DNA of 64,000 nt from Knoellia locipacati. Its GTDB lineage: Bacteria > Actinomycetota > Actinomycetes > Actinomycetales > Dermatophilaceae. Position numbers and translations under genes: made by a program. Shown here one piece after another: positions 1-64,000 of the stretch. The first letter of the stretch is position 1. The number at the start of each line of letters is the position of its first letter. The stretch spans positions 40,664 through 104,663 of the forward strand of contig NZ_BKBA01000006.1 in assembly GCF_007992835.1 (NCBI RefSeq), read 5' to 3'. The notes beneath the pieces were generated by a model. It saw only the letters and a program-made list of their open reading frames with translations. It searched no databases and was not told the DNA's origin.

Positions 1-1
1 C

Positions 2-262
2 CTCGTGGAGCATCCGGGCAACTGGGCCGTCCAGGCCGGGAGGGCCGGCTACGTCGCCAAGGGGGTCGCGCTGGTCGTCGTCGGCTTCCTGTTCCTCGTG
101 GCCGCGGTCCGCCAGACGCCGTCGGAGGCCACGGGTCTGGACGGCGCGCTGCACACGCTGCGTGAGGCGCCTGCCGGCCCGATCCTGCTCACCCTCGTCG
201 CCATCGGCCTGGCGGCCTTCGGCGTGTACTGCGGGGCCCGGGCGCGCTACGCGCGGGTCTGA
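2..262 (+). CDS. DUF1206 membrane protein, C-terminal part
   Basis: This is the 3' end of a gene that begins before the window; the reading frame is open to the left edge and a GTG at 5 is in frame but is not taken as the start. The visible 85 residues contain two hydrophobic segments (VALVVVGFLFLVAAV and ILLTLVAIGLAAFGVYCGA) and the Gly/Ala-rich pattern with a closing ARYARV that is typical of the DUF1206 repeat. DUF1206 proteins have several copies of such a two-helix unit and no established function. The 3' end overlaps the stop of the convergent PAP2 gene by 16 bp. Confidence 0.75.
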   Translation, partial: LVEHPGNWAVQAGRAGYVAKGVALVVVGFLFLVAAVRQTPSEATGLDGALHTLREAPAGPILLTLVAIGLAAFGVYCGARARYARV

Positions 263-951
263 GCGTCGCTGCGACCACGCCGGAGGTAGCCCCAGGCGAG
301 CAGCGCGCTGAGCACGCCGTTGACCGCGCCCATCGCGACGTCGCTCGGGTGGTGCATCCCCCGGTAGAGACGAGCGAAGCCGACGAGGAACGGCGCGAGC
401 CCGCACAGCACCATGACCACGACGCGCACGGCGGGCTGCCTGATGCGCGTGGCCATGAGCAGCAGGGAGAGGTAGAGGGCGGTCGACGCGCCCTCGTGGC
501 CACTGGGATAGCTCGACGTCGGCGGGGCCGGGTCGAGGTGGCTGACCTCGGGTCGTGCCCGGCCGACGACGGCCGTCGCGATGACGAAGACCGTGGCCTG
601 GATCGAGATCGCGAGGACCGGCACCACGGCATACCACCACTGCTTCGTACGCCACCACACGACGAGGGCCACGATCACCGCGACCCCGATGACGTACTCG
701 GTGTTGCCGATGTGGGACCAGAACATCGTGATCGTGTTCCAGGTGGGTGTCCGGTCCGCCGCGAGGCTGCGGTTCGCCGACTCCTCCCGCGTCCCGAACG
801 CCTTGAGGGGGCCACTGAGGAGCAGCCCGACGCCGACGATGAGCCCGAAGAGCACGAAGGCCGGGGCGATGGCGCGCAGGCCCGCGTCCTTGAGGGCGGA
901 GCCGACCGACGGCGCGCTCTGGTCGTCGTCGTAGCGGGTGAGGAAGGGCAT
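247..951 (-). CDS. PAP2-family membrane phosphatase
   Basis: This 234-residue polytopic protein has the three PAP2 phosphatase signature blocks: GRARPEVSH, SYPSGHEGAS and RLYRGMHHPSDV. The histidines of the second and third blocks are the expected catalytic residues. Family members dephosphorylate lipid phosphates such as phosphatidic acid or undecaprenyl pyrophosphate at the membrane. The ATG at 951 overlaps the stop of the upstream PAP2 gene (CATCA on the + strand), so the two are probably translationally coupled. The exact substrate cannot be read from sequence. Confidence 0.88.
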   Translation of the reverse strand: MPFLTRYDDDQSAPSVGSALKDAGLRAIAPAFVLFGLIVGVGLLLSGPLKAFGTREESANRSLAADRTPTWNTITMFWSHIGNTEYVIGVAVIVALVVWWRTKQWWYAVVPVLAISIQATVFVIATAVVGRARPEVSHLDPAPPTSSYPSGHEGASTALYLSLLLMATRIRQPAVRVVVMVLCGLAPFLVGFARLYRGMHHPSDVAMGAVNGVLSALLAWGYLRRGRSDAQTRA

Positions 952-1667
952 CAGGTGGGCTCCTTGCGGGTGGCGGAGTCGGGTTCGAGCGCGGGCGGGC
1001 GCCAGTCGACGTAGCCGGCATAGGAGGACAGCACGAGTCCGGCACCGAGCAGCACCCCGCCGACGACATCGGAGGGGAAGTGGACGCCGAGGAAGATGCG
1101 GTCGAGGCAGGTGACGAGGACGAAGAGGGCCGCGGCGACGACGGCGCCGACCCGGACGCCGGTGCGGCGCATGAGCGGCCAGAACAGCAGGACCATCGTG
1201 GTCGCCGCGATCGTCGCGTTGGCGGCGTGGCCGGAGGGGAAGGAGTAGCCGGGCGCGTGGGAGACGGGGTCGGCGACGATGGGGCGGGCGCGCTGGACGA
1301 TGTACTTGACGTCGAGTGCGAGGTTCCAGCCGACCATCATCGTCACGAAGGCCCAGAGTGCGCGGGTCGTGAGCTGCCGGCGGCGCCAGGTCCACAGGCA
1401 GGCGAGCGCTGCGAGGACATAGAGGTTGGTGGGGTTGCTCAGCAGCTGCCACGTGAGCAGGAACTGCCGCAGGGCCGGGTGCTCCCTCGTGACGTCGGTC
1501 GCCGTGCGGATCGCCGACGTGTCCGCGCGGATGAGCGGGTCGAACTGGGAGCGCACGAGGAACGCGAGGGCCGTGACGACCACCGCCACGACGAGGCCGT
1601 AGACGACGGCGCGGCCGACTCGTCGGAGCCGGCTCCGAGCCGGTTGCACGGACTCTTCGCTGGTCAC
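951..1667 (-). CDS. PAP2-family membrane phosphatase (paralogue)
   Basis: This 238-residue protein has a basic N terminus, a TM helix near residues 20-40 and the PAP2 blocks QRARPIVAD, SFPSGHAAN and RIFLGVHFPSDV. The motif order matches its downstream neighbour, but overall sequence is quite different, so the two are divergent paralogues or independently recruited. They form a two-gene operon with overlapping stop and start. A role in undecaprenyl phosphate or phospholipid recycling is inferred from the family. Confidence 0.87.
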   Translation of the reverse strand: MTSEESVQPARSRLRRVGRAVVYGLVVAVVVTALAFLVRSQFDPLIRADTSAIRTATDVTREHPALRQFLLTWQLLSNPTNLYVLAALACLWTWRRRQLTTRALWAFVTMMVGWNLALDVKYIVQRARPIVADPVSHAPGYSFPSGHAANATIAATTMVLLFWPLMRRTGVRVGAVVAAALFVLVTCLDRIFLGVHFPSDVVGGVLLGAGLVLSSYAGYVDWRPPALEPDSATRKEPT

Positions 1668-1720
1668 CGGGTTTGTCTATCAGAGGTTGAGTGCCCGCCA
1701 CGGCCTACGGTTCGGGTGGT

Positions 1721-2143
1721 TCACGGTTGCCCGCAGGCGGTCGCGACCTGCTCGAGGAGCCGGGCCGAGAAGGCAGGGTCGCTCGTGACGCGCTTGTCGA
1801 ACGCGGCCACCTGCTCGTCGGAGAGGCTGGGGTAGGCGGGAGCACCCTCGTAGGCGGCCGCGAGGTCGGCCGGGTCGTCGTAGACCGTGCCCTGCACCGT
1901 GCACAGGTGCGTGGCGGTCAGCCTGAGGAACTCGTCCTCGGCGCCGGGGGAGGTGCTCGCGCCCTGGGCCGACGCCGTCGTCGTCGGTGCCGACGCGTCG
2001 CTGCCGGAGGTGCTGGAGGTGCCGGAGCTGCCGGAGCTGCCGCAGGCCGCCAGCGAGACCAGGAGGGCGACGCCGACGAGCGCGCGGGTGGCCGTCCCGG
2101 CGACTGCGGCGTTTCTGGGGTTCACGGGGTTAACGGGGTTCAC
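1721..2143 (-). CDS. Small secreted lipoprotein, unknown function
   Basis: This 140-residue protein has a hydrophobic signal segment ending in the lipobox SLAACGSS, so it should be lipid-anchored on the outer face of the membrane. A low-complexity Ser/Gly/Thr linker follows, then a short C-terminal domain with two cysteines (HLCTVQG and ATACGQP). The N terminus MNPVNPVNPRN comes from a short tandem repeat of AACCCCGTG-like units at the start codon; this is unusual, and the true start may lie further in. The start overlaps the stop of the upstream secreted-protein gene by 4 bp. Function is unknown. Confidence 0.7.
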   Translation of the reverse strand: MNPVNPVNPRNAAVAGTATRALVGVALLVSLAACGSSGSSGTSSTSGSDASAPTTTASAQGASTSPGAEDEFLRLTATHLCTVQGTVYDDPADLAAAYEGAPAYPSLSDEQVAAFDKRVTSDPAFSARLLEQVATACGQP

Positions 2144-3006
2144 GGCACGACCTTGACGGTGACGGTGCCGGACAGGCTGCCGCCGGACCAGGTGGCCTTG
2201 ACCGGGAGCTGGTAGGTGCCGGCCGGGCTGTCCTGGGGGTCGATGCGGACGCCGGCCGAGTCGGTGGCGCCGACAGGCAGGCTCGTGCCCTGTGACAGCC
2301 CGCCGAAGGCGCCGTCACCGGGGTAGACGACCTCGAAGCCGGCGGGCGGGGTGACCGTGACCCGGAAGGAGTCGAGTCCGGGAGCGTTGCCCTTGAAGGC
2401 GATCGCCACCCAGCTCGGGGCGCCCGACCTCACCTGCAGTGTCGGCGTCTGCAGCGTCACCGCAGGCCCGCTGCTCGGCGCGACCTGCAGGTTGATCGTC
2501 TCCTTGACCTTGCCGGAGTTCCCCGAGCAGTTGGTGACGTTCTTGACGACGAGGTTGTCGGACTTCTTGAGGACCGCCGAGTCCTTGAGGCGGGTGAAGG
2601 TCGCCTCGAACTCCACCGGGTAGGTGCCGGCGCTCGTGGGCGCGGTGAGCCTGAAGGCCGTGTAGTCGGAGTTGGTCTCAGCCAGCGCGCTGTTGATGTA
2701 GAGCGACGAGAAGCTGCCCGTGTTGGTCGGGTGCGTGACCGTGACGTCCTTGGACTTCGTGGTCACGCGCACGTCGCACATGTCGGTGCCGGCGGACCAG
2801 ATCAGGCTGACCCAGCCCTGCTGGCCGACCTGGAACGAGGGCAGGGACCCCGTGAGGAGGGTGAGGTCGCCCTTGGTGTTGTTGGACGGGTCGTCACCGG
2901 GGTCCGAGGGATCGGCCGCTCGGGCGGCGAGCGGGGCGGCGGCGACGAGGGGCAGCAGGGCCAAGCTCGCCAGTGCTGCGAGGCGGCGGGGGCGACGGAT
3001 ACGCAC
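2140..3006 (-). CDS. Secreted protein with repeated beta-type domains
   Basis: This 288-residue protein has a clear Sec signal peptide (RRPRRLAALASLALLPLVAAA, then AARA-ADP). The mature part is rich in Thr, Ser and Val, with patterns such as AGTYPVEFEATF and AGTYQLPVKATW that recur about 140 residues apart. This suggests two related immunoglobulin-like beta-sandwich domains. Two cysteines (DMCDV and NCSG) may form a disulfide. It overlaps the downstream lipoprotein gene by 4 bp, so both probably form one exported unit. No family with known function is recognised. Confidence 0.75.
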   Translation of the reverse strand: MRIRRPRRLAALASLALLPLVAAAPLAARAADPSDPGDDPSNNTKGDLTLLTGSLPSFQVGQQGWVSLIWSAGTDMCDVRVTTKSKDVTVTHPTNTGSFSSLYINSALAETNSDYTAFRLTAPTSAGTYPVEFEATFTRLKDSAVLKKSDNLVVKNVTNCSGNSGKVKETINLQVAPSSGPAVTLQTPTLQVRSGAPSWVAIAFKGNAPGLDSFRVTVTPPAGFEVVYPGDGAFGGLSQGTSLPVGATDSAGVRIDPQDSPAGTYQLPVKATWSGGSLSGTVTVKVVP

Positions 3007-3129
3007 GAGGTCTCCGGGACAGGAGGGGCAGGAGCTACAGGATAGGTGCGCACGCGCCGTTCGGCGCGGCGGAAGGAACCGAGGGCCTGCGTATGCCGTG
3101 GGCGCGCAGACGGTGTTCGTCGTGGGGTC

Positions 3130-3540
3130 TCAGGCCGGTGGCGTCGCAGCGCGCGCCGCGGCTTGGATGCGAGGGCACTCCTGCGCCATCGCGTCGGCGA
3201 GGGCCTTGGCGCCGGAGAGCGGGCGAACCATGACGGTGAACTCGGTGATGAGGCCGTCCTCGTTGGTCGTGATGAAGTCGCACCCGTTGACCGAGACCTC
3301 CCCCACCATCGCCTCGAACACGAGCGCGCTCCTGCTGCCCTCCTCGATGGTCGAGACGTAGCGGAAGTCGGTGAACACTCGGGCGACGCCGTCGAGGATC
3401 GCGGCCGTGATCGCCTTGCCGGGGTACGGCGTGAAGGCGACCGGGCTGGTGAACACGACGTCGTCGGCGAGCAGGGCGTCGACACCGTCGAGGGTGCCGG
3501 TGGCGATCGCGGACTCGACGAGCTCACGGAAGGCCTTCAT
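3130..3540 (-). CDS. NTF2/SnoaL-like domain protein
   Basis: This 136-residue protein has the fold pattern of the NTF2-like (SnoaL) superfamily: an N-terminal helix (FRELVESAIATGTLDGVDALLADDVVF) followed by beta strands with SPVAFTPYPGK and a C-terminal FIT..EDGLITEFTVMVRP. Such cone-shaped proteins are small-molecule-binding enzymes or structural modules. Substrate is not predictable. It is divergently transcribed from the Ser/Thr kinase across about 250 bp in which I see nothing else definite. Confidence 0.7.
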   Translation of the reverse strand: MKAFRELVESAIATGTLDGVDALLADDVVFTSPVAFTPYPGKAITAAILDGVARVFTDFRYVSTIEEGSRSALVFEAMVGEVSVNGCDFITTNEDGLITEFTVMVRPLSGAKALADAMAQECPRIQAAARAATPPA

Positions 3541-3793
3541 GGGTGTTCTCCCTCAGCAGGGTGGGCTTCGTGCGGACGGGTCGAGTCTGCCCCCGGCGGT
3601 GTGCCGTGGACCTTGCGGCGCTCAGACAGGGGGCTCGTGATGTCCACGACAGGCCTGCGACCTGCGACAATGATGGTGTCGTCCCTCCGTCGTGGAGGGA
3701 ACCCTCCCTGCTCAGGATTCTCGTGACCACCCCAAGCCCCTGCCTCCCGACGCCCGGCGCTGCCCCCGCCGCAGGCGCCACGGGACCCCGCTC

Positions 3794-4729
3794 GTGAACT
3801 ACGGAAGCGGACTGCTGCTCAGCGACCGCTACCGCCTCGAGGACCTCATCGCCGAAGGTGGCATGGGTCAGATCTGGCGTGCCCTCGACGAGAGGCTGCA
3901 GCGACCCGTCGCCGTCAAGGTCCTGCGTCCCGGTGGAAGCGGCGACGAGACCTTCGTCGAGAGGTTCCGGGTCGAGGCGGTCAACTCCGCCGCGCTCCAG
4001 CACCCCAACATCGTCACCGTTCACGACTTCGGCGAGGGCGAGCACTCCGCCTTCCTCGTCATGGAGCTCATCGAGGGCCGGCCGCTCTCGACGGTCATCT
4101 CCGAGGAGGGCCCGTTGGCGCCCGACATGGCCACCGAGATCCTGCACCAGGCGGCGTCGGCCCTCCAGGCGGCCCACGAGGCCGGGGTCGTCCACCGCGA
4201 CGTGAAGCCGGCGAACATCGTCGTCGACGACGACGGCTACGCGCGGCTGACCGACTTCGGCATCTCCAAGGCGATGTCGGGCTCTGCGCTCACCCAGACC
4301 GGCGAGATGCTCGGCACCGCCCACTACCTCGCGCCGGAGCAGGTCCAGGGCCGCCCGGCGACGCCCGCCAGCGACATCTATGCCCTGGCGGTCGTCGGGT
4401 TCGAGATGATCACCGGCGACCGTCCGTTCGCGGGTGAGTCGATGATCACCACGGCCCTCGCCCACGTTGGCCAGCCGGCGCCGGAGCTCCCGGACACCGT
4501 GCCCGAGCCCCTGCGGACCACCGTGCTGGCTGGTCTGGCCAAGCTGCCCGAGCAGCGACCCGCTGACGCTGCTGCCTTCGCCGCCGCCCTGCGGCTTCCG
4601 GCGGGGACCGCCCCCGAGCACCTCGTCGAGGGAGCCAAGTCCGCCGTCAGCCCCGTGGTGTCCGGTCTCCCCGACGGGATGTTCACGCCCTACCCGCCGT
4701 CCCGCGTCAACACCGCCCAGGACGCCTGA
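3794..4729 (+). CDS. Soluble Hanks-type serine/threonine protein kinase
   Basis: Starting at GTG 3794, this 311-residue protein begins directly at the kinase fold; the longer in-frame extension to 3692 is Arg/Pro-rich and not kinase-like. Visible motifs in order are the glycine loop (AEGGMGQIW), the catalytic lysine VAVKVLR, HRDVKPANI, DFGISKA, an activation loop with Thr/Ser, and LAPEQ. The fold ends near residue 270 and the tail is short, with no TM helix and no PASTA domains, so unlike PknB it should be cytosolic. Its substrates are unknown. Confidence 0.9.
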   Translation: MNYGSGLLLSDRYRLEDLIAEGGMGQIWRALDERLQRPVAVKVLRPGGSGDETFVERFRVEAVNSAALQHPNIVTVHDFGEGEHSAFLVMELIEGRPLSTVISEEGPLAPDMATEILHQAASALQAAHEAGVVHRDVKPANIVVDDDGYARLTDFGISKAMSGSALTQTGEMLGTAHYLAPEQVQGRPATPASDIYALAVVGFEMITGDRPFAGESMITTALAHVGQPAPELPDTVPEPLRTTVLAGLAKLPEQRPADAAAFAAALRLPAGTAPEHLVEGAKSAVSPVVSGLPDGMFTPYPPSRVNTAQDA

Positions 4730-4826
4730 CCCCTCGCGATCTGCGCCCTCGCCTGACCCCCGCCTGACCCTCACCTGTCCCGCGATCCGGGGGCCACGGC
4801 ATACGCCACGTCTGAAAGGGTGAGAC

Positions 4827-6065
4827 GTGAGCACGATCGTCATCGGTGGCGGGATCATCGGCCTGACCACGGCGTACCACCTCGCCCGTGAGGGACGACC
4901 GGTGACCGTCGTCGACGCTCGCACGTGCGGGCAGGGCGCGTCCGATGTCAACGCGGGGTGGGTGGTGCCTGCGGTGAGCGGGCCCGTGCCCGCGCCGGGC
5001 ATGGTGCTGTCATCGCTCAAGTGGATGCTGCGCCGGGACAGCCCGCTGGCGATCAGGCCGTCGGTGCGGCCCGAGGTCGTGCGCTTCATGCTCGGCATGG
5101 CGCGGCACTCGAACGCGCGCGACTACCGCCGCGGGTTCGAGGCGCACCTGCGGCTGGCGGCCGGCAGCATGGAGATGTTCGACGAGTACCGCGCCGACGG
5201 GCTCGAGTTCGAGATGCAGGGCACCGGGCTGCTGCTGGCCTTCCTCGATGAGGCTCGTCTGGAGCACTACGCCGAGGACCTCGAGCTGGTTGCGGAGCAC
5301 GGCATCGAGTCGCGTGTCCTGCACGGCGACGCCGTGCGTGAGCACGAGCCGCTGCTGACGGACCAGGTCAGTGGAGGAATCCACTTCCCGGGCGAGCGGT
5401 ACGTCGACCCGGGGGCCCTGGTGTCGGCACTGTTGACACGACTGGCGGCTCTGGGGGTCGACGTCGTCGAGGACGCACCCATCGACGACGTGGTGGTGCG
5501 CGGGGACCGGGTCGTGGGCCTGTCCTCGCGTGGGCGGAGGTTCGAGAGCGACACCGTCGTGCTGGCAGCGGGGGCCTGGACCGGGGTGCTGTCGCGGCTG
5601 TTCGGCGAGCCGCTGCCGGTGCGGTCGGGCAAGGGGTACTCGATCGACGCGGCTCCGCTGGCGCTGCGCAGTGCCCTGAGTCTGTCGGAGGTCAAGGTGG
5701 CCGTCACGCCTCTCGACGGGCGGCTCAGGCTGGCAGGGACGATGGAGTTCGGCGGGCTGGACGAGACCGTCGATGCCAGGCGCGTCGCGGCGATCAGGCG
5801 GGGCCCGACGGCATACTTCCGCGGTTGGTCACCGGACGCACCGATGTCGGCGGCACGGGCCGGGATGCGGCCCGTCACCCCGGACGGGCTGCCCGTCATC
5901 GGTCGGCTGGGCCGGCTGGAGAACGCGTACGTCGCCACCGGGCACGGGATGCTCGGCGTGACGCTCGCTCCGGGCACCGCGGCGGCGCTGACCGAGCTGA
6001 TTGTGCGCGGGGTGGCGGTGCCGGCGCTGGAGCTGTTCGGCACGGGCCGGTTCCGGCGGCGGTGA
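4827..6065 (+). CDS. FAD-dependent D-amino-acid dehydrogenase-like oxidoreductase
   Basis: This 412-residue flavoprotein starts with the dinucleotide-binding motif VIGGGIIGLTTAYHL and has the DadA-like features GASDVNAGWVVP, a central GYSIDAAPL region and a C-terminal ATGHGMLGVTLAPGT FAD-contact block. DadA-type enzymes oxidatively deaminate D-amino acids to 2-oxo acids and pass electrons to the respiratory chain. The GTG start at 4827 has a weak purine-rich stretch upstream. It could alternatively be a glycine/sarcosine-oxidase-type enzyme. Confidence 0.85.
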   Translation: MSTIVIGGGIIGLTTAYHLAREGRPVTVVDARTCGQGASDVNAGWVVPAVSGPVPAPGMVLSSLKWMLRRDSPLAIRPSVRPEVVRFMLGMARHSNARDYRRGFEAHLRLAAGSMEMFDEYRADGLEFEMQGTGLLLAFLDEARLEHYAEDLELVAEHGIESRVLHGDAVREHEPLLTDQVSGGIHFPGERYVDPGALVSALLTRLAALGVDVVEDAPIDDVVVRGDRVVGLSSRGRRFESDTVVLAAGAWTGVLSRLFGEPLPVRSGKGYSIDAAPLALRSALSLSEVKVAVTPLDGRLRLAGTMEFGGLDETVDARRVAAIRRGPTAYFRGWSPDAPMSAARAGMRPVTPDGLPVIGRLGRLENAYVATGHGMLGVTLAPGTAAALTELIVRGVAVPALELFGTGRFRRR

Positions 6066-6188
6066 CGGCGGCCCCGCCGCAGGAGCACGGCCCTCGACGG
6101 TGCCCAGGTGACGGCGTCATTGCCCGCTTCGCAAACCCCTCGAGCAAAGTGGGGTCGGAGCCGAGGTCCGCGCCCTAGTGTCTGGCCC

Positions 6189-6974
6189 ATGGATTCCAGG
6201 GCTCGTGCCGGCGGGTGCCTGATGCTCGTCGCCATCGCGCTCTTCGCGTGGGCCGGCCTCGGCGTGGGTCAGAGCCGCCCGGGGGCACCTGTGATCCTGG
6301 CGAGTCTGCAGTACTTCACCAATCACCCCGAGCTGCCCGCCGAGATCTCGGTGGGCTACGTCCCGGGATCCTCGGAGGCCCTGCACGCCAGACTCAGTGT
6401 CGCGATCCCGGCCAATGCGCCCGCGAACTACACCTGGTTGCTCGCCGGTCACGGGGCGACGCGCTTCGTCCAGGCCGGCTCAGCCGGGGGTGTGCCGACG
6501 ACTGAGGGATGCACGAACAGCTCGGCCGCTGGTCTGGGATCGGTGATCACGGGCAACCGGGAGGAAGCGACCTTCGTGGGGTCTGGTGAGGCGGCGACGG
6601 GCGACTTCGCGTGGGACGTCGACTTCCCGGACAACCACCCGATTCGCAGCTTCGAGTCGTACACCCTGAACCTGGGGTCGTTCGGGGGCTTTCCCGGGAG
6701 CGTGACGTGCGTCGACAAACCTGCGTTGGTTGCGGCCGGCACCTACGGCGTGACGCTGGAGCTGCCTGAGGGTGATGCGCTCACGCAGTGGAATCCGCCC
6801 CCGACGGTGGATCTCAAACGCTTCGTCACCTGGACCGCACCGACGACGTACGTCCAGGCCGTCGCCGATGACGCGTCGGGCAAGCGACTCAACCTTCTCT
6901 TCCAGGCGATCGCGGGGATCTTGGCAGCAGCTGGACTGGGCTTGCTCCTCCCCGCCTCATGGGTACGCGTGTAG
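6189..6974 (+). CDS. Membrane-anchored extracytoplasmic protein, unknown
   Basis: This 261-residue protein has an N-terminal TM or signal anchor (CLMLVAIALFAWAGLGVG) and a C-terminal TM helix (LLFQAIAGILAAAGLGLLL), with an intervening beta-rich external domain containing two cysteines. ATG 6189 is preferred over the upstream start at 6108 because the hydrophobic segment follows it immediately. It is the last chromosomal gene before the element. The following 170 bp to the attachment site hold no recognisable gene. Function is unknown. Confidence 0.65.
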   Translation: MDSRARAGGCLMLVAIALFAWAGLGVGQSRPGAPVILASLQYFTNHPELPAEISVGYVPGSSEALHARLSVAIPANAPANYTWLLAGHGATRFVQAGSAGGVPTTEGCTNSSAAGLGSVITGNREEATFVGSGEAATGDFAWDVDFPDNHPIRSFESYTLNLGSFGGFPGSVTCVDKPALVAAGTYGVTLELPEGDALTQWNPPPTVDLKRFVTWTAPTTYVQAVADDASGKRLNLLFQAIAGILAAAGLGLLLPASWVRV

Positions 6975-7144
6975 AGGGCACCGTGTGTGGACGCCCGGTG
7001 GCCACTGGTGGCCAGGCCGGCTCAGCGGCTGGACATCTCCGCGACGGGGAGGGCCGGAAACACTCCACCGGAGGGCGCTCGCTGGTGAAAGTGCACCACG
7101 AGTGCCTTCCTGCCCGTCCCCAGCAGCGCTCGAAGAACTGAGAT

Positions 7145-7187
7145 GGAGCCGGTGACGGGAATCGAACCCGCGTGTCCAGCTTGGGAA
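7145..7187. repeat. Left attachment site (tRNA-Gly 3' remnant)
   Basis: These 43 bp are identical to 40028-40070 and correspond to the 3' half of tRNA-Gly(CCC), from the anticodon arm through the T arm to just past the acceptor end, read on the minus strand. No 5' half is present here, so this is a displaced tRNA 3' fragment and not a gene. It defines the left boundary of the element. Confidence 0.93.
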
Positions 7188-7369
7188 TCTATTGAGACCA
7201 CGCGCGAGCACGTGTCATACGCTCAATCGACTGCCCTCTACCGCCCCTCGTCGCCCCCTCCCTACCGTCACTTATGGTCCGTGCGTGGCCCGGCCTATAG
7301 GCGTCGCGCCTCCCAACCGCGCTGTCTCCCACATAGGACGGCCCGCTGCGGAGAAGACCTGGCCGAGCC

Positions 7370-7390
7370 TTCTTGGGAAAATCCCAAGAA
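7370..7390. promoter_or_regulatory. Palindromic operator before the XRE-ImmA gene
   Basis: A perfect 9-bp inverted repeat, TTCTTGGGA-AAA-TCCCAAGAA, ends 18 bp before the ATG at 7409. This size and symmetry suit a dimeric XRE-family repressor, so autoregulation by the encoded HTH domain is likely. There is no other long dyad in the preceding 180 bp. Binding is inferred from symmetry and position only. Confidence 0.7.
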
Positions 7391-7408
7391 CAGGGTACGG
7401 TCTGGGTA

Positions 7409-8500
7409 ATGGATGAGGGGATTGGTAAGCGCGTAGCCGATTCGATGCCCGAAGGTCTGCGGCAGATGGAACTCGCTGCTCGTGTCGGGATGACGCCGGA
7501 CGCCCTGTCTCGCGCACTAAGCGGAGGGCGTGCGTTCTCATCGATTGAGATCGCTCAGGTCGCAGAAGTGCTATCGGCCGACTTGCACTGGCTGATCACG
7601 GGTGAGCCTGACCCGCACCGGCTGCTGGTGGCCGCTCGGCACACGTTCGATGCCGACTCGAAGACGCGCTCAGTGCCCAGCTGGCCGAGGGACTCTGAGG
7701 TCCTTGAAGACATCGGGATGATCTACCGACAAGCAACGGCTGCGATGGCGTCGTCGGAAGGTTCAACGCTTCCGACGTCTCCGGACGCGCTACGAACGGC
7801 TCTAGGTGAAGGTTTTGTTCGCCGGTTCGCTGATCTCCTCGAGGCGAATCTCGCAGTGGACGTGGTGCGTGTCGCCGGACTAACCACGGCCTACTCCTTC
7901 ACGGTGAACCACCGAATGGTCATAGCCCTCCCGTCCACGGGCAACTGGTTCTGGGAGAACTGGTCGATGGCCCACGAGTACTGTCACCTTGCGAAGGGCC
8001 ACCACGAGGCGGGTATCGCCGACGAGGCGGAGGCGAATGCCTTTGCTGCAGAGTTGCTTCTTCCAGCTGCCGCGATGAGGGAGATGGACTGGACGGAGGT
8101 CCAAGCCCCACAGCTTGCCACTCGGGTTTGGGACTGGGGCATATCGACGGATGCCCTTGCGAAGCGACTGCAGGCCCTGAACATCCCGCGGTCGCCTTTG
8201 GTCGATGGACTCCTCGGCAAGAAGACCCAGGCGCTGCTGCGTCACCACTGGAGGCAGCCTGAAACCGAGACAGGTGACGCCATCACACTTCGGATGGATG
8301 CTGCTGCCGCAAGGCGATTTCCCGTAACGGTCCAAGATGCGCACTTGGCGTTGATCGCAGATGGGCGCACACCCAAGACAGGCCTAGCGTGGATGCTCGG
8401 TGTGCCAGCCGACGACCTCGATGTCGAAGTTCCAGTCCCCGAAACCGTTGCGGTTGAGGATCTATTGGCCGATCTGCGGACGTCACCGGAGGGCTCTTGA
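7409..8500 (+). CDS. XRE-HTH/ImmA-IrrE family metallopeptidase
   Basis: This 363-residue protein combines an N-terminal XRE helix-turn-helix (about residues 8-65: LRQMELAARVGMTPDALSRAL, then IAQVAEVLSADLHWL) with a central zinc peptidase core of the ImmA/IrrE type: HEYCHLAKGHH followed by EAEANAFAAELLLP. Such proteins derepress genes by cleaving a partner or by acting directly as repressors, and are frequent in mobile elements and toxin-antitoxin-like modules. The start at 7409 sits just behind the palindrome at 7370-7390. The stop overlaps the TTG start of the PIN gene by 4 bp, indicating a tightly coupled pair. Confidence 0.88.
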   Translation: MDEGIGKRVADSMPEGLRQMELAARVGMTPDALSRALSGGRAFSSIEIAQVAEVLSADLHWLITGEPDPHRLLVAARHTFDADSKTRSVPSWPRDSEVLEDIGMIYRQATAAMASSEGSTLPTSPDALRTALGEGFVRRFADLLEANLAVDVVRVAGLTTAYSFTVNHRMVIALPSTGNWFWENWSMAHEYCHLAKGHHEAGIADEAEANAFAAELLLPAAAMREMDWTEVQAPQLATRVWDWGISTDALAKRLQALNIPRSPLVDGLLGKKTQALLRHHWRQPETETGDAITLRMDAAAARRFPVTVQDAHLALIADGRTPKTGLAWMLGVPADDLDVEVPVPETVAVEDLLADLRTSPEGS

Positions 8501-9042
8501 GTCGGTTCTTCTTCGCCGACAACACGGTACTAGTTAATTTTGGCATCCTGGATCGGCTTGAGCTCCTGGGGAAGTTACTCAATGACAAAGGGCGCTGGTG
8601 CGCGACCGTCGCTCAAGAATGTGACGCCTCCGCGGGGGTTGAAGGGCTGGGGGTTCTGGGGAAAGCCGGGGCAGTCTTCGGCGAGCCGGAACGACCAACG
8701 CCGGCGGAACTGATCGATACGCGGGTATTGCGCGATCGCATGGCTTCGCCAGGAGATCATCGGTTCGCCCATCTCGGCGAGGCGGAGACTGTGGCGATCA
8801 TGACGCGTCGGTTTGCGACAAGCTACTTCGTAACCGACGACGTAGGTGCAGCAACCATCGCCGCGGCCGAAGGTCTCAGAGTCCTGAACACCTGGGATCT
8901 GCTGCGTGCGTTAGTCCGCTCTGGTCTGTTGGCGCGCGAAGATCTTTGGACCGACCTCGAGGCGTTAACCAGCGCCGGCCGTGGCCGCCCTCCAGGTGTG
9001 TACGGCTACAAGTCATTCAGGACATGGGTCGACCCTGCTTAG
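8497..9042 (+). CDS. PIN-domain protein, probable toxin of the XRE-ImmA pair
   Basis: This 181-residue protein begins at TTG 8497 (TTGA overlap with the preceding stop). It has the acidic PIN-fold spacing: an early Asp (FFADNTVLVNFGILDRL), a middle Glu block (TVAQEC, later GEAETVAIM) and a late TDD (YFVTDDVGAATIAA). PIN domains are Mg-dependent ribonucleases and common toxins. The C-terminal LLRALVRSGLLAREDL helix is typical of PIN relatives of the DUF3368 type. Pairing with an upstream HTH-metallopeptidase is seen in element-borne regulatory or defence modules. Toxicity is an inference. Confidence 0.72.
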   Translation: MSRFFFADNTVLVNFGILDRLELLGKLLNDKGRWCATVAQECDASAGVEGLGVLGKAGAVFGEPERPTPAELIDTRVLRDRMASPGDHRFAHLGEAETVAIMTRRFATSYFVTDDVGAATIAAAEGLRVLNTWDLLRALVRSGLLAREDLWTDLEALTSAGRGRPPGVYGYKSFRTWVDPA

Positions 9043-9124
9043 ACCTTGATGGTCCGCCGAGGACGGCGCGCCAGCGCCGCCCGCAGGCGGAACGGCGCGA
9101 AGCGGCGCCTTGATCCATAAGAGG

Positions 9125-9490
9125 TCATTTCAGCAACGGCTCCTGGGGAGCCCCGGTACTCCGTGGGGTGAAGTGAGGCCGTGACCGTGAGTCCCGATAG
9201 TGCATTGAGACCTGGCCGCGCGGACTGCGGCAATAGCGGACGTTCGAAGGGACCACGCGGCGCCTCTGACGCCCGTCCTTACCCGCTCCCCCAAGCGACC
9301 ACAACAAGCAACAGAGCACCAGCCAGGACCAGGGAAGGCCCCGCGAAAAACCGGTCCACGAAACAGGGCGGAAGGTTCCATCCAAAGGGCCGTTGCCGGC
9401 CCTGTCAGCCTCTGAGCGAGAGATATCGCGAAGGACGCCGACGCCCAAGAAGAGGACCGCTGCGATCAAGACCGCATCCTGAACCGTCAT
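9125..9490 (-). CDS. Small two-helix membrane protein
   Basis: Read from ATG 9490, this 121-residue protein is supported by a strong Shine-Dalgarno (AGGAGG, 8-9 nt before the ATG). It has two hydrophobic helices (DAVLIAAVLFLGVGVLRD and WSWLVLCCLLWSLGGAG) and a basic Arg/Ser-rich tail that may be poorly ordered. No family is recognised. It is convergent with the PIN gene; the 80 bp between contain GC-rich repeats (GGCGCG/CGCGCC) but no clear terminator. Confidence 0.55.
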   Translation of the reverse strand: MTVQDAVLIAAVLFLGVGVLRDISRSEADRAGNGPLDGTFRPVSWTGFSRGLPWSWLVLCCLLWSLGGAGKDGRQRRRVVPSNVRYCRSPRGQVSMHYRDSRSRPHFTPRSTGAPQEPLLK

Positions 9491-9706
9491 CGCTTCGTTC
9501 CTCCTAGCCTCACTTGAAGATCGTACGTAACGCGGCAGTTGAGGCGCGCTTGCTAAATCGCCGCGGGCGGACCTCGTGCGTCGCACGAGCGGTACCAGCC
9601 TGAGTTCTAATGAGACCCGGGTGCCCGAGGCGGGACCACGGGTGCTTCCCGCATCACTGGTTTGGGGCGGAGCCGCGACCTTCGTGCAGTGGCGACAGGA
9701 GAAGAC

Positions 9707-10774
9707 ATGACAACTGAACCCTTCGAAGCAGCTTGGCACCGATGGGAGCGGGCGCGTGTCCACATGATCGAAGCCGTTGGTGTGTGGAACGACTTCATCG
9801 CCGATCACGACGCGTTCGACTTTTCCCTCGACGGCGACGGAACCGGCGTATATGTCCTGCGGGTCTTGCAACACCGACAGGTGCCCTCCGACCTGGCCCT
9901 CGCGCTGGGTGAATGGCTATACAACCTTCGCTCCTGCCTCGACTACGTCGTATGGGCGACGGCTTCCTACGTCGCCGGCCAGGTGCCCCCGCCGAACGAA
10001 GGAGTGCTGCAGTATCCGATCTACGACGAAGAATCCGCATGGAAGAAAAACCAGTACCGCCTCAAGGGACTCCATCCGCATCACCGGGAGATGCTCCTGA
10101 CGATGCAACCGTTCAACAGCGACCCCGACGCGAACTACCTGGGCTGGATCAATCGACTCGCTCGTATAGACCGCCACCGAACGCTAGTCACGGGAGCCGC
10201 TCGCATCGCCCAACTCGATCCCGTCCTGCAAGTCCCGGACAAGGCTGAAACCAACCTGGAATGGGGTGAGCGAACCGTCGTCGACGGCCACGCGGACGTG
10301 CTGCGGGTGACAGTGCGGCCCTACCGGCCGGGCATGGATGTCAGGGTCAACCCCCGGGTCGGAATCGACCCAGAAATTGAAGAGTGGTCGCGCTCGCCCT
10401 TCTGGGCCCGATGGCCCTTCGACGATCGACTGAAGATGATTCAGGTGTTCGTCGCGGGTGAGATCGCAACGTATGAGTACGACTGCACCGGCGGCGGGCG
10501 CAAACCGGACATGGTGACGGAGGGCTTCCGTGCCGAGAGCGATGCCCGACGCGGCCCAGTCTCACGACTGGCTCGGAATCGCCGCCCAGTCGAATGGGAA
10601 CCAGCCAGGCCCGCCAAGCGCAGCACGCGTGAGCGGTTCGAAGGGGTCGACTTCCCCTCCCACGGGGCCGGTCCCAAGGACGCAGCCGCGCCGCGAACGG
10701 GACAGTCATCTGACAACGGGTGGACTCGCTCCCAGCGCCGGCTATGCCATTGGCCCTGTCGGTGTGCATGTTGA
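9707..10774 (+). CDS. Hypothetical protein, degraded C-terminal tail
   Basis: This protein starts at ATG 9707 behind AGGAG. Residues 1 to about 280 have normal amino-acid composition and helical character (WHRWERARVHMIEAVGVWNDF, LALALGEWLYNLRSCLDYVVW, then charged and Trp-rich segments). After about residue 285 the sequence becomes Arg/Pro/Ser-rich and ends in RRLCHWPCRCAC, which looks like read-through of noncoding sequence after a lost stop or a frameshift. No family is recognised. The interval 9491-9706 before it holds nothing definite. Confidence 0.6.
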   Translation: MTTEPFEAAWHRWERARVHMIEAVGVWNDFIADHDAFDFSLDGDGTGVYVLRVLQHRQVPSDLALALGEWLYNLRSCLDYVVWATASYVAGQVPPPNEGVLQYPIYDEESAWKKNQYRLKGLHPHHREMLLTMQPFNSDPDANYLGWINRLARIDRHRTLVTGAARIAQLDPVLQVPDKAETNLEWGERTVVDGHADVLRVTVRPYRPGMDVRVNPRVGIDPEIEEWSRSPFWARWPFDDRLKMIQVFVAGEIATYEYDCTGGGRKPDMVTEGFRAESDARRGPVSRLARNRRPVEWEPARPAKRSTRERFEGVDFPSHGAGPKDAAAPRTGQSSDNGWTRSQRRLCHWPCRCAC

Positions 10775-10862
10775 GGCGTTCCTACCGAACCCCGCCCGTC
10801 AGCGGCGCGCGCCGATAGCGCAGTTCGCGGTCGCAGCGCTCTACGCGGCAATTGCGGACGTT

Positions 10863-11396
10863 CTACAGGCGGTCCAAAGCCTTGAGGTAGCGCTGCGTCA
10901 TGAAGCTCTGAGCGGCTCGGCTGATCGGGCCGCCGAGTTTGGCCAGAGGGGAGGAAGGCCTGGAATACGCGGTGATAGTGAACAAGATGCGACCGTCTTC
11001 GATCTCTTCGAGTAGGAACCGTTCTTCGCCGGCCTCTGGGTGACCATGGAGAGTGCCGTAGGCGAAGCCTCGGCGCCTCTCCTCGTCGATGACATCGACC
11101 ACGCGACAGGGGATCCTCAGCGAGATGGCCCCCAGTCCCCACCGCATCAGCACGACGGTGTCTTGATGCAAAGGGACGTCCGAGGCCTCCACCTGTAGCC
11201 CAGCCCTCGAATGCATCCGCCATGAGAAGAGATCTCGCCCAGCGGCGTTGAAGTCGCGACGCGCCAGGTTGACGGAGCGATTCAGGTACTCGTATCCCGG
11301 CGGTGCGTCGGCCTCGGGACCCTCGCGGGGGGTGTACGACAACGGGGCCGCGCGTAGTTCGGAAGCGCGCTGTTCATCGAGGACGCGCACTGTCAT
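10863..11396 (-). CDS. DUF1990 family protein
   Basis: Read from ATG 11396 (MTVRVLDEQRASELRAAPLSY), this 177-residue protein matches the DUF1990 pattern: GYEYLNRSVNLARRDFNAAGRDLFSW near the N terminus, CRVVDVIDEERRRGFAYGTLHGHPEAGEERF in the middle, and FTITAYSRPSSPLAKLGGPISRAAQSF at the C terminus. DUF1990 proteins are widespread in actinobacteria and plants and have a START-like look, but no known reaction. It is an unusual cargo for an AICE and may be a captured chromosomal gene. Confidence 0.85.
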   Translation of the reverse strand: MTVRVLDEQRASELRAAPLSYTPREGPEADAPPGYEYLNRSVNLARRDFNAAGRDLFSWRMHSRAGLQVEASDVPLHQDTVVLMRWGLGAISLRIPCRVVDVIDEERRRGFAYGTLHGHPEAGEERFLLEEIEDGRILFTITAYSRPSSPLAKLGGPISRAAQSFMTQRYLKALDRL

Positions 11397-11483
11397 GCCC
11401 CCATCATTGCCCGACCGCGGTGCACACACCATCCCCGGCATGTCCGGAAGCCTTCCTTCCAGCGGTCTGCGAGCATCGCCACC

Positions 11484-12020
11484 GTGGTGACCACTTGGCG
11501 CAACCGGGCGAACATGCTCAGCGGATGCCTGCTGGGATACGGGCTGTTCCTGTTCCTGTCCTATCTGGATCTACTGCACGCGTATACCTCGCCACAGTCC
11601 AGCGATGATGCCGGTCTAGATGGAGAGCTGGTGGCAATCCACTTGTTATTTGCGGGGTTGAGCGTGGGTGGTTTCGCGCTGTGGGCAGTGCCGCATGTGC
11701 GCACGGGCCCTGGGGTGGTGCAGGTCATCAACCCCTTGACGAGGTGGGTACTGCCACCGGAGTGTCTCGAGACTTTGCGTGAGGGAATCATGTTTCCTCG
11801 GCTGAAGTTCGGAGACCGCGTCGTTCGTCTTTGGGGTCTAGAGCGCAGCGTGGCTGACCATCTGCGAGGACACATTGTCGTGCCCGTCGTAGAGCCCCCT
11901 CACAACAATGCCCCAGCCGTTGAGTACGGCGTCAAACGATCCCTGCGTCCTGGCCTCATCTTGCTGGCGTGCCTTTGGATTGCGATCACGTTGGCCGGGC
12001 TGCTCGGCGCGACGGGCTGA
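11484..12020 (+). CDS. Three-helix membrane protein, unknown
   Basis: This 178-residue protein starting at GTG 11484 has hydrophobic segments LSGCLLGYGLFLFLSYLDLL, LVAIHLLFAGLSVGGFALWA and LILLACLWIAITLAGLLGA, with a soluble loop of about 80 residues between the second and third. It is divergent from the DUF1990 gene and ends about 190 bp before the IS110 transposase. No recognised family. Confidence 0.55.
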   Translation: MVTTWRNRANMLSGCLLGYGLFLFLSYLDLLHAYTSPQSSDDAGLDGELVAIHLLFAGLSVGGFALWAVPHVRTGPGVVQVINPLTRWVLPPECLETLREGIMFPRLKFGDRVVRLWGLERSVADHLRGHIVVPVVEPPHNNAPAVEYGVKRSLRPGLILLACLWIAITLAGLLGATG

Positions 12021-12116
12021 CGTACTCCCTTCATCATCGAAAGCGGCCGATTGGTTCCTGCGGCTGGCGCTAGGGGACTGCCGAACTCGGGCGGTCGCAC
12101 CCCATCAGCGGCATAG

Positions 12117-12135
12117 GAAGACGTTGAGCGTCTTC
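12117..12135 (+). ncRNA. Hairpin in the IS110 upstream region, possible bridge-RNA part
   Basis: The noncoding segment before the transposase contains a perfect 7-bp stem GAAGACG/CGTCTTC with a TTGAG loop. IS110-group elements express a structured bridge RNA from their noncoding end that pairs with donor and target DNA. The location is right for the IS110 subgroup, but only this one hairpin is evident by eye; the full RNA fold and its guide loops are not established. Confidence 0.35.
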
Positions 12136-12208
12136 GGTCTGGCGTGGCGAACGTCCTCCTGATGCGCTTGTCGGGCTTGGTGTCCCAAAGAGCAGAAGGA
12201 GGACGTTC

Positions 12209-13558
12209 ATGAGCAACGGTAGTAGTGGTGTCTCTCGAGGAGACCGGAACCGGAACGCGAGGTTGACTCGGCTGCGGGCGGCGGTGCCGGTGGGCCATGC
12301 GATCGTCGGGATCGACCTGGCTGACCGCAAGCAGATGGTCGTGGTCACCGATCACGACTCGAAGGTGCTGGCGCGGCGCACGTTTCGGGTCAAGGCGTGG
12401 GACCTCGGGGCCGCCCTGGACTGGGCCGCCGAGCGGGCCGCGAAGGCCGGGTTCGAGGGGGCGACGGTGGCGTGCGAGCCGACCGGTCACCGGTGGCAGG
12501 TCCTGGGCCAGCTCGCCGCGGACCGCGGTATGCCGTTCGTGTGCGTGCAGCCCGCCGCGTCCGCGTATGCCCGACGCAGTGAGGACCTGACCTTGGACAA
12601 GACCGACGATAAGGACGCGGTCCTCATCGCCCGCCTGACCGCGCAGCTGATCTGCTATCTGCCCGAGCCACTCGATGAGACCTGGGCCCGGCTGCGCCAC
12701 CTTGGAGCCCGCCGCGAGCAGCTGATCGAGGAACACGTGGCGTGCGTGCAGCAGGTCCGTGACCTCCTTGAGTGCGTGTGGCCGGCCGTCCTTGACGCGG
12801 CGAAGCAGCCGTTCAAGTCGACCACGTGGGTCGCCGCATTGACCGTCGTCGTTGGCCGCGACGGCGGGGACCTGTCCCGTACCCGACGCCTGGGGCCGGC
12901 CCGGTTCGAGGCCGCGGTGCGCCGCGAGGTCGCCCGCCGCGGCAAGGCCCGCCCCTGCCTGCGCATCGTGCACCGCCTGTTCATCGCGCTCACCGACCCC
13001 GCGGGGGTCAGCACCCAGCGAGTAGCGATCTTCGAACGCATCGCGTGGGTCCTGCAGGACTGGGACCACGCCCGTTCGCGCCTGGTCGACGTCGAGGCAC
13101 GGATGGTCACCGTCTTGGACCTGCTCGGCCTCACCGTCCTCGCCACCTCGATCGATGGGCTGTCCCCGGTCGGGGCCGCCGCGATCCTCGCCGAGACCGG
13201 CGACCTGACCCGGTTCACCTCCGCCCGCGCCGTGGTCAAGCACGCCGGCCTGGCACCCAGAGAACGCAAGTCCGGTGCCTTCACCGGACGTGCCCGCTTG
13301 TCCGGCGCCGGACGGCCACGGCTGCGCGTCGCCGCGTGGCGGGCAGTGTGGGGATGCCTGCAGACCAACCGCGTGTACGCCGCCCGCTACCGACACCTCA
13401 CCACCCGCGAAAGCAACCGGCTCACCCCCACCCAGGCCCAGACCGCCGTCGCCGGCGCCATCCTGCGCCAGCTCCACTACGTCATCACCCACCAGCAAGC
13501 GTGGGACCCCGCGGTCGCCGCGCACGGCACCCGTCAACTGGAGGTCGCTGCCGCATAG
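12209..13558 (+). CDS. IS110-family transposase
   Basis: This 449-residue protein has the IS110 architecture: an N-terminal DEDD RuvC-like domain (VGIDLADRKQMVVV; later ACEPTGHRW and DKTDDKDAVLIARL) and a C-terminal Transposase_20 domain with SIDGLSPVGAAAILAETGDL, FTSARAVVKHAGLAP and RLSGAGRPRLRVAAWRA, which holds the catalytic serine. AGGAGG 7 nt before the ATG supports the start. The gene appears intact and so potentially active. Confidence 0.92.
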   Translation: MSNGSSGVSRGDRNRNARLTRLRAAVPVGHAIVGIDLADRKQMVVVTDHDSKVLARRTFRVKAWDLGAALDWAAERAAKAGFEGATVACEPTGHRWQVLGQLAADRGMPFVCVQPAASAYARRSEDLTLDKTDDKDAVLIARLTAQLICYLPEPLDETWARLRHLGARREQLIEEHVACVQQVRDLLECVWPAVLDAAKQPFKSTTWVAALTVVVGRDGGDLSRTRRLGPARFEAAVRREVARRGKARPCLRIVHRLFIALTDPAGVSTQRVAIFERIAWVLQDWDHARSRLVDVEARMVTVLDLLGLTVLATSIDGLSPVGAAAILAETGDLTRFTSARAVVKHAGLAPRERKSGAFTGRARLSGAGRPRLRVAAWRAVWGCLQTNRVYAARYRHLTTRESNRLTPTQAQTAVAGAILRQLHYVITHQQAWDPAVAAHGTRQLEVAAA

Positions 13559-13987
13559 ACCGATTCGAGACATTCAGCACCTCAGACTGACGCGTCCCAA
13601 AGGCTGGGGCGGGGCGAGCCTTCCGCGGCATCGAGAACCACGACCGGTATCTCGTCGCTCATCACAGGCCGCCCCGTCCCGTCGTCGACACAACCCGATC
13701 ACACGCTGCCGAGCCCACCTCGATTAGCTATGCAGGGACGACGACGGAGACACCGGGCACCCGCCCACCCTTGACGCTAAACACCTCACGCTGATGAGCG
13801 GGCTTTGTGTAAGCCGGTGGCGCGGCGCTGCTCGGCTGAGGAAAGTGGTGAGTGTTCGGGGCTGGTTCAGTCCGGCACGCTTCGGATGTAGGCACACCGC
13901 GCGAACTCAGACTCGTGCACGGGCTCCACTGTCTGCGCGCGGACCCACGCTCCCGCGGGCGACTTGGAGAGTCAAAGGCGAACTGAA
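13559..13987. other. Intergenic region after IS110
   Basis: The first part is expected to include the right end of the IS110 element. I see no convincing gene on either strand; the short frames here lack ribosome binding sites and coding character. A short CTCA-CGC-TGATGAGCG segment near 13784 resembles one arm pair of the cassette-array sites but lacks the TGCCGC core. Confidence 0.5.
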
Positions 13988-14629
13988 CTAGTACCCCACC
14001 ATTTTCGCGACGAGTGCTACGAGGAACAACACCAGGGATACGAACGTGTCACGGAAACTCACGTAGACCAGATTCTGAAGACGGACTCCGACGTGCTCAT
14101 TCGCAACGACGACAGCGACCATCTCCTCCGCAGCGGAACCGTCACGAACACTCGAGTGGCCGAGCACCTGCCGCTCCATCGGAGCTTGGACAAGACATGC
14201 CGCCACCGCGGCTGAGACCAAATACACGATAGAAGCGAAGAGCAAGCAGCGCGCGACAAGGCGGCTGTCTGTCTGCGTAGCGATCCCCGCCCCCACGATC
14301 GCGTCGGCAGCCAGGAGGGCAGCCGCTTTCGTTGCGAGCCCGTTGAGTCGGTCATTCTCGAACTGCCACAAGGCAATGGCCGCATTAATGTCGCTGTCGG
14401 CTGGCTGACTTCGTGGATCCCCAGCCGAAATGCCACTGGTCGACACACCATTCTTGGGTAATCCCTTATTGAGCAGCAGCGCGTGCCCGATTTGGGGTAC
14501 GAGACGAAGCCGCAGGATCCATCGAGCGGTTCTGCCCATCGAACGGACGAACACGAGCGAGTACCGTCTCCACCTGCTGTTCCTCGCTTGGGGTGATGGC
14601 CGGCGAGGGCGCCGCAGTGGCTTTCTCAC
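13988..14629 (-). CDS. Membrane protein of the ATP-grasp RiPP operon
   Basis: From GTG 14629 (GTGA overlap with the ATP-grasp stop), this 213-residue frame has a basic, low-complexity N terminus and a C-terminal half with three or four hydrophobic helices: LATKAAALLAADAIVGAGIA, ARCLLFASIVYLVSAAVAACL and FVSLVLFLVALVAKMV, with QFENDRLNGLATKA just before the first. This last pattern resembles the membrane domain of Pycsar-type effectors, a weak resemblance by eye only. The third position in a precursor/ATP-grasp operon suggests export, immunity or effector function. The N-terminal 50 residues may be miscalled; another frame is also open there. Confidence 0.55.
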   Translation of the reverse strand: MRKPLRRPRRPSPQARNSRWRRYSLVFVRSMGRTARWILRLRLVPQIGHALLLNKGLPKNGVSTSGISAGDPRSQPADSDINAAIALWQFENDRLNGLATKAAALLAADAIVGAGIATQTDSRLVARCLLFASIVYLVSAAVAACLVQAPMERQVLGHSSVRDGSAAEEMVAVVVANEHVGVRLQNLVYVSFRDTFVSLVLFLVALVAKMVGY

Positions 14630-15549
14630 GAAGAGTCCCCGATGAGCCAATTCGCGATGGCATCGGCTACTCCGAGCTTCAAAGGCCGATCGGCAAAAGC
14701 GAACTCCCCAGCTTGGTTGCACTCAAGGAACCACCAGGTGCGGTCGTCGATTGCGAAGTCGAACGCACCGTAGGCGAGACCGAACGCGTTTATGTAGGCG
14801 CGGCATCCCTCGATGATGGGAGCCGGTGGGGTGCAGGGACTCCACCGGGCGTCCTTGGAGCCGAGGCGCCAGTCGGGACCATCCACTTGCGTACTTGCTG
14901 CAGCTGCGAACTCACCGACGATGAAGATGCGAACGTCCGTTCGGGGGTGGATCGACTGCTGAACGACGACGGGCTGCGAAGCCCAGTCCGCATCGCCCAA
15001 GGCGAGGGCATCGTTGAGCGGCGTCGTAAACATGAACGCCGAGTTGGAGAACGGAAAGTAAGCCGATGCGACGGCTTTCACGATGCAGCTCCCCACTTCA
15101 GATTGGAGTAGTAGAGCGTCGGCACGGTTGTTCGTTACCAACGTGCGCGGAACGGCAAGCCCAACTCGGCTCGCCACACGCAACTGGGCGAGCTTATTCT
15201 CGGCGCGACGTGAGGGCCAAAGCGGGTTCATCCAACGGGTTGGTTCATATTCGGCCAGGTCTGCTAGCCATGTCCGCCACTGCTCACGGGCGACGAGAAA
15301 GTCGTCTACCAAAGGGACCGACTGGGTGACAGTCGGTTCTGGAAGGAACTGTCGAAGCCAGACAGAACGGTAGTCAGCTGTGACAGGGCAGGCGTCCGGG
15401 CGCCACTGGATGTTCGGGCGGCCTTCGGTGTTCCACCGCTCGACCGCGACCCCGCGCTCGTTGATGCAGTTGATGACCGTGTCTGCGGCGAAATCGCGTT
15501 CGTTCGTGAGAATCAAGATGGGGCTTGCGAGCCCGTTGGCGTTGCTCAC
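14626..15549 (-). CDS. tgmB: ATP-grasp ribosomal peptide maturase (TgmB-like)
   Basis: This 307-residue protein (GTG start at 15549) has ATP-grasp features of the RiPP-maturing group: an N-terminal domain ending in WLRQFLPEP, the RRAENKLAQLRVASRVGLAVPRT entry to the nucleotide-binding region, VGSCIVKAVASAY with the ATP-binding lysine, VVQQSIHPRTDVRIFIVG, and the metal-binding C terminus YGAFDFAIDD...WWFLECNQAGEF. These enzymes activate side-chain carboxylates of a precursor peptide to form ester or amide crosslinks. Start and stop overlap both neighbours by 4 bp, and the preceding small gene has the matching precursor pattern. Confidence 0.82.
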   Translation of the reverse strand: MSNANGLASPILILTNERDFAADTVINCINERGVAVERWNTEGRPNIQWRPDACPVTADYRSVWLRQFLPEPTVTQSVPLVDDFLVAREQWRTWLADLAEYEPTRWMNPLWPSRRAENKLAQLRVASRVGLAVPRTLVTNNRADALLLQSEVGSCIVKAVASAYFPFSNSAFMFTTPLNDALALGDADWASQPVVVQQSIHPRTDVRIFIVGEFAAAASTQVDGPDWRLGSKDARWSPCTPPAPIIEGCRAYINAFGLAYGAFDFAIDDRTWWFLECNQAGEFAFADRPLKLGVADAIANWLIGDSS

Positions 15550-15737
15550 TGACCTTTCTGATCCTCACCTGTCTCGAGATCGCACTTCTTCGTCTGGCTC
15601 ACGCGCGTGGACTCGTAGCTCGGCATCCACGTGCCCGAGTCTGGGTCTTGGACGAACGTGATCTTCTGCTCGACGTCGTACCGAACAGGGACCGGGTCCG
15701 TCGCAGTACGGCTTGAAGACAATTTGCGGAGCAGCAT
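15546..15737 (-). CDS. tgmA: Putative ATP-grasp-modified RiPP precursor (TgmA-like)
   Basis: This 63-residue peptide starts at ATG 15737 behind AAGGGAAG. It has an N-terminal leader (MLLRKLSSSRTATDPVPV), a conserved-looking RYDVEQKITFVQD block and a C-terminal core rich in Thr/Ser/Lys and acidic residues (STRVSQTKKCDLETGEDQ). Leader, Y-D-x-x-Q block and Thr plus acidic core match the GRASP_targ-type substrates of TgmB-like enzymes, where Thr/Lys and Asp/Glu side chains are linked. Its stop overlaps the maturase start, so they are translated together. Product and target are unknown. Confidence 0.72.
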   Translation of the reverse strand: MLLRKLSSSRTATDPVPVRYDVEQKITFVQDPDSGTWMPSYESTRVSQTKKCDLETGEDQKGQ

Positions 15738-16410
15738 CTGGCTTCCCTTTCGCGGTTCTTGGACCAATCTATATGGGTGAGTTAGCTGAACCGATTGCGC
15801 CGCGGCCGAAGCCATGGAGCGACTCGCGCCGGCGCGGGCTACTAAACATGCAGTCCTAACCGTGACCGGCGGGAGCGGGGCCGTTACGTGCTCAGCCCGG
15901 TCGGGGCGGATAGCACCGGTGACGACTACTGCACGTCCCATGGGTCCAACTGGTGGGCAGCGGAGTCGTCCCGCACATCGGCAGATCCGGACTAGTTTGC
16001 CCGGGTGCGGTTCGGGAAGTGCTCAGGCGGCTGCGCACGCTTTTGCACTGACCCAAACCGAGCGGTCGCGGTGGTGCCCGGCTGCGATGCCGATACGGAA
16101 CCCAGCCCCACGGGTCTGAGAACTTGAGTTCCAGGAACCGGCGCGGCAGGGGCTTACGGAAACCAGCCACGCGCGTTCACCCCCGTCCTCGTCCTCGGCG
16201 TCTGAGGGGCGAGCCCCTGCGAGTCGAAGCCCGGACGCGAACGCGAACGGCATTCCACTGCCGGCCACGCCCAGCACAGCGGCCGGCGACGCGAGCCGCG
16301 CCAGGTTCCTTCAAGAGTTGGTAAAGGATCCGGTTCCAACTGGATGCACTGCATGACCCGCTGCGCAATGGCTGTGGAGGAACACGCCTCCACGGATGCA
16401 AGGGGACACC
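15738..16410. other. Intergenic region between RiPP and transfer operons
   Basis: About 670 bp without a convincing gene. It should contain the promoter of the minus-strand RiPP operon and that of the plus-strand transfer operon. One perfect hairpin, AGGGGC-GA-GCCCCT, lies at 16205-16218; it lacks a T-run, so I do not call it a terminator. Short frames on both strands are rich in Arg/Pro/Gly and look noncoding. Confidence 0.5.
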
Positions 16411-16668
16411 ATGCACACCATCGTCAGCACGCTCGTCGCCGCGCCCGGTGACACCACCAACCTGCAGGACTGGATCAAGAGCAACATCATCCCGCTGCTG
16501 CTCCTCCTTATCGCGGTCATGCTCTTCGTTGTCGCCCAGCGCGGTGACAACGCCAAGGCCATGCGCGTCGTCGGCGGGGTCGTCATCGCCCTTGCCGTTC
16601 TCGGACTCGCGACCAGCGGCCAGGCCGGCGCGGTCGGCACGTGGCTCGCAAGCCTCGTGACGGGTTGA
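16411..16668 (+). CDS. Small conjugation membrane subunit (pilin-like)
   Basis: From ATG 16411 (AGGGGA upstream), this 85-residue protein has two hydrophobic helices (NIIPLLLLLIAVMLFVVAQR and MRVVGGVVIALAVLGLAT) separated by a short charged loop, then a hydrophobic end. This is the size and topology of VirB2/TrbC-type subunits, and it is the first gene of a block leading into a VirB4-type ATPase. Assignment as pilin-like is by topology and context; there is no cleavable signal peptide. Confidence 0.65.
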   Translation: MHTIVSTLVAAPGDTTNLQDWIKSNIIPLLLLLIAVMLFVVAQRGDNAKAMRVVGGVVIALAVLGLATSGQAGAVGTWLASLVTG

Positions 16669-16671
16669 GCC

Positions 16672-17073
16672 ATGCGACTGCCCGTCGACGACGAGATCTA
16701 CAACGTCAACGCAGTCTGGCTTGGCCCGCCGGGGCGCACCCTGCCGTTTCGTGCGCGCTACGTCGCCTATGCCGTGGGGGCTGTGGTTTTCGTTCTCCTG
16801 CAGGGCATTGAGCGCCGTCTCGGCATTGGGCTTGGGTTCTTCGTTCTGGCCTACAGCCTCCTTGCCACCGCGGCGATCACCCGGGGCGTCCTCATGCTCG
16901 TTGATCACGACCGTCCCGTCTCCTCCGCCCTACGGACGCTGACCAACGAGATCAGCGCACCTCGGCGCGACCGACGCGTCCGGTGTGCCACATTCCGCCC
17001 GGCTCGGGTTCGAGCTGTCCCCTCTCGCCCGAGCCGGGTTCCCCGGCATGGCCGGACGGGGAGTTCAGCATGA
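16672..17073 (+). CDS. PrgI/VirB3-like two-helix membrane subunit
   Basis: This 133-residue protein has an N-terminal cytosolic segment (DDEIYNVNAVWLGPPGRTLPF) and two TM helices (YVAYAVGAVVFVLLQGIE and GLGFFVLAYSLLATAAITRG). It then has an Arg-rich tail whose end overlaps the VirB4 gene by 4 bp (ATGA). A short two-helix protein directly before the VirB4-type ATPase is where VirB3/PrgI-like partners are encoded. The last 35 residues are Arg/Pro-rich and may not be conserved. Confidence 0.68.
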   Translation: MRLPVDDEIYNVNAVWLGPPGRTLPFRARYVAYAVGAVVFVLLQGIERRLGIGLGFFVLAYSLLATAAITRGVLMLVDHDRPVSSALRTLTNEISAPRRDRRVRCATFRPARVRAVPSRPSRVPRHGRTGSSA

Positions 17074-19604
17074 GCACGCGGGGATTGTTCCTGCGCCGGA
17101 TCTCAGGTCACTGCACCGTGAGCTCCGACAAGATCTACGCCTGGTATCGGCTGGCGCCGCAGGGGTGGTCCTTCCGACCCGACGGGATACGTGAGCAGCT
17201 GATTCGCGAGTCCGCGGATGCCCTTGCTCAGTTGGCCAAACGGAACCTCCATCTGAGGGTGACAACCCGGCCGTACCCGGTGAGCCGCTGGGCGCGGGCA
17301 CACGACGCCAACGCGCCGGCCCCGCTGAACTGTTGGCGTGATCACTTGGTGACAGACCAGATGCACTTGGCGCGACGCAGCATGGCCGACAAGGAGGTGT
17401 ATGTCGGGGTTGAGCTGCTCGGCTCGCGACGCATCCTGCACGCTCTCGGCAGCATGGCCCGACCGATGTACGACCGCGAGGTCGCGGCTCTCGGGAGGCC
17501 GGTCCGCGCCACCGACGAGATCATGGCGCTCTCTGGAATGGCTGGCTCCCCTGCCTCCCCGCGTGAGCTCGAGTGGCTACTGCATCGGTCGGTCTCACTC
17601 GGCCTCCCGGCACCTTTGACGCTCGGAGCCGTGGACGACGACACATGGGCCCGCGAGGACCTGGGGGAGTTCACCGACCAGGTCCTGTGGACGGCCAAGC
17701 CGTTCGGCAGGACCGTCACGGTCGAGGGCGATCTGAACGGTCAACGGGTTGCTCGTCATGTCTGCGTGATGAGTGTCGGTCGGATGGCCGATCTCGAGAT
17801 CCCTCCCGGGGTCCCGTGGATGCAGCGCACCGACCAGTTGCCGTTCCCAGTCGAGTGGTCGGCCCGCGTGAGGATCGAGGATCCCGCCAAAGTGGGCGCG
17901 GCGATGCGACGCAACATCCAGAAGATCCGGGCGCAGAAGGACCACTACGAGGTCGAACACCAAGAGCCTGCGCCGGGCGCACTCGACCGGCAGGCGTCCA
18001 AGGCGCTGACGGTGGAGGACGAGATCTCCATGGGCTTGTCAGGGCTCAGCACTCGGACCACGGGCTGGTACCGGCTGGCCGTCTCGGGCGAGACCGAGGA
18101 GGAAGCGATGGAGCGCGCCGGGGCTGTGCGCAAACTCTTCGCACCCCAGATCACGATCACTCGCCCTTGGGATCAGTACGCCATCGCGCGTGAGTTCATC
18201 CCGGGAGAGAAGCTGGCGAACACGGCATACAGACGGCGTATGCCGGTCACCACTTTGGCGGCCGCAGTCCCGGCCGCGACCGCGAAAGTGGGAGACCGAA
18301 TCGGCATCCACTTGGGCGAGACTTCGGGCACGTCCGCACGGGTGGTGACGTGGGAACCGTGGCTCTCGACCGAGCGGGATGAGGAGTCCGGGCTAGCCGT
18401 GATCTGCGCCGGCCTCGGTGGCGGCAAGTCCACGGCTGGCGGCAACATCATCTACCGCACTGTCCTGCAGGGCATTCCGTGGACCGTCTTGGACCCATCG
18501 GGGCGATTGACGGCGCTGTGCCACCTGCCGGAGCTCGCGTCGGTATCGAAGCCGGTGGACCTGCTCGATGCCGAGCCCGGTGCCCTGTCGCCCTACCGGG
18601 TGATCGCGGAGCCGCGCAGGGAGCACTTCGACTCGGAGAGCGAGTGGCAGCTGGGGAAGGCGACGGCTGAGAACACCCGACGCCTGCTCACGAGCAGCGT
18701 CCTGCGGTCGATCCTGCCGCGGCAGATGCAGGAACACGTCCTCACGGAGGTGGCGCTCATGCGGGCCGTCGGTCAGGTGGCCGCGAGGCACACGTCCTCT
18801 GCGGGCGAAGTGGTCAAAGCGCTGCGCCACATCGGTGGTGACGACGAGCTGGTCCGACATGCCGGCTACATGCACGACTTCCTCAGTGAGGCCGCGCGAA
18901 CGAGCCACGGCCGGCTGATCTTCCCGCCCGGCTACCAGTCGGACTATCGGGCGAGTGACGCTCTCCTCACGGTGTATTCGTTGCGCGGTCTTTCGCTCCC
19001 GGACGAAGACGCCAAAGGCTCGGAGGACCTCGACGAGCGGCTCAGCATGTGCGTCCTCTACATCGCGGCGTGGCTGGCGCAGCGCGGGATGTACTACGGC
19101 GATGTGCACGCCCGCAAGGGCATCTTCATCGACGAAGCCTGGGCACTGTCGTCCTTCTCCACCGGCCGCCGGTTCATTGAGCGGGCCGGGCGTGACTCGC
19201 GCAAACACAACACCCGAGTCATCATGGCGAGCCAGAATCCGTCAGACCTCCTCAAGCTCGACCTCGCCAACCTCGTCTCGGCAGCCTTCATCGGTCGGTT
19301 GACAGGCGAGGACGCCCAGCGCGACGCCCTGCGGTTCATCCCGGGTGCTCGTCCCGACGTGGGCTACGAGGCGATCTTCGAGTCGCTCTCCCGCCCGACC
19401 AGCCATGGTCACCGTGGCTCACGCGAGTTCGTGTTCAGCGACGGCGCCGGAGGGGTTGAGCGGATGCGCATGGACCTGTCGGCCCACCCTCAGTTGCTGG
19501 AGGCTCTCAACACCACTGCAGACCCGAACAAGGCGCGCGATCGTCTGGCTTCGGTCGAGCGCGCTGCATCGGGCGCCGTGGCCGAGGAGCGTGAGATCGC
19601 ATGA
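17070..19604 (+). CDS. VirB4/TraC-type conjugation ATPase
   Basis: From ATG 17070 this is an 844-residue protein. The N-terminal half is the partner-binding domain of actinobacterial VirB4-like proteins; the C-terminal half is an ATPase with Walker A AGLGGGKSTAGG, Walker B GIFIDEAWALSS and the ASQNPSDLL sensor region. VirB4 ATPases energise pilus or channel assembly in type IV secretion and are the hallmark of conjugation systems. The start overlaps the upstream PrgI-like gene and the stop overlaps the next gene, so it is in a tightly coupled operon. It should act at the inner face of the membrane. Confidence 0.88.
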   Translation: MSTRGLFLRRISGHCTVSSDKIYAWYRLAPQGWSFRPDGIREQLIRESADALAQLAKRNLHLRVTTRPYPVSRWARAHDANAPAPLNCWRDHLVTDQMHLARRSMADKEVYVGVELLGSRRILHALGSMARPMYDREVAALGRPVRATDEIMALSGMAGSPASPRELEWLLHRSVSLGLPAPLTLGAVDDDTWAREDLGEFTDQVLWTAKPFGRTVTVEGDLNGQRVARHVCVMSVGRMADLEIPPGVPWMQRTDQLPFPVEWSARVRIEDPAKVGAAMRRNIQKIRAQKDHYEVEHQEPAPGALDRQASKALTVEDEISMGLSGLSTRTTGWYRLAVSGETEEEAMERAGAVRKLFAPQITITRPWDQYAIAREFIPGEKLANTAYRRRMPVTTLAAAVPAATAKVGDRIGIHLGETSGTSARVVTWEPWLSTERDEESGLAVICAGLGGGKSTAGGNIIYRTVLQGIPWTVLDPSGRLTALCHLPELASVSKPVDLLDAEPGALSPYRVIAEPRREHFDSESEWQLGKATAENTRRLLTSSVLRSILPRQMQEHVLTEVALMRAVGQVAARHTSSAGEVVKALRHIGGDDELVRHAGYMHDFLSEAARTSHGRLIFPPGYQSDYRASDALLTVYSLRGLSLPDEDAKGSEDLDERLSMCVLYIAAWLAQRGMYYGDVHARKGIFIDEAWALSSFSTGRRFIERAGRDSRKHNTRVIMASQNPSDLLKLDLANLVSAAFIGRLTGEDAQRDALRFIPGARPDVGYEAIFESLSRPTSHGHRGSREFVFSDGAGGVERMRMDLSAHPQLLEALNTTADPNKARDRLASVERAASGAVAEEREIA

Positions 19605-21538
19605 GTCTCGGCTGTGGCCAGCACACGAGGCGTCTTGTGCGCGTCGGCCTTCTGACGTTCCTGCTGGTGATCCTGGGCGGAGCGGCTGCGGCGGCGAGGC
19701 CGTCGATCCCGGGTCTGCCCGACTGCAAGGAGGCTCCCGTCGCGGAGTACCCCGACCGCGGTGTCTCAGGAATGCTCGACCCGGCGCCGTCCCCGGTCCC
19801 GGTCGCCCGCGACCCGTTCGCACCACAACGGACGACGAGCATCTACGACCAGTACGGATACGCCGGTTTGCGCTGGAGCACCTACGACCTCGGCTGCGGT
19901 GGCTCGGTCCGCAATCCGGAAGCGGCAGCCGACACGATGGTCGGCAACATGGCGATGTCCGCAGCGGTGTTCGTCACGTCCCTGAGCAACGGCATACACA
20001 ACGCCGTATCGAATCCGAAGGACTACATGGGTCCCTTGGACCGCGTGGTCGACCGTGTCTCGGAGCGGATGAACGAGGCCATATGGACGCCTTGGGGTGG
20101 CGTGGCACTGCTCGGCGTTGTTGGGCTGCTGCTGGTGTACTCGACCCGGGGCCAACTGTCGTCAGTCGTGTCCGGTGGGCTCTGGGCAATGCTCGTGCTG
20201 GCGGTCCTGAGCGGGCTGGCGGCCTATCCCGGACGGGCGGCATCGTTCTTCGATGAGACCGTGACACAGACCATTGGCAACCTCCAAGCCAGTAGTGCTG
20301 GGGTCGTGTCTGACGCTGAAGGGGGCCCAGGCCGGAGCCAAGGAGCTTTGGCCGTCGACACGGTGCTGTATCAGAACTGGCTGCGGGGCGAGCTTGGAAG
20401 CTCCGAGGGTGCAGCGGCGGAGAGGTGGGGTCCGCGGCTGTTTGGTGCCACAGCCCTCACTCGCGCCGAGGCGGCCTCGAGCCGAGATCCCGAGCGGGCA
20501 AAGGAGATATCCGAGAGCAAGGCTGAGGCGTTCACTGAGGTGGCCGACGAGATACAGGAGCAGGACCCCTCGACGTATGCCGTCCTGCAGGGGAAGGCGG
20601 GAGGGCGTGCCGGAACCGGGGTGCTGACTCTGCTGGGGTCACTCTTCACCGTCGGATTCCGGCTGATCGCGGACGCCTTCCTGGTGGCGGGGCTGGTGAT
20701 GCTTCGCCTCCTGGTCATGTTCTTCCCGGCAGCCGCGGTGGTCGGGATCATCGCCCCGCTCTCGTCAGTGGTGCGCCGGATCGGGAACATCGGCGCTGCG
20801 TCGCTCGTGAACGTGATCGCGTTCTCCGCCGGTTCGGTCATCCACACAGCGGCGATCAGTGCCCTTCTCAGCACCGCGGACGGCCCAGGGATGTCCGTGA
20901 TGGCCCTGCTGCTCTGTCTGGTCCTGACCGTCGCGGCCTTCGTGTTGATGATGCCGTTCCTGTCCATGACCCAGATGCTTGGCGGCCAGTCGCGTCGCGG
21001 CCTTCTGAGGTCCGTGCGACAGAACGTCGTCCGCTACGCCGTCAGTCGGAAAGCGACCGAGGACGGAACCAGCGATGTGCTCGAGGAGCAAGTCGGGCGT
21101 CGGTCCATGCCGGCTGATGGTTCTCCCGGGAGAAGGGTTGCAGATCCGCCGCGAGCGGAGACGTACCAGCGCCCGACGCCGGTGTGGGACATCACCAGCG
21201 ACGGCGTTCAATGGCGCCACATGAGTGACGGTGATGCCGGTGGCTCGGTCTTCGTGAGCCAGCCGCGACAGCAACTGTCACAAGGCGGCGATGACGCTGC
21301 GCGTTCCTCCTCCGATCCGATAGCTCCACCTCCTGATGGGCCGAAGGGCACGGAGCCCTCCCCATCCCGGCACCGGCTCTTGGTTGGGCAGGTGGTGGGT
21401 CAGGAGCAGGATCGCGCCCGCCGGATGCACATCGTGCGACCTCATGAGGGAAACGCGTCGCTGCGGCACGACGGTTCAATGGGTCACGACATCTTCGACC
21501 CGGGCATCGGTCGCAGTGATGACCGGGAGGCGTCATGA
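19601..21538 (+). CDS. Polytopic conjugation membrane protein (VirB6/TrbL-like)
   Basis: This 645-residue protein has an N-terminal signal or TM helix, a periplasm-like region with paired cysteines, then about seven TM helices between residues 150 and 470 (VALLGVVGLLLVYST, GLWAMLVLAVLSGL, LIADAFLVAGLVMLRLLVMFF, MALLLCLVLTVAAFVLMMPFL) and a long hydrophilic tail. This is the layout of VirB6/TrbL/TcpH-type channel components. It overlaps both neighbours by 4 bp. Alternative names are possible since this class is recognised by topology rather than motifs. Confidence 0.75.
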   Translation: MSLGCGQHTRRLVRVGLLTFLLVILGGAAAAARPSIPGLPDCKEAPVAEYPDRGVSGMLDPAPSPVPVARDPFAPQRTTSIYDQYGYAGLRWSTYDLGCGGSVRNPEAAADTMVGNMAMSAAVFVTSLSNGIHNAVSNPKDYMGPLDRVVDRVSERMNEAIWTPWGGVALLGVVGLLLVYSTRGQLSSVVSGGLWAMLVLAVLSGLAAYPGRAASFFDETVTQTIGNLQASSAGVVSDAEGGPGRSQGALAVDTVLYQNWLRGELGSSEGAAAERWGPRLFGATALTRAEAASSRDPERAKEISESKAEAFTEVADEIQEQDPSTYAVLQGKAGGRAGTGVLTLLGSLFTVGFRLIADAFLVAGLVMLRLLVMFFPAAAVVGIIAPLSSVVRRIGNIGAASLVNVIAFSAGSVIHTAAISALLSTADGPGMSVMALLLCLVLTVAAFVLMMPFLSMTQMLGGQSRRGLLRSVRQNVVRYAVSRKATEDGTSDVLEEQVGRRSMPADGSPGRRVADPPRAETYQRPTPVWDITSDGVQWRHMSDGDAGGSVFVSQPRQQLSQGGDDAARSSSDPIAPPPDGPKGTEPSPSRHRLLVGQVVGQEQDRARRMHIVRPHEGNASLRHDGSMGHDIFDPGIGRSDDREAS

Positions 21539-22110
21539 GCCTTCGTGGTCAGGATCTGTGGCGCTGGCCTTTGTGGTCGTGGAAGCACTTCACGATCACC
21601 TGCATGGTGCTCGCTGCGGTGCTCGTCGGCATCGGGCGGCTGCAATCGAGTGGAGCTGACTCGGGCGCTGGGAGCCCCACCACCAGGGCTGTCACCAGTC
21701 GATCGGTGTCGGAGTCCGCGACCTCACCTACACCAGCGACTCAGTCGAAGGCTCTAATACCGACGGCCACGGCACCGAGTCAGTCGGAGTCCATAGCTGA
21801 CCCAGGCGAGGTCTCCGGCCAGTTCGTCGCTGGGTGGGCGCGGCCGTATGACCCACCCTCGGAGTGGCGTGGACGTCTGCTGCCTCTGTCGACGAAGGAG
21901 TTCGCTGCCGAGCTGTCAAAGACTGATCCGCTCAGAGTGCCCGCGACGGCCGTTGTGGGTGAGGGAACCGAAGTCGCGAGAGCCGCGAACTCCCGGACGA
22001 TGCGGCATACGACAGACAACGGCGGGGTTCTGGTCTTCCTCAAGCGAACAGGTTCGCGCTGGCTCGTGAGCGGGATTGCGCCGGACGAGTCGGCCGGAGG
22101 CGTGCCGTGA
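21535..22110 (+). CDS. Single-pass conjugation protein (VirB8/TcpC-like)
   Basis: This 191-residue protein has a Trp-rich cytosolic N terminus (LWRWPLWSWKHF), one TM helix (TCMVLAAVLVGIGRL), a Ser/Thr/Pro linker and a small extracellular domain ending VLVFLKRTGSRWLVSGIAPD. Bitopic proteins with a C-terminal NTF2-like domain are the VirB8/TcpC components of type IV systems; the last strand pattern (VxxxRxGxRWxVxxI) suits that domain. It overlaps both neighbours by 4 bp. Confidence 0.68.
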   Translation: MSLRGQDLWRWPLWSWKHFTITCMVLAAVLVGIGRLQSSGADSGAGSPTTRAVTSRSVSESATSPTPATQSKALIPTATAPSQSESIADPGEVSGQFVAGWARPYDPPSEWRGRLLPLSTKEFAAELSKTDPLRVPATAVVGEGTEVARAANSRTMRHTTDNGGVLVFLKRTGSRWLVSGIAPDESAGGVP

Positions 22111-23165
22111 GCGACCCGGTGACGGCCGCCGTCCTCGAGATGGGCAGGCGCGTGGTGATTCGGCGCATCCTCCGCTTCATCGCCTGGTCAATGCCGGTGG
22201 TGCTTGTCGGGGTGGCTGGTGTCGCCATCTATGCGAGCCTGCTGCTGGCTGGAGGCGGCAGCGACGAGGCTTCGGGGCCGCTCTGCGCGGGGTTTCAGCG
22301 ACCGACCGTTCAAGCCGAGGCGACCCTGGACGCCGAGCAGATAGCCAACGCTCAGAGCATCGTTGCGGTTGGGCGTCGCCTGAACGTGCCAGATCGGGGC
22401 TTGGCCATCTCCCTCGCCACCGCGATGCAGGAGTCGACCCTGCACAACATTCCTTACGGCGACCGAGATTCGATCGGGCTGTTCCAGCAGCGCGCGCCTT
22501 GGGGGAGTCGCCCGGAACGTCTTGATCCAACCACCTCCGCCGAGATGTTCTTCAACGGTGGTCGTGGGGGCCAACCCGGGCTGCTCTCAGTCCCGAACTA
22601 CCTGTCGATGCCACTGTCACTCGCCGCCCAAGCTGTGCAGCGAAGCGCGTTCCCAGATGCATACGCTAAGTGGGAAGGGCTGGCCTACCGGCTGCTGAGT
22701 TTGCCGATCGTGACGGGCGCGAAGTGCTTGGTAGATGCCGTTGGACGCTCGTCGGGGATCGTCGCCGCGGCCCTCGAGTGGCTGGGCACGCCATATTCCT
22801 GGGGCGGGGGAGGGATGGACGGACCGTCGTTCGGAATCGCCCATGGGGCGGGCACAAGGGGCTTTGACTGCTCGGGCCTGACGAGGTATGCCGTGTTCGT
22901 CGGTACGGGACGGGTGATCCCCCGCGTCGCTAGTGACCAAGCCAGGTCCTTGCGGCAAGTGCCGGTTGACCAGATGCAAGCCGGGGATCTCCTCTTCTTC
23001 CACGCTGATGGAGACCCAGCCGGCTTCTACCACCACGTGGGAATCGCGGACGGGAACGGCGGGATGGTGCACGCGCCGCGGACCGGCCGGACAGTGGAGG
23101 TGGTGCCTGACGTCCTGTCGAGCGGTTACTTCTCCGCCCAATTGGCCCTCGTGGGGCGGGCTTGA
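22107..23165 (+). CDS. Conjugation cell-wall hydrolase: lysozyme-like plus NlpC/P60
   Basis: This 352-residue protein has an N-terminal TM helix (SMPVVLVGVAGVAIYASLLL), a transglycosylase/lysozyme-like region (LAISLATAMQESTLHNIPYG with a candidate Glu and DRDSIGLFQQR) and a C-terminal NlpC/P60 domain (CSGLTRYAVFVGTG with the catalytic Cys, YHHVGIADGNGGMVHAP with the catalytic His). Such double-domain enzymes open peptidoglycan locally for the transfer channel in Gram-positive conjugation systems. It is the last gene of the transfer operon; the first cassette-array site begins 22 bp after its stop. Confidence 0.86.
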   Translation: MSDPVTAAVLEMGRRVVIRRILRFIAWSMPVVLVGVAGVAIYASLLLAGGGSDEASGPLCAGFQRPTVQAEATLDAEQIANAQSIVAVGRRLNVPDRGLAISLATAMQESTLHNIPYGDRDSIGLFQQRAPWGSRPERLDPTTSAEMFFNGGRGGQPGLLSVPNYLSMPLSLAAQAVQRSAFPDAYAKWEGLAYRLLSLPIVTGAKCLVDAVGRSSGIVAAALEWLGTPYSWGGGGMDGPSFGIAHGAGTRGFDCSGLTRYAVFVGTGRVIPRVASDQARSLRQVPVDQMQAGDLLFFHADGDPAGFYHHVGIADGNGGMVHAPRTGRTVEVVPDVLSSGYFSAQLALVGRA

Positions 23166-23187
23166 TTGAGAGCGGCCGTTCGGCTCG

Positions 23188-23264
23188 AACGTGATGCTCA
23201 CCCGCATGTCGCTGCAGCTCACTCAAGGGTCGCCGTTTCACTCACATGCCGATGAGCGTGCGTT
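23188..23264 (+). repeat. Cassette-array site 1
   Basis: A 77-bp imperfect inverted repeat running from AACG to CGTT. Left arm parts GCTCA and GCATGT pair with ACATGC and TGAGC on the right, with three mismatched bases between. The right half TGCCGATGAGCGTGCG is repeated exactly in site 12. It opens the array 22 bp after the NlpC/P60 stop. Confidence 0.75.
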
Positions 23265-23461
23265 GCGGTCCTTGCTCCTCGGCCGTTCTGGACGCAAGGC
23301 GTGTAAGGCTGACAAGTCCGGACAAACGTGGCGGGCAATCGCCGCGCCTCCTCTAAACTGCCATCGCGCTTCAGCCTGGGGCTTGGGAGAGGTCGCAGGT
23401 GTGGCCGCGTACGGGACGTGACCATCCTTGAGTGCTCTTGACTGTTGGCGGATGGAGGAAC

Positions 23462-23959
23462 ATGGCGTTTTCGGCGCTCCCGACTCGGGGCATCAGGAAC
23501 CCCTTGGTGCGGAGTCTCAACCTCAATCGCACGCTGGCGCTTGCTGTCTTCCGGATTGCTGAGGGAGGCGCTGACCCTGAGGTGACCTGGCGTCAAGAAG
23601 CCGAGGACCCGAAAGGCGCCTTTCAAGCACTTGGGACATACATCGCCATCGGTGCGATGGTCGCTGCACCCCTCGTTCCATGGCCGTACTACTTGCTGAT
23701 TCGGGATCTCCTCCCACGCGGTCTCACGACGGATCTCCTTGATGTGATGTGCATAGTTCTCATTCCGTTGTCCGGTCTGATCGGCTACGTGGACTGCCGC
23801 TTAGCGGCGTCGCGGGAGGCGGAGAACCTCACCCTCTCGAAGACACCGCCCGCCCCACCAGCCCGCTTAGATCTCCTAGGGAACGGCCGGGTATTGGGGC
23901 GAAGCTCAACGCTAGGTTTCGTCGCAAGCCTGGTGGCTTCAGCACTCTTCGCCATCTAA
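23462..23959 (+). CDS. Cassette gene 1: three-helix membrane protein
   Basis: From ATG 23462 (GGAGGA at 7-11 nt), 165 residues with three hydrophobic helices: AIGAMVAAPLVPWPYYLLI, LLDVMCIVLIPLSGLIGYV and LGFVASLVASALFAI at the very end. The N-terminal 60 residues are soluble and basic. No known family. About 200 bp between site 1 and this gene have no obvious reading frame and may contain a promoter. The TAA stop overlaps the AAC that opens site 2. Confidence 0.6.
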   Translation: MAFSALPTRGIRNPLVRSLNLNRTLALAVFRIAEGGADPEVTWRQEAEDPKGAFQALGTYIAIGAMVAAPLVPWPYYLLIRDLLPRGLTTDLLDVMCIVLIPLSGLIGYVDCRLAASREAENLTLSKTPPAPPARLDLLGNGRVLGRSSTLGFVASLVASALFAI

Positions 23960-24060
23960 CGCTGGTAAGGCTGCGCGATCCGCGTGGGCCGGCTCACCCG
24001 CGTGGCGAATGCCCGCATCTGCCTCGATCGGCTCGCTGAATGTCGACGAGCGAGCAGCGT
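23958..24060 (+). repeat. Cassette-array site 2
   Basis: Opens with AACGCTG, which overlaps the stop of gene 1 and pairs with CAGCGT at 24055-24060. An inner perfect stem GCTCGCT/AGCGAGC lies in the right half, and GCATCTGCCTC replaces the usual core. One of the longer and more divergent sites. Confidence 0.55.
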
Positions 24061-24086
24061 GGTCTCGTATCGCTGATGATTGCGCC

Positions 24087-24419
24087 ATGAGCAATGACAG
24101 GCGCTGGTTTCCCGGCCGAGAGGCAAAACAAATGCTCGAGACCGGTTGGGCTCTGGCTGAAGGAGAGCGGTGGGACGCTGCGGCCGAGGGCGATTGCGAC
24201 TTGACGTCGCTTCGACTCCACGCCCCAAGAACGCTCGCCTTGGAGTTCCGTCTGGACGGCCCCGTCACACGACTCATCGAGTTCCCCGGACTGGCAGAAC
24301 TGCACATCGACGGCGACCTTCAGTGGGAGGGAGAAGCCGATCTTGGGTGGGAGGTTGGACACGTCGATGTCACTTGCGGGATCACCAAGACGGGACGGGC
24401 TGGTGGTTTACGTCCTTGA
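24087..24419 (+). CDS. Cassette gene 2: small soluble protein, unknown
   Basis: The ATG at 24087 is chosen because the frame upstream of it runs through site 2. The 110-residue product has an acidic, Trp-containing helical N terminus (MSNDRRWFPGREAKQMLETGW) and beta-type segments (TLALEFRLDGPVTRLIEFPGL, ELHIDGDLQWEG). There is no membrane helix and no recognised family. No strong ribosome binding site is visible. Confidence 0.5.
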   Translation: MSNDRRWFPGREAKQMLETGWALAEGERWDAAAEGDCDLTSLRLHAPRTLALEFRLDGPVTRLIEFPGLAELHIDGDLQWEGEADLGWEVGHVDVTCGITKTGRAGGLRP

Positions 24420-24478
24420 GCTGCCGCAGGCGATCCTGCGCTTTGCGAGCGCCCTGGGGCTGGCCGGGTCCTGATCTG

Positions 24479-24527
24479 AACGACTCGCGTCAGGTGCCCG
24501 CTCATTACGCAGTGTGCGCATTCGGCG
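24479..24527 (+). repeat. Cassette-array site 3
   Basis: Begins AACG (24479) and contains the stem CGCTCATTACGCA/TGCGCATTCGGCG around a 3-nt loop (9 of 13 positions complementary plus a wobble). The TGCCGC core is altered to TGCCCGC. It lies 60 bp after the stop of cassette gene 2. Confidence 0.55.
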
Positions 24528-24544
24528 CGCCGTATCCTCGTGAT

Positions 24545-24796
24545 GTGATCGAGGATGTCGGGTTTCAGGTCAACTGGATCAGCGTGCCGATCTTTTTCGC
24601 GCTTGCGGGCGGCCTAGCACTCCATGCCAAGCGCGTGTCTGGCGGCTGGACACGGCCATGGATCGGCATCAAACCACTGTGGTGGTTCGTCCTCATCTTC
24701 TTTGTGCCCTTTGTTGGGGTACCAGTTCTCGTCGTGCGCCTAATCGCGAATAGGGACACGCCGGGCGTGATCACTGGCCGCGGCGTCTCCCGCTGA
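24545..24796 (+). CDS. Cassette gene 3: small two-helix membrane protein
   Basis: The GTG at 24545, just after site 3, opens an 83-residue protein with two TM helices (WISVPIFFALAGGLALHA and PLWWFVLIFFVPFVGVPVLVVRL) and a short basic tail. The upstream extension of this frame crosses site 3 and gene 2, so it is not used. The TGA stop is inside the left edge of site 4. Function is unknown. Confidence 0.55.
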   Translation: MIEDVGFQVNWISVPIFFALAGGLALHAKRVSGGWTRPWIGIKPLWWFVLIFFVPFVGVPVLVVRLIANRDTPGVITGRGVSR

Positions 24797-24839
24797 GCTT
24801 CCGGATCTGCCGCCTTCCGCGCAAACGTTTCGATGAGCG
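24791..24839 (+). repeat. Cassette-array site 4
   Basis: Core GGATCTGCCGC on the left and CGATGAGCG on the right, closed by CGCT/AGCG, with AAACGTTT near the centre. The left edge overlaps the stop codon of gene 3. Confidence 0.6.
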
Positions 24840-24889
24840 ACGTCCTCAGGTATGGCGATTTGAATTCTCGGTAGAGCTACGTTGTGCTC

Positions 24890-25243
24890 ATGTCTCAGAC
24901 AACGGCGCCGAAGCGTCCAGCGACTCAGCGCCGGGGTGTGGGTGTGCTCCAACGTGCGGCCGGCGTCGCTGCGCTTGTTGCCGGAAGCTGCGTCTCGATC
25001 CTGCTGGCCCTCAGCGGATGGTTCCTCGGGGCAGCCCCACTGACTGCCGTCGAACCGAACGGCCTGTTCGTGGACTGCGGCCCCGCCCTCTTCGATCGCC
25101 CTAACCCGCTTCCCGATGCGGCCTGCGCGAGCGCCTACTTTCCCTTGCCAGTCGTTAGTGTCCTGTTCCTGGTTGTGGGCACCCTTGGCGCACTGTCGTG
25201 CCTCGGCCTTCTCGCGCGTCGGGACCTCTCGAACCTGCCTTGA
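24890..25243 (+). CDS. Cassette gene 4: two-helix membrane protein
   Basis: From ATG 24890, a 117-residue protein with a basic N terminus, TM helices AAGVAALVAGSCVSILLALSG and LPVVSVLFLVVGTLGALSCLG, and an external loop of about 45 residues holding two cysteines (FVDCGPALF and DAACASAYF) that may form a disulfide. GTG 24884 is an alternative start. No family recognised. Its stop is 3 bp before the AAC of site 5. Confidence 0.55.
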   Translation: MSQTTAPKRPATQRRGVGVLQRAAGVAALVAGSCVSILLALSGWFLGAAPLTAVEPNGLFVDCGPALFDRPNPLPDAACASAYFPLPVVSVLFLVVGTLGALSCLGLLARRDLSNLP

Positions 25244-25246
25244 CGT

Positions 25247-25299
25247 AACGCACTCACATGCCGCGGATCGGTACCCTCGCGGGTGTGAAGCGGATGGTT
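25247..25299 (+). repeat. Cassette-array site 5
   Basis: AACGCAC-TCACA-tg-CCGCG on the left pairs with CGCGG-g-TGTGA on the right: two perfect 5-bp stems separated by an unequal internal loop. This asymmetry is what is seen in attC hairpins. GTT follows at 25297-25299. Confidence 0.75.
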
Positions 25300-25500
25300 G
25301 TCGACGGCGAGCACTTCGACGTCATCGAGCGCGTCGGCGAGCCCGGGGTCCATGAGCTTCGTTGGACCTCCGGCCCCAACGCGGACTACGGCTTCGTGAC
25401 TTCGACCTACAGCGGTGAAGGTCAAACCGACGCGGAGCTCAAGGACGCTATTCGCAACTTCCTCGGTCTGGTGGATCCGATCACTGGCTACATCGATTAG
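25285..25500 (+). CDS. Cassette gene 5: small acidic protein
   Basis: A 71-residue acidic protein from GTG 25285; ATG 25294 is an equally possible start. The pattern VDGEHFDVIERVGEPGVHELRW, PNADYGFVTSTYSG, TDAELKDAIRNFLGLVDPITGYID reads as a compact beta-alpha domain of a kind seen in short actinobacterial hypotheticals. The start lies within the right half of site 5 and the stop is followed 3 bp later by site 6. No known function. Confidence 0.6.
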   Translation: MKRMVVDGEHFDVIERVGEPGVHELRWTSGPNADYGFVTSTYSGEGQTDAELKDAIRNFLGLVDPITGYID

Positions 25501-25503
25501 CTC

Positions 25504-25545
25504 AACCGGATCTGCCGCGGTCCGGTGACCTTTTCGGGGGTCGCC
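25504..25545 (+). repeat. Cassette-array site 6
   Basis: AACCGGATCTGCCGCGGTCCGG: stem CCGGA/TCCGG around the core, followed by a second stem GGTGACC/GGTCGCC. The CCGGA/TCCGG pair recurs in site 16. Confidence 0.6.
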
Positions 25546-25694
25546 GCCCATGGTGGACGGCGCCCCCTGGGGCCTGGCCCGACTCGAACGGTGCCGTCAT
25601 CCTTGAGTTCAGTGACGCCCAGTACCAGCGCTGGGCGTTGAGCAGGCTGTCCGCAGACAGTACGGGAGAGTCGCCCTAGAGAGCACTCAAGTTG
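25546..25694. other. Cassette F: segment without a clear gene
   Basis: These 150 bp between sites 6 and 7 have no complete gene. One frame ending at TAG 25679 reads GAVILEFSDAQYQRWALSRL and looks like the end of a once-longer coding region without a start. A gene-less or decayed cassette is the simplest reading. Confidence 0.45.
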
Positions 25695-25736
25695 AACGCA
25701 CGCATCTGCCGCGTTCCGCGCGGTCGTGCCGATGTC
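25695..25736 (+). repeat. Cassette-array site 7
   Basis: AACGCACG-CATC-tg-CCGCG-ttccg-CGCGG-tcgtgcc-GATG: outer 4-bp and inner 5-bp perfect stems with unequal loops of 2 and 7 bases. It is closely similar to site 13. Confidence 0.75.
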
Positions 25737-25782
25737 AGGGCACTCGACAGCGCGCAGACCCGAGTTCGGCGAAGATGCATGC

Positions 25783-26445
25783 ATGGAATGGTCGGAACGG
25801 AGCCGTGAGCGTCTCGAGGTTGCGCTCACGGAGGCGGACGTTGTCGGTGTTCGCCAAGTTGGCGACGACTCCCTCGAGTTCCTCATGCATGTGTCGGCCC
25901 TCCCAGAAGCCGGCCCCATCGATCCGGACGCGCGGCGCCTGCTGATGCTGCGGGGTGTTGCGGAGGCTCAGTTTCTGCTTCGTCGAGTTACGGTCGAGGG
26001 CAACGGCCCAGCGATCCCCATCGGGAGCCTCTCGGCCCTCGATGAGTTCTTCGAGACTCTGGCCTTCGGTGGCTCCTTATACGGGTGGCGATACTTTGAC
26101 GATCCAGAGTTGACGGCGGATTGGCCGGATGAGCCGAGCCTCATCGCCCGCTTCAGCGAGCACGACGCGCCCCACTCCTTCTACTGGTTCAACGAGTGCG
26201 CACGTCTCGAGGAAGGCGAGGTTCGCAGCTACTGCATCGAGGGAACCGCCACGTTTGAAGATCTGACCGTGCTTCGCGCCGACGGCTCCGAGCAATCTGC
26301 GGACGACTTCGCCGACGAGGGTGTGCGCTGGTGGCAGGCCTTCCAGGACTTCGAGAACCGAGTGAGCACTGAGTCCCAAAAGGCTTGGGGCGCCTCAAGG
26401 CTGACATGGCGTGAGTGGCCTGGGTCCCCAGCGCCATCGTCCTAA
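25783..26445 (+). CDS. Cassette gene 7: soluble acidic protein, unknown
   Basis: From ATG 25783, 220 residues, acidic throughout, rich in Trp and Phe (GWRYFDDPELTADWPDEPSL, HSFYWFNECARL) with no membrane helix. The longer frame to 25726 runs into site 7, so the internal ATG is preferred. The pattern does not match a family I can name. The TAA stop is the first base triplet of site 8. Confidence 0.6.
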   Translation: MEWSERSRERLEVALTEADVVGVRQVGDDSLEFLMHVSALPEAGPIDPDARRLLMLRGVAEAQFLLRRVTVEGNGPAIPIGSLSALDEFFETLAFGGSLYGWRYFDDPELTADWPDEPSLIARFSEHDAPHSFYWFNECARLEEGEVRSYCIEGTATFEDLTVLRADGSEQSADDFADEGVRWWQAFQDFENRVSTESQKAWGASRLTWREWPGSPAPSS

Positions 26446-26510
26446 GACGAACGCCCTCATCTGCCGCGGGTCGCTTGCCTTTGCTCCGTTGAAAGTGATG
26501 GGTGGTCTTA
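26443..26510 (+). repeat. Cassette-array site 8
   Basis: TAAGAC at the left edge (including the gene 7 stop) pairs perfectly with GTCTTA at the right edge; inside, CATC pairs with GATG. The left half AACGCCCTCATCTGCCGC is the best match to the array consensus. Confidence 0.75.
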
Positions 26511-26559
26511 CTCGGCGACACTGGTAGGTCGGTGCGGAGGCTCGTGGTGCTATGCACCG

Positions 26560-26952
26560 GTGCGAAGTGACGAGTTCTGGCGACGAAGTGTCGCCCTGGC
26601 CGTGCCAATCATTGTGTTGGCAGTCCTGACACGCCCGGGCGCGGAGCCCAGCGACCGGTCGGTCGCTCTAGGGCTTTTGGCCCTCGTAGTGCCGGCGTTG
26701 TGGGTGAGTTATCCGGTGTTCTCACGGTTCGCGCAGATCGAGCCGACTCGGATGACCACGACCGAGTTCGCAGTTGACGTGGCGGCATTTGGCGCGCTCG
26801 GCTTGGCTTCGGGACTGGAAGGCCCGAATCTGCCGCTACCAGTTCGTCTATTGCTGGGGCTACTCGGCGCCGCTGGCCTGGCATACATCTCGGCCACCAT
26901 TCGACAGCGAGAACGTGACGGGGATACGTCCACGAGCTTCTTCGCCGATTGA
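26560..26952 (+). CDS. Cassette gene 8: membrane protein of three to four helices
   Basis: From GTG 26560, 130 residues with hydrophobic segments SVALAVPIIVLAVLT, VALGLLALVVPALWVSYPVF, VAAFGALGLASGLEG and LLLGLLGAAGLAYISATI. Small integral membrane proteins like this recur in the array. Convergent with reversed gene 9; only 43 bp separate the two stops, and site 9 fills most of that space. Unknown function. Confidence 0.55.
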   Translation: MRSDEFWRRSVALAVPIIVLAVLTRPGAEPSDRSVALGLLALVVPALWVSYPVFSRFAQIEPTRMTTTEFAVDVAAFGALGLASGLEGPNLPLPVRLLLGLLGAAGLAYISATIRQRERDGDTSTSFFAD

Positions 26953-26978
26953 CGACCGATCTGGTGATGCCTCGAGAC

Positions 26979-27020
26979 GTCCTGTCATGCCGCGATCACG
27001 ACATCCGATACGTGGCGTGA
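26979..27020 (+). repeat. Cassette-array site 9
   Basis: TCATGCC pairs with GGCGTGA (7 bp with one G-T wobble). GTCCTGTCATGCCGC is shared with site 11. The core stays on the + strand although the next gene is on the minus strand. Confidence 0.65.
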
Positions 27021-27358
27021 GACTCCACCCAGGCACCAGCCTCGCGGCTAGACCAAGCGGCATTCACGGGCTCCGATTCACACAGCTCGATGTGCACCGT
27101 GGCCTCCTCCTCCCAGACTTGGCCGGCGTACCGAAGCGCGAGAACGATGTGGCTTCCAGTCCGCTCTTCTCGCCCGCCTCTCACGTCCCCTGTCGCGGTC
27201 AACGGTTCATCGAGTAAAACGACACACGCGCGCTCCTCGTTCCGCCCCGGAATCCACTTGAGCACGGCGCCAGCCACTCCTTCTCTTCCTGCCAGCCACG
27301 TAGGCTCGAAGTCGTAGCCACCGCTGACTGTCACGCGCGTCCCCTCCCGCATCTCCAT
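26996..27358 (-). CDS. Cassette gene 9 (reversed): beta-rich protein, unknown
   Basis: From ATG 27358 on the minus strand, 120 residues: GTRVTVSGGYDFEPTWL, AGAVLKWIPGRNEERACVVLLDE and HIVLALRYAGQVWEEEATVHIELCE suggest a small all-beta barrel like SH3-type or TTHA-type domains. It lies in the opposite direction to the cassette sites. The stop is inside site 9; the start is 15 bp from site 10. No family recognised. Confidence 0.55.
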   Translation of the reverse strand: MEMREGTRVTVSGGYDFEPTWLAGREGVAGAVLKWIPGRNEERACVVLLDEPLTATGDVRGGREERTGSHIVLALRYAGQVWEEEATVHIELCESEPVNAAWSSREAGAWVESHATYRMS

Positions 27359-27373
27359 GAGGCTGAGTCTTCC

Positions 27374-27449
27374 AACGCGACCCCGCAAGCGCACTCATTT
27401 GCAGCGGATCGTGCGCGCATCGGGATCGTGGATCACCGAGTGACGCGTT
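27374..27449 (+). repeat. Cassette-array site 10
   Basis: The clearest site: 76 bp from AACGCG (27374-27379) to CGCGTT (27444-27449), with inner stem CACTC/GAGTG separated from the outer one by 12 bases on the left and 1 on the right. The core is TTTGCAGCGG. AAC/GTT ends match those of site 1. Confidence 0.8.
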
Positions 27450-27471
27450 CTGGGCGATGTAGCGTCATGCC

Positions 27472-27921
27472 ATGACCGGGGCCGCCGAAGGACTGACCGT
27501 TGCCTATCGGGCGGAGGGCCTGGAAGGGCTTGGTGAACTGCACGTCTCGGCCCGTGCTACTCCATTTGCAGGAGCGTCGGTCGGATACGTCAACGACGCC
27601 GACCTCTTGGATTGGACTCGTTCGCTCCTGGTCTACCCATGGTCAACAACAGCGAGGCCGCAAATCTCGTCGGCACTTGGAGACCAGAAAACGCTCAATC
27701 TGACCGCCTTCACCGTGACAGGGCGCGGACAACTGGCAGTGTCGGTGCACCTGGCCACGGTCGACACGGACGCTCACTCACCCACGACTGGGACGGTGTC
27801 CGAGGCCCGACTGCTCGTCCTGACTACGTACGAGGCAGTGCACCGATTCGCGAATGACCTTGCAGCCGCCATATCCAATGCCGGCGGTAGCGCCCATCTC
27901 GACCTCGAAGAGCTCGCCTAG
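27472..27921 (+). CDS. Cassette gene 10: soluble protein, unknown
   Basis: From ATG 27472, 149 residues with alternating strands and a C-terminal helix: GLGELHVSARATPFAGASVGYV, KTLNLTAFTVTGRGQLAVSVHLA, EARLLVLTTYEAVHRFANDLAAAI. The pattern LAVSVHLAT followed by TYEAVHRFANDL resembles small immunity-like domains, but I cannot name a family. Convergent with reversed gene 11, with site 11 between the stops. Confidence 0.55.
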   Translation: MTGAAEGLTVAYRAEGLEGLGELHVSARATPFAGASVGYVNDADLLDWTRSLLVYPWSTTARPQISSALGDQKTLNLTAFTVTGRGQLAVSVHLATVDTDAHSPTTGTVSEARLLVLTTYEAVHRFANDLAAAISNAGGSAHLDLEELA

Positions 27922-27928
27922 CCACAAT

Positions 27929-27952
27929 GTCCTGTCATGCCGCTGATAGGAC
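27929..27952 (+). repeat. Cassette-array site 11
   Basis: Compact hairpin GTCCT-g-TCA-tgccgc-TGA-t-AGGAC: two perfect stems (5 and 3 bp) with single opposed unpaired bases and the core TGCCGC as the loop. Confidence 0.7.
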
Positions 27953-27963
27953 CCAAAGGAGAC

Positions 27964-28770
27964 CTAGGTTCTGCTTCGAGCCTTCCAGCGAGACCGCAAT
28001 CTCACGCCGGGCGTTCTCACCGGTTCCGGGTAGTACTCGACATGCCAATCAGCGCCCAGAACGCCTTGTAGCTCGTCGGCAAGTGCCTCGCCCGCCGTCA
28101 CGAACTCCTCCGCCGCGGGGATCGCGACGAACCCACCCTTGCCTACCGACTCCGTCCACTCCCGCTGCCAATCGAGGAGGCGCGTTGCCAGGCTGGCGGG
28201 AACCGGGAGCTGGTCAGGGCCCCGGTGGGACTGGCCGGACGTAGTCGCGAAGGACAAGGCGCCATCGTGGCCCGCTTGGAGACGCAGCCAACGTCGTGGC
28301 CGCTGCCGTGTCAACAGCCGACGGCACTCGGTGACGACTGCGTCCGCGATGTCTTGCAGTTGCTCTGGGTGATCCTCCGCTTCGGAGGCCAACCCGATGA
28401 AGATCCGCAGGTCACCTTCTGGTTCCATCCGGTGGCTCGCTGACCGCCACAGCCAGTTCGCGGCGACGATGGGAGCGACAGTGCCATCGACAACACCATT
28501 GGCTGTGTGACGAACCAACTGCCACAGGGCATTCTGCTCGTCGGCACGCTCAATGCCCTGTTCGACGACTACAGCCTGCCAAAGGTCTCGTAGGTCGCGA
28601 GGGTCTGATGAGTCTGCCCCAGCGAGCTCAATGAGTCGTGGCCCGTCCATTCCGGCGACGACGGCGTCAAGGGCGAGTCCCACGAGGACCTCGGAGGGCA
28701 TCTCACCGATCGTGTCTCGCCATGCGGCCACCTGCAACGCTGCTCGAGCTTGGTCAACAGTCAGGGGCAT
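27964..28770 (-). CDS. Cassette gene 11 (reversed): helical protein, unknown
   Basis: Start ATG 28770 is chosen because GGAGG sits 8 nt upstream of it; the ATG at 28788 is in frame but unsupported. The 268-residue product is mostly helical (QARAALQVAAWRDTIGEMPSE, LWQAVVVEQGIERADEQNALW, RLLTRQRPRRWLRLQAGHDG) and ends in a basic tail. It is the largest cassette product. The sites on both sides keep + orientation. No family recognised. Confidence 0.6.
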   Translation of the reverse strand: MPLTVDQARAALQVAAWRDTIGEMPSEVLVGLALDAVVAGMDGPRLIELAGADSSDPRDLRDLWQAVVVEQGIERADEQNALWQLVRHTANGVVDGTVAPIVAANWLWRSASHRMEPEGDLRIFIGLASEAEDHPEQLQDIADAVVTECRRLLTRQRPRRWLRLQAGHDGALSFATTSGQSHRGPDQLPVPASLATRLLDWQREWTESVGKGGFVAIPAAEEFVTAGEALADELQGVLGADWHVEYYPEPVRTPGVRLRSRWKARSRT

Positions 28771-28812
28771 GAAGGCATCCTCCGCCACAAGAGCGCCTTC
28801 TCGGGCGTTTCC

Positions 28813-28846
28813 CGCTCATGCCGCAGATCGGTCGTGCCGATGAGCG
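28813..28846 (+). repeat. Cassette-array site 12
   Basis: Perfect 7-bp stem CGCTCAT/ATGAGCG enclosing GCCGCAGATCGGTCGTGCCG. The right part is identical over 16 bp to that of site 1. It lies between two reversed genes. Confidence 0.75.
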
Positions 28847-28851
28847 TGCGG

Positions 28852-29157
28852 TCAGCCACTCTGTCGTCGGGCCCACTCGTGCCACCTGACCCGCAGGTCA
28901 GGGAGTAGCGCGGAAAGATAGGCAGCCGCTTCATCGTTGCTCGTCAGGGGTAGTGGAAGTTGCACGGCGTAGGTGCCCCATCGCGCCTCGTCAGGCGCGA
29001 TGGAGGCCCTGAAATAGGCGGGTTCTCCTGTCTCCCAGATGAGCCCTGCGAGAGACCCGTCGGGCGCCTTCACCCAAGCGTCACCGCAGTCGTCGTAGGA
29101 CACGAACATGCCCATCTCGAACTCATCGACCCGCGCAGAGGGGTATTCCGCTTCCAC
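28852..29157 (-). CDS. Cassette gene 12 (reversed): small acidic protein
   Basis: From GTG 29157, about 101 residues: MFVSYDDCGDAWVKAPDGSL, AYFRASIAPDEARWGTYAVQ, ending DLRVRWHEWARRQSG. Acidic, Trp-rich and without membrane segments; size and composition resemble immunity proteins, but no named family is evident. The frame is open far upstream but crosses site 13, so the start just inside it is used; ATG 29109 is another option. Confidence 0.5.
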   Translation of the reverse strand: MEAEYPSARVDEFEMGMFVSYDDCGDAWVKAPDGSLAGLIWETGEPAYFRASIAPDEARWGTYAVQLPLPLTSNDEAAAYLSALLPDLRVRWHEWARRQSG

Positions 29158-29182
29158 AATCGGAGCGTAATGCCGATCTACC

Positions 29183-29218
29183 GCTACTGCCGCGTTTCGC
29201 GAGGTCGTGCCGAGGAGC
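29183..29218 (+). repeat. Cassette-array site 13
   Basis: CTGCCGCG-tttcg-CGAGG-tcgtgcc, almost the same as site 7 with one mismatch in the stem, closed by GCT/AGC. Core on the + strand between two reversed genes. Confidence 0.65.
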
Positions 29219-29219
29219 A

Positions 29220-29522
29220 CTATTCCGTGAGGCTTATGTGCAGACCGGCTTCGTCGGTCCCGAACCAGCCTGACTCGGGCTCCCAGTACAGGTTGTAGCC
29301 GGGCCGAGCATCTGGCTGAGTCAGCGTGAGGAGGTGACGTGCCAACGAGTTGAGCGCGGCACGGTTGCCCGCGATTCCGATGGTCTTCTCCCGCTCGTCG
29401 AATGAGAGCCACAACTTCGTTGTGTCGTCCCAATTGGAGATCAGGCCATGCTCGTCCACCTTCCGGATGTCGACAGTGATCGGCAGCGTGGTCGCGTCGT
29501 CGGATGTCACGCGAGCAGTCAA
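29220..29522 (-). CDS. Cassette gene 13 (reversed): Imm32-like immunity protein
   Basis: From TTG 29522, 100 residues. The C-terminal half, TIGIAGNRAALNSLARHLLTL followed by GYNLYWEPESGWFGTDEAGLHISL, resembles the Imm32 family of polymorphic-toxin immunity proteins. In-frame coding-like sequence (FPGFHLDIRW) continues upstream of the TTG to a stop near 29590, so the gene may be 5'-truncated or use a non-standard start. Family assignment is by pattern only. Confidence 0.5.
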   Translation of the reverse strand: MTARVTSDDATTLPITVDIRKVDEHGLISNWDDTTKLWLSFDEREKTIGIAGNRAALNSLARHLLTLTQPDARPGYNLYWEPESGWFGTDEAGLHISLTE

Positions 29523-29693
29523 CCAGCGGATGTCGAGGTGGAAACCGGGAAAAGCACGGACAGGCCGCGTTTGGTGCGCGGTCGAGTCTGAGCGCAGCTA
29601 CCGTGACGTCGTCACGGGGCGGTCCTCGACGAGCCTGACCCGGCGATACCACGCCAACGCGCGAGGCCACCCGAGCCTGAATCCCCTCGCCTG

Positions 29694-29747
29694 AATCGTC
29701 CTCATCTGCCGCGAAGGGGAACTCGATACTGCCGATGAGCGGTCGTT
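29694..29747 (+). repeat. Cassette-array site 14
   Basis: Perfect 6-bp stem CTCATC/GATGAG with AATCG on the left and GGTCGTT on the right as partial outer arms. The left half CTCATCTGCCGCG is a full consensus match. The 170 bp between gene 13 and this site hold nothing further. Confidence 0.75.
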
Positions 29748-29821
29748 GGCCCGGACATGTAGCGACTGCAAAGACGGGCCAAGAGAAACAACTGGTGGGC
29801 CTGGGATCCATCCCCCAGAAT

Positions 29822-30166
29822 GTGGCGGTGAACAAGGGATCTGGACCTCCGCCGACCGAGTGTGCCTACTGCCACGGCAGTGTCGATGAACCCCTTTGGC
29901 ACCACATGGAGTTGGGACGCGAGGACCCAACCTCGCCGGACCCTTGGCCAGCGGATTTCCTGAGCCTGTCGTTCTGTTGTGAGCAACACCTGTCCGACTA
30001 CTTCCGTCAGGGGTTGTCACCTCCGCCTGACTTCCGTCCAGATGAGCCACTGCCGGCACATACGGTTCGCGACCGCCTTCAAGAAGCTGCCGTTTTCGGT
30101 GGGCTTGGGCTGGCGGTCGCGCTGGCCGTGGTCGGACTCGCCACGGTGATTCGCTGGCTGACGTGA
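29822..30166 (+). CDS. Cassette gene 14: zinc-ribbon protein with C-terminal TM
   Basis: From GTG 29822 (GTG 29828 is equally possible), 114 residues. An N-terminal CAYCHGSV and a later FCCEQHLSDYF form a likely four-cysteine/histidine zinc ribbon; a C-terminal helix (VFGGLGLAVALAVVGLATVI) anchors it to the membrane. Zinc-ribbon plus TM is a common layout for small actinobacterial proteins of unknown role. The start is chosen after site 14. Confidence 0.55.
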   Translation: MAVNKGSGPPPTECAYCHGSVDEPLWHHMELGREDPTSPDPWPADFLSLSFCCEQHLSDYFRQGLSPPPDFRPDEPLPAHTVRDRLQEAAVFGGLGLAVALAVVGLATVIRWLT

Positions 30167-30180
30167 TTACGTGCCCGTCG

Positions 30181-30204
30181 CGCGCTCATGCCGCCGTGAG
30201 AGCG
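30181..30204 (+). repeat. Cassette-array site 15
   Basis: CGCTCA pairs with TGAG-a-GCG, leaving one unpaired base on the right; loop TGCCGCCG. A second CCGATGAGGG segment follows near 30250. Confidence 0.65.
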
Positions 30205-30313
30205 TCCGAACACGCTTCGCTAGGGATGGCCAATCTGCCGTTCACTGACGGCCGATGAGGGATGATCGGTTCGTGATCACGCCTGTTCCCCACGGAAGCG
30301 CGTAGGTGTTCAG

Positions 30314-30652
30314 GTGAGAAAGAAGTCATCGGAGTGGATGTCACGCCCTCGTAAGCCGCTACTGGACGCCGTACCGCGCTCGAGGACACTGCAAGCGCTC
30401 GTGATTTTCCCGTACGTCTGCACGGCGTTCCTCGTGGCGTACCTGTTCGGCGGTGACGAAACGTCGAGCAGCGATACACCCCTGTTAGTCGTGTTCGCCA
30501 TCGTGGCTGTCATGGAGACGGCCTTCCTCGCGGCTTGGCTCCGAAGACCAGTCACGACAGGCCAGCGCGAGCGGTATGTCTGGTTGTTGGGAGGCGGAGC
30601 TTTGGCCCTCGGAATCTTCTTGATGATCAGTGCCGCCTGGGTGGCTCAATGA
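30314..30652 (+). CDS. Cassette gene 15: three-helix membrane protein
   Basis: From GTG 30314, 112 residues: basic N terminus (RKKSSEWMSRPRK), then TM helices LVIFPYVCTAFLVAYLFGG, LLVVFAIVAVMETAFLAAWL and LLGGGALALGIFLMISAAWV. No family recognised. About 110 bp lie between site 15 and the start, with no gene. Confidence 0.55.
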   Translation: MRKKSSEWMSRPRKPLLDAVPRSRTLQALVIFPYVCTAFLVAYLFGGDETSSSDTPLLVVFAIVAVMETAFLAAWLRRPVTTGQRERYVWLLGGGALALGIFLMISAAWVAQ

Positions 30653-30721
30653 CAGCAAAGCCGTAGATCTCTGTCACTCTCACTCACTGGGTGCGATGAG
30701 TTCCTCGTCTCGTGGACTACA

Positions 30722-30748
30722 CCGGAATCTGCGTCCGGACATGCCGCA
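30722..30748 (+). repeat. Cassette-array site 16
   Basis: CCGGA-atctgcg-TCCGG followed by ACATGCCGC. The stem is the same as in site 6, but the core is displaced to its right; a degenerate site. Confidence 0.5.
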
Positions 30749-30813
30749 TTTCGCTCGGCTGATGGGGGCGCGAACGTGAAGCTGAGATAAGGGTCGCGAC
30801 ATACGCTTACAAA

Positions 30814-31437
30814 GTGAGTGACGAGCAGCCTTGGCGCCCTGCGACGCTTCCGAGCCCTCTCGAAGCGGGCATCGCCGCTCGCACCGACGCCTCCGGTCGC
30901 CTGACGCTGCGCAGCGACTCCAACATGTTTTGGGGACACGTGGTGGCATGGCTGCTCTTGGCCGTGGCCGTTGGGGCCAACAACAGAAGCGGGCTGAGTG
31001 GCCCGGACGCTCTCACCGTTGGCCAGGCCGTACTCGTGGCGGCGTGTTTGTTCGTCACCTCCCTAGCTGCGCTCATGGTGTTCGGAAGGCCTCACGTCAC
31101 TGTGGCCGATCGGTGGGTGACCGTCAGAAACCCTTTGCGCACATACCGCATGGACATATCGACCCTGGAGTCTTTGGACGAAGGGTTCTGGGGCTTCCCA
31201 CTTCTTCGGCTGCGCGGAGGACGATCGCTGCGGGTCTTCGGGTTAGGCGAAAGCAGTAACGAGAGCATGCAGGGCGGGGGCGACGGAGCCGTCATTCTTC
31301 GATCCCTCATATCCCAGGAAGAGGCTGGAACGCCGGCTGTTCAACAGGAGTCCGGGCACTGGTCCCTGATGAGCGGTTCGCTCATCCTTCTCCTACTTGG
31401 GTGGCTCGCCTACGTCCTCGCCGTCACTCTGCTGTAG
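30814..31437 (+). CDS. Cassette gene 16: membrane protein with PH-like central domain
   Basis: From GTG 30814, 207 residues. Two TM helices near the N terminus (FWGHVVAWLLLAVAVGA, AVLVAACLFVTSLAALMVFG), a beta-rich central region (HVTVADRWVTVRNPLRTYRMDISTLESLD, LLRLRGGRSLRVFGL) resembling bacterial PH domains, and a final TM helix (GSLILLLLGWLAYVLAVTLL). PH-like membrane proteins are frequent in actinobacteria with no fixed role. Start and context fit one cassette. Confidence 0.55.
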   Translation: MSDEQPWRPATLPSPLEAGIAARTDASGRLTLRSDSNMFWGHVVAWLLLAVAVGANNRSGLSGPDALTVGQAVLVAACLFVTSLAALMVFGRPHVTVADRWVTVRNPLRTYRMDISTLESLDEGFWGFPLLRLRGGRSLRVFGLGESSNESMQGGGDGAVILRSLISQEEAGTPAVQQESGHWSLMSGSLILLLLGWLAYVLAVTLL

Positions 31438-31459
31438 CAGCTGAGGCTTGCACCGCGAT

Positions 31460-31486
31460 CTTCCTCATCTGCCGCGGTGAGGGAAG
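31460..31486 (+). repeat. Cassette-array site 17
   Basis: CTTCCTCA pairs with TGAG-g-GGAAG, an 8-bp stem with a single unpaired G on the right and the loop TCTGCCGCGG. A full left consensus (CTCATCTGCCGC). Confidence 0.75.
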
Positions 31487-31516
31487 CTTTCAGGGGTTCT
31501 CGGTAGCCTTCCTGGC

Positions 31517-31882
31517 GTGAGTACCGATGGGGTCCAGAAACGATGGGCGGACGAGGTCGCGACTTACTTGTCGACTCGTCGATGGCTTGACGGTGCTCTT
31601 CATGAGCTGCCTGCGGGAGTCCTTTGGGGAGCCGATGGGGCCGACGCGGATCAGTGTCAGGAGATGCTCGAGGGTTTGGAGGACTTCGCACTTCATTGCG
31701 CCCGGCTCGGCCTAACTGACCATGAGGAGTTCGTGGCTCAGTGCCGATGGCACTTCGAGCACTACCCGCATTACCTGGGTCGGCGGCGGCACTTCGTCGA
31801 CTACGCGACCTACATCCGAGACCGGCATGGCCCTCTTCGCGTCAGCCCTCCACCAGTCCCGCCGCAGATGGTCGGTCCATAG
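31517..31882 (+). CDS. Cassette gene 17: soluble helical protein, unknown
   Basis: From GTG 31517, 121 residues: QKRWADEVATYLSTRRWLD, QEMLEGLEDFALHCARLGL, EEFVAQCRWHFEHYPHYLG and a basic C-terminal region. It is rich in Trp, His and Tyr, with no membrane helix and no recognised family. The start is 31 bp after site 17 and the stop 19 bp before site 18. Confidence 0.55.
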   Translation: MSTDGVQKRWADEVATYLSTRRWLDGALHELPAGVLWGADGADADQCQEMLEGLEDFALHCARLGLTDHEEFVAQCRWHFEHYPHYLGRRRHFVDYATYIRDRHGPLRVSPPPVPPQMVGP

Positions 31883-31900
31883 GCTTCTCAACTAGTCGCA

Positions 31901-31928
31901 GACGCCCGCCCCTGCCGCTGATCGGGTC
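31901..31928 (+). repeat. Cassette-array site 18
   Basis: GAC-gc-CCG on the left pairs with CGG-GTC on the right, with two unpaired bases on one side; loop contains CCTGCCGC. Confidence 0.55.
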
Positions 31929-31950
31929 ACTCCCAGGAATGATGGTTCGC

Positions 31951-32297
31951 ATGACGCTTGCACTACCTGACGACATCGACCCGGAGCTGTGGTTTCCAAG
32001 CGGCGATGTAGCGGGTTCACGCGACTACCTGTATCCCTCTGTCTGGCATACCTCCCTAGGTCGAATGGGCGGGTATTGCGACGCTAAGGACGTCTACTTT
32101 CGAATTTCCGCTGCGGAGATCTCTGCCGATGCGCCGATCGCTTCGAGGTACTGGGTCCGTGGCCACTTGGCGGGGAGCCTGCCTAGCCCTCCTACGAGGA
32201 CCCCAATGAGGAAGAGCTGGCCGGATGGAGTGCCCGCGCCCACGCGTACTTCGCCTCAGGATCAGGGTCGTCAGCGCCTGAGGAGAGGTCCGACTGA
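31951..32297 (+). pseudogene. Cassette gene 18: frameshifted small protein
   Basis: Reading from ATG 31951 gives a normal protein (LALPDDIDPELWFPSGDVAG, GGYCDAKDVYFRISAAEISA, RYWVRGHLAG) that becomes Pro/Arg-rich after about 32185. In a different frame from about 32190 a natural-looking continuation, YEDPNEEELAGWSARAHAYF, runs to TGA 32297 at the left edge of site 19. So the original gene spans 31951-32297 and has one frameshift near 32185-32192. It may be a pseudogene or a sequencing error. Confidence 0.65.
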
Positions 32298-32322
32298 AGC
32301 ATCCGCAAATGCCGCAGTCTGG
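32290..32322 (+). repeat. Cassette-array site 19 (last)
   Basis: CCGACT pairs with AGTC-t-GG (one unpaired T) and inside it GCAT with ATGC; the core AATGCCGC lies between. It overlaps the stop of frameshifted gene 18 and closes the array. Confidence 0.6.
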
Positions 32323-32445
32323 TCTCCCGTCGAGCGGGTAGGAAGCCAATCGCGCTGAGCCGACTCAGTTACCGAGGGCTGAAACTGCGCCCGGCCTTCT
32401 CACTTGAGCGTCGATCGGGATGCCTGCCGGTGTGAGGATGTGCGC

Positions 32446-32982
32446 ATGGACATCCCAAGCGACACCGCGATCCGGCTGCTCCCAGTGGCCAGGCTCAGGC
32501 ATGTCGTGTCAGTGGCGGAGCAGGGCGAGCGGCTGTATGCGGGTGACGAGATCCTGTTGAGCGCTGCTTGGCTACATGACATTGGCTACGCACAGGAGCT
32601 TGCCGTCACCGGCATGCATTCCATCGATGGAGCTGCTTGGTGTCGTAGTGAGGGGTACTCCTCAGAGGTCGTCGGTCTGATCGCTTGGCATACGGGTGCA
32701 TGGTTCGAGGCCGACGAGCGGGGGCTCCTGGCCGAGCTGGAGGCTTACCTTCAACCGGCTCAGGCTCGGCTGGATGCTCTGACACTCTGCGACCTCACCT
32801 CGTCGCCCTCCGGCAACGAGGTGGACGTCCCTCGCCGCATTGAAGAAATCTTGGCCAGGTATCCCGAGGAAGATCCTGTGCATCGCGCCGTGACGCGATC
32901 TACGCCGGAACTCATTGCGGCTTGCCGGCGGGCCATCGCCCGCTTGGGACTAGCCCAGGGCTGGGGACTGACGGCCCTCTAG
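32446..32982 (+). CDS. HD-domain phosphohydrolase
   Basis: From ATG 32446, 178 residues with the HD signature (SAAWLHDIGYAQEL) followed by GMHSIDGAAW and LIAWHTGAWFE, the metal-binding histidines expected of HD hydrolases. Such proteins hydrolyse nucleotides or phosphoesters. HD plus Nudix plus XRE genes are a regular neighbour set in AICEs. Its 3' end overlaps that of the convergent Nudix gene by 33 bp. It is downstream of the last array site and not flanked by one on its far side, so it is treated as part of the AICE backbone. Confidence 0.82.
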   Translation: MDIPSDTAIRLLPVARLRHVVSVAEQGERLYAGDEILLSAAWLHDIGYAQELAVTGMHSIDGAAWCRSEGYSSEVVGLIAWHTGAWFEADERGLLAELEAYLQPAQARLDALTLCDLTSSPSGNEVDVPRRIEEILARYPEEDPVHRAVTRSTPELIAACRRAIARLGLAQGWGLTAL

Positions 32983-33426
32983 GGCGTGCTGAATACGCAG
33001 TCTCATTGACGGATGCATTTCAAGCTCGTCAAGTCGTTCGGGCTCCCACCAGACCACCTCGCGGCTCTCGGAACTCGTCCGAGCCTCCCCTCCAATGAGT
33101 TGAGCGCGAAACGCGAGTGAGAACTGCTGGCGCACCTCTCCGTCGTCATAAGCCATCACATGGCCAGGGTTGGTGTACGTGCCGGTCAGCGCCTCGACCT
33201 CCACGTCATAGCCGGTCTCTTCCTTCACCTCACGCACTACAGTCCCGACGATCGACTCGCCGATCTCATGACCACCACCAGGCAGCGCCCAAAGGTTGTT
33301 GTCCGTCTTGTGGATCAGCAAGATGCGGCCATCGTCGTCGCGAACGATGGCGACCACCGAGGGAACCACGGAATTGGCCTTTGGCGCTTCGGGGTCGTCG
33401 ATGTAGTCGATGCGTCCCATGCTCAC
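32950..33426 (-). CDS. Nudix hydrolase (Pif-like AICE protein)
   Basis: This 158-residue protein carries a complete Nudix box, G-x5-E-x7-REVKEETG, starting at GGGHEIGESIVG near residue 50. Nudix enzymes hydrolyse nucleoside diphosphates linked to other moieties. The pSAM2 immunity factor Pif, which blocks redundant transfer between carriers, also contains a Nudix motif, and Nudix genes are common between the HD and XRE genes of AICEs. Whether this one is a transfer-immunity factor is inferred from position only. It is 4 bp from the XRE gene, on the same strand. Confidence 0.85.
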   Translation of the reverse strand: MSMGRIDYIDDPEAPKANSVVPSVVAIVRDDDGRILLIHKTDNNLWALPGGGHEIGESIVGTVVREVKEETGYDVEVEALTGTYTNPGHVMAYDDGEVRQQFSLAFRAQLIGGEARTSSESREVVWWEPERLDELEMHPSMRLRIQHALEGRQSPALG

Positions 33427-33430
33427 GAGA

Positions 33431-34186
33431 TTAGGGCAGTTCCGTCCCCGTCACCGGGCGGGCCCCATGCCACGCACGCTCAAGTGATGCGACCGCGTTG
33501 CCGAAGAGTCGTCCGGCCGGCAGCCGATGCAGGTGCTGAACGGAGGATTGGCTTGCGGGAGCGCCCAGGAGGTGGTGATTGAGCAGGAGGTCGTCGTCAA
33601 AACGGAACATCGACGCGTACAACGTGCTGGAGTGCATCCTTGCCTCGACGTTGGGCACGTCGAGGAGCGGGCGGAAGTACTTCCAACTCAGGCGGCATCT
33701 CTCTGCCAGTGAAGACCCGATGTGCTCCTCTTCGCCTCGCACTGCCACCGCCTCAGAATCCGGGTCGGCAAGAAGTAGTCGCACGCGAACGCCAGCCGAG
33801 GCTCGATCCCGAAGGTCGTCGTGAAGGTTCGGGAGTGCATCGTGCAGGAAGCTTGCCGCGAACGCGAGGACGTCTAGTGACTCGCTCGTGTTGGCCAGCA
33901 TTGTCTCCCACGCCGCCACGGGAATCATGGCCCGGGAAGTGTAGATGTGAACAAGCTCCGACTGGCTCACTTCCTGAATTTGACTGTCCGAGAGCGCATT
34001 TGGCCACAGAAAGTCCTCATCCGCGCCCAGAGCGAGGGCGAGTCGCCGACGGTTGGCCGCATGAGGCTGGCGCCCACTGGCCACCCAGCGGTCAATGGTC
34101 TTCGGGTCGACCTGTATGCGTTCGCTGAGCTCTTGGCTTGTGAGCCCAGCGCTCCTTATCGCGCTCTTGAGCCTGTCGTTGACCAC
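33431..34186 (-). CDS. XRE-family regulator of the AICE
   Basis: From GTG 34186, 251 residues. The N-terminal HTH is clear (SAGLTSQELSERIQVDPKTIDRW to about residue 60). The C-terminal part (SLDVLAFAASFLHDALPNL, ARMHSSTLYASMFRFDDDLLLNHHL) resembles the region often linked to XRE domains in Streptomyces AICE regulators. Probably it represses transfer and replication genes. It is divergent from the Pra-like gene across 157 bp that contain a four-half-site operator. Confidence 0.82.
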   Translation of the reverse strand: MVNDRLKSAIRSAGLTSQELSERIQVDPKTIDRWVASGRQPHAANRRRLALALGADEDFLWPNALSDSQIQEVSQSELVHIYTSRAMIPVAAWETMLANTSESLDVLAFAASFLHDALPNLHDDLRDRASAGVRVRLLLADPDSEAVAVRGEEEHIGSSLAERCRLSWKYFRPLLDVPNVEARMHSSTLYASMFRFDDDLLLNHHLLGAPASQSSVQHLHRLPAGRLFGNAVASLERAWHGARPVTGTELP

Positions 34187-34207
34187 GACTCTCCCTCAGG
34201 ACGATGT

Positions 34208-34256
34208 GGGACGTTCCGGGACGCCATCTCCACGTTAGGACGTCCCGAGGTGTCCC
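34208..34256. promoter_or_regulatory. Symmetric four-half-site operator
   Basis: GGGAC occurs at 34208 and 34218 and GTCCC at 34242 and 34252, so the arrangement GGGAC-N5-GGGAC-N19-GTCCC-N5-GTCCC is exactly symmetric about 34232, with 10-bp spacing (one helical turn) in each arm. It lies between the divergent XRE and Pra-like genes, so two XRE dimers binding cooperatively are a natural reading. Binding is inferred. Confidence 0.7.
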
Positions 34257-34343
34257 GCCACGTGGTGATGCCGTCCCTGTGGATAACCGTGAAATGGGAA
34301 GTGCCACATCGGCTTCACTCGAACCAGAGAAAGGACGCAGGCC

Positions 34344-34772
34344 ATGGCACTTGCAGGACGATTCCCCATCTCACACGAGGTCGCCTTCCCGGGCGGCGCG
34401 TACCTCGTCAGCGAGGTCACCCCGGTCAACGACTTCGAACGGTCGACGAAGGAGACGAAGATCCAGCAGGTCGACAAGGACAACGGCCTGCTCCTCTGGT
34501 CCGTCGACATCGTCGATGCTGACCCGACCGCCCCTCGGAAGCAGAAGACGGTGTCCGTCAAGATCGCGGCCAAGGTTCAGCCTGTGCCGCCGGCGAACGA
34601 CGGTTCGTCACCGTTCACGCCAGTGGAGTTCGAGGGCCTCACGGCGCTCGCCTACATCCAAGAGAGCGGCGACTTCAGCAGCGTCGTTTACTCGTACAAG
34701 GCGAGTGGCATGAAGTCCCCGGGTCGACCGGCCAGCACAAAGCCCGCCGCTGGTGACGGCAAGGCGGCCTGA
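34344..34772 (+). CDS. pra: Pra-like activator of replication, integration, excision
   Basis: This 142-residue protein begins AGRFPISHEVAFPGGAYLVSEV and continues EVTPVNDFERSTKETKIQQVDKDNGLLLW, the pattern of proteins annotated as plasmid replication, integration and excision activators in Streptomyces AICEs (Pra of pSAM2). Its middle has VEFEGLTALAYI. Pra activates rep and the excision operon. AAGGA lies before the ATG. It is the first gene of the right-end operon and is expected to be controlled from the upstream operator. Confidence 0.75.
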   Translation: MALAGRFPISHEVAFPGGAYLVSEVTPVNDFERSTKETKIQQVDKDNGLLLWSVDIVDADPTAPRKQKTVSVKIAAKVQPVPPANDGSSPFTPVEFEGLTALAYIQESGDFSSVVYSYKASGMKSPGRPASTKPAAGDGKAA

Positions 34773-34774
34773 GC

Positions 34775-35023
34775 GTGCGACGCGTCGACATCGCCGCGTG
34801 GACCGATCTCCTCGGTGTCGGCGACAAGGAGCTGGCGTGGGCGCTCAAGGCGCGCATCCGGGTGGTCGAGGAAACACACGCCGACGTCAACCGGCTGCGT
34901 TTGGGCCTGAGGGGCGCACCAGACGAGGAGCTCGTTCTCTTGCTCGAAGCCGCCTGTCGATCGCTCGGCATGGCTGGCGAGCGACTGGAGGAACACGTCT
35001 CCGACCTGGCGAGGGCCTCCTGA
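34775..35023 (+). CDS. Small acidic helical protein, tandem paralogue A
   Basis: From GTG 34775, 82 residues: AWTDLLGVGDKELAWALKARIRVVEE, RLRLGLRGAPDEELVLLLEAACRSLGMAGERLEEHV. The next gene encodes a protein of the same size with the same pattern (L-x-V-G-x-x-D/K-L, R-L-R-x-x-x-x-G-x-P-D-x-E-L, S/G-x-x-x-x-L-E/I-E-x-L). The two overlap by TGATG and together precede the translocase. A helper role in transfer or replication control is inferred from position. Confidence 0.6.
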   Translation: MRRVDIAAWTDLLGVGDKELAWALKARIRVVEETHADVNRLRLGLRGAPDEELVLLLEAACRSLGMAGERLEEHVSDLARAS

Positions 35024-35277
35024 TGAGGATCGGTACTCCTATGCAGTGGGCGAACACCCTCGACGTCGGCCCCGACGACTTGGCCGACGCCATCCGGGTT
35101 CTCCTTCGCGAGGCATCCCGACTGGATGACGCCATCCTCCGTCTGCGCATCGCGTTCCACGGTTGCCCTGACCTCGAGCTCGAGGAAGGGCTGGTTCGGC
35201 TTGAGCGTCAGATGGGTCGATCCGTCGGGCAGATCGAAGACCTGCACGCCCAGGTGAGAAAGGAGTTGCAGTCATGA
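35023..35277 (+). CDS. Small acidic helical protein, tandem paralogue B
   Basis: From ATG 35023, 84 residues: NTLDVGPDDLADAIRVLLREASRL, LRLRIAFHGCPDLELEEGLVRLERQMG, SVGQIEDLHAQVRKEL. It is alignable end to end with the preceding gene product at low identity. It overlaps the FtsK/TraB gene by 4 bp (ATGA). Function is unknown. Confidence 0.6.
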   Translation: MRIGTPMQWANTLDVGPDDLADAIRVLLREASRLDDAILRLRIAFHGCPDLELEEGLVRLERQMGRSVGQIEDLHAQVRKELQS

Positions 35278-36704
35278 AGAACTCCCCGAGGAACCAGATG
35301 TTCGAGTCCGACGAGGCAATCCCGCTCATCGTCGAAGGGGTGATCCGATCGGTGTGGTTCGTGGCGGCCGCCATGTTGGCGACGGTGCGCTTGGTCGTTC
35401 ACGCGCCGATCCTGGTGGGTGTGGCCGCCGCTGGGCTCGGGACCACCTGGCTCCTTGGGTGGCGCGGGTCAGTGGCCTCGCTGACCGCGTTCGTTGGACT
35501 AGGAGTCCTCTGGCGGTTCGCGCACCGCTCGAGCTACGACCGCACACTGAGGCCGGCCCTGAGCCAGGCGTGGCGGACACCCGCGTATCGGCTCTGGTTC
35601 CCGCACGTCGCGCGGCGGTGCGGCTTGGTCGTGCGTGAGCCGAACCTGTCCTCAAGGGAAAGGAGGGATCCGGAGGTCGCTCGGCTGCTCAAGGTGCGTG
35701 TTCAGGGGACAGGAGCCGAGCGACTTCTCCTCCGACTCCCCGTCGGGCTGACTCCGGAGGATGTGGCGGCTCGTGCGCAGGCGGTCGGCCAGGCCTTCGG
35801 TGTCGCAGAGACGCGTGTCCTGGCTGCGCGACCCGGCCGCGTATGGCTTGAGCTCCGCCGGCGCGACCCCCTGAGGCCCACAGTGCGCACCTCTTCGGAC
35901 GAGTCCCCGAACCTCGCCGCCTTGAGGCTGGGACTGTGTGACGACGGCCGGCCGTGGCGCCTCCGCCTGGAGGGGACACACGTTCTCATCGCGGGTGCGA
36001 CGGGGGCAGGCAAAGGGTCGGTCCTGTGGTCCTTGGTCGCCGGACTCTCTGGCGCGATCAGGGAGCGATGGGTAGAAGTTTGGGCCATCGACCCCAAGGG
36101 CGGGATGGAGCTGGGGCTCGGGCGCTCAGCGTTCGCGCGGTTCGAGGCTCGATCCCCGGAGGACATGTGTGGCCTCCTCGAGGAGCTCGTTGACCTCAAG
36201 ACCCGGCGAACCCTGGCGCTGTCCACCCATGGGCTGCGCAAACACTCTCCTCACCCGGAGAGCCCTCACATCGTGCTGGTTGTCGACGAGCTCGCGACCC
36301 TTACGGCGTTCGCTGAGCGTGCCACCGTCCGCAGGGTGGAGCAGGCGTTGGGCCTCCTGCTGACCCAGGGGCGAGCAGTCGGCATCACTGTGGTGGCCGC
36401 CGTCCAGGATCCCGGCAAGGACGTCGTCACTTGGCGCGACCTGTTCCCGACGCGGGTGGCCATGCGGCTGGACAACCCGATCCAAGTCGACATGGTCCTG
36501 GGCGATGGCGCTCGAGAGCGAGGCGCCTTGGCCGACCACATCTCGGAACTTCAACCGGGCGTCGCCTACGTCCGAATCGAGGGGAATCGCGACATCCAGC
36601 GCGTCCGCTCGGCGTATCTCGCGGACCACGAGGTGCAGTCACTAGCGGATTGCATTGCGGCATCTCACCGACGAGTGACGCACAAGGCGGAGGAGGCGGC
36701 ATGA
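35274..36704 (+). CDS. FtsK/SpoIIIE-type conjugal translocase (TraB/TraSA)
   Basis: This 476-residue protein has two N-terminal TM helices (WFVAAAMLATVRLVVHAPIL and WRGSVASLTAFVGLGVLWRF) and a RecA-like motor with Walker A LIAGATGAGKGSVLW and Walker B HIVLVVDELATL. In AICEs such a protein moves double-stranded DNA between cells without a relaxase. It stands in the conserved block before whiB-like and rep genes and overlaps both neighbours by 4 bp. Confidence 0.88.
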   Translation: MKNSPRNQMFESDEAIPLIVEGVIRSVWFVAAAMLATVRLVVHAPILVGVAAAGLGTTWLLGWRGSVASLTAFVGLGVLWRFAHRSSYDRTLRPALSQAWRTPAYRLWFPHVARRCGLVVREPNLSSRERRDPEVARLLKVRVQGTGAERLLLRLPVGLTPEDVAARAQAVGQAFGVAETRVLAARPGRVWLELRRRDPLRPTVRTSSDESPNLAALRLGLCDDGRPWRLRLEGTHVLIAGATGAGKGSVLWSLVAGLSGAIRERWVEVWAIDPKGGMELGLGRSAFARFEARSPEDMCGLLEELVDLKTRRTLALSTHGLRKHSPHPESPHIVLVVDELATLTAFAERATVRRVEQALGLLLTQGRAVGITVVAAVQDPGKDVVTWRDLFPTRVAMRLDNPIQVDMVLGDGARERGALADHISELQPGVAYVRIEGNRDIQRVRSAYLADHEVQSLADCIAASHRRVTHKAEEAA

Positions 36705-37093
36705 GCCGGCGACGGAAGGTGGGAGAAGCATCGCAGAGGATCTACGGCGACTTCGCGGACGGCATACGGTTCCGGAACGCAGAGATGCGGCGTCAGCTCC
36801 TCGGCATCCGATGGCGCTTGGACGGTTCATGCGTCAAGCACGACGTCGCCCTGTGGTTCACGGAGCGCACCAAGCCAAACGGACGGGTCCTCGCGATGTG
36901 CCGAGAGTGTCCGGTTCGGCGGTTGTGTCTTGCCTCGTCCATCGCCTACGCCGAGGAGTTTGGTGTCTGGGGCGGCTACACGCCACCCAAGCGCGAAGGC
37001 ATGATCCATACGGCTCGGCAGGGCATCCCTGTCGACCTCATCGTCGAGAGCGTGCTGGACGTGGAGGCGGAACGTCGTGCCACAGCCAGCTGA
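36701..37093 (+). CDS. WhiB-like iron-sulfur protein
   Basis: This 130-residue protein has the WhiB cysteines: one in LDGSCVKHD and three in MCRECPVRRLCLA (C-x2-C-x5-C), then the GVWGGYTPPKR turn motif and a basic region. WhiB proteins carry a 4Fe-4S cluster and modulate sigma-factor-dependent transcription. A WhiB-like gene between the translocase and rep is common in AICEs. The first 45 residues precede the usual domain. It overlaps the rep gene by 17 bp. Confidence 0.82.
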   Translation: MSRRRKVGEASQRIYGDFADGIRFRNAEMRRQLLGIRWRLDGSCVKHDVALWFTERTKPNGRVLAMCRECPVRRLCLASSIAYAEEFGVWGGYTPPKREGMIHTARQGIPVDLIVESVLDVEAERRATAS

Positions 37094-38597
37094 GGCGCCG
37101 CTGGAGGCTGTACGCGAGCTCGCGGCAAAAGAACGCGTGTGCACGCGCCCCCTGTTCCGCCGGGTGGTGGACACCACGACCGGAGAGGTTGCCGTCGTCT
37201 CCCTGCCCTGCCAGTCAACCCGCGCCAGCCAGTGCCCCTCATGCGCAGAACGAGCACGCGCACTGAGGGTCCAGCAGTGCTTGGAGGGGTGGCACCTGGA
37301 AATCGAACCAGTGGACAAGGACGATGACCGGTCGCAATGCGACGACGAGGACGACGAAGGCGACGACTCGGACGACGAAGAGCGTGTTGTTCGTTCGACG
37401 CGCCGTCGCGATGACGTCCCCGATTTGCCGCGCCTCCCGCAGGACGCCGGGACCCTGGGACGCGTCTTCGAGGGGAATGACGGAAGGCTCTATCGACCGT
37501 CCATGTTCATCACTCTGACCCTGCCCGGCTACGGCCGGATCCGCCCTGGAACAGGCGTGCCGGTTGACCCGGAGCGCTACGACTACCGAAGGGCGGCCAT
37601 GGATGCGCTCCACTTCTCGAAGCTGCTCGACCGGTGGTTCCAGAACCTCCGCCGGTGCGCCGGCTTCAAGGTGCAGTACTTCGGCGCCATCGAAGCTCAA
37701 CGCCGGCTCGCTCCACACTTCCACGTCGCAACGCGCGGTGCGATCCCGCGGCAAGTCATCAAGGCCGTGACGAAGGCGACGTACGTCAGCATCTGGTGGC
37801 CTTCTTTGGACCGGCCCAAGTACGTACAGGACACGCCGGCGTGGGATGGCATGGACTACGTGGACCCGCAGACGGGCATCCCGTTGCAGACGTGGGACGA
37901 CGCACTCACTGAGCTGGACAAGAACGCGGATGCCAAACCCGCCCACGTCGTGCGCTTTGGCAGCCAGACCGACGCCAAGGGCTTGATCGCAGGAGTTCCC
38001 GAGACGGATCGGGCCGTTCGCTACCTCACGAAGTACCTCACCAAAGCGTTAGCGGAGACCTTCGCGACCGACGGCCGCGTCGAGCTCGCGTACGACATGC
38101 ACATTGACCGCCTCTACGCCGAGGTGCGCTTCCTTCCGTGTTCTCCCGACTGTCCGAACTGGCTCCGCATCGGCATCCAGCCTCGAACTGTCGGGCCCGG
38201 GATGGAGCCGGGGTGGTGCCGCTCGAAAGCCCACTCACGAGAACACCTCGGGCTCGGTGGACGTCGCGTCCTGGTCTCGCGTGGATGGTCGGGCAAGACG
38301 CTGGCGGGGCACCGAGCGGACCGGTCCGAGGTCGTTCGGCAGGCGCTCACATCGGCCGGGATCGAGGTGGCTGCTGTGGACCGAATGGCTGCGCAGGTCG
38401 TGGACGAGGACGGGAACGCACGGTTCGAGTGGGCGGCCGTGATCCCGGGTGCCGGCACGAAGGCGGCGATGCTCGTGGCGACCATTCTTGAGCGCCGGCG
38501 CTGGCGTGCGCAGTACGAATTGGCCAAGGCGATGGCCAACGCTCACGACCCACCTGTGGACAAACAATTCGGCAGTCTGCAGCGAGCCGGTAGGTGA
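37077..38597 (+). CDS. repSA: RepSA-like rolling-circle replication initiator
   Basis: This 506-residue protein has the AICE initiator layout: cysteine pairs LPCQS and CPSCAERAR near the N terminus, an acidic stretch around residue 90, SMFITLTLPGYGRI, the HUH-type LAPHFHVATRG with H-x-H, and RYLTKYLTKALAETF, whose Tyr-x-x-Lys is the probable nicking residue. It then has a C-terminal domain with three conserved Cys (FLPCSPDCPNW). It should nick the double-strand origin and start rolling-circle replication of the excised circle. GTG 37077 is used; it overlaps the whiB-like stop. Confidence 0.85.
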   Translation: MPQPAEAPLEAVRELAAKERVCTRPLFRRVVDTTTGEVAVVSLPCQSTRASQCPSCAERARALRVQQCLEGWHLEIEPVDKDDDRSQCDDEDDEGDDSDDEERVVRSTRRRDDVPDLPRLPQDAGTLGRVFEGNDGRLYRPSMFITLTLPGYGRIRPGTGVPVDPERYDYRRAAMDALHFSKLLDRWFQNLRRCAGFKVQYFGAIEAQRRLAPHFHVATRGAIPRQVIKAVTKATYVSIWWPSLDRPKYVQDTPAWDGMDYVDPQTGIPLQTWDDALTELDKNADAKPAHVVRFGSQTDAKGLIAGVPETDRAVRYLTKYLTKALAETFATDGRVELAYDMHIDRLYAEVRFLPCSPDCPNWLRIGIQPRTVGPGMEPGWCRSKAHSREHLGLGGRRVLVSRGWSGKTLAGHRADRSEVVRQALTSAGIEVAAVDRMAAQVVDEDGNARFEWAAVIPGAGTKAAMLVATILERRRWRAQYELAKAMANAHDPPVDKQFGSLQRAGR

Positions 38598-38603
38598 GCG
38601 GGG

Positions 38604-38807
38604 ATGGAGAAGCTGTACACGCTGGAGGAGGCAGCCGCGGTGATGGGAACGACGGGCCGCTTTCCTCGCCGGCTGGTCGCGCAGCGCAGGATCCGGTTCG
38701 TGAAGCTCGGTCGCTTCGTGCGAATTCCCGAGTCAGCCATCGACGAGTTCCTCGACGAGGGGACCGTGGAAGTCGTGCACCGAGCCAACCGGGGTTGCGC
38801 GTCATGA
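38604..38807 (+). CDS. xis: Excisionase (Xis, MerR-like helix-turn-helix)
   Basis: This 67-residue basic protein has the pattern of AICE excisionases: MEKLYTLEEAAAVMGTTGRFPRR, RRIRFVKLGRFVRIPESAIDEFL, a winged HTH of the MerR/HTH_17 type. Xis directs the integrase toward excision. It begins 6 bp after rep and its stop overlaps the integrase start (ATGA), so the two are co-translated. Confidence 0.82.
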   Translation: MEKLYTLEEAAAVMGTTGRFPRRLVAQRRIRFVKLGRFVRIPESAIDEFLDEGTVEVVHRANRGCAS

Positions 38808-39916
38808 GTCCGGCACGACGACCCTTCGGCGCGGTCCGCAAGCGGCCGTCCGGGCGTTACTCGGCCAGCTACCTCGCCCCAGACGGCCTGCGCCGGTTTG
38901 CGGGACGCAGCTTCGTGAGCAAGGCGGATGCCCACGCCTGGTTGGCTGCCCAACAGACGAGCTTGATGCAGGGTTCTTGGACCGATCCTGAGCTCGCACG
39001 GGTCACGCTCTCGGACTACGGCGGTCGCTGGGTCAAGGAACATCGAGTGAGCAGTCGGACGCGAGACCTGTACGAAGGACTCTTCCGGCTGCACATCGAG
39101 CCCTATTTGGGGCGGATGCAGCTCGACCAGATCAGACCAGACTCCGTACGAGGGTGGCGTGCACACCTCCGAGATGATGGGCGCTCCGAGTCGACGACGG
39201 CCAAGAGCTACCGGCTTCTTCGAGCCATCCTCAACACCGCCGTGGACGACGGCCGAATCCCGAGGAATCCCTGTCGGATCCGGGGTGCTGATCGTGAGAG
39301 GCCGGCCGAGAGGCCCATCGCCACCGTGGACGAGGTCTTCACTCTTGCCGACCATGTCGCGCCGAACTACCGCGTCTTCGTGCTCACGGCAGCCCTGGCC
39401 AGCCTGCGCTGGGGGGAGCTGGTGGGCCTTCATCGGCGCGACCTCGACCTTGACGCGGGCCTGATTCATGTCCGGCGAGCGGTGAGCGAGCGTGGTGGCC
39501 GACTCGAAACCACCCTCCCCAAGAACGACCGCACCCGGACGGTGGCCATCCCGGGTGTGCTGGTTGAGGAGTTGCGGAGCCACCTGCACGTGCAGGTCGC
39601 GTACTCACTGGAGTCCGCGGTCTTCACCGGCGAGAAGGGCGGCACGCCGAGGCGAGGGAACTGGCGCTCGGTGGCGCGTTGGGCCCAAGCCTTGGACCGT
39701 GCCGGGCTACCCGCGCATTTCCACTTCCACGACCTGCGCCACACCGGCAACCATCTCGCCGCCCAAACCGGAGCCTCGACGCGTGAGCTGATGCAACGGA
39801 TGGGGCACTCAACGGTGCGGGCGGCGTTGATTTATCAACACGCGACGGATGCCCGATCGCGACACCTTGCCGACCGTCTGGACACGCTCATCCGTGGCCA
39901 GCGGAGCGAGACGTGA
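38804..39916 (+). CDS. int: Tyrosine site-specific integrase of the AICE
   Basis: From ATG 38804, 370 residues. A short arm-binding N terminus (AVRKRPSGRYSASYLAPDG), a SAM-like core-binding domain, and a catalytic domain with Arg in ASLRWGELVGLHRRDL, HFHDLRHTGNHLA and GHSTVRAALIYQHATD (R, H-x-x-R, H and Y). It lies 110 bp from the tRNA-Gly attachment site, as usual for AICEs. It shows no sign by eye of the extra helix that marks integron integrases, so it is not a good candidate for the cassette array. Confidence 0.92.
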   Translation: MSPARRPFGAVRKRPSGRYSASYLAPDGLRRFAGRSFVSKADAHAWLAAQQTSLMQGSWTDPELARVTLSDYGGRWVKEHRVSSRTRDLYEGLFRLHIEPYLGRMQLDQIRPDSVRGWRAHLRDDGRSESTTAKSYRLLRAILNTAVDDGRIPRNPCRIRGADRERPAERPIATVDEVFTLADHVAPNYRVFVLTAALASLRWGELVGLHRRDLDLDAGLIHVRRAVSERGGRLETTLPKNDRTRTVAIPGVLVEELRSHLHVQVAYSLESAVFTGEKGGTPRRGNWRSVARWAQALDRAGLPAHFHFHDLRHTGNHLAAQTGASTRELMQRMGHSTVRAALIYQHATDARSRHLADRLDTLIRGQRSET

Positions 39917-40027
39917 GCACTGGTTCCTGTGCCAGTAGTGGCTCGTTGGTGGCTCACTGCGTGCAAGTCCGACTCGGAAAGCAGGCCCTCGGTGCCGGGG
40001 CGCGGCCCTGACCTGCGGGAACATGAG

Positions 40028-40070
40028 GGAGCCGGTGACGGGAATCGAACCCGCGTGTCCAGCTTGGGAA
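40028..40070. repeat. Right attachment site, in tRNA-Gly
   Basis: A 43-bp perfect copy of 7145-7187 covering the anticodon arm to the 3' end of the tRNA-Gly gene. The intact tRNA here means the element supplied a replacement 3' end on integration. Confidence 0.93.
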
Positions 40071-40100
40071 GCTGGCGCTCTACCATTGAGCTACACCGGC
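40030..40100 (-). tRNA. tRNA-Gly (anticodon CCC)
   Basis: Read on the minus strand: acceptor GCCGGTG/CACCGGC, D arm GCTC/GAGC, anticodon stem CCAGC/GCTGG around TTCCCAA (anticodon CCC), T arm CGGGTTCGATTCCCG. About 71 nt, no encoded CCA. It is the integration target of the element. Confidence 0.95.
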
Positions 40101-40149
40101 AAGCGCCCCCACGTGAGGGCGCGGCTGGAAGTTTAACCCACCGGCGTCG

Positions 40150-41181
40150 TCACCTCGCGGACGCCTTGGCGGACGCCGCAACCTCGCCCGCCGACGCCGA
40201 CGCCGCCGATGACGACGCCGACGCTGCCGCGAACCGTGTCGACCACGACGCGAGAGCCGCCCGGACCTCGTCGCTCGCCTCCTCGACCGTGAACGGTGCC
40301 TCGACCAGTCCCATGCCGAGCAGCAGGAACCCCACGTCCCGCGCCTCGCCCGTGACACGACACCGCCCGTCATCGAGCGACTCGACCGTCGTCCAGCGGC
40401 CGATCCGCTTCTCGACCTCCGCCGCAGGAGCCGCAACCACGGTCACGAGCCGGTGCCCCTCGGTGCGACCCGACAGTCCCGCCCGCACGTAGGCCGCCGC
40501 ATCGCCGCCCGGGATCGCCCGCCGGCGGAACAGCGACTTGGTCCCCTGCGGGTCGCCCAGCCGGTCGAGCCGGAACGAGCGCCAGTCGGCCCGCTCCAGG
40601 TCGAACGCGAGCAGGTACCACCGCCGCCCCACCGTCACGAGCTGGTGCGGCTCGACGTGCCGAAGGGCCTGCTCGCCGGCACGGGCACCACCACGGGCGG
40701 TGTAGGAGAACCGAACCCGCTCGGCATCCCGGATCGCCTGCGCCAGCGCCCCGAGCACCCCCGCCGAGACCTCGGGCGCCTCCGCGAACGGCGAGTCCAC
40801 CGTCACCGCACGCAACGACTCGGCCCTACGCCGCAGCCGCGCGGGCAGGACCTGCACGACCTTCGACAGCGCGGACAGCGTCGAGTCGGCCAGGGCTCCC
40901 GACTGGGCCGACGCCGTCTGCCCCAGGGCGACGACCATGGCGATCGCCTCGTTCTCGTCGACGACGAGCGGCGGCATCGACCCGCCGGACCCGAGCTGGT
41001 AGCCGCCCTCCAGCCCGCGCGACGACGACACCGGATAGCCCAGCTCGCGCAGCCGGTCGATGTCGCGGCGCAGCGTCCGCTCCGACACCTCGAGCCGGGA
41101 GGCCAGCTCGACACCGGGCCAGAACCGGTGGGTCTGGAGGAGCGACAGCAGCCGCAGGGTGCGTGAGCTCGTGTTCGCCAT
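40150..41181 (-). CDS. HTH/WYL-domain transcriptional regulator
   Basis: This 343-residue protein has an N-terminal DeoR-type winged HTH (LLSLLQTHRFWPGVELASRL, SERTLRRDIDRLRELGYPV) and a C-terminal WYL region (RHVEPHQLVTVGRRWYLLAFDL, RSFRLDRLG). WYL domains bind nucleic acids or small ligands and regulate stress or transport genes. The tail is Ala/Ser-rich. It is divergent from an MFS pump with 62 bp between the starts, so it probably controls that gene. Confidence 0.87.
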   Translation of the reverse strand: MANTSSRTLRLLSLLQTHRFWPGVELASRLEVSERTLRRDIDRLRELGYPVSSSRGLEGGYQLGSGGSMPPLVVDENEAIAMVVALGQTASAQSGALADSTLSALSKVVQVLPARLRRRAESLRAVTVDSPFAEAPEVSAGVLGALAQAIRDAERVRFSYTARGGARAGEQALRHVEPHQLVTVGRRWYLLAFDLERADWRSFRLDRLGDPQGTKSLFRRRAIPGGDAAAYVRAGLSGRTEGHRLVTVVAAPAAEVEKRIGRWTTVESLDDGRCRVTGEARDVGFLLLGMGLVEAPFTVEEASDEVRAALASWSTRFAAASASSSAASASAGEVAASAKASAR

Positions 41182-41243
41182 GGATCCAGAGTTGCAGACA
41201 TAGCGGACAGAAACTGACCGGAAGCACTTCTAGCGTCGGTTCC

Positions 41244-42710
41244 ATGACCACGACAACAGCCCCCGCAGCGATCACGTCCCCGGCGATCTCGGGCCGCACC
41301 CGCACTCTCGCCCTCGTGAGCCTCCTCCTCGCCTCGATGATGGAGCTCATCGACGTGACCATCGTCAACGTCGCGCTCCCGACCATCGAGCGCGCGCTCG
41401 GGGCCAGCGCCTCGATGCTCCAGTGGGTCGTCGCGGCCTACCCCCTGACCTTCGGCATCGCCCTCATCGCCGGTGCCCGGCTCGGCGACCGCTTCGGCCG
41501 CAAGCGACTGTTCCTCCTCGGCCTCGTCGGCTTCACCATCGCCTCGGCCGCCTGCGGCTGGTCGCCCAACATCGAGCTGCTCGTCGCCTTCCGCGCCCTG
41601 CAGGGAGTCGCGGCCGCCGCGATGGTGCCGCAGGTCCTCACGAGCATCCAGGTGATGTACGCGCCCCACGAGCGCGGCACCGCGATGGGCATCTTCTCCG
41701 GCCTCGCAGGTCTCGCGAGCGTCGCCGGGCCGATCCTCGGCGCCGTCCTCACCGACCTCAGCGGCTGGCGTGCGGTCTTCCTCGTCAACATCCCGGTCGG
41801 CGTCGTCGCCCTCGTCGCGGCCCTGCGGTTCATCCCGGAGTCCCGCTCCGAGCACCCCACCTCGATCAGCTCGCGCTCGGTCCTCGTCCTCGCGGTCGGC
41901 CTCCTCGCCGTCCTCTACCCCCTCACCATGGGTCACGAGCTCGGGTGGCCCCTCTGGTCGTATGCCGTGATGGCCGGCGGTCTCGTCGTGCTCGCCGCCT
42001 TCCTTGCCTCCCAGCGCCGCGCCGAGCGGGACGGTGGCGACCCGCTGGTCACCACCTCGCTGTACTCCCGCAGCGTCGGTCGCGGCTTCCGCGGCGCCAC
42101 CATCGTCGGCTCGCTGCTCTTCGTCGTCTGCGCCGGCTACTTCCTCTCGACGACCCTCTACCTCCAGGCCGGGCTCGGCTGGTCGGTGCTCAAGGCGGGC
42201 TTGGTCAACATCCCGTTCGCCATCGCCGCGACCATCGGCGCCGGCTCCGGGGCAGCGGTCCTCATGCCGCGCATCGGGCGGCAGGTCCTCCTCATGGGCG
42301 CCGTCATCATGGCTGCCGGGCTCGGCATCCTCGCCCTCGTCGTCGACGACGCGACGACCACGACGAGCCACTGGGCCTTCGTGCCCGCGTTCGCCGTCGT
42401 CGGACTCGGCTTCGGCTTCATGGTGTCGTCGATCGCGCCGCTCGGCCTCGGCAAGGTCGAGGGCCGTCACGCCGGCTCCGCGTCGGGCCTGTTCAACACG
42501 ACGACCCAGCTCGCCAACGCCGTCGGAGCAGCCACGCTCGGCACGCTCTTCTTCGAGGTGGCGGGCGCGCAGGAGGCGCGGCTGCCCCTGGAACTGTTCC
42601 GGCCGGCATACCTCGTCGTCCTCGTCGTGGCCGTCGCGCTCCTCGGGCTCGTGGCCCTCGCGACCCGGCTCATCCCCGCCGACGCACACGAGTTCGCCCA
42701 GCACGGTTAG
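41244..42710 (+). CDS. MFS drug efflux transporter (DHA2, 14 TM)
   Basis: From ATG 41244, 488 residues. DHA2 features are visible: MMELIDVTIVNVALPTIERAL in TM1, LGDRFGRKRLFLLG (motif A), FRALQGVAAAAMVPQVL, and ASVAGPILGAVLTDLSGWRAVF (motif C). It exports drugs by proton antiport. The longer frame back to 41163 runs over the regulator promoter, so it is not used. Confidence 0.9.
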   Translation: MTTTTAPAAITSPAISGRTRTLALVSLLLASMMELIDVTIVNVALPTIERALGASASMLQWVVAAYPLTFGIALIAGARLGDRFGRKRLFLLGLVGFTIASAACGWSPNIELLVAFRALQGVAAAAMVPQVLTSIQVMYAPHERGTAMGIFSGLAGLASVAGPILGAVLTDLSGWRAVFLVNIPVGVVALVAALRFIPESRSEHPTSISSRSVLVLAVGLLAVLYPLTMGHELGWPLWSYAVMAGGLVVLAAFLASQRRAERDGGDPLVTTSLYSRSVGRGFRGATIVGSLLFVVCAGYFLSTTLYLQAGLGWSVLKAGLVNIPFAIAATIGAGSGAAVLMPRIGRQVLLMGAVIMAAGLGILALVVDDATTTTSHWAFVPAFAVVGLGFGFMVSSIAPLGLGKVEGRHAGSASGLFNTTTQLANAVGAATLGTLFFEVAGAQEARLPLELFRPAYLVVLVVAVALLGLVALATRLIPADAHEFAQHG

Positions 42711-42719
42711 ATTTGGCGG

Positions 42720-43295
42720 GTGCTGCTCAGCGACCGTGACATCAAGACCGAGATCGACAACGGACGCGTGGTCCTGGACCCGTGGGATCCGGAGATGATC
42801 CAACCGAGCAGCGTCGACGTGCGCCTCGACCGGTACTTCCGGTTGTTCGACAACCACAAGTACCCCTACATCGACCCGGCCGAGGACCAGCCCGACCTCA
42901 CCCGGCTGGTCGAGGTCGAGCCGGACGAGCCGTTCGTGCTGCACCCCGGTGAGTTCGTCCTCGGCTCGATCTACGAGACGGTCACCCTGCCCGACGACGT
43001 CGCCGCGCGCGTGGAGGGCAAGTCGAGCCTGGGCCGGCTCGGCCTGCTCACCCACGCGACGGCGGGGTTCGTCGACCCGGGCTTCAGCGGCCACGTCACG
43101 CTCGAGCTGAGCAACGTCGCGACCCTCCCGATCAAGCTGTGGCCGGGGATGAAGGTCGGACAGCTCTGCTTCTTCCGGGTGTCCAGCCCCGTCGAGAACC
43201 CCTACGGCTCCTCGAAGTACGGCTCTCACTACCAGGGGCAGCGCGGCCCGACCGCCAGCCGCTCGTTCAAGAACTTCCACCGCACGCAGGTCTGA
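42720..43295 (+). CDS. dcd: dCTP deaminase (dUMP-forming type)
   Basis: This 191-residue protein is a canonical Dcd: [59 protein letters not shown] with the catalytic Glu, and a C-terminal [18 protein letters not shown]. It deaminates dCTP; actinobacterial forms usually convert it directly to dUMP and pyrophosphate. GTG start at 42720, 9 bp after the MFS stop. The C-terminal loop that closes over the active site is intact. Confidence 0.96.
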
Positions 43296-43298
43296 CGC

Positions 43299-43637
43299 AT
43301 GTCCGGTGGCAACGGTTTGCTCGAGGTCCGCATCGCGGCCCCGGCCGCCGACGCCCAGCGGCTCGCGCGGCTGCTCGTCGACGAACGGCTCGCCGCCTGC
43401 GTCCAGGTCGTGCCCGGCGTCGTGTCCACGTTCCGGTGGGACGGGGCGGTGACGACCGCCGAGGAGCAGCTCGTCGTCGCCAAGACGCACCGGTCGCGCT
43501 TCGAGGAGATCCTCGACCGCGTCGGCGAGGAGCACCCCTACGAGACTCCCGAGATCATCGCCGTCCCGATCGTCGAGGCCAGTGCCGCGTATGCCGCGTG
43601 GCTGGTCGACGAGGTCGCCGCCGGCGAGCGCTCGTGA
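43299..43637 (+). CDS. cutA: CutA1 divalent ion tolerance protein
   Basis: This 112-residue protein has the CutA ferredoxin-like fold signature: ARLLVDERLAACVQVVPGV, TFRWDGAVTTAEEQLVVAKT and EEHPYETPEIIAVPIVEASAAYAAWL. CutA is a trimer of uncertain function linked to metal tolerance. It is 3 bp after dcd, and its stop overlaps the next start (GTGA). Confidence 0.93.
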   Translation: MSGGNGLLEVRIAAPAADAQRLARLLVDERLAACVQVVPGVVSTFRWDGAVTTAEEQLVVAKTHRSRFEEILDRVGEEHPYETPEIIAVPIVEASAAYAAWLVDEVAAGERS

Positions 43638-44269
43638 AGGCTCCTCTGGGTCGGCTCGTCGCCCACGACCTGCGCGGCACCATGCCGGACTCGCCGCAGG
43701 GCGTCGTCCTCGTCCTCCACGGCGGTGGCGAGAAGGGCTTCGGCCCGATGCCGTGGTGGGAGGGCCCGGTCCTGCGGATGTGGCCGTTCGCCAAGGCGAT
43801 CGAGAAGAGGGCCGGCGACCGGCTCGCGGTCGTGCGCCTCAAGAACCGCTACTTCGGCTGGAACGGCCCGGAGCAGACGCCGCTCACCGACGCCCGCTGG
43901 GCGCTCGGCCGCGTCCGCGAGAGGTATGCCGGCCTGCCCGTCGCGCTGGTCGGTCACTCCATGGGTGGCCGGGTCGTCACCCACCTCGCCGGTGAGCCCG
44001 ACGTCACGACCGTCGTCGCACTCGCACCCTGGGTCGAGGAGGGCGACCCGCGACCGGGACGCCCTGGCCTGCGGGTGCTGCTCATGCACGGCGTCGACGA
44101 CACGACGACCGACCCTCGTCGCACCGAGCGACTCGGCGAGCAGCTGAGTGCCGAGGGCGCCGACGTCACGTGGCGGCCGGTCGAGGACGAGGGGCACGCG
44201 ATGCTCCGGCACGCGCCGACGTGGCACCGCGAGGTCGCCGAGTTTGTGACCTCGTCGCTCCTGCGCTAG
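43634..44269 (+). CDS. Alpha/beta-fold hydrolase
   Basis: From GTG 43634, 211 residues with an alpha/beta-hydrolase layout: VLVLHGGGEKGFGPMPWWEG as the oxyanion region, LVGHSMGGRVVTHL as the nucleophile elbow (Ser), VLLMHGVDDTTTDPRR with the acidic residue and DEGHAMLRHAP with the catalytic His. Substrate is unknown. It overlaps cutA by 4 bp and is convergent with the ABC operon, overlapping its last gene by 4 bp. Confidence 0.87.
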   Translation: MKAPLGRLVAHDLRGTMPDSPQGVVLVLHGGGEKGFGPMPWWEGPVLRMWPFAKAIEKRAGDRLAVVRLKNRYFGWNGPEQTPLTDARWALGRVRERYAGLPVALVGHSMGGRVVTHLAGEPDVTTVVALAPWVEEGDPRPGRPGLRVLLMHGVDDTTTDPRRTERLGEQLSAEGADVTWRPVEDEGHAMLRHAPTWHREVAEFVTSSLLR

Positions 44270-45894
44270 GCGCCCCTGGGGATCGCGGACAGCAGCTCCT
44301 GCGTGTAGTCCTCCTGCGGCGAGCTGAACAGCGCCTCGGGAGAACCCGACTCGACGATCCGCCCCTGCTGCATGACGTGGACCTCGTCCGAGATCATCCT
44401 CACGACGGCGAGGTCGTGGCTGATGAAGAGGTAGGCCAGGCCGAGCTCGGACTGCAGCCGGGCCAACAGCTCGAGGATCTGCTGCTGGACGAGCACGTCC
44501 AGGGCCGACACCGCCTCGTCGAGGACGACGAGGTCAGGCTCGAGCGACAGGGCGCGGGCGATGGCGACGCGTTGCCGCTGGCCGCCGGAGAGCTGGTGGG
44601 GGTGGCGGTCGGCGACGTCGGCCGGCAGTGCGACCTGCTCGAGGAGCTCGGCGACCCGGGCCCGACGCGACGCCTTGTCGCCGATCCCGTGCACACCCAT
44701 GGGCTCGGCCACGCTGCGCCCGACGGTGAACCTCGGGTCGAGCGAGGCGTACGGGTTCTGGAACACCGGCTGGATTCGGCGCCGCACCGCCTTGAGCGCC
44801 CTGCGCCCGCCGGCGACGGGCTGCCCGTCGACGAGGACCGTGCCCGAGGTCGGCTCGACGAGGCCGAGAAGCATGTTGGCCACGGTGGACTTGCCCGACC
44901 CGGACTCGCCGACGACCGAGACGGTCCTCCCGGCCGGGATGGTGAGGCTCACCCCGTCGACGGCCGCGTATGCCTTCGTTCCACCTCCGTAGACCTTGAC
45001 GAGGTCGCGGACCTCGACGAGCGGCGTGGCAGCGGCGCCGCTGGACCCGGTGCCGCTCGACTCGGTGCCGCTGGAGGCAGGTTGATCGCGCGGGGTCGCC
45101 GTGGTGCCGGGGATGGCGGCGAGCAGGCGTCGGGTGTAGTCGTGCTGCGGCGCGTGCATGACGTCGTGAGCGGTGCCGATCTCGACGATCTCGCCGGCCT
45201 GCATGACCGCGACCCGGTCGGCGCGCTCGGCAGCGAGCGTGAGGTCGTGCGTGATGAGCAGGACCGCGGTCCCCATCTCGTCGGTGAGGTCGGCGAGGAG
45301 GTCGAGCACGCGCCGCTGGACGGTGACGTCGAGGGCGGACGTCGGCTCGTCGGCGATGAGCAGCGCCGGCTTGCACGCCAGCCCCATCGCGATGAGGACG
45401 CGCTGGCGCATGCCACCGGAGAACTCGTGGGGGTACTGCCGGGCGCGGGTTGCGGCGTCCGGGATGCCGACGGCCTCGAGCAGCTGCACGGCCCGGTCGT
45501 GGGCCTGCGAACCCGTGGCCACGTCGTGGACCTCGAAGGCCTCGGCGATCTGGTCCCCGATCCGCATCACCGGGTTGAGGTTGGTCATCGGGTCCTGCGG
45601 GACGAGCCCGATCCCCGCGCCGCGCAGCGCCTGCAGCTCGCGCGGCGCGAGCGCGGCGACGTCACGACCGGCGACGACGATGGAGCCCTCGCTGATCTCG
45701 GCGGTGTCGGGGAGCAGCCGGTTCACGGCCGCAGCGGTCGTCGACTTGCCCGAGCCGGACTCGCCGACGAGGGCAAGGGTCTCGCCCCGGGCGATGTCGA
45801 ACGACACCCCCCGCACGGCCGTGGACAGCCCGCGGCGGGAGCGGAAGCCGATGTGCAGGTCGGTGATGCTCAGCGCAGGAGCGTCGTGGGTCAT
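44266..45894 (-). CDS. Peptide ABC transporter, double ATPase (DppDF fusion)
   Basis: From ATG 45894, 542 residues holding two ABC ATPases: Walker A ALVGESGSGKSTTAAAVNR and signature FSGGMRQRVLIAMGL with Walker B LLIADEPTSAL, then a second set with SVVGESGSGKSTVANMLLG, LSGGQRQRVAIARAL and LVVLDEAVSAL. This is the fused DppD/DppF form of oligopeptide importers. It is the last gene of a six-gene operon (52156 to 44266) and energises uptake of peptides, here probably muropeptides. Confidence 0.93.
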   Translation of the reverse strand: MTHDAPALSITDLHIGFRSRRGLSTAVRGVSFDIARGETLALVGESGSGKSTTAAAVNRLLPDTAEISEGSIVVAGRDVAALAPRELQALRGAGIGLVPQDPMTNLNPVMRIGDQIAEAFEVHDVATGSQAHDRAVQLLEAVGIPDAATRARQYPHEFSGGMRQRVLIAMGLACKPALLIADEPTSALDVTVQRRVLDLLADLTDEMGTAVLLITHDLTLAAERADRVAVMQAGEIVEIGTAHDVMHAPQHDYTRRLLAAIPGTTATPRDQPASSGTESSGTGSSGAAATPLVEVRDLVKVYGGGTKAYAAVDGVSLTIPAGRTVSVVGESGSGKSTVANMLLGLVEPTSGTVLVDGQPVAGGRRALKAVRRRIQPVFQNPYASLDPRFTVGRSVAEPMGVHGIGDKASRRARVAELLEQVALPADVADRHPHQLSGGQRQRVAIARALSLEPDLVVLDEAVSALDVLVQQQILELLARLQSELGLAYLFISHDLAVVRMISDEVHVMQQGRIVESGSPEALFSSPQEDYTQELLSAIPRGA

Positions 45895-47534
45895 CGGTGC
45901 GCCTCCTCGGCGAGCAGCTCGGCCTGGAGCACGCGCTCCCACAGCCGGTCGGTGGGCACGGGTGCGCCGTCGTGCAGGTGCCGGTTGGTCGCCATCGCGA
46001 CGGCGGCGGGTTCGGCGCCGATCCGGACCCCGAGGGCGATGCCAGTGAAGCCCGGGTGCCACGCGATCCTCGGTCCCCCGGCGCGTTCCTCACCCAACGG
46101 TCGCAGGCGGAAGCCCAGACCCTGCAACGGGTCGGGGCCGGCGGTGGTGAACTCGGCGACGACGGCCTCGCTCCACAGGCCGTGGCGCGTGTCGAGCAGG
46201 GCCCGACCCAGCTGGAGCAGGTCGGGGACCGATCCGAACAGGCCGGCGTGCCCCGACACCCCACCCATGGCGTGGAAGGCGTTGGCGTCGTGGACGGTGC
46301 CGCGGACCGGACCCGGGCGCCGTGGCACCGGCGGGAGGTCGGTGGCGGGGGTGAGGTGGACGGGATACGGCTCGCCGGTGGCGATCATCCGCTCCTCCCA
46401 GCCCTCGTCGAGCGCGGACTCGGCGACGTCGTCGTCATCGGTGTCGGTCGGGCTCGCGTCGTGGCCCGCATCGGCCGGGCCCGCGTCGTCGCCCGCGTCG
46501 ACGGCCCCGGGACCCGGGCGGAAGTGCAGCCCGATGCCCAGCGGCTCGGTGACCATCGACCGGATCGCCGCGTCGAGCCCCAGCCCGGTGACGGCCTCGA
46601 CGACGGCGCCGAGCGTGATGAACGACAGGTCCGAGTAGGCGAACGCCTCCCCGGTCCCGCCGCCGCGGGGGAGCCCAGGCACAAGGGACAGCACGTCCTC
46701 GCGACGTCGGGCCACGTGGTGCAGCGGCTGCCAGGGCAGGAGGCCGGCACGGTGCTGCAGCAGCTCGCGGACCGTCGGGTCGGGCCCCGACCACGCGAGG
46801 TGTCGCGACACGGGGGAGTCGAGGTCGAGCCGGCCCGCCGAGACGAGCGACATCACGGCGCAGGTCGTGACGAGCTTGGTCACCGATGCGAGGTCGTGGA
46901 CCGTGTCGCCGGTCATGGGCGCGCCGGCCGTGTCGCGCACCCCGGCTGCCCGCACCTCCTCGCGGCCCGGCGTCCACACGCCCACGACGGCCCCGGCAGG
47001 CGGGTTCTCGCTCTCGCAGACGCAGACGCCGCGCCCCACGAGGACGCGCGCCGCGTGACCGGGAGCGGTCCGGGTGAGGTGGGTCTCCGGCATACCGAAG
47101 CGGTCGTCGACGCGAGTGCCGCCGTCGGGTCGCCAGCCGCGCGCCTCGTAGAAGGCCCGCGCCGAGGCGTTGTGGGTGAACACCCACAGGTCTGACCCGG
47201 AGACCTCGCCGGCGGCCGCGTCGGCGGCGTCGAGGAGCAGCCCGCCGATTCCGCGTCCCTGGGCCGCAGGTGCGACGTAGAGCGAGTGGACCGCGAGCCG
47301 GTCGTCCTCGGCGGTGAAGCGCACGACCCCCAGCACCTCGTCCGAGCCGCCGACGGCCACGAGGGTCTCGCCCTGCCCGAGCGCGTCGGACCAGAGCGCG
47401 TCGGCGTCCTCGCGTGGGAGCCGGGCGAGGGCCTCGGCGGGCGCGAAGACGGCATACGAGGTCGTCCAGCACTCCCAGAAGAGGTCCTGGACCGCCGCGA
47501 GGTCGTCTCGCGTGGCGACGCGCAGCCGGGTCAC
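45891..47534 (-). CDS. GNAT acetyltransferase-serine hydrolase fusion
   Basis: From GTG 47534 (GTGA overlap with anmK), 547 residues in one unbroken frame. Residues 1-160 are a GNAT domain (LYVAPAAQGRGIGGLLLDAA is the acetyl-CoA loop). The rest is a class C beta-lactamase-type serine hydrolase: LASVTKLVTTCAV with the S-x-x-K nucleophile, FAYSDLSFITLG with Y-S-D, a late HAGLFG, and an Asp-rich low-complexity insert near residue 350. The hydrolase may act on cell-wall peptides as a D-Ala carboxypeptidase or similar. This fusion in the muropeptide operon is unusual. No signal peptide, so it is cytosolic. Confidence 0.85.
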   Translation of the reverse strand: MTRLRVATRDDLAAVQDLFWECWTTSYAVFAPAEALARLPREDADALWSDALGQGETLVAVGGSDEVLGVVRFTAEDDRLAVHSLYVAPAAQGRGIGGLLLDAADAAAGEVSGSDLWVFTHNASARAFYEARGWRPDGGTRVDDRFGMPETHLTRTAPGHAARVLVGRGVCVCESENPPAGAVVGVWTPGREEVRAAGVRDTAGAPMTGDTVHDLASVTKLVTTCAVMSLVSAGRLDLDSPVSRHLAWSGPDPTVRELLQHRAGLLPWQPLHHVARRREDVLSLVPGLPRGGGTGEAFAYSDLSFITLGAVVEAVTGLGLDAAIRSMVTEPLGIGLHFRPGPGAVDAGDDAGPADAGHDASPTDTDDDDVAESALDEGWEERMIATGEPYPVHLTPATDLPPVPRRPGPVRGTVHDANAFHAMGGVSGHAGLFGSVPDLLQLGRALLDTRHGLWSEAVVAEFTTAGPDPLQGLGFRLRPLGEERAGGPRIAWHPGFTGIALGVRIGAEPAAVAMATNRHLHDGAPVPTDRLWERVLQAELLAEEAHR

Positions 47535-48712
47535 CGCACGACCACCAAGGCACGTGGCAGCGCGGGCAGCGGCTCGGGCAGGCGCAACGGGCCGGCTCCG
47601 GGGGTGATCGAGCCGAGGATGCGCGGGCCGGACGCCCCGGTCGCGGCGGGGACGTTGCCCGGCAGCCCGTGCCACGTCGCCCACCCCATGAGCGCGAAGG
47701 CGAACGCCTCCTTGAGGTCGGTCGGGATCCCGAGGTCCTCGGTGGTGTCGATCCGGACGCCGGGCGCCGCGTCGGCGATCGCCCGCATGAGGACGGAATT
47801 GTCGCAACCGCCGCCGGACGCGAGGACGCGAGCGACCCTGGTGCGCAACAGCTCTCGCCCGACGACCTCGCCGGTGAGGCGCGTCAGGGTCGCGACGAGG
47901 TCGGCGTCGTCCATCGCGCGGCCGCCGAGCGCGGCGAGGACGTGGCCGAGGTGGAAGTACTCCTTGCCGGTCGACTTCGGCGCCGGCAGGTCGTAGTAGG
48001 GGTCGGCCAGGAGCGTCGCGAGCAGCGCGTCGTCGACCGTGCCGGCCGCGGCGATCTCGCCACCCGCGTCGTAGCCCACCGGCGTGAGCCCGCGGCCGGT
48101 CACGACCGCGTCGACGAGCCCGTTGGCCGGACCGATGTCGTATGCCGTGATGCTCGGTTCTCCGCCCGCTGCCGGTTCGACACGGGTCATGTTCGAGATG
48201 CCACCGAGGTTGAGCGCCGCGACGACGTCGTCGGTGGCCCCTGCGCCGGCGAGCGCGAGGACGTCGAGCAGCGGGACGAGGGGTGCGCCGTGGCCGTGTG
48301 CCGCAACGTCCCTCGCGCGCAGGTCGCTCACCACCGGGACGCCGAGACGCTCGGCGATCCACGCCGGCTGGCCGATCTGCATCGTCCCGAGGGCGTGGCC
48401 GCCCTCGACCCAGTGGTAGGTCGTCTGGCCGTGGCTCGACACCGCGTCGACGCCACCGGCCTCCTCGGCGACCGAGGCCGCCACGGACGCGAAGTGCTGG
48501 CCGACGAGGGTGTCGAGCTGGGTGAGCTCGTGCGCGGTGCAGGGCCCCGGGGGGAGCGCGGCGATGAGCCGCGAGCGCAGCTCGGGTGGGTAGGGCGTCG
48601 ACCGGCCACCGACGACTCGTGCCTCGAGGGTCTCGCCCTCGATCGTGAGGTCGACGACGACGGCGTCGACGGCGTCCAGGGAGGTGCCGGAGATGAGTCC
48701 GAGCCAGCGCAT
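47531..48712 (-). CDS. anmK: Anhydro-N-acetylmuramic acid kinase
   Basis: This 393-residue protein is AnmK: LGLISGTSLDAVDAVVV at the N terminus (ATP-binding), VSSHGQTTYHWVEG with the catalytic Asp/His area, ALNLGGISNMTRV, DIGPANGLVDAVV and VLASGGGCDNSVLM. It phosphorylates 1,6-anhydro-N-acetylmuramic acid to MurNAc-6-P, a key step in peptidoglycan recycling. It lies 2 bp after the DppC gene, placing recycling and import in one operon. Confidence 0.93.
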   Translation of the reverse strand: MRWLGLISGTSLDAVDAVVVDLTIEGETLEARVVGGRSTPYPPELRSRLIAALPPGPCTAHELTQLDTLVGQHFASVAASVAEEAGGVDAVSSHGQTTYHWVEGGHALGTMQIGQPAWIAERLGVPVVSDLRARDVAAHGHGAPLVPLLDVLALAGAGATDDVVAALNLGGISNMTRVEPAAGGEPSITAYDIGPANGLVDAVVTGRGLTPVGYDAGGEIAAAGTVDDALLATLLADPYYDLPAPKSTGKEYFHLGHVLAALGGRAMDDADLVATLTRLTGEVVGRELLRTRVARVLASGGGCDNSVLMRAIADAAPGVRIDTTEDLGIPTDLKEAFAFALMGWATWHGLPGNVPAATGASGPRILGSITPGAGPLRLPEPLPALPRALVVVR

Positions 48713-48714
48713 GG

Positions 48715-49596
48715 TCAGTCACGTCCCTTGACGTCGAAGGCGTCGCGGAGTCCGTGGCCGAGGAGGTTGAGGCCGGCCACGAGGAGCACGACGATGATGC
48801 CGGGGGCGATCATCGTCCAGTTCGCGATCGACACGATGTTGCGGGACTCGAAGATCATCGAGCCCAGCGACGGTGCGGGTGGTGGGGCGCCGAGGCCGAG
48901 GAACGACAGCGACGCCTCGGTGAGCACGGCCCACGACAGCGAGAGCGCGGTCTGCACGATGACGAGCCCGCTGATGTTGGGCAGGACGTGCAGCGCCATC
49001 GTCGCCCACGGGTTCTGGCCCGTGCTCACGGCCGCCCGGACGAAGTCCTGCTCGCGCAGCGACAGCACCGGTCCGCGTGCCACCCGGAAGAAGATCGGCA
49101 CGTAGACGACGGCGATCGCGAGCGCGACGGTGAACCACGTGCGGTCGAGCACCGACACGAGCGTCAGCGCGAGCAGCAGCGGCGGGAACGCGAAGAACAC
49201 GTTGGCCACCCCGCCGAAGACGGCGTCGACCGCCCCGCGCAGGTAGCCCGCGACGACACCGGCCAGCGTCCCGACGGCTGCCGACAGTGCCACCGCCACG
49301 CCGGCGATGAGCACCGAGTTGGCCAGACCCGCGGCCACCCGCGAGAACACGTCGCGGCCGAACTGGTCGGTGCCGAACCAGTGGGCGCCCGAGGGTCGCT
49401 GGAGCCGGTTGGGCGCATCCTGCGCGATCGGGTCGTAGGGCAGGGCGCCGAGCCAGGCGAGGACCGCGACGACGAGGAGGACCGCCATGATGACGAGCCC
49501 CAAGACGCCGGGGACCGAGCGGCGCAGCCGGTGCCACGGCCGGGTCGGCGCCGACGTGACGTCGACGGTGAGGTCGCCGGTGGCCTCGCCACTCAT
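48715..49596 (-). CDS. Peptide ABC transporter permease (DppC-like)
   Basis: From ATG 49596, 293 residues with an N-terminal cytosolic segment, TM1 LGLVIMAVLLVVAVLAWLG and the permease core; HWFGTDQFGRDVFSRV is typical of DppC/OppC, and the EAA motif is in EQDFVRAAVSTGQNPWATM. It overlaps the DppB stop by 4 bp. Confidence 0.92.
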   Translation of the reverse strand: MSGEATGDLTVDVTSAPTRPWHRLRRSVPGVLGLVIMAVLLVVAVLAWLGALPYDPIAQDAPNRLQRPSGAHWFGTDQFGRDVFSRVAAGLANSVLIAGVAVALSAAVGTLAGVVAGYLRGAVDAVFGGVANVFFAFPPLLLALTLVSVLDRTWFTVALAIAVVYVPIFFRVARGPVLSLREQDFVRAAVSTGQNPWATMALHVLPNISGLVIVQTALSLSWAVLTEASLSFLGLGAPPPAPSLGSMIFESRNIVSIANWTMIAPGIIVVLLVAGLNLLGHGLRDAFDVKGRD

Positions 49597-50570
49597 GACG
49601 CACGCACCCGGGGGTCGACGACGCGGTAGGCGAGGTCGGTGACGATGTTGACGAGGACGAACGCGAGGGCGATGACGAGGACGGTGCTCTGCACGACGGC
49701 GTAGTCCTTCTGCTGGATGCCGAGCAGGACCTGTCGCCCGATGCCGGGCAGCGAGAAGATCTGCTCGACGACGACGGCGCCACCGAGGAGGTAGCCGAGC
49801 TGGAGGCCGGTCATCGTCGTCACGGGCAGCAGGGCGTTGCGCAGCACGTGACGACGGCGCAGCCGTCGCTCGCCGACGCCCTTGGCGCGGGCCGTGCGGA
49901 CGAAGTCCTCGTCGCGCACCGACAGCACCGCGGTCCGGGTCGTGCGTGCGATCGGGGCCGCGATCCCGAAGCCGAGGGTGAGCGCCGGCAGCAGCATCTG
50001 CTGCAGGTTGAGACCCAGCGCGGAGACGGAGTCCCAGGGGACGGCATACGGCTGTCCGTTCGGGTTGAACCCGACTCCCGACGCGGCATAGGTGAGCAGG
50101 AAGCTCGCGAGGAGGAACGCCGGGACCGACAGGCCGAGCAGGGCGACGAGCTGGCCGAGGCCGTCGCGCCACGTGTTGGGGGCCGCGGCGGCGAGCATGC
50201 CGACCGGGATGCCGATGGCGAGCGCGACGAGGATCGAGAGCAGGGCCAGCTCGAGGGTCACCGGGAGGGCGGACATCGTCAGCGAGGCCACGCTCGTGCG
50301 CGACCGGACCGACCAGCCGAGGTTGCCCTGGACGAGCTCGCCGAGCCACGAGAAGAACTGCGCGACGAGCGGCTGGTCGATGCCGTAGTACTCGCGCAGC
50401 GCCGCCTGCTGGCCCGGGGTGAGCGCCGCCGCCTCCGTGCCGAGCGAGGCGGTGATCTGGTCACCGGGGATCGCGCGGAGCATGACGAAGACGAGCAGTG
50501 CCACCCCGAACAGCGTCGCCGCGACCGCGACGAGGCGCCAGGTGAGCCGCCTCAGTGCCTGCGAGGTCAC
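49593..50570 (-). CDS. Peptide ABC transporter permease (DppB-like)
   Basis: From GTG 50570, 325 residues, six TM helices. Features of DppB: RLVAVAATLFGVALLVFVML at the start, IPGDQ, YGIDQPLVAQFFSWLGELV and NLGWS, and the EAA motif ...DEDFVRTARAKGVGERRL. It overlaps both neighbours by 4 bp. Forms the translocation channel with the DppC-like partner. Confidence 0.92.
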   Translation of the reverse strand: MTSQALRRLTWRLVAVAATLFGVALLVFVMLRAIPGDQITASLGTEAAALTPGQQAALREYYGIDQPLVAQFFSWLGELVQGNLGWSVRSRTSVASLTMSALPVTLELALLSILVALAIGIPVGMLAAAAPNTWRDGLGQLVALLGLSVPAFLLASFLLTYAASGVGFNPNGQPYAVPWDSVSALGLNLQQMLLPALTLGFGIAAPIARTTRTAVLSVRDEDFVRTARAKGVGERRLRRRHVLRNALLPVTTMTGLQLGYLLGGAVVVEQIFSLPGIGRQVLLGIQQKDYAVVQSTVLVIALAFVLVNIVTDLAYRVVDPRVRAS

Positions 50571-52156
50571 TGGATGGTCGTCGTGCGCAGCGACTGCAGG
50601 CTGCCGTTGCTCATCGGGACGAAGCCGGCGACCTTGGACGACGCGACCGTGTACGAGTTGCCGGTGAACAGCCACACCCAGGCCGCGTCGTCCTCGAGCT
50701 CCCGGGAGACCTTGGCGTAGATCTCCTTGCGCTTGCCCTCGTCGGACGTCGCCTTCCCCTCGGCGAACAGCGCGTCGAGCTCGGGCGAGGAGTAGCCGGC
50801 GACCTTCTGGAGGTTGCCCTTGCTCGTGAAGTAGCGGCCGTACATCGTGTCGGGGTCCGGGCGTCCACCGTTGAGCGCGACGGCGGCCTCGAAGTCACCG
50901 GCCACCCAGCGCTTGACGAACGCGGCGATGTCGAGCACCTCGAGGTCGAGGGTGATCCCGGCCTCGGCGAGCTGGCTCTTGAGGTTCTGCGCCTCGTTGA
51001 CCGAGGTGGCGTACTCACCCTGGCTGACGATCGTCTTGAGGACGAGGGCACCGCCGCCCGCCTTGGCGAGGTACTCCTTGGCCTTGGCGACGTCGCGCTT
51101 GGGGCAGGGACGGGCGTCGGGGTCGGACTTGTAGGCCGGCGCCGTGATCGGACCGGTCACCTCGCCCTCTCCGTATGCCGCGGTGTCGAGGACCTGCTGG
51201 CGGTCGACGGCGCACGCGATGGCGAGACGGACGTTGAGGTCGGCCAGGGCGGGCTGCGTCGTGCTCGAGGCCTTGAGCTGGAGCGTGTGGTAGCTCAGCT
51301 GCGGCGTCTTGGTGGTGGTGAGGTCGCCGCCCTCGGCGGTGCGGGCGACGAGCGGGTCGTTGATCGTGGCGAGCTGGACGTTGCCGGACTTGAGCGCGGT
51401 GACGATGGCGTTCTCGTCGGGCATGACCCGGAACTCGAGGGCGTCGAGCAGCGCCTTGTCGCCCCAGTAGGCGTCGTTGCGCTTGAGCTTGACCGACTGC
51501 GACGGGGTGCGGCTGTCGAAGGTGAACGGGCCGGTGCCGTTGGGCGTGGACTCGAGTGCGCTCATCACGGCGGCGTCCGAGGCCTCGGAGGGGAGCATGG
51601 CGAGGTTGACGCTCGCGAGACCGGACGGGAGGGCCGCGTCGGGTGCGGAGAGGGTCAGCGTGACGGTGGACGGGTCGGTCGCCGTGACCTCGGTGACGTT
51701 CGTGAGGGCGCTGCGGGCGACGGCGGCGGTCTTCTCGTCACGGATCGCGTCGAGGGAGAACTTCACGTCGGCCGAGTCGAAGTCGCTGCCGTCGGTGAAC
51801 TTCACGCCCTTGCGCAGGGTGAGGGTGAGGGTCTTGCCGTCGGCCGAAGGCTCCCACTTCTCGGCGAGCCCGGGGACGGTCTTGAGGTCCTTGTCGTACT
51901 CGGTGAGCGTGCCGTAGACGTTGCCGAGGACGTTGACCGCCTGGAACTGCGTGGCCTTCCACGGCATGAGGGTGTCCGGGTCGCTCGTCATGGCGAAGAC
52001 GGCCGTGCCACCGGGCTTGCCGGGCTCGGTCCTGGCCTCGGCGCCGGTCCCGGTGCCGTTGCCAGCACCGCTCGAGCACGCCGTCACGAGGACGAGGGAG
52101 GCGGCTGCGGTGGCGGCCAGGCTCAGCGGTGCAAACGGGCGGGCGGTGCGGATCAT
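50567..52156 (-). CDS. Peptide-binding lipoprotein (DppA/OppA-like)
   Basis: From ATG 52156 behind GAGGAGATC, 529 residues. The signal peptide ends at the lipobox LVLVTACSSG. The mature protein is a family 5 solute-binding protein: SDPDTLMPWKATQFQAVNVLGNVYGTLTEYD, LAEKWEPSADGKTLTLTLRKGVKFTDG and RLAIACAVDRQQVL. First gene of the operon; ligand probably cell-wall peptides or muropeptides given anmK in the same operon (inference). Confidence 0.93.
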   Translation of the reverse strand: MIRTARPFAPLSLAATAAASLVLVTACSSGAGNGTGTGAEARTEPGKPGGTAVFAMTSDPDTLMPWKATQFQAVNVLGNVYGTLTEYDKDLKTVPGLAEKWEPSADGKTLTLTLRKGVKFTDGSDFDSADVKFSLDAIRDEKTAAVARSALTNVTEVTATDPSTVTLTLSAPDAALPSGLASVNLAMLPSEASDAAVMSALESTPNGTGPFTFDSRTPSQSVKLKRNDAYWGDKALLDALEFRVMPDENAIVTALKSGNVQLATINDPLVARTAEGGDLTTTKTPQLSYHTLQLKASSTTQPALADLNVRLAIACAVDRQQVLDTAAYGEGEVTGPITAPAYKSDPDARPCPKRDVAKAKEYLAKAGGGALVLKTIVSQGEYATSVNEAQNLKSQLAEAGITLDLEVLDIAAFVKRWVAGDFEAAVALNGGRPDPDTMYGRYFTSKGNLQKVAGYSSPELDALFAEGKATSDEGKRKEIYAKVSRELEDDAAWVWLFTGNSYTVASSKVAGFVPMSNGSLQSLRTTTIQ

Positions 52157-52245
52157 CGGAGATCTCCTCGTGCCTTCGGGTGCTGTCGCCGGGGCGAAGC
52201 CATTCGGAGAAACCCTACAGTCGAGAAGACTTTGGCGGAAGATTC

Positions 52246-53676
52246 CTACGCGACCGTCTCGCTCGTCTCGCTCGGTCGAGGGTGGGAGCGTCCGGCGAGG
52301 CCGAACCAGCTCACGACGCCACCGATGGTGAGGAGCGCGGCGCAGATGACCATCGCCGAGCGGAACCCGGACGTCATCGCCGTCGGGTCGCGGTAGTCGT
52401 CGCCGGTGAGCCCCACGAGCGCCGGCAGCGCCGCCACGGCGAGGAGCGAGCCGGCCCGGGCGACGGCGTTGTTCACGCCGCTGGCGACACCGGCATACCG
52501 GTCGGGAGCGGCCGCGAGGACCGTCGAGGTGAGCGGGGAGACGAGGAGGGCGAGACCCAGCGCGAAGACGACGAGGCCCGGGAGCACGGTCCACCACGTC
52601 GCGCCGCGGCCGGCAGACAGCAGGAGCAGGGCCCCGAGGGCGCAGACGACCGGACCCACCGACATGGGGATCCGCGGACCGATCCGCTCGGAGAGCTGGG
52701 AGGCGCGCGACGACAGGAACATCAGCGCGATCGTCACGGGCAGGCCGGTGAGCCCGGCGGACAGCGCCGACCAGCCGGCCGACACCTGGAGCTGGAGCAC
52801 GAGGATGAAGAAGACGACGCCGAGCGCGCCGTAGACGACGAACGTCATCGCGTTGGCCGCCGAGAACACGCGGTCGCCGAACAGCGAGAGGTGGACCAGG
52901 GGTGTGCGGGCCCGCGACTCGACGACGACGAACCCGAACGCTGCTGCCACCGCGACGACCAGGACCGCCACGAGCAGCGGCCGACTCATCGAGGCCGACG
53001 CGGTGAGCGCATAGGTCAGGCCACCGAGGGCCAGCACGGTGAGCCCGGCACCGAGGACGTCGAAGCCGCGCCCCGTGGCCTCGGTGTCACGCGACTCCGG
53101 CGTCGCCCACAGGGTGAGGGCGATGACGACGAGGCACAGCGGCACGTTGATCCCGAAGATCCAGCGCCACCCGCCGTTGTCGACGAGCCAGCCACCGACG
53201 AACGGCCCGATGGCCGCCGCGATCCCGCTCAGGCCGGCCCAGGTCCCGATCGCCGCCGCCCGGTCCTCGCGCCGGAAGGCCGACTGGATGATGGCGAGCC
53301 CGCCGGGGGTGAGCAGCGCGGCGCCGACGCCCTGGAGCACGCGCATCGCGATGAGCTGCCCCGGCGTCTGCGCGATGGCGCACAGGGCGCTCGCGACGAG
53401 GAACCACCCCATGCCGAAGAGGTAGACGCGGCGTCGACCCAGCCGGTCACCGAGGGCGCCGCCGACGAGGACGAGCGAGGCGAGGGCGAGCATGTAGCCG
53501 TTGATGACCCACTGCAGCTGCTCGAGCGAGGCGTCCAGCTCCGTGCCGATGGTGCGCAGGGCGACGTTGACGACCGAGCCGTCGAGGATCGCGATGCCCG
53601 ATCCGAGGGTCACGGCGGTGAGGGTGACGCGCCCGCGCGTCGTGTCCCTGGTGAGGAGTTCGGTCACACCGCCCAT
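52246..53676 (-). CDS. MFS transporter (DHA2, 14 TM)
   Basis: A 476-residue efflux protein of the DHA2 group: SGIAILDGSVVNVALRTIGTEL in TM1, LGDRLGRRRVYLFG (motif A), MRVLQGVGAALLTPGGLAII and IAAAIGPFVGGWLVDNGGWRWIF (motif C). ATG 53676 is used; GTG 53682 is also open. It is divergent from the amidase with about 30 bp between starts. Drug or metabolite export is expected. Confidence 0.9.
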   Translation of the reverse strand: MGGVTELLTRDTTRGRVTLTAVTLGSGIAILDGSVVNVALRTIGTELDASLEQLQWVINGYMLALASLVLVGGALGDRLGRRRVYLFGMGWFLVASALCAIAQTPGQLIAMRVLQGVGAALLTPGGLAIIQSAFRREDRAAAIGTWAGLSGIAAAIGPFVGGWLVDNGGWRWIFGINVPLCLVVIALTLWATPESRDTEATGRGFDVLGAGLTVLALGGLTYALTASASMSRPLLVAVLVVAVAAAFGFVVVESRARTPLVHLSLFGDRVFSAANAMTFVVYGALGVVFFILVLQLQVSAGWSALSAGLTGLPVTIALMFLSSRASQLSERIGPRIPMSVGPVVCALGALLLLSAGRGATWWTVLPGLVVFALGLALLVSPLTSTVLAAAPDRYAGVASGVNNAVARAGSLLAVAALPALVGLTGDDYRDPTAMTSGFRSAMVICAALLTIGGVVSWFGLAGRSHPRPSETSETVA

Positions 53677-53708
53677 TGTCACTGGCTACCGTCCGGTAGG
53701 ACTGGGGC

Positions 53709-55124
53709 ATGACCTCTGCAACGACGCGGATCAGCGCCTTCACCGACGACGCCCTCGGCACCGACGACGCGACCGGCGTCGCCGAACGCATCGCCCGCGG
53801 CGAGATCTCGGCGCAGGAGGCGGTCGACGCCGCCATCGCCCGGATCGAGTCGGTCAACGACGACCTCAACGCCGTCGCGGCCTGGGACCGTGACCGCGCC
53901 CGCCGCCGGGCCGCGGCGCGCGTCCGTGGGGCCTTCGCGGGCGTCCCGAGTGCGACGAAGGACAACATCCACGTGGCCGGTATGCCGGCCACGATGGGCT
54001 CGCGGGCCGTCCCGTCCCAGCCCGGCCAGGTCGACGGCGCGTTCACCCGCCAGTTCCTCGACACCGGTGTCATCCCCGTGTGCTCGACGACGATGCCCGA
54101 GTTCGGGTGGACCGCGACGACCGAGCGCGTGGGAGGTGACGTGACCCGCAACCCGTGGGACACGGCATACAGCAGCGGTGGCTCCTCCGGCGGCTCGGCC
54201 GCCCTCGTCGCCTCGGGTGCGCTCCCGATCGCCCACGGCAACGACGGCGGCGGGTCGATCCGCATCCCGGCGGCCGCCTGCGGGCTCGTCGGCCTCAAGC
54301 CCTCGCGCGGGCGGCTCCGCCTCGACGAGGGCAACGCCACGATGCCGGTCAAGGTCGTCGTCGACGGCGTGCTCACGCGGAGCGTGCGCGACACCGCCCG
54401 GTTCTTCGAGGCGGCGGAGCGCAGCTACCGCAACCCGCGGCTGCAACCGATCGGGCGGGTCGACGACGGTCCGGCGAGGCCGCTGCGGATCGGCTGCATG
54501 GTGGACTCGCCGTTCGCGCCACCCTCCGACGCCGACACGCGCGCCGCCGTCGAGCGGACCCGCGACCTGCTGGAGTCGTTGGGGCACACCGTCGTCGACT
54601 ACTCGCCGCCGATCCCCGCGTTCTTCAAGACCGACTTCGAGGACTACTGGTCGCTGCTCGCGTGGGCCGTCGCGAAGAACCGCGGTGGCATGTTCGGGCC
54701 CGACTTCGACACGACGGCGCTCGACCCGCTCACCCTCGGGCTCGCTCGCCGCTTCCGCAGGCGAGCGCACCGTGCACCCCTCTTCGTCGCGCGGCTCGCG
54801 GCGTCGGGCCGGTTCCAGGAGCGGACCTTCGGCGACGTCGACCTCGTCCTCACGCCCGTGCTCGCGACCACGGCGCCGCGGATCGGTCACCTCGGCGCTG
54901 ACCAGCCGTGGCAGGACCACTTCTCGCGGCTCGTCGAGTACGCCGCCTTCACCCCGCTCGCCAACGCCACGGGTGCGCCCGCAATCTCGCTGCCGTTGGG
55001 GCGCACCGACGACGGCCGCCCGGTGGGCGTCATGTTCTCCGGCCGTCTCGGGGACGAGCGACGCCTCCTCGAGATCGCCGTGGATCTCGAGGAGGCGTCA
55101 CCGTTCGCCTCGCTGGCGGACTGA
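53709..55124 (+). CDS. Amidase signature family enzyme
   Basis: This 471-residue protein shows the amidase Ser-Ser-Lys triad: Lys in VPSATKDNIHVAGMP, and the Gly/Ser-rich motif YSSGGSSGGSAALVASG with IAHGNDGGGSIRIPA holding the two serines. It hydrolyses amides (such as aryl or acyl amides); substrate unknown. It is convergent with the UgpB-like gene, with a strong bidirectional terminator between. Confidence 0.92.
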   Translation: MTSATTRISAFTDDALGTDDATGVAERIARGEISAQEAVDAAIARIESVNDDLNAVAAWDRDRARRRAAARVRGAFAGVPSATKDNIHVAGMPATMGSRAVPSQPGQVDGAFTRQFLDTGVIPVCSTTMPEFGWTATTERVGGDVTRNPWDTAYSSGGSSGGSAALVASGALPIAHGNDGGGSIRIPAAACGLVGLKPSRGRLRLDEGNATMPVKVVVDGVLTRSVRDTARFFEAAERSYRNPRLQPIGRVDDGPARPLRIGCMVDSPFAPPSDADTRAAVERTRDLLESLGHTVVDYSPPIPAFFKTDFEDYWSLLAWAVAKNRGGMFGPDFDTTALDPLTLGLARRFRRRAHRAPLFVARLAASGRFQERTFGDVDLVLTPVLATTAPRIGHLGADQPWQDHFSRLVEYAAFTPLANATGAPAISLPLGRTDDGRPVGVMFSGRLGDERRLLEIAVDLEEASPFASLAD

Positions 55125-55146
55125 CTGTCCGACCGTGCTGAGGCCT

Positions 55147-55211
55147 GCGACTTCTTGCCCGTCCGGGACAGCCTCGCTGGCGCTCGGTGTCCCGGACGGG
55201 CAAGAAGTCGC
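55147..55211. terminator. 24-bp perfect inverted repeat between convergent genes
   Basis: GCGACTTCTTGCCCGTCCGG... at 55147-55170 is exactly complementary to 55188-55211, leaving a 17-nt loop. It lies between the amidase stop and the stop of the UgpB-like gene, which overlaps its right end by 1 bp. It is a likely bidirectional terminator; the near-symmetric stem includes AAGAAG/CTTCTT, giving a U-rich part on either strand. Confidence 0.75.
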
Positions 55212-56644
55212 TACTTCACCGAGCTGTTGTACTGGCTGATCTGGGCCTTGAGCGAGTCGGCCGCCTTGGTCATGGCCTGCTGGGCGTCGGTGCCGTTGAG
55301 TGCGGCCTCGAGGCCGTCCTCGGAGGCCTTGCGGGCCTGCGGCATGACACCGAGGAGGCAGCCCTGGGTGGCCTTGCTCAGCTTGGTGCCCTCGAGCTGC
55401 TTGACGGCGACGTCGAACAGCGGGTTGGCCTTGCGGTAGTCGACGTCGACCGGCTCGTCGAGCGCGCCCTTGCTGATCGGGAAGTAGCCCGTGCCCGTGT
55501 GCCACTGGGCCTGGCTCTTCTTGTCGGCGAGGAACTTCACGAAGCGCCACGCGGCTTCCTTGTTGGCGTCCTCGTGGTTCTCGCCGTTGATCCACAGCGA
55601 CGCGCCACCGATGATCGGGCCACCCTCGGTGCCGGCCTTGATGTGCGGGTAGTTGGCGGCGCCGAGCTCCCAGCCGCCCTCCTTGGCCGCCTTGCTGTAG
55701 CCGCCGAGCTGGCCGGTCGACTCGAGCGTGATGGCGAGCTGGCCGGACTTGAAGGCCGCCTGCGCCGCCTTGGTGTCACGACCGGTGTTGGCGGCGAGGC
55801 CGTCCTTGACCATCGTCTGCCACCACTTGACGACCTCGACCGCCTCGGGCGAGTCGAACTGGACCTTGGTCGCCTTGCCGTCGCGGCCGTTGCCCTGGTC
55901 GCAGTACTCCTTGCCGTCGGTGGCGATGAACTGCTCGAGCAGCCAGCCGTAGATCGCGGCTCCGAAGCCGTAGTCGGCGGGGCCGCCGGCCTTCTTGGAG
56001 AGCTTCTCGGCAGCCGTGCGGATGGCGGCGAGGTCCTGCGGCGGGGCCTCGGGGTCGAGCCCGGCCTTCTTGAAGAGCGTCTTGTTGTAGTAGAGCACCG
56101 GCATCGAGGTGTTGAACGGCATCGAGTTCAGCTTGTCGTCGATGCTGTAGTAGCCGGTGATGTTGGGCTGCAGGTCGCCGACGTCGAGCTTGTCGCGGTC
56201 GATGAACGACTGCATCGGGATGGTCTGCTTCGCGTCGATCATGAAGCGGGTGCCGATGTCGTAGATCTGGATGACGTCGGGCGTGGACTTGCTCTGGATC
56301 GCCGCCTTGTACTTGGTGATCGCGTCGTCGTACTTGCCCGCGTAGGTCGCCTTGACCTCGATCTTGCCGGTGTTCTGCGAGTTGAAGTCGGCGACGAGCT
56401 TGGTGAGCGCCTCGGCGTTGGTGCCGTCCATGGCGTGCCAGAACGCGACCGTCGTCACCCCGCTGGCCTTGTCGAGGACGTCGGCTGCGGGAGCCCCTCC
56501 GTTGCCCCCGTTGCCCCCGTCCCCACCGTCGTCCGAGCTCGAGCCGCCGCCGCAGGCGGCGAGGAACAGTGACGCGGACGCCACGACTGCTGGGACGGCA
56601 TACCGAAGCCTGTGCGACTTCGTGGCGCCTGGTCTCGTCTTCAC
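55211..56644 (-). CDS. Sugar/glycerol-3-phosphate-binding lipoprotein (UgpB-like)
   Basis: From GTG 56644, behind AGGAG, 477 residues. Signal peptide and lipobox SLFLAACGGG, then a family 1 solute-binding protein: VAFWHAMDGTNAEALTKLV, FNSQNTGKIEVKATYAGKYDDAI and TPDVIQIYDIGTRFMID match UgpB-like proteins, which bind glycerol-3-phosphate or glycerophosphodiesters. The ATG at 56665 is in frame but lies upstream of the ribosome binding site. Confidence 0.9.
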   Translation of the reverse strand: MKTRPGATKSHRLRYAVPAVVASASLFLAACGGGSSSDDGGDGGNGGNGGAPAADVLDKASGVTTVAFWHAMDGTNAEALTKLVADFNSQNTGKIEVKATYAGKYDDAITKYKAAIQSKSTPDVIQIYDIGTRFMIDAKQTIPMQSFIDRDKLDVGDLQPNITGYYSIDDKLNSMPFNTSMPVLYYNKTLFKKAGLDPEAPPQDLAAIRTAAEKLSKKAGGPADYGFGAAIYGWLLEQFIATDGKEYCDQGNGRDGKATKVQFDSPEAVEVVKWWQTMVKDGLAANTGRDTKAAQAAFKSGQLAITLESTGQLGGYSKAAKEGGWELGAANYPHIKAGTEGGPIIGGASLWINGENHEDANKEAAWRFVKFLADKKSQAQWHTGTGYFPISKGALDEPVDVDYRKANPLFDVAVKQLEGTKLSKATQGCLLGVMPQARKASEDGLEAALNGTDAQQAMTKAADSLKAQISQYNSSVK

Positions 56645-56665
56645 GTGGAACTCCTTTGTTCTCAA

Positions 56666-57553
56666 CTACTTGACGGCGCCCGTGGTGAGGCCTCGGACGA
56701 TGAAGCGCTGCCCGAAGATCACGAGCAGGAGGGTGGGGAAGAGCGCGAGCATGACACCGGCCAGCACCATGCCGGGGGAGTCGGAGTCCGAGCTCTGGAG
56801 CTGGCTGATGCCGATCTGGATCGTCTGGTGCTTGGGGTCCTCGGTGGCGAGCAGCGGCCAGAAGTACATGTTCCAGGCGGACAGGGCCGACCAGATCCCG
56901 AGCGCCGCGAGGCTGGGACGGCTGAGCGGCAGCAGGATCGAGAAGAGGAACCGGAAGTGCCCGGCGCCGTCCACCCGCGCCGCGTCGCGCAGCTCCATCG
57001 GGAACGACAGGAAGGACTGGCGGAGCAGGAACGTCCCGAAGCCCGTCGCGAGGAACGGGAGGGTGAGCCCGGCGATCGTGTCCTTGAGCCCCCACTGCGA
57101 GATGAGCAGGTAGTTCGGGATGATGATCGACTCGAACGGGATCATCATCGTCGAGAGGAAGACGCCGAACCAGAACGCGCGCCAGCGCAGGTTGAGGAAG
57201 ACGAAGGCGTATGCCGCGAGCGCGCTCGTGACCATCTGGCCGAGCGTGATCCCGATCGTCTGCAGGACGCTGGTGAGGTACTGGTTGCCCAGCGGGATGA
57301 TGTCGAGGGCCTTGGAGTAGTTGTCCGGGTGCACGCCGTTCTTGGGCCAGAGCGCCGGCGGGAAGCTGTTGGTGTCGCGCTCGCCCATGAAGGAGCCGAC
57401 GAGCCCGTAGTAGACCGGGAACAGCACGATGAGGAAGAGCACCCCGAGGATGAGGTAGCTGCCGATGTGGGACGGCTTGGAGCTCGACCGCCTCGACGTC
57501 TTCGGCGCAGTGGCCTTCGGCGGGGTGGCGGCCTTGGGTGAGGTGGTGGTCAC
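56666..57553 (-). CDS. Sugar ABC transporter permease (UgpE-like)
   Basis: From GTG 57553, 295 residues with a Pro/Ser/Lys-rich cytosolic N terminus, six TM helices and the EAA loop ...ELRDAARVDGAGHFRFLFSILLPL. It is the second permease of the UgpBEA-type importer and overlaps the upstream permease by 4 bp. Confidence 0.91.
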   Translation of the reverse strand: MTTTSPKAATPPKATAPKTSRRSSSKPSHIGSYLILGVLFLIVLFPVYYGLVGSFMGERDTNSFPPALWPKNGVHPDNYSKALDIIPLGNQYLTSVLQTIGITLGQMVTSALAAYAFVFLNLRWRAFWFGVFLSTMMIPFESIIIPNYLLISQWGLKDTIAGLTLPFLATGFGTFLLRQSFLSFPMELRDAARVDGAGHFRFLFSILLPLSRPSLAALGIWSALSAWNMYFWPLLATEDPKHQTIQIGISQLQSSDSDSPGMVLAGVMLALFPTLLLVIFGQRFIVRGLTTGAVK

Positions 57554-58515
57554 CGGTAGAACACCTTCCTCTCGAGGACGCCGAACTGCAGCGCGGTGAT
57601 GACGAGGACGATGATGAGCAGCACCATCGCCTGCGCCGACGCGTAGCCGTAGTTGCTGTTGTTGTTGGCGAACGCCTGCTCGTAGATCGAGTACACGAGC
57701 GTCGTCGTGCGGTCCTCGGGACCACCGACGGTGAGGATCTTGATCTGCCCGAAGCTCTGCAGCGAGTGGATCGTCCCGACGACGACGAGGAAGAACAGCT
57801 GCGGCGTGAGCAGCGGCATGACGATGCTGCGCTGGAGGCGGAAGCCCGACGCCCCGTCGAGCCGCGCGGCCTCGAGGACGTCCTCGGGGAGGGCGCCGAG
57901 CCCGGCAGAGAGGACGAGCAGGTTGTAGCCGATCTGCATCCACACCGTCGCACCGGAGACCGACCACAGGGCGAGGTCGGGGTTGGTGAGCCACTGCACC
58001 TTGTCGATGCCGAAGGTGTTGAGGATGCCGTTGAGGACACCGCTGGCCGGGTTGAACAGCACGCCGAAGATCACCGACGCCGTCGCCACCGAGAACGCGA
58101 ACGGGAGCGCGAAGGCGGTGCGGAAGAACCGGACTCCCCTGATCCGCGACTGGAGCAGCAGGGCGATGAGGAGCGCAATGGCGATGCTCGGGATCACCGT
58201 GAGGATCGTGAACGCGAACGTCACCCAGAGCACCTGGAGGAAGTCGGGGTCGCTGAACAGCCGCGTGTAGTTGACGAACCCGACGAACCCGCTCGGGTTG
58301 CCGAGGATGTCGGTGCCCTGCACGGACAGCAGGATCGACTTCACGAGCGGCCAGAAGATGAAGAGGCCGAAGATCGCGAGCGCCGGGAGGAGGTAGCCGA
58401 TGGCGATCCACCGCTCGCGCTTGGCCTCGCCCCCTGCGGGGCTGCCCGACTGCGGTTGGGGTGGCTCCTCGGGGTCGTGCTCGGCGCGCACCGGGTCACC
58501 GGTCGTCGTCGTCAC
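57550..58515 (-). CDS. Sugar ABC transporter permease (UgpA-like)
   Basis: From GTG 58515, 321 residues with TM1 IGYLLPALAIFGLFIFWPLVK and the EAA loop PEDVLEAARLDGASGFRLQRSI. First gene of the UgpA-E-B-type operon on the minus strand. No ATPase is encoded with it, so it probably uses a shared MsiK/UgpC-type ATPase, as is common in actinobacteria. Confidence 0.91.
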   Translation of the reverse strand: MTTTTGDPVRAEHDPEEPPQPQSGSPAGGEAKRERWIAIGYLLPALAIFGLFIFWPLVKSILLSVQGTDILGNPSGFVGFVNYTRLFSDPDFLQVLWVTFAFTILTVIPSIAIALLIALLLQSRIRGVRFFRTAFALPFAFSVATASVIFGVLFNPASGVLNGILNTFGIDKVQWLTNPDLALWSVSGATVWMQIGYNLLVLSAGLGALPEDVLEAARLDGASGFRLQRSIVMPLLTPQLFFLVVVGTIHSLQSFGQIKILTVGGPEDRTTTLVYSIYEQAFANNNSNYGYASAQAMVLLIIVLVITALQFGVLERKVFYR

Positions 58516-58698
58516 GTCACACCTCGTCCCTCGTCGTTGTGGGTGGTCGGCGTCATGCTAGGCGGGATTGCTGCGTTTCTGCCGCTCCGGGCCTGCGGTG
58601 GGGGAGTTTTCTCCCGCGGGATTCCTGCCCCCTGAACTGCGTGTATGCCGTTCGGCCCGGTTAGTTTGGAGGTTCCAACCGCGCGGCGAGGGGCACAG

Positions 58699-59817
58699 AT
58701 GATCCGGTTCGAGGGCGTGACCAAGCAGTACCCCGACGGGACGGTCGCCGTCGACGACCTCAGCCTCACGGCTCCCACGGGCAAGATCACCGTGCTCGTG
58801 GGTCCCTCCGGCTGTGGCAAGACGACGTCGCTGCGGATGATCAACCGGATGATCGAGCCGACGAGCGGGTTGATCTCGCTCGACGGCCAGAACACCGGCC
58901 GGATGAACGAGGCGCAGCTGCGGCGGGGCATCGGCTACGTCATCCAGCACGCCGGCCTCTTCCCGCACCGCACCGTCCTCGACAACGTCGGCACCGTGCC
59001 GCGCCTCCTCGGCTGGGACAAGAAGGAGACGCTCGAGCGCTCTCGGGAGCTGCTGTCGCGGGTGGGCCTCGCGCCCGAGCTGGCCGACCGCTACCCGTCG
59101 CAGCTGTCGGGTGGGCAGCAGCAGCGCGTGGGTGTGGCCCGTGCGCTCGCGGCGGACCCGCCGGTCATGCTCATGGACGAGCCGTTCAGCGCGGTCGACC
59201 CGGTGGTGCGCGACCAGCTCCAGGACATCTTCCTCGACCTGCAGTCCGAGCTCGGCAAGACGATCGTCTTCGTCACCCACGACATCGACGAGGCGATCAA
59301 GCTCGGCGACCAGGTGGCGGTGCTCCGGGTCGGAGGCAAGCTCGCGCAGATCTCGGACCCGGCATACCTGCTCGCCCACCCGGTCGACGACTTCGTCGCG
59401 GACTTCGTGGGACGGGACCGGGGCTACCGATCGCTCCAGTTCCAGCCGGCCCCGCGGCTGCCGCTGGCCTCCGAGCGCACGGTGCTTCTCGGGGAGCCGA
59501 CGACCGGCGTCAGCGGAGACTGGGTGCTCGTCGTCGACGACTCGCAGCGGCCGCTCGGGTGGGTCGAGCCGTCACGGGTGTCGGGTGCGGTGACCACGGA
59601 CCACCTGCACCGCGGTGGCACGGTGGCGCGGGCGTCGGGGTCGTTGCGCGGTGCGCTGGACGCGGCGCTCTCGTCGCCGTCCCGGCGAGGCGTCGTCGTC
59701 GACGACGACGGTGAGCTCGTCGGGACCGTGCGGGCCCACGAGGTGCTCTCCCTCATCGAGGCGGCCGACCGTCCCGACGAGGACAAGGCCGACGCCTTCG
59801 CGGAGGAGGGCGCCTGA
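58699..59817 (+). CDS. Osmoprotectant ABC transporter ATPase (OpuCA/ProV-like)
   Basis: From ATG 58699, 372 residues: Walker A VLVGPSGCGKTTSLRMINRM, signature QLSGGQQQRVGVARAL and Walker B VMLMDEPFSAVDP, with a characteristic IGYVIQHAGLFPHRTVLDN. C-terminal to about residue 240 there are two CBS-like domains that can sense ionic strength. Together with two permeases and a binding protein it forms a glycine-betaine/choline/carnitine importer. Confidence 0.92.
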   Translation: MIRFEGVTKQYPDGTVAVDDLSLTAPTGKITVLVGPSGCGKTTSLRMINRMIEPTSGLISLDGQNTGRMNEAQLRRGIGYVIQHAGLFPHRTVLDNVGTVPRLLGWDKKETLERSRELLSRVGLAPELADRYPSQLSGGQQQRVGVARALAADPPVMLMDEPFSAVDPVVRDQLQDIFLDLQSELGKTIVFVTHDIDEAIKLGDQVAVLRVGGKLAQISDPAYLLAHPVDDFVADFVGRDRGYRSLQFQPAPRLPLASERTVLLGEPTTGVSGDWVLVVDDSQRPLGWVEPSRVSGAVTTDHLHRGGTVARASGSLRGALDAALSSPSRRGVVVDDDGELVGTVRAHEVLSLIEAADRPDEDKADAFAEEGA

Positions 59818-59818
59818 G

Positions 59819-60466
59819 ATGGAGTGGGTCAACGACCACTGGGGCGACATCTTCGCCCTCGCCCGCAGCCACGTCTGGCTCGCCGGTCTGCCTCTGCTGC
59901 TCGGGCTGCTCATCGCGCTGCCGCTGGGGTGGGCGGCGCGGCGGTGGTCCCGGGTCTATCCAGTGCTCATCTCGGCGTCGGGGCTGCTCTACACGATCCC
60001 GAGCCTCGCGCTCTTCGTCCTCATGCCGCTCATCCTCGGCACGCGGGTGCTCGACCGCGTCAACGTCGTCGTCGCGATGACCGTCTACACGGTGGCGCTG
60101 CTCGTCCGGACGGTCGCCGACGGCTTGGGCTCGGTGCCCGACCACGTGCTGCAGGCGGCGCGGGCCATGGGCTACCGCGGGTTCCGCCGGTTCTTCGGCG
60201 TCGAGCTGCCGCTGGCCGTACCCGTCATCGCCGCGGGTCTGCGGGTGGCGGCGGTGTCGAACGTCAGCATCGTCTCGGTGGCCTCCCTCATCGGCGTCTC
60301 GCAGCTCGGCAACCTCCTCACCGACGGCTACGACCGCTTCATCACGGCCGAGATCGTCGCCGGCATCGTGGCCTGTGTCGTCCTGGCGCTCCTCTTCGAC
60401 GGGGTCATCCTGCTGGTCCAGCGGCTGCTCACGCCGTGGGTCCGGGCGCAGGGAGGCCGCGCATGA
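59819..60466 (+). CDS. Osmoprotectant ABC permease (OpuCB-like)
   Basis: This 215-residue, six-helix permease has LLYTIPSLALFVLMPLILG, and an EAA-like loop VPDHVLQAARAMGYRGFRRFFGVELPLA. It starts 1 bp after the ATPase stop and overlaps the second permease by 4 bp. Confidence 0.92.
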   Translation: MEWVNDHWGDIFALARSHVWLAGLPLLLGLLIALPLGWAARRWSRVYPVLISASGLLYTIPSLALFVLMPLILGTRVLDRVNVVVAMTVYTVALLVRTVADGLGSVPDHVLQAARAMGYRGFRRFFGVELPLAVPVIAAGLRVAAVSNVSIVSVASLIGVSQLGNLLTDGYDRFITAEIVAGIVACVVLALLFDGVILLVQRLLTPWVRAQGGRA

Positions 60467-61245
60467 TCGCCAACATCGTCGAGTGGCTCACCTCGTCGGC
60501 GACGTGGTCGGGTGACACCGGCCTCTGGGCGCGGATCGTCGAGCACCTCTGGTACTCCCTGCTCGCCGTCGCCATCGCCGCCGTCATCGCGATCCCGTTG
60601 GGGCTGTGGGTCGGTCACACCGGTCGCGCGAAGTGGCTCGTGTCGCTGGCGAACTCCCTGAGGGCCGTGCCGACCCTCGGTCTGCTCTTCGCCGTGGCGC
60701 TGTGGCTGGGCCCGAAGATCTCGGGTGACCTCGCGTTCCTCATCCCGAGCGTCGTCGTCCTCGTCATCCTCGTGATCCCCCCGATCCTCTCCGGCGTGTA
60801 TGCCGGCGTCGAGGCCGTCGATCCCGCCACCCGTGACGCTGCGCGCGGCATGGGCATGCGTGGGATGGAGGTCGTCCGGCAGGTCGAGATCCCGAACGCG
60901 ATGCCCCTCATCCTGTCCGGCCTGCGCTCGGCCTTCCTCCAGGTCATCGCGACGGCGACGGTCGCGGCATACATCGGTCTCGGCGGCCTGGGCCGCTACC
61001 TCGTCGACGGGATCAAGACCGGTGACTACGTCTCCACCGCGGGCGGTGCCCTCGTCGTGTCGCTGCTCGCGCTGCTCGTCGACGGGATCCTCGCCCTCGT
61101 GCAGCGGCTCGTCGTGTCGCCGGGACTCACCGGCGGTCGCTCCGGCCGATCGCGGCGTGGCCGGCGCAACGCCGAGGTCGCGAACTCGTCCGCCCCAGCC
61201 GGAATGTCGGCGGACGGTGGTGGAGTTGTCTCCGATGCGACGTGA
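60463..61245 (+). CDS. Osmoprotectant ABC permease (OpuCD-like)
   Basis: This 260-residue permease has NSLRAVPTLGLLFAVALWLGP, IPPILSGVYAGVEAVDPATRDAARGMGMRG (EAA loop) and six helices, plus an Arg/Ser-rich C-terminal tail. ATG overlaps the preceding stop. It pairs with the OpuCB-like permease. Confidence 0.92.
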   Translation: MIANIVEWLTSSATWSGDTGLWARIVEHLWYSLLAVAIAAVIAIPLGLWVGHTGRAKWLVSLANSLRAVPTLGLLFAVALWLGPKISGDLAFLIPSVVVLVILVIPPILSGVYAGVEAVDPATRDAARGMGMRGMEVVRQVEIPNAMPLILSGLRSAFLQVIATATVAAYIGLGGLGRYLVDGIKTGDYVSTAGGALVVSLLALLVDGILALVQRLVVSPGLTGGRSGRSRRGRRNAEVANSSAPAGMSADGGGVVSDAT

Positions 61246-61338
61246 ACGCCTCGGGCGATGTCGCGCGCTCGACCACGCGGGCCCTCGGCCTCGCACCCCG
61301 AACAGACGCCAGATCGTCCGCAACGAAAAGGGTTCCTC

Positions 61339-62256
61339 ATGAAGCGCATGACCGCTGTTCTCGCTCTCACCACCACCGCGATCCTCGGTCTGTCGGCCTG
61401 CGGCGGTGGCGGCGACCCGCTCTCGTCCGAGTCGCCGTCCGGCTCGTCCACCGCGGCGAGCGGTGGCGACGTCGTCATCGGCTCGGCCGACTTCCCCGAG
61501 TCCGAGCTGCTCGCTGAGATCTACGCCGGCGCGCTCAAGGCCAAGGGCGTCAACGCGACGACCAAGCCGCGCATCGGCTCTCGCGAGATCTACCTCAAGG
61601 CGCTCGAGGACGGCTCGATCCAGGCCATCCCCGAGTACACCGGAGCCCTCGGGTTCTTCTACGACAAGAACTTCAAGGAGACCGACCCGGAGAAGGTCTA
61701 CACGACCGTCGAGGGACTCCTGCCCGCGAAGTTCGCGATGCTCGAGAAGTCCGCCGCCGAGGACAACGACTCGATCGTCGTCACCAAGGAGACGGCCGAC
61801 TCCAAGAGCCTCAAGACGATCGGCGACCTCAAGGCGACGGCCGGTCAGATGTCGCTCGGTGCACCGCCGGAGTTCCAGAAGCGCCCGCAGGGCATCCCGG
61901 GCCTCACCGCGACCTATGGCGTGACCTTCAAGTCGTTCCGCCCGCTCACCGGTCAGGGTCTCGTCCAGGCGCTCAAGAACGGCCAGGTCGACGCGGCCAA
62001 CATCTTCACGACCGACCCGTCGATCGCCGAGAACGGCTTCGTGTCGCTCGAGGACACCGACAAGCTGTTCGGCTCGCAGAATATCGTCCCGCTCGTCGCC
62101 AAGGACAAGGCGGAGCAGCTCGCCCCGGCCCTCAACGCGGTGTCGAAGGCGCTCACCACCGAGGTCATCTCCGGCCTGCTCAAGCAGACGGTCACCGACA
62201 AGAAGGACGCCAAGGACGTGGCGGCCCAGTTCCTCAAGGACAACAACCTGGGCTGA
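61339..62256 (+). CDS. Osmoprotectant-binding lipoprotein (OpuCC/ProX-like)
   Basis: From ATG 61339, 305 residues. Signal peptide with lipobox LGLSACGGG, then VVIGSADFPESELLAEIYAGAL and a central AIPEYTGALGFFY typical of the OpuAC/ProX fold that binds quaternary ammonium compounds. It is the fourth gene of the operon, 93 bp after the second permease. Confidence 0.92.
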   Translation: MKRMTAVLALTTTAILGLSACGGGGDPLSSESPSGSSTAASGGDVVIGSADFPESELLAEIYAGALKAKGVNATTKPRIGSREIYLKALEDGSIQAIPEYTGALGFFYDKNFKETDPEKVYTTVEGLLPAKFAMLEKSAAEDNDSIVVTKETADSKSLKTIGDLKATAGQMSLGAPPEFQKRPQGIPGLTATYGVTFKSFRPLTGQGLVQALKNGQVDAANIFTTDPSIAENGFVSLEDTDKLFGSQNIVPLVAKDKAEQLAPALNAVSKALTTEVISGLLKQTVTDKKDAKDVAAQFLKDNNLG

Positions 62257-62284
62257 GCCGCTCGCTCCAGCTGCGGTCCTCGTT

Positions 62285-62330
62285 GAAGGGGTGCCAACCG
62301 CGTCAGATCTGACGCGGTTGGCACCCCTTC
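62285..62330. terminator. 46-bp perfect palindrome, terminator
   Basis: The sequence from GAAGGGGTGCCAACCGCG to the matching CGCGGTTGGCACCCCTTC is a perfect 46-bp palindrome with no loop bases other than the central AGATCT. It stands 28 bp after the OpuCC-like stop and before the next gene. A strong hairpin terminator is the natural reading; no long T-run follows. Confidence 0.7.
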
Positions 62331-62394
62331 GCCGTGTCCGGGGTCGTCCCTCGGTCTGCGGTGAGCGGACCCTGCCTGGTGCCACACTGCGAGG

Positions 62395-63912
62395 ATGCAG
62401 ATCCCCGACCCTGCGCTGGTCGTCCTGGTCGGCGCGGCCGGGTCCGGGAAGTCGACCTGGGCCGCGGCGAACTACCGCCCCACCGAGGTCGTCTCGTCCG
62501 ACGCCCTGCGTGCGGTGGTCGGGAGCGGAAGCGCCGACCTCGACGCGTCGAACGATGCCTTCGAGGTCCTCGACCTCCTGGTGACCGGACGAACCCGGCG
62601 GGGTCTCACCGTCGTCGTCGACACCCTGGGTCTGGACGCCGAACGGCGGGCGGGCTGGGCGGCGCTGGCCCGCAAGGCTGGGCTGCCGCTCGTGGCGGTC
62701 GTCGTCGACACCCCCGCGGCCACCTGCCGGGCCCGTAACGCCGGTCGCGACCGTCCGGTGCCTGCGTCCGTCCTCGGCGCGCAGTTGCAGCGGATGCGCG
62801 ACATCCGCCGGGAGCTCGAGACCGAGGGGTGGGAGGTGCACGTCGTGAGCGGCGAGGCGTCGGCAGCGGCGTCGGCGCCGACGTCATCTCCGGGGTCGTC
62901 GACGGTCTCACGGACCGACCCGTCGTCGTCGACGGATCCGGCGAGGGCGGTGAGGCGTGACTCGGCCGGCGTGGCTGCGAGGTCCGACGGGCCACGGGTG
63001 ATGCTCCAGGTCTCACGCTTCCCGTGGGGCGAGGACCCGCTCGACTGGCTGCGTGGCATCGCGCTTGCGGCGGACGAGGCCGGGTTCGCGGGGCTCGCCC
63101 TCATGGACCACCTCATCCAGATCCCGCAGGTCGGACGGGCTTGGGACCCGATCCCGGAGCCGTGGGTGACGCTGGGTGCGCTCGCCGCCCTCCCCACCGA
63201 TCTCATGCTCGGCACGCTGTGCACTCCGGCCACGTACCGACCAGCAGGAGTCATCGCGAAGGCAGCGGCCACGCTCGACGTCCTCAGCGGAGGCCGGGCC
63301 TTCTGCGGGCTCGGAGCCGGGTGGTGGGAGCGCGAACACGCGGCGTTCGGCGTGGACTTCCCTGCCACGGCCGGTCGGCTCGACGGGCTCGAGGTGGCCG
63401 CAGAGACCGTGCGTGCACTGTGGGCGCCCGGCACCAAGGCGTACCACGGCGAGCGGGTGTCGCTGCCCGAGACCACGTGCTATCCGCGGCCGGTGGGTCG
63501 GCTGCCGCTCGTCATCGGCGGTGGCGGTGAACGGCGGACGCTGCGCATCGCGGCCCGGTGGGGCGACGCCTGCAACGTGCAGGGGGACCTCGAGACCGTC
63601 ACCCACAAGACCCAGGTCCTGAGGCGCCACTGCGACGAGGTGGGTCGTCCGCACGAGGAGGTCGTGGTCACGGTGCTCGATGTGGCCGTCGTCGGCTCCG
63701 ACCGGGACGACACGTGGACGCGGGTCGAGCGACTGCGCGGACGGACCAAGGCAGCGTCGTATGCCGCCAGGCACCACGCCGCCGAGGTCGCGGCCCATCG
63801 TGAGCGGCACGACAGGCTCTTCGAAGCAGGCGTCGGAACGGTCTTCCTAGCCCTGCCGGATCTCACGGGAGCGGACGACATCGAGAGGATCGCGGCGCTT
63901 GCTCGCCGCTGA
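62395..63912 (+). CDS. P-loop kinase-LLM F420 oxidoreductase fusion
   Basis: This 505-residue protein has an N-terminal P-loop kinase-like domain (VVLVGAAGSGKSTWAA, then VVVDTLGLDAERR and CRARNAGRDRPVP), a Ser/Thr/Pro/Asp-rich linker around residues 155-195 and a C-terminal luciferase-like (LLM) flavin domain: DPLDWLRGIALAADEAGFAG, MDHLIQIPQVG and LGLGAGWWEREHAAFG. LLM proteins of this class use F420. The kinase half resembles polynucleotide-kinase-type enzymes. This arrangement occurs in actinobacteria. The remaining 88 bp to the window end hold no gene. Confidence 0.85.
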   Translation: MQIPDPALVVLVGAAGSGKSTWAAANYRPTEVVSSDALRAVVGSGSADLDASNDAFEVLDLLVTGRTRRGLTVVVDTLGLDAERRAGWAALARKAGLPLVAVVVDTPAATCRARNAGRDRPVPASVLGAQLQRMRDIRRELETEGWEVHVVSGEASAAASAPTSSPGSSTVSRTDPSSSTDPARAVRRDSAGVAARSDGPRVMLQVSRFPWGEDPLDWLRGIALAADEAGFAGLALMDHLIQIPQVGRAWDPIPEPWVTLGALAALPTDLMLGTLCTPATYRPAGVIAKAAATLDVLSGGRAFCGLGAGWWEREHAAFGVDFPATAGRLDGLEVAAETVRALWAPGTKAYHGERVSLPETTCYPRPVGRLPLVIGGGGERRTLRIAARWGDACNVQGDLETVTHKTQVLRRHCDEVGRPHEEVVVTVLDVAVVGSDRDDTWTRVERLRGRTKAASYAARHHAAEVAAHRERHDRLFEAGVGTVFLALPDLTGADDIERIAALARR

Positions 63913-64000
63913 CTCCACACCAGGAGCCCGGGACACGTGGCTGTGGCCCCGTCGCCTGTGTGGCGTCGGGGTGTGGTGCAGGGTCATGGTCGGTGCCAAG

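Follow-up and report, generated by a model that had tools for sequence, protein, structure and literature searches.

The window, the whole 64-kb stretch of soil-actinobacterial DNA analysed, carries runs of small genes with a short motif between them, which raises the question of whether these are arrays of mobile cassettes and, if so, which recombinase moves them. Array 1 has 19 copies of the motif, all on the + strand and with core starts from 23241 to 32304, which set apart 17 small ORFs and a segment without a gene (Table 1). The original prediction described these copies as 19 imperfect inverted repeats and interpreted them as attC-like folded hairpins of a divergent cassette system. The arrangement of same-strand motifs around the 17 ORFs and the gene-less segment is retained here; hairpins as the defining trait of the motif are not. 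The array is very probably composed of cassettes with directly repeated 28-bp sites at their borders; these sites are likely to be recombined as double-stranded DNA by IntA, the tyrosine recombinase described below, in an integron-like actinobacterial system.

Table 1. Sites, cassettes and host-element genes in the 64-kb window. Scores of array 1 sites are from the leave-window-out matrix.
Feature	Coordinates	Strand	Remarks
Array 2 site	9216..9243	-	score 21.5
Array 2 site	10834..10861	-	score 17.3
Array 2 cassette common to window and G078	10845..11407		75% identity
Array 2 site (TGCCGG)	11424..11451	-	score 12.6
Array 2 site split by IS110-type insertion sequence	12108..13805	-	transposase ORF 12209-13558 on +
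Site 1	23236..23263	+	core start 23241; hexamer TGCCGA, then inverted left-type arm (tgagcgtgcg); score 13.4; 5' border of array 1
Site 2	24009..24036	+	core start 24014; CGCATC-TGCCTC; score <10
Site 3	24494..24521	+	core start 24499; degenerate hexamer TTACGC; score 12.8
Site 4	24797..24824	+	core start 24802; score <10
Site 5	25248..25275	+	core start 25253; score 19.5
Site 6	25502..25529	+	core start 25507; set by eye; score <10
Gene-less cassette	25519..25712		between core starts 25507 and 25701
Site 7	25696..25723	+	core start 25701; score 14.8
Site 8	26451..26478	+	core start 26456; score 12.5
Cassette common to window and sister species G121	26974..27406		82% identity; ORF 26996-27394 on -
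Site 9	26977..27004	+	core start 26982; score 20.8
Site 10	27389..27416	+	core start 27394; hexamer TGCAGC; set by eye; score <10
Site 11	27927..27954	+	core start 27932; score 21.1
Site 12	28808..28835	+	core start 28813; score 24.3; with distal TGCCGATGAGCG
Site 13	29177..29204	+	core start 29182; score 17.6
Cassette gene with Imm32 (immunity protein) domain	29220..29522	-	29.6 bits, cut-off 27
Site 14	29696..29723	+	core start 29701; score 12.9; with distal TGCCGATGAGCG
Site 15	30178..30205	+	core start 30183; score 22.2
Site 16	30731..30758	+	core start 30736; score 19.0
Site 17	31459..31486	+	core start 31464; score 13.8
Site 18	31902..31929	+	core start 31907; score 13.5
Site 19	32299..32326	+	core start 32304; score 18.3; array 1 ends here
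RepSA replication initiator of host element	37077..38597	+	
Integrase of host element	38594..39916	+	not IntA (23% identity in local alignment)
tRNA-Gly adjoining integrase	40028..40100	-	likely attachment gene

Array 1 had been placed inside an actinobacterial integrative conjugative element, and this holds: a RepSA-type initiator, an FtsK-type translocase and an integrase beside a tRNA-Gly gene were found. No IntA-type gene adjoins the array. A second array, missing from the original prediction, lies on the - strand at 9.2-13.8 kb. One of its sites is split by an IS110-type element, and a site was interrupted in this way in all six full copies of the element seen. Some cassette genes encode immunity-type proteins. 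No Rfam family reached its gathering score between positions 7000 and 34000, and PADLOC matched none of 10 window proteins.

A weight matrix trained on 117 sites of other genomes, with the window and locus L039 excluded, recovered 15 of the 19 array 1 sites at a score of at least 12. At this threshold, the - strand gave no place inside array 1 and three at 9.2-11.5 kb, and only one place (34764) was found outside both arrays; 20 shuffles of the 64 kb gave 1.35 places on average and never more than 4. The other four array 1 sites (24014, 24802, 25507 and 27394) scored below 10, and 25507 and 27394, which had been placed by eye, stayed below 12 when the window sites were included in the matrix. 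An extra place at 29557, outside the 19, appears at a score of at least 10. A border element similar to that of site 1 is present at or near the start of three arrays of genome G083 (L106, L107 and L108). The leader common to these three arrays was considered as a candidate attI, but contains a palindromic repeat dispersed in that genus and hence was not taken as such.

The site is a 28-bp dyad of approximately ACGTCCGCTCA-TGCCGC-GGTGCGCGCGG, in which inverted arms flank a strongly conserved asymmetric hexamer. Arrays were delimited on each strand separately and by matrix score; the 386 unique sites in the 89 arrays so obtained have the profile ACGTCCGCTCA-TGCCGC-GNNSCGNGCG. Conservation in the hexamer is T 99, G 99, C 98, C 99, G 100 and C 88%, in part due to selection, as the first sites were chosen on positions 0-11; the outer arms played no part in this choice, and their mirrored CG pairs were present already in the first 121 sites. 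When the left profile was compared with the reverse complement of the right, the best of 32 centres fell midway through TGCCGC (r=0.78, against 0.51 for the runner-up). This layout is that of a double-stranded tyrosine-recombinase core site. Arrays with same-strand sites were found in many genera, and the original suggestion of a new site family is borne out as far as the searches reach.

Folding of single strands does not characterise these sites as a whole. The AACG and CGTT ends noted at sites 1 and 10 can indeed be made out, over 23188-23264 (77 bp) and 27374-27449 (76 bp). However, hairpins as the basis of the sites were rejected because no excess of folding was found in either 22 candidate places or the 386 sites. 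The mean fold energy of -10.1 kcal/mol at the sites, as against -9.0 kcal/mol in 774 control windows, was matched by that of shuffles (-9.9 and -8.9 kcal/mol, respectively), which leaves an excess of -0.20 at sites and -0.17 in controls (p=0.87). Covariation of the arms was absent over all sites: arms paired at 7.09 of 12 positions inside one site and at 7.07 with arms of other sites, and the two ends of a cassette paired at 7.08 as compared with 7.11 of 12. With the distal TGCCG as the anchor, matches were 4.74 of 12 for the own junction, 5.09 for the own cassette and 4.85 for others, which is at most a weak hint of pairing within the cassette.

A minority of sites nevertheless shows a four-box layout of left arm, TGCCGC, inner arm, TGCCGA and inverted left arm. 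The distal inverted arm TGCCGATGAGCG follows 22 of the 386 sites exactly (controls 0-2) and 60 with up to two mismatches (controls 3-10), and a 53-site subset with the distal arm folds better than its own shuffles (-1.06). A second TGCCG at +18 to +80 was found in 121 places over 389 sites (52 and 55 in controls), most often at +26 (21 places). The distal arm recalls the two half-sites of attC. The attC boxes are RYYYAAC and GTTRRRY; the original prediction found neither matched in the window, and both are likewise absent from the 386-site profile.

The mobility expected of cassettes, i.e. the same sites with different genes in relatives, was observed, as single cassettes recur between different neighbours. 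Among 521 sites, 23 junction pairs keep one cassette and differ in its neighbour, with the switch at TGCCGC; not all of these pairs are independent of one another, and one of them is formed by an IS element end. In the seven pairs that share only the upstream cassette, identity exceeds background as far as the hexamer, reaches 1.0 at positions 6-11 and is close to background from position 12. In the 16 pairs that share only the downstream cassette, it is at background through position 5, 0.56-0.88 at 12-21 and 0.81-1.0 at 22-29. No pair shares both cassettes. The left arm itself differs in three of the seven upstream-sharing pairs, so that few pairs support the switch point. Two window cassettes were found in relatives. 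That at 26974-27406 has other neighbours in G121, with homology bounded by its two sites, and the counterpart of that at 10845-11407 in G078 lies in the same array as an IntA gene with an internal stop.

IntA is a clade of short tyrosine recombinases located in such arrays (tree support 99/91). At 305 aa, it has the length of a simple recombinase and is too short to include an arm-binding domain. The catalytic R, K, HxxR, H and Y columns are intact in 20 of 24 rows; they are changed in L206 and L238, and L261 and L269 are in part too short to judge. Sequence and profile comparisons place IntA outside the integron integrases and closer to XerD: two IntA proteins reached 48 and 51 bits with TIGR02249 (integron integrase; cut-off 265), and E-values against solved structures were 5.7e-6 for IntI4 (2a3v) and 3.9e-23 for XerD (1a0p). 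Structure prediction was middling (mean pLDDT 69.4, pTM 0.55), and no conclusion rests on it. Among the nearest relatives found are Arthrobacter phage integrases (25 records, 44-46% identity), and a half-length match of 69% lies on a 6.7-kb contig named 'Bacteriophage sp.'; no IntA was found on plasmids at 1e-60.

At least one same-strand site is present at 70 of 79 IntA loci at a score of 15, with 284 sites on the strand of IntA and 14 on the opposite strand (shuffles, 2.8 per strand); nine loci have no site at this score and seven none at 13. The scan for relatives kept the best 80 of 134, and a MAG named Acidobacteria is among the records. Since family loci contributed to matrix training, an independent estimate comes from the 67 loci that do not belong to the family, of which 58 have sites (239 same strand, 14 opposite). 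Within the family, 13 of 16 IntA-type places had loci and were examined; all 13 have a site within 1.5 kb, only weak ones in L160 (14.7) and L164 (12.7), and six of the genes are partial or broken (G078, G139, G122, G119, G087 and G001). By comparison, such a site is present at two of 17 loci of the next clade, these 17 (42-48% identity) being those with loci among 46 listed matches (36-50%). The second IntA copy of G094 (L197) is accompanied by eight same-strand sites. IntA may occupy its own cassette, as in L196 and L260, where this cassette is common to both loci at its two ends and the neighbours differ, and in L198 and L267, where it is common at the 5' end, again with different neighbours. 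The window's genome, G083, G106 and G143 gave no IntA-clade match, though arrays are present there; with many arrays in genomes of this kind, IntA may not be the acting enzyme everywhere.

A divergent integron, in which an IntI-type integrase would recombine folded single strands of attC-like sites and arrays without an integrase would be CALINs, accounts for the cassettes, arrays and shuffling, and the four-box minority and the 53-site subset speak for it. It is nevertheless unlikely, given the lack of excess folding and arm covariation over all sites, a profile devoid of the attC boxes and the distance of IntA from integron integrases. An equally improbable reading is that the sites are recombined by host XerC and XerD, as with pdif modules, and that IntA is a passenger cassette. 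A 28-bp site with a 6-bp centre is like dif, and arrays occur also in genomes lacking IntA. Sites of one array nearly always point in the same direction, whereas pdif sites alternate in orientation. Each of four genomes has a single dif-like match, presumably the working dif, with another hexamer and right arm (it reads CCGATAATCAACATTATGTCAA in G000, G111 and G121). IntA, moreover, is tied to the sites across the phylum, while 15 of the 17 next-clade loci are without them. CCGnTnATGC does occur both in the left half of the site and in the dif proposed for Frankia alni in the available part of PMC3025954.

The position of the motif between genes would also suit a regulatory or transcription signal in a static gene set, but this has very little to recommend it. 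Near IntA the sites keep to its strand, yet the longest ORFs of 268 segments run in either direction (146 versus 122); the motif marks changes of gene content, and it borders the gene-less segment as well. With genes in both directions, the cassettes likely carry their own promoters.

In the favoured scheme of double-stranded recombination by IntA, two neighbouring sites would recombine within TGCCGC to release a circle carrying one site, which could recombine with any other site and so insert the cassette. The asymmetric hexamer would set the orientation, and for this reason the sites of an array would point one way. Since no IntA was detected in the window's genome, the two arrays there would have been moved by a recombinase acting in trans, or built in a previous host, with the conjugative element now as their carrier.

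If confirmed, a cassette system separate to this phylum would explain the gain and reshuffling of small accessory genes, including ones of the immunity type, and would allow the requirements of a working cassette system to be examined in a second case of independent construction. It would also offer an enzyme of ~300 residues together with a simple recombination site of double-stranded DNA, and a prediction for many proteins named only XerD or tyrosine-type recombinase (5733 relatives at E<=1e-60 among 7999 candidates scored, next clade included).

No comparable system was found in the literature searched, and Actinobacteria were reported to be without complete integrons in the available part of PMC9024848. 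Sequence comparison makes it rather likely that this is the phylum's own integron, of an origin separate from IntI/attC, with a short phage-type recombinase that travels as a cassette and could seed or feed arrays anywhere, double-stranded 28-bp sites, and a dedicated IS110-type parasite that targets them. The length of a simple recombinase is shared by short phage integrases, for example of the Brujita type, and Arthrobacter phage enzymes are among the relatives of IntA; the Brujita enzyme inserts a phage genome, as described in the available part of PMC8138268, whereas IntA is tied to arrays of repeated sites. The XerCD/dif and pdif systems have a 28-bp site with a 6-bp centre and inverted arms in common with the present one, which differs in the centre and right arm, in its tandem one-orientation arrays and in its separate enzyme clade. 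Like integrons and CALINs, it comprises arrays of small gene cassettes with one-strand sites and a tyrosine recombinase, occurring both with and without the enzyme, and its site is the target of IS110/IS1111-type elements. Unlike them, it has a conserved double-strand dyad instead of a folded attC, genes in both directions, no identified attI and an enzyme other than IntI, whose gene lies within the array in the same orientation as the sites and sometimes occupies a cassette.

Array 1, the row of + strand sites at 23236-32326, is composed as originally predicted, its 19 sites separating 17 small ORFs and a single segment that contains no gene. It is carried by an integrative conjugative element, and its predicted placement within an AICE agrees with the presence of VirB4-like, FtsK and RepSA genes and an integrase beside tRNA-Gly. 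The only Pfam cut-off passed, by one of the 17 array ORFs tested (two of them entered as over-long or broken frames), was that of Imm32. A cassette gene at L242, a Pimelobacter simplex locus (8572-8913), has an Imm8 domain, and the two domains suggest immunity proteins as the cargo of some cassettes. The frame of the last cassette gene of array 1 (31741-32358) is apparently broken, and the listed ORF extends through the last site. Array 2 (9.2-13.8 kb) includes four sites on the - strand, one of which is split by an IS110-type element.

Features of the host element and the two arrays in the window
Feature	Coordinates	Location
IS110-type insertion sequence inside cassette site	12108-13805	array 2
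AAA_10 ATPase, VirB4-like	16983-19604	host element
NlpC/P60	22107-23165	host element
Cassette gene with Imm32 domain	29220-29522	array 1
FtsK	35274-36704	host element
RepSA	37077-38597	host element
Integrase, adjoins tRNA-Gly	38594-39916	host element
tRNA-Gly	40028-40100	beside host-element integrase

A weight matrix trained on other genomes only found 19 places scoring at least 12 in the window, 15 in array 1 (all +), three in array 2 (all -) and one elsewhere, as compared with a mean of 1.35 and a maximum of 4 in 20 shuffled windows. The test misses four of the 19 array-1 sites, whose sequences have diverged too far. With up to two mismatches, AACGTCCGCTCATGCCGC gave 216 matches in 83 of the 149 family genomes, and its reversed control gave 91 matches in 63; at least four matches were present in 21 genomes and, for the control, in none. 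The matches cluster, for example in G083, a single-contig genome with three arrays, and on contig 13 of G106, where a stretch of 14.3 kb contains 25 sites (score ≥14), all of them on the same strand. In G135, the sister element carries four sites and shares one array-1 cassette (window 24550-24780, 69% by blastn). At another locus (L087), three of four sites share the left arm CGCACA and their upstream ends are almost identical, which looks like tandem copying of one cassette.

Comparison of junctions at 521 sites revealed seven pairs sharing the cassette before the site and not the one after it, 16 pairs showing the reverse, and none sharing both. Mean identity in the upstream-sharing pairs was 0.57-1.0 through position 5, 1.0 at positions 6-11 and about background from position 12, the left arm itself having diverged in three of the seven. 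In the downstream-sharing pairs identity was no higher than background up to and including position 5, but reached 0.56-0.88 at 12-21 and 0.81-1.0 at 22-29. Combined, the profiles of both sets point to the hexamer TGCCGC at 6-11 as the probable exchange point. Window cassette 26974-27406 matches 7455-7887 of L093 (82% over 436 columns), where it follows the segment bearing IntA, a short tyrosine recombinase, and both ends of the match coincide with sites. The mobility envisaged in the original prediction, the same sites with different genes in relatives, is supported by cassettes kept while the neighbour differs. Cassette exchange at the sites is well supported by such comparisons, which would reflect a putative recombination reaction.

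The site profile was built from 386 unique sites in 89 arrays. CG at -4/-3 and 0/1 is mirrored by CG at 16/17 and 20/21 around the middle of TGCCGC (r=0.78), and the outer CG pairs were already visible in the first 121 sites, selected by positions 0-11 only. In an integron, attC-like sites would be recombined as a folded single strand by an IntI-type integrase, and the sites had been predicted to be hairpins. This definition was not supported over the sites as a whole: folding energy of the 386 sites showed no excess over shuffles, mutual information was within 2 SD of shuffles at 11 of 12 mirrored pairs, and the exceptional pair, -5/22, had Watson-Crick pairs at 0.26 vs 0.26 expected. Because the mirrored positions lack covariation and Watson-Crick excess, the symmetry fits a pair of bound protein subunits and not a base-paired stem. 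Core sites of the Xer/dif, Cre and Flp type have this layout. The left half of the core, CCGCTCATGC, is similar to CCGATAATGC in a proposed dif of Frankia alni. An inverted arm located distally, TGCCGATGAGCG, counts against a simple double-strand model, which leaves it unaccounted for. It follows 22 of the 386 sites exactly (controls 0-2) and 60 with up to two mismatches (controls 3-10), it is seen after window sites 28813 and 29701, and sites bearing it fold better than their own shuffles. Overall, the sites argue strongly for a double-stranded mode of recombination. In the P. simplex locus, eight matrix matches each have another exactly 20 bp downstream. The perfect dyad CGCTCATGCCGATGAGCG lies at or near the start of the three G083 arrays (L106, 7441; L107, 8044; L108, reverse, 8347), and is followed there by a palindromic repeat dispersed in that genus.

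The recombinase search started from PF00589 matches in 11 genomes, and 305-residue recombinases were found among sites in the sister species (G121) and in G111, a relative assigned to the same genus. Sites were near the IntA clade at all 13 loci examined in the 149 family genomes (six of them partial or broken) vs two of 17 for the next clade. Scanning species genomes yielded 79 IntA loci, from the best 80 of 134 relatives, in taxa from Micrococcales to Actinoplanes, Micromonospora, Nocardioides, Kribbella, Lentzea and others. At these loci, 284 sites (score ≥15) were on the recombinase strand and 14 on the opposite strand (2.8 per strand in shuffles), with at least one same-strand site at 70 of 79; outside the family the counts were 239 and 14, and 58 of 67 loci had a site. 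A site preceded the match start by 57-149 bp in 29 of the 74 loci having >200 bp upstream. L196 and L260 have the recombinase cassette in common and neither neighbour, and L198 and L267 share its 5' end; hence the IntA gene can itself be a cassette gene. The catalytic columns R, K, HxxR, H and Y are complete in 20 of the 24 rows aligned; of the other four, L206 is without the tyrosine and L238 without the second arginine, and two (L261 and L269) are short. In the tree, IntA sequences group together (99/91), separate from Xer and close to short integrases, including one of an Arthrobacter phage, and two IntA proteins fell below every NCBIfam cut-off. A half-length relative (69%) occurs at 6081-6551 of phage record MT837522.1, a short contig named Bacteriophage sp. 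No IntA-clade match was found in the genome of the window, G083, G106 or G143, though all have arrays, and this counts against IntA as the enzyme everywhere. The association at the loci strongly suggests that IntA would be the enzyme of the array sites.

No such system was found in the open literature searched or in passages of PMC9024848, PMC8138268, PMC3025954 and PMC11187229; an earlier description may exist in preprints or subscription journals. The arrays form a cassette system whose working resembles that of an integron, although it does not pass the tests of integron membership. A likeness to integrons lies in the parasites of the site. Full-length IS110-type elements are present in the window, L093, L106, L110, L113 and L198; in all six the left flank ends in a left arm (CGCTCAT four times, CGCACAT and CGACCAT) and the right flank opens with GCCGC. 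A 59-bp fragment in L267 is outside this count. As these sites are hit by IS110-type elements, so integron attC sites are targeted by IS1111-type elements, as stated in PMC11187229.
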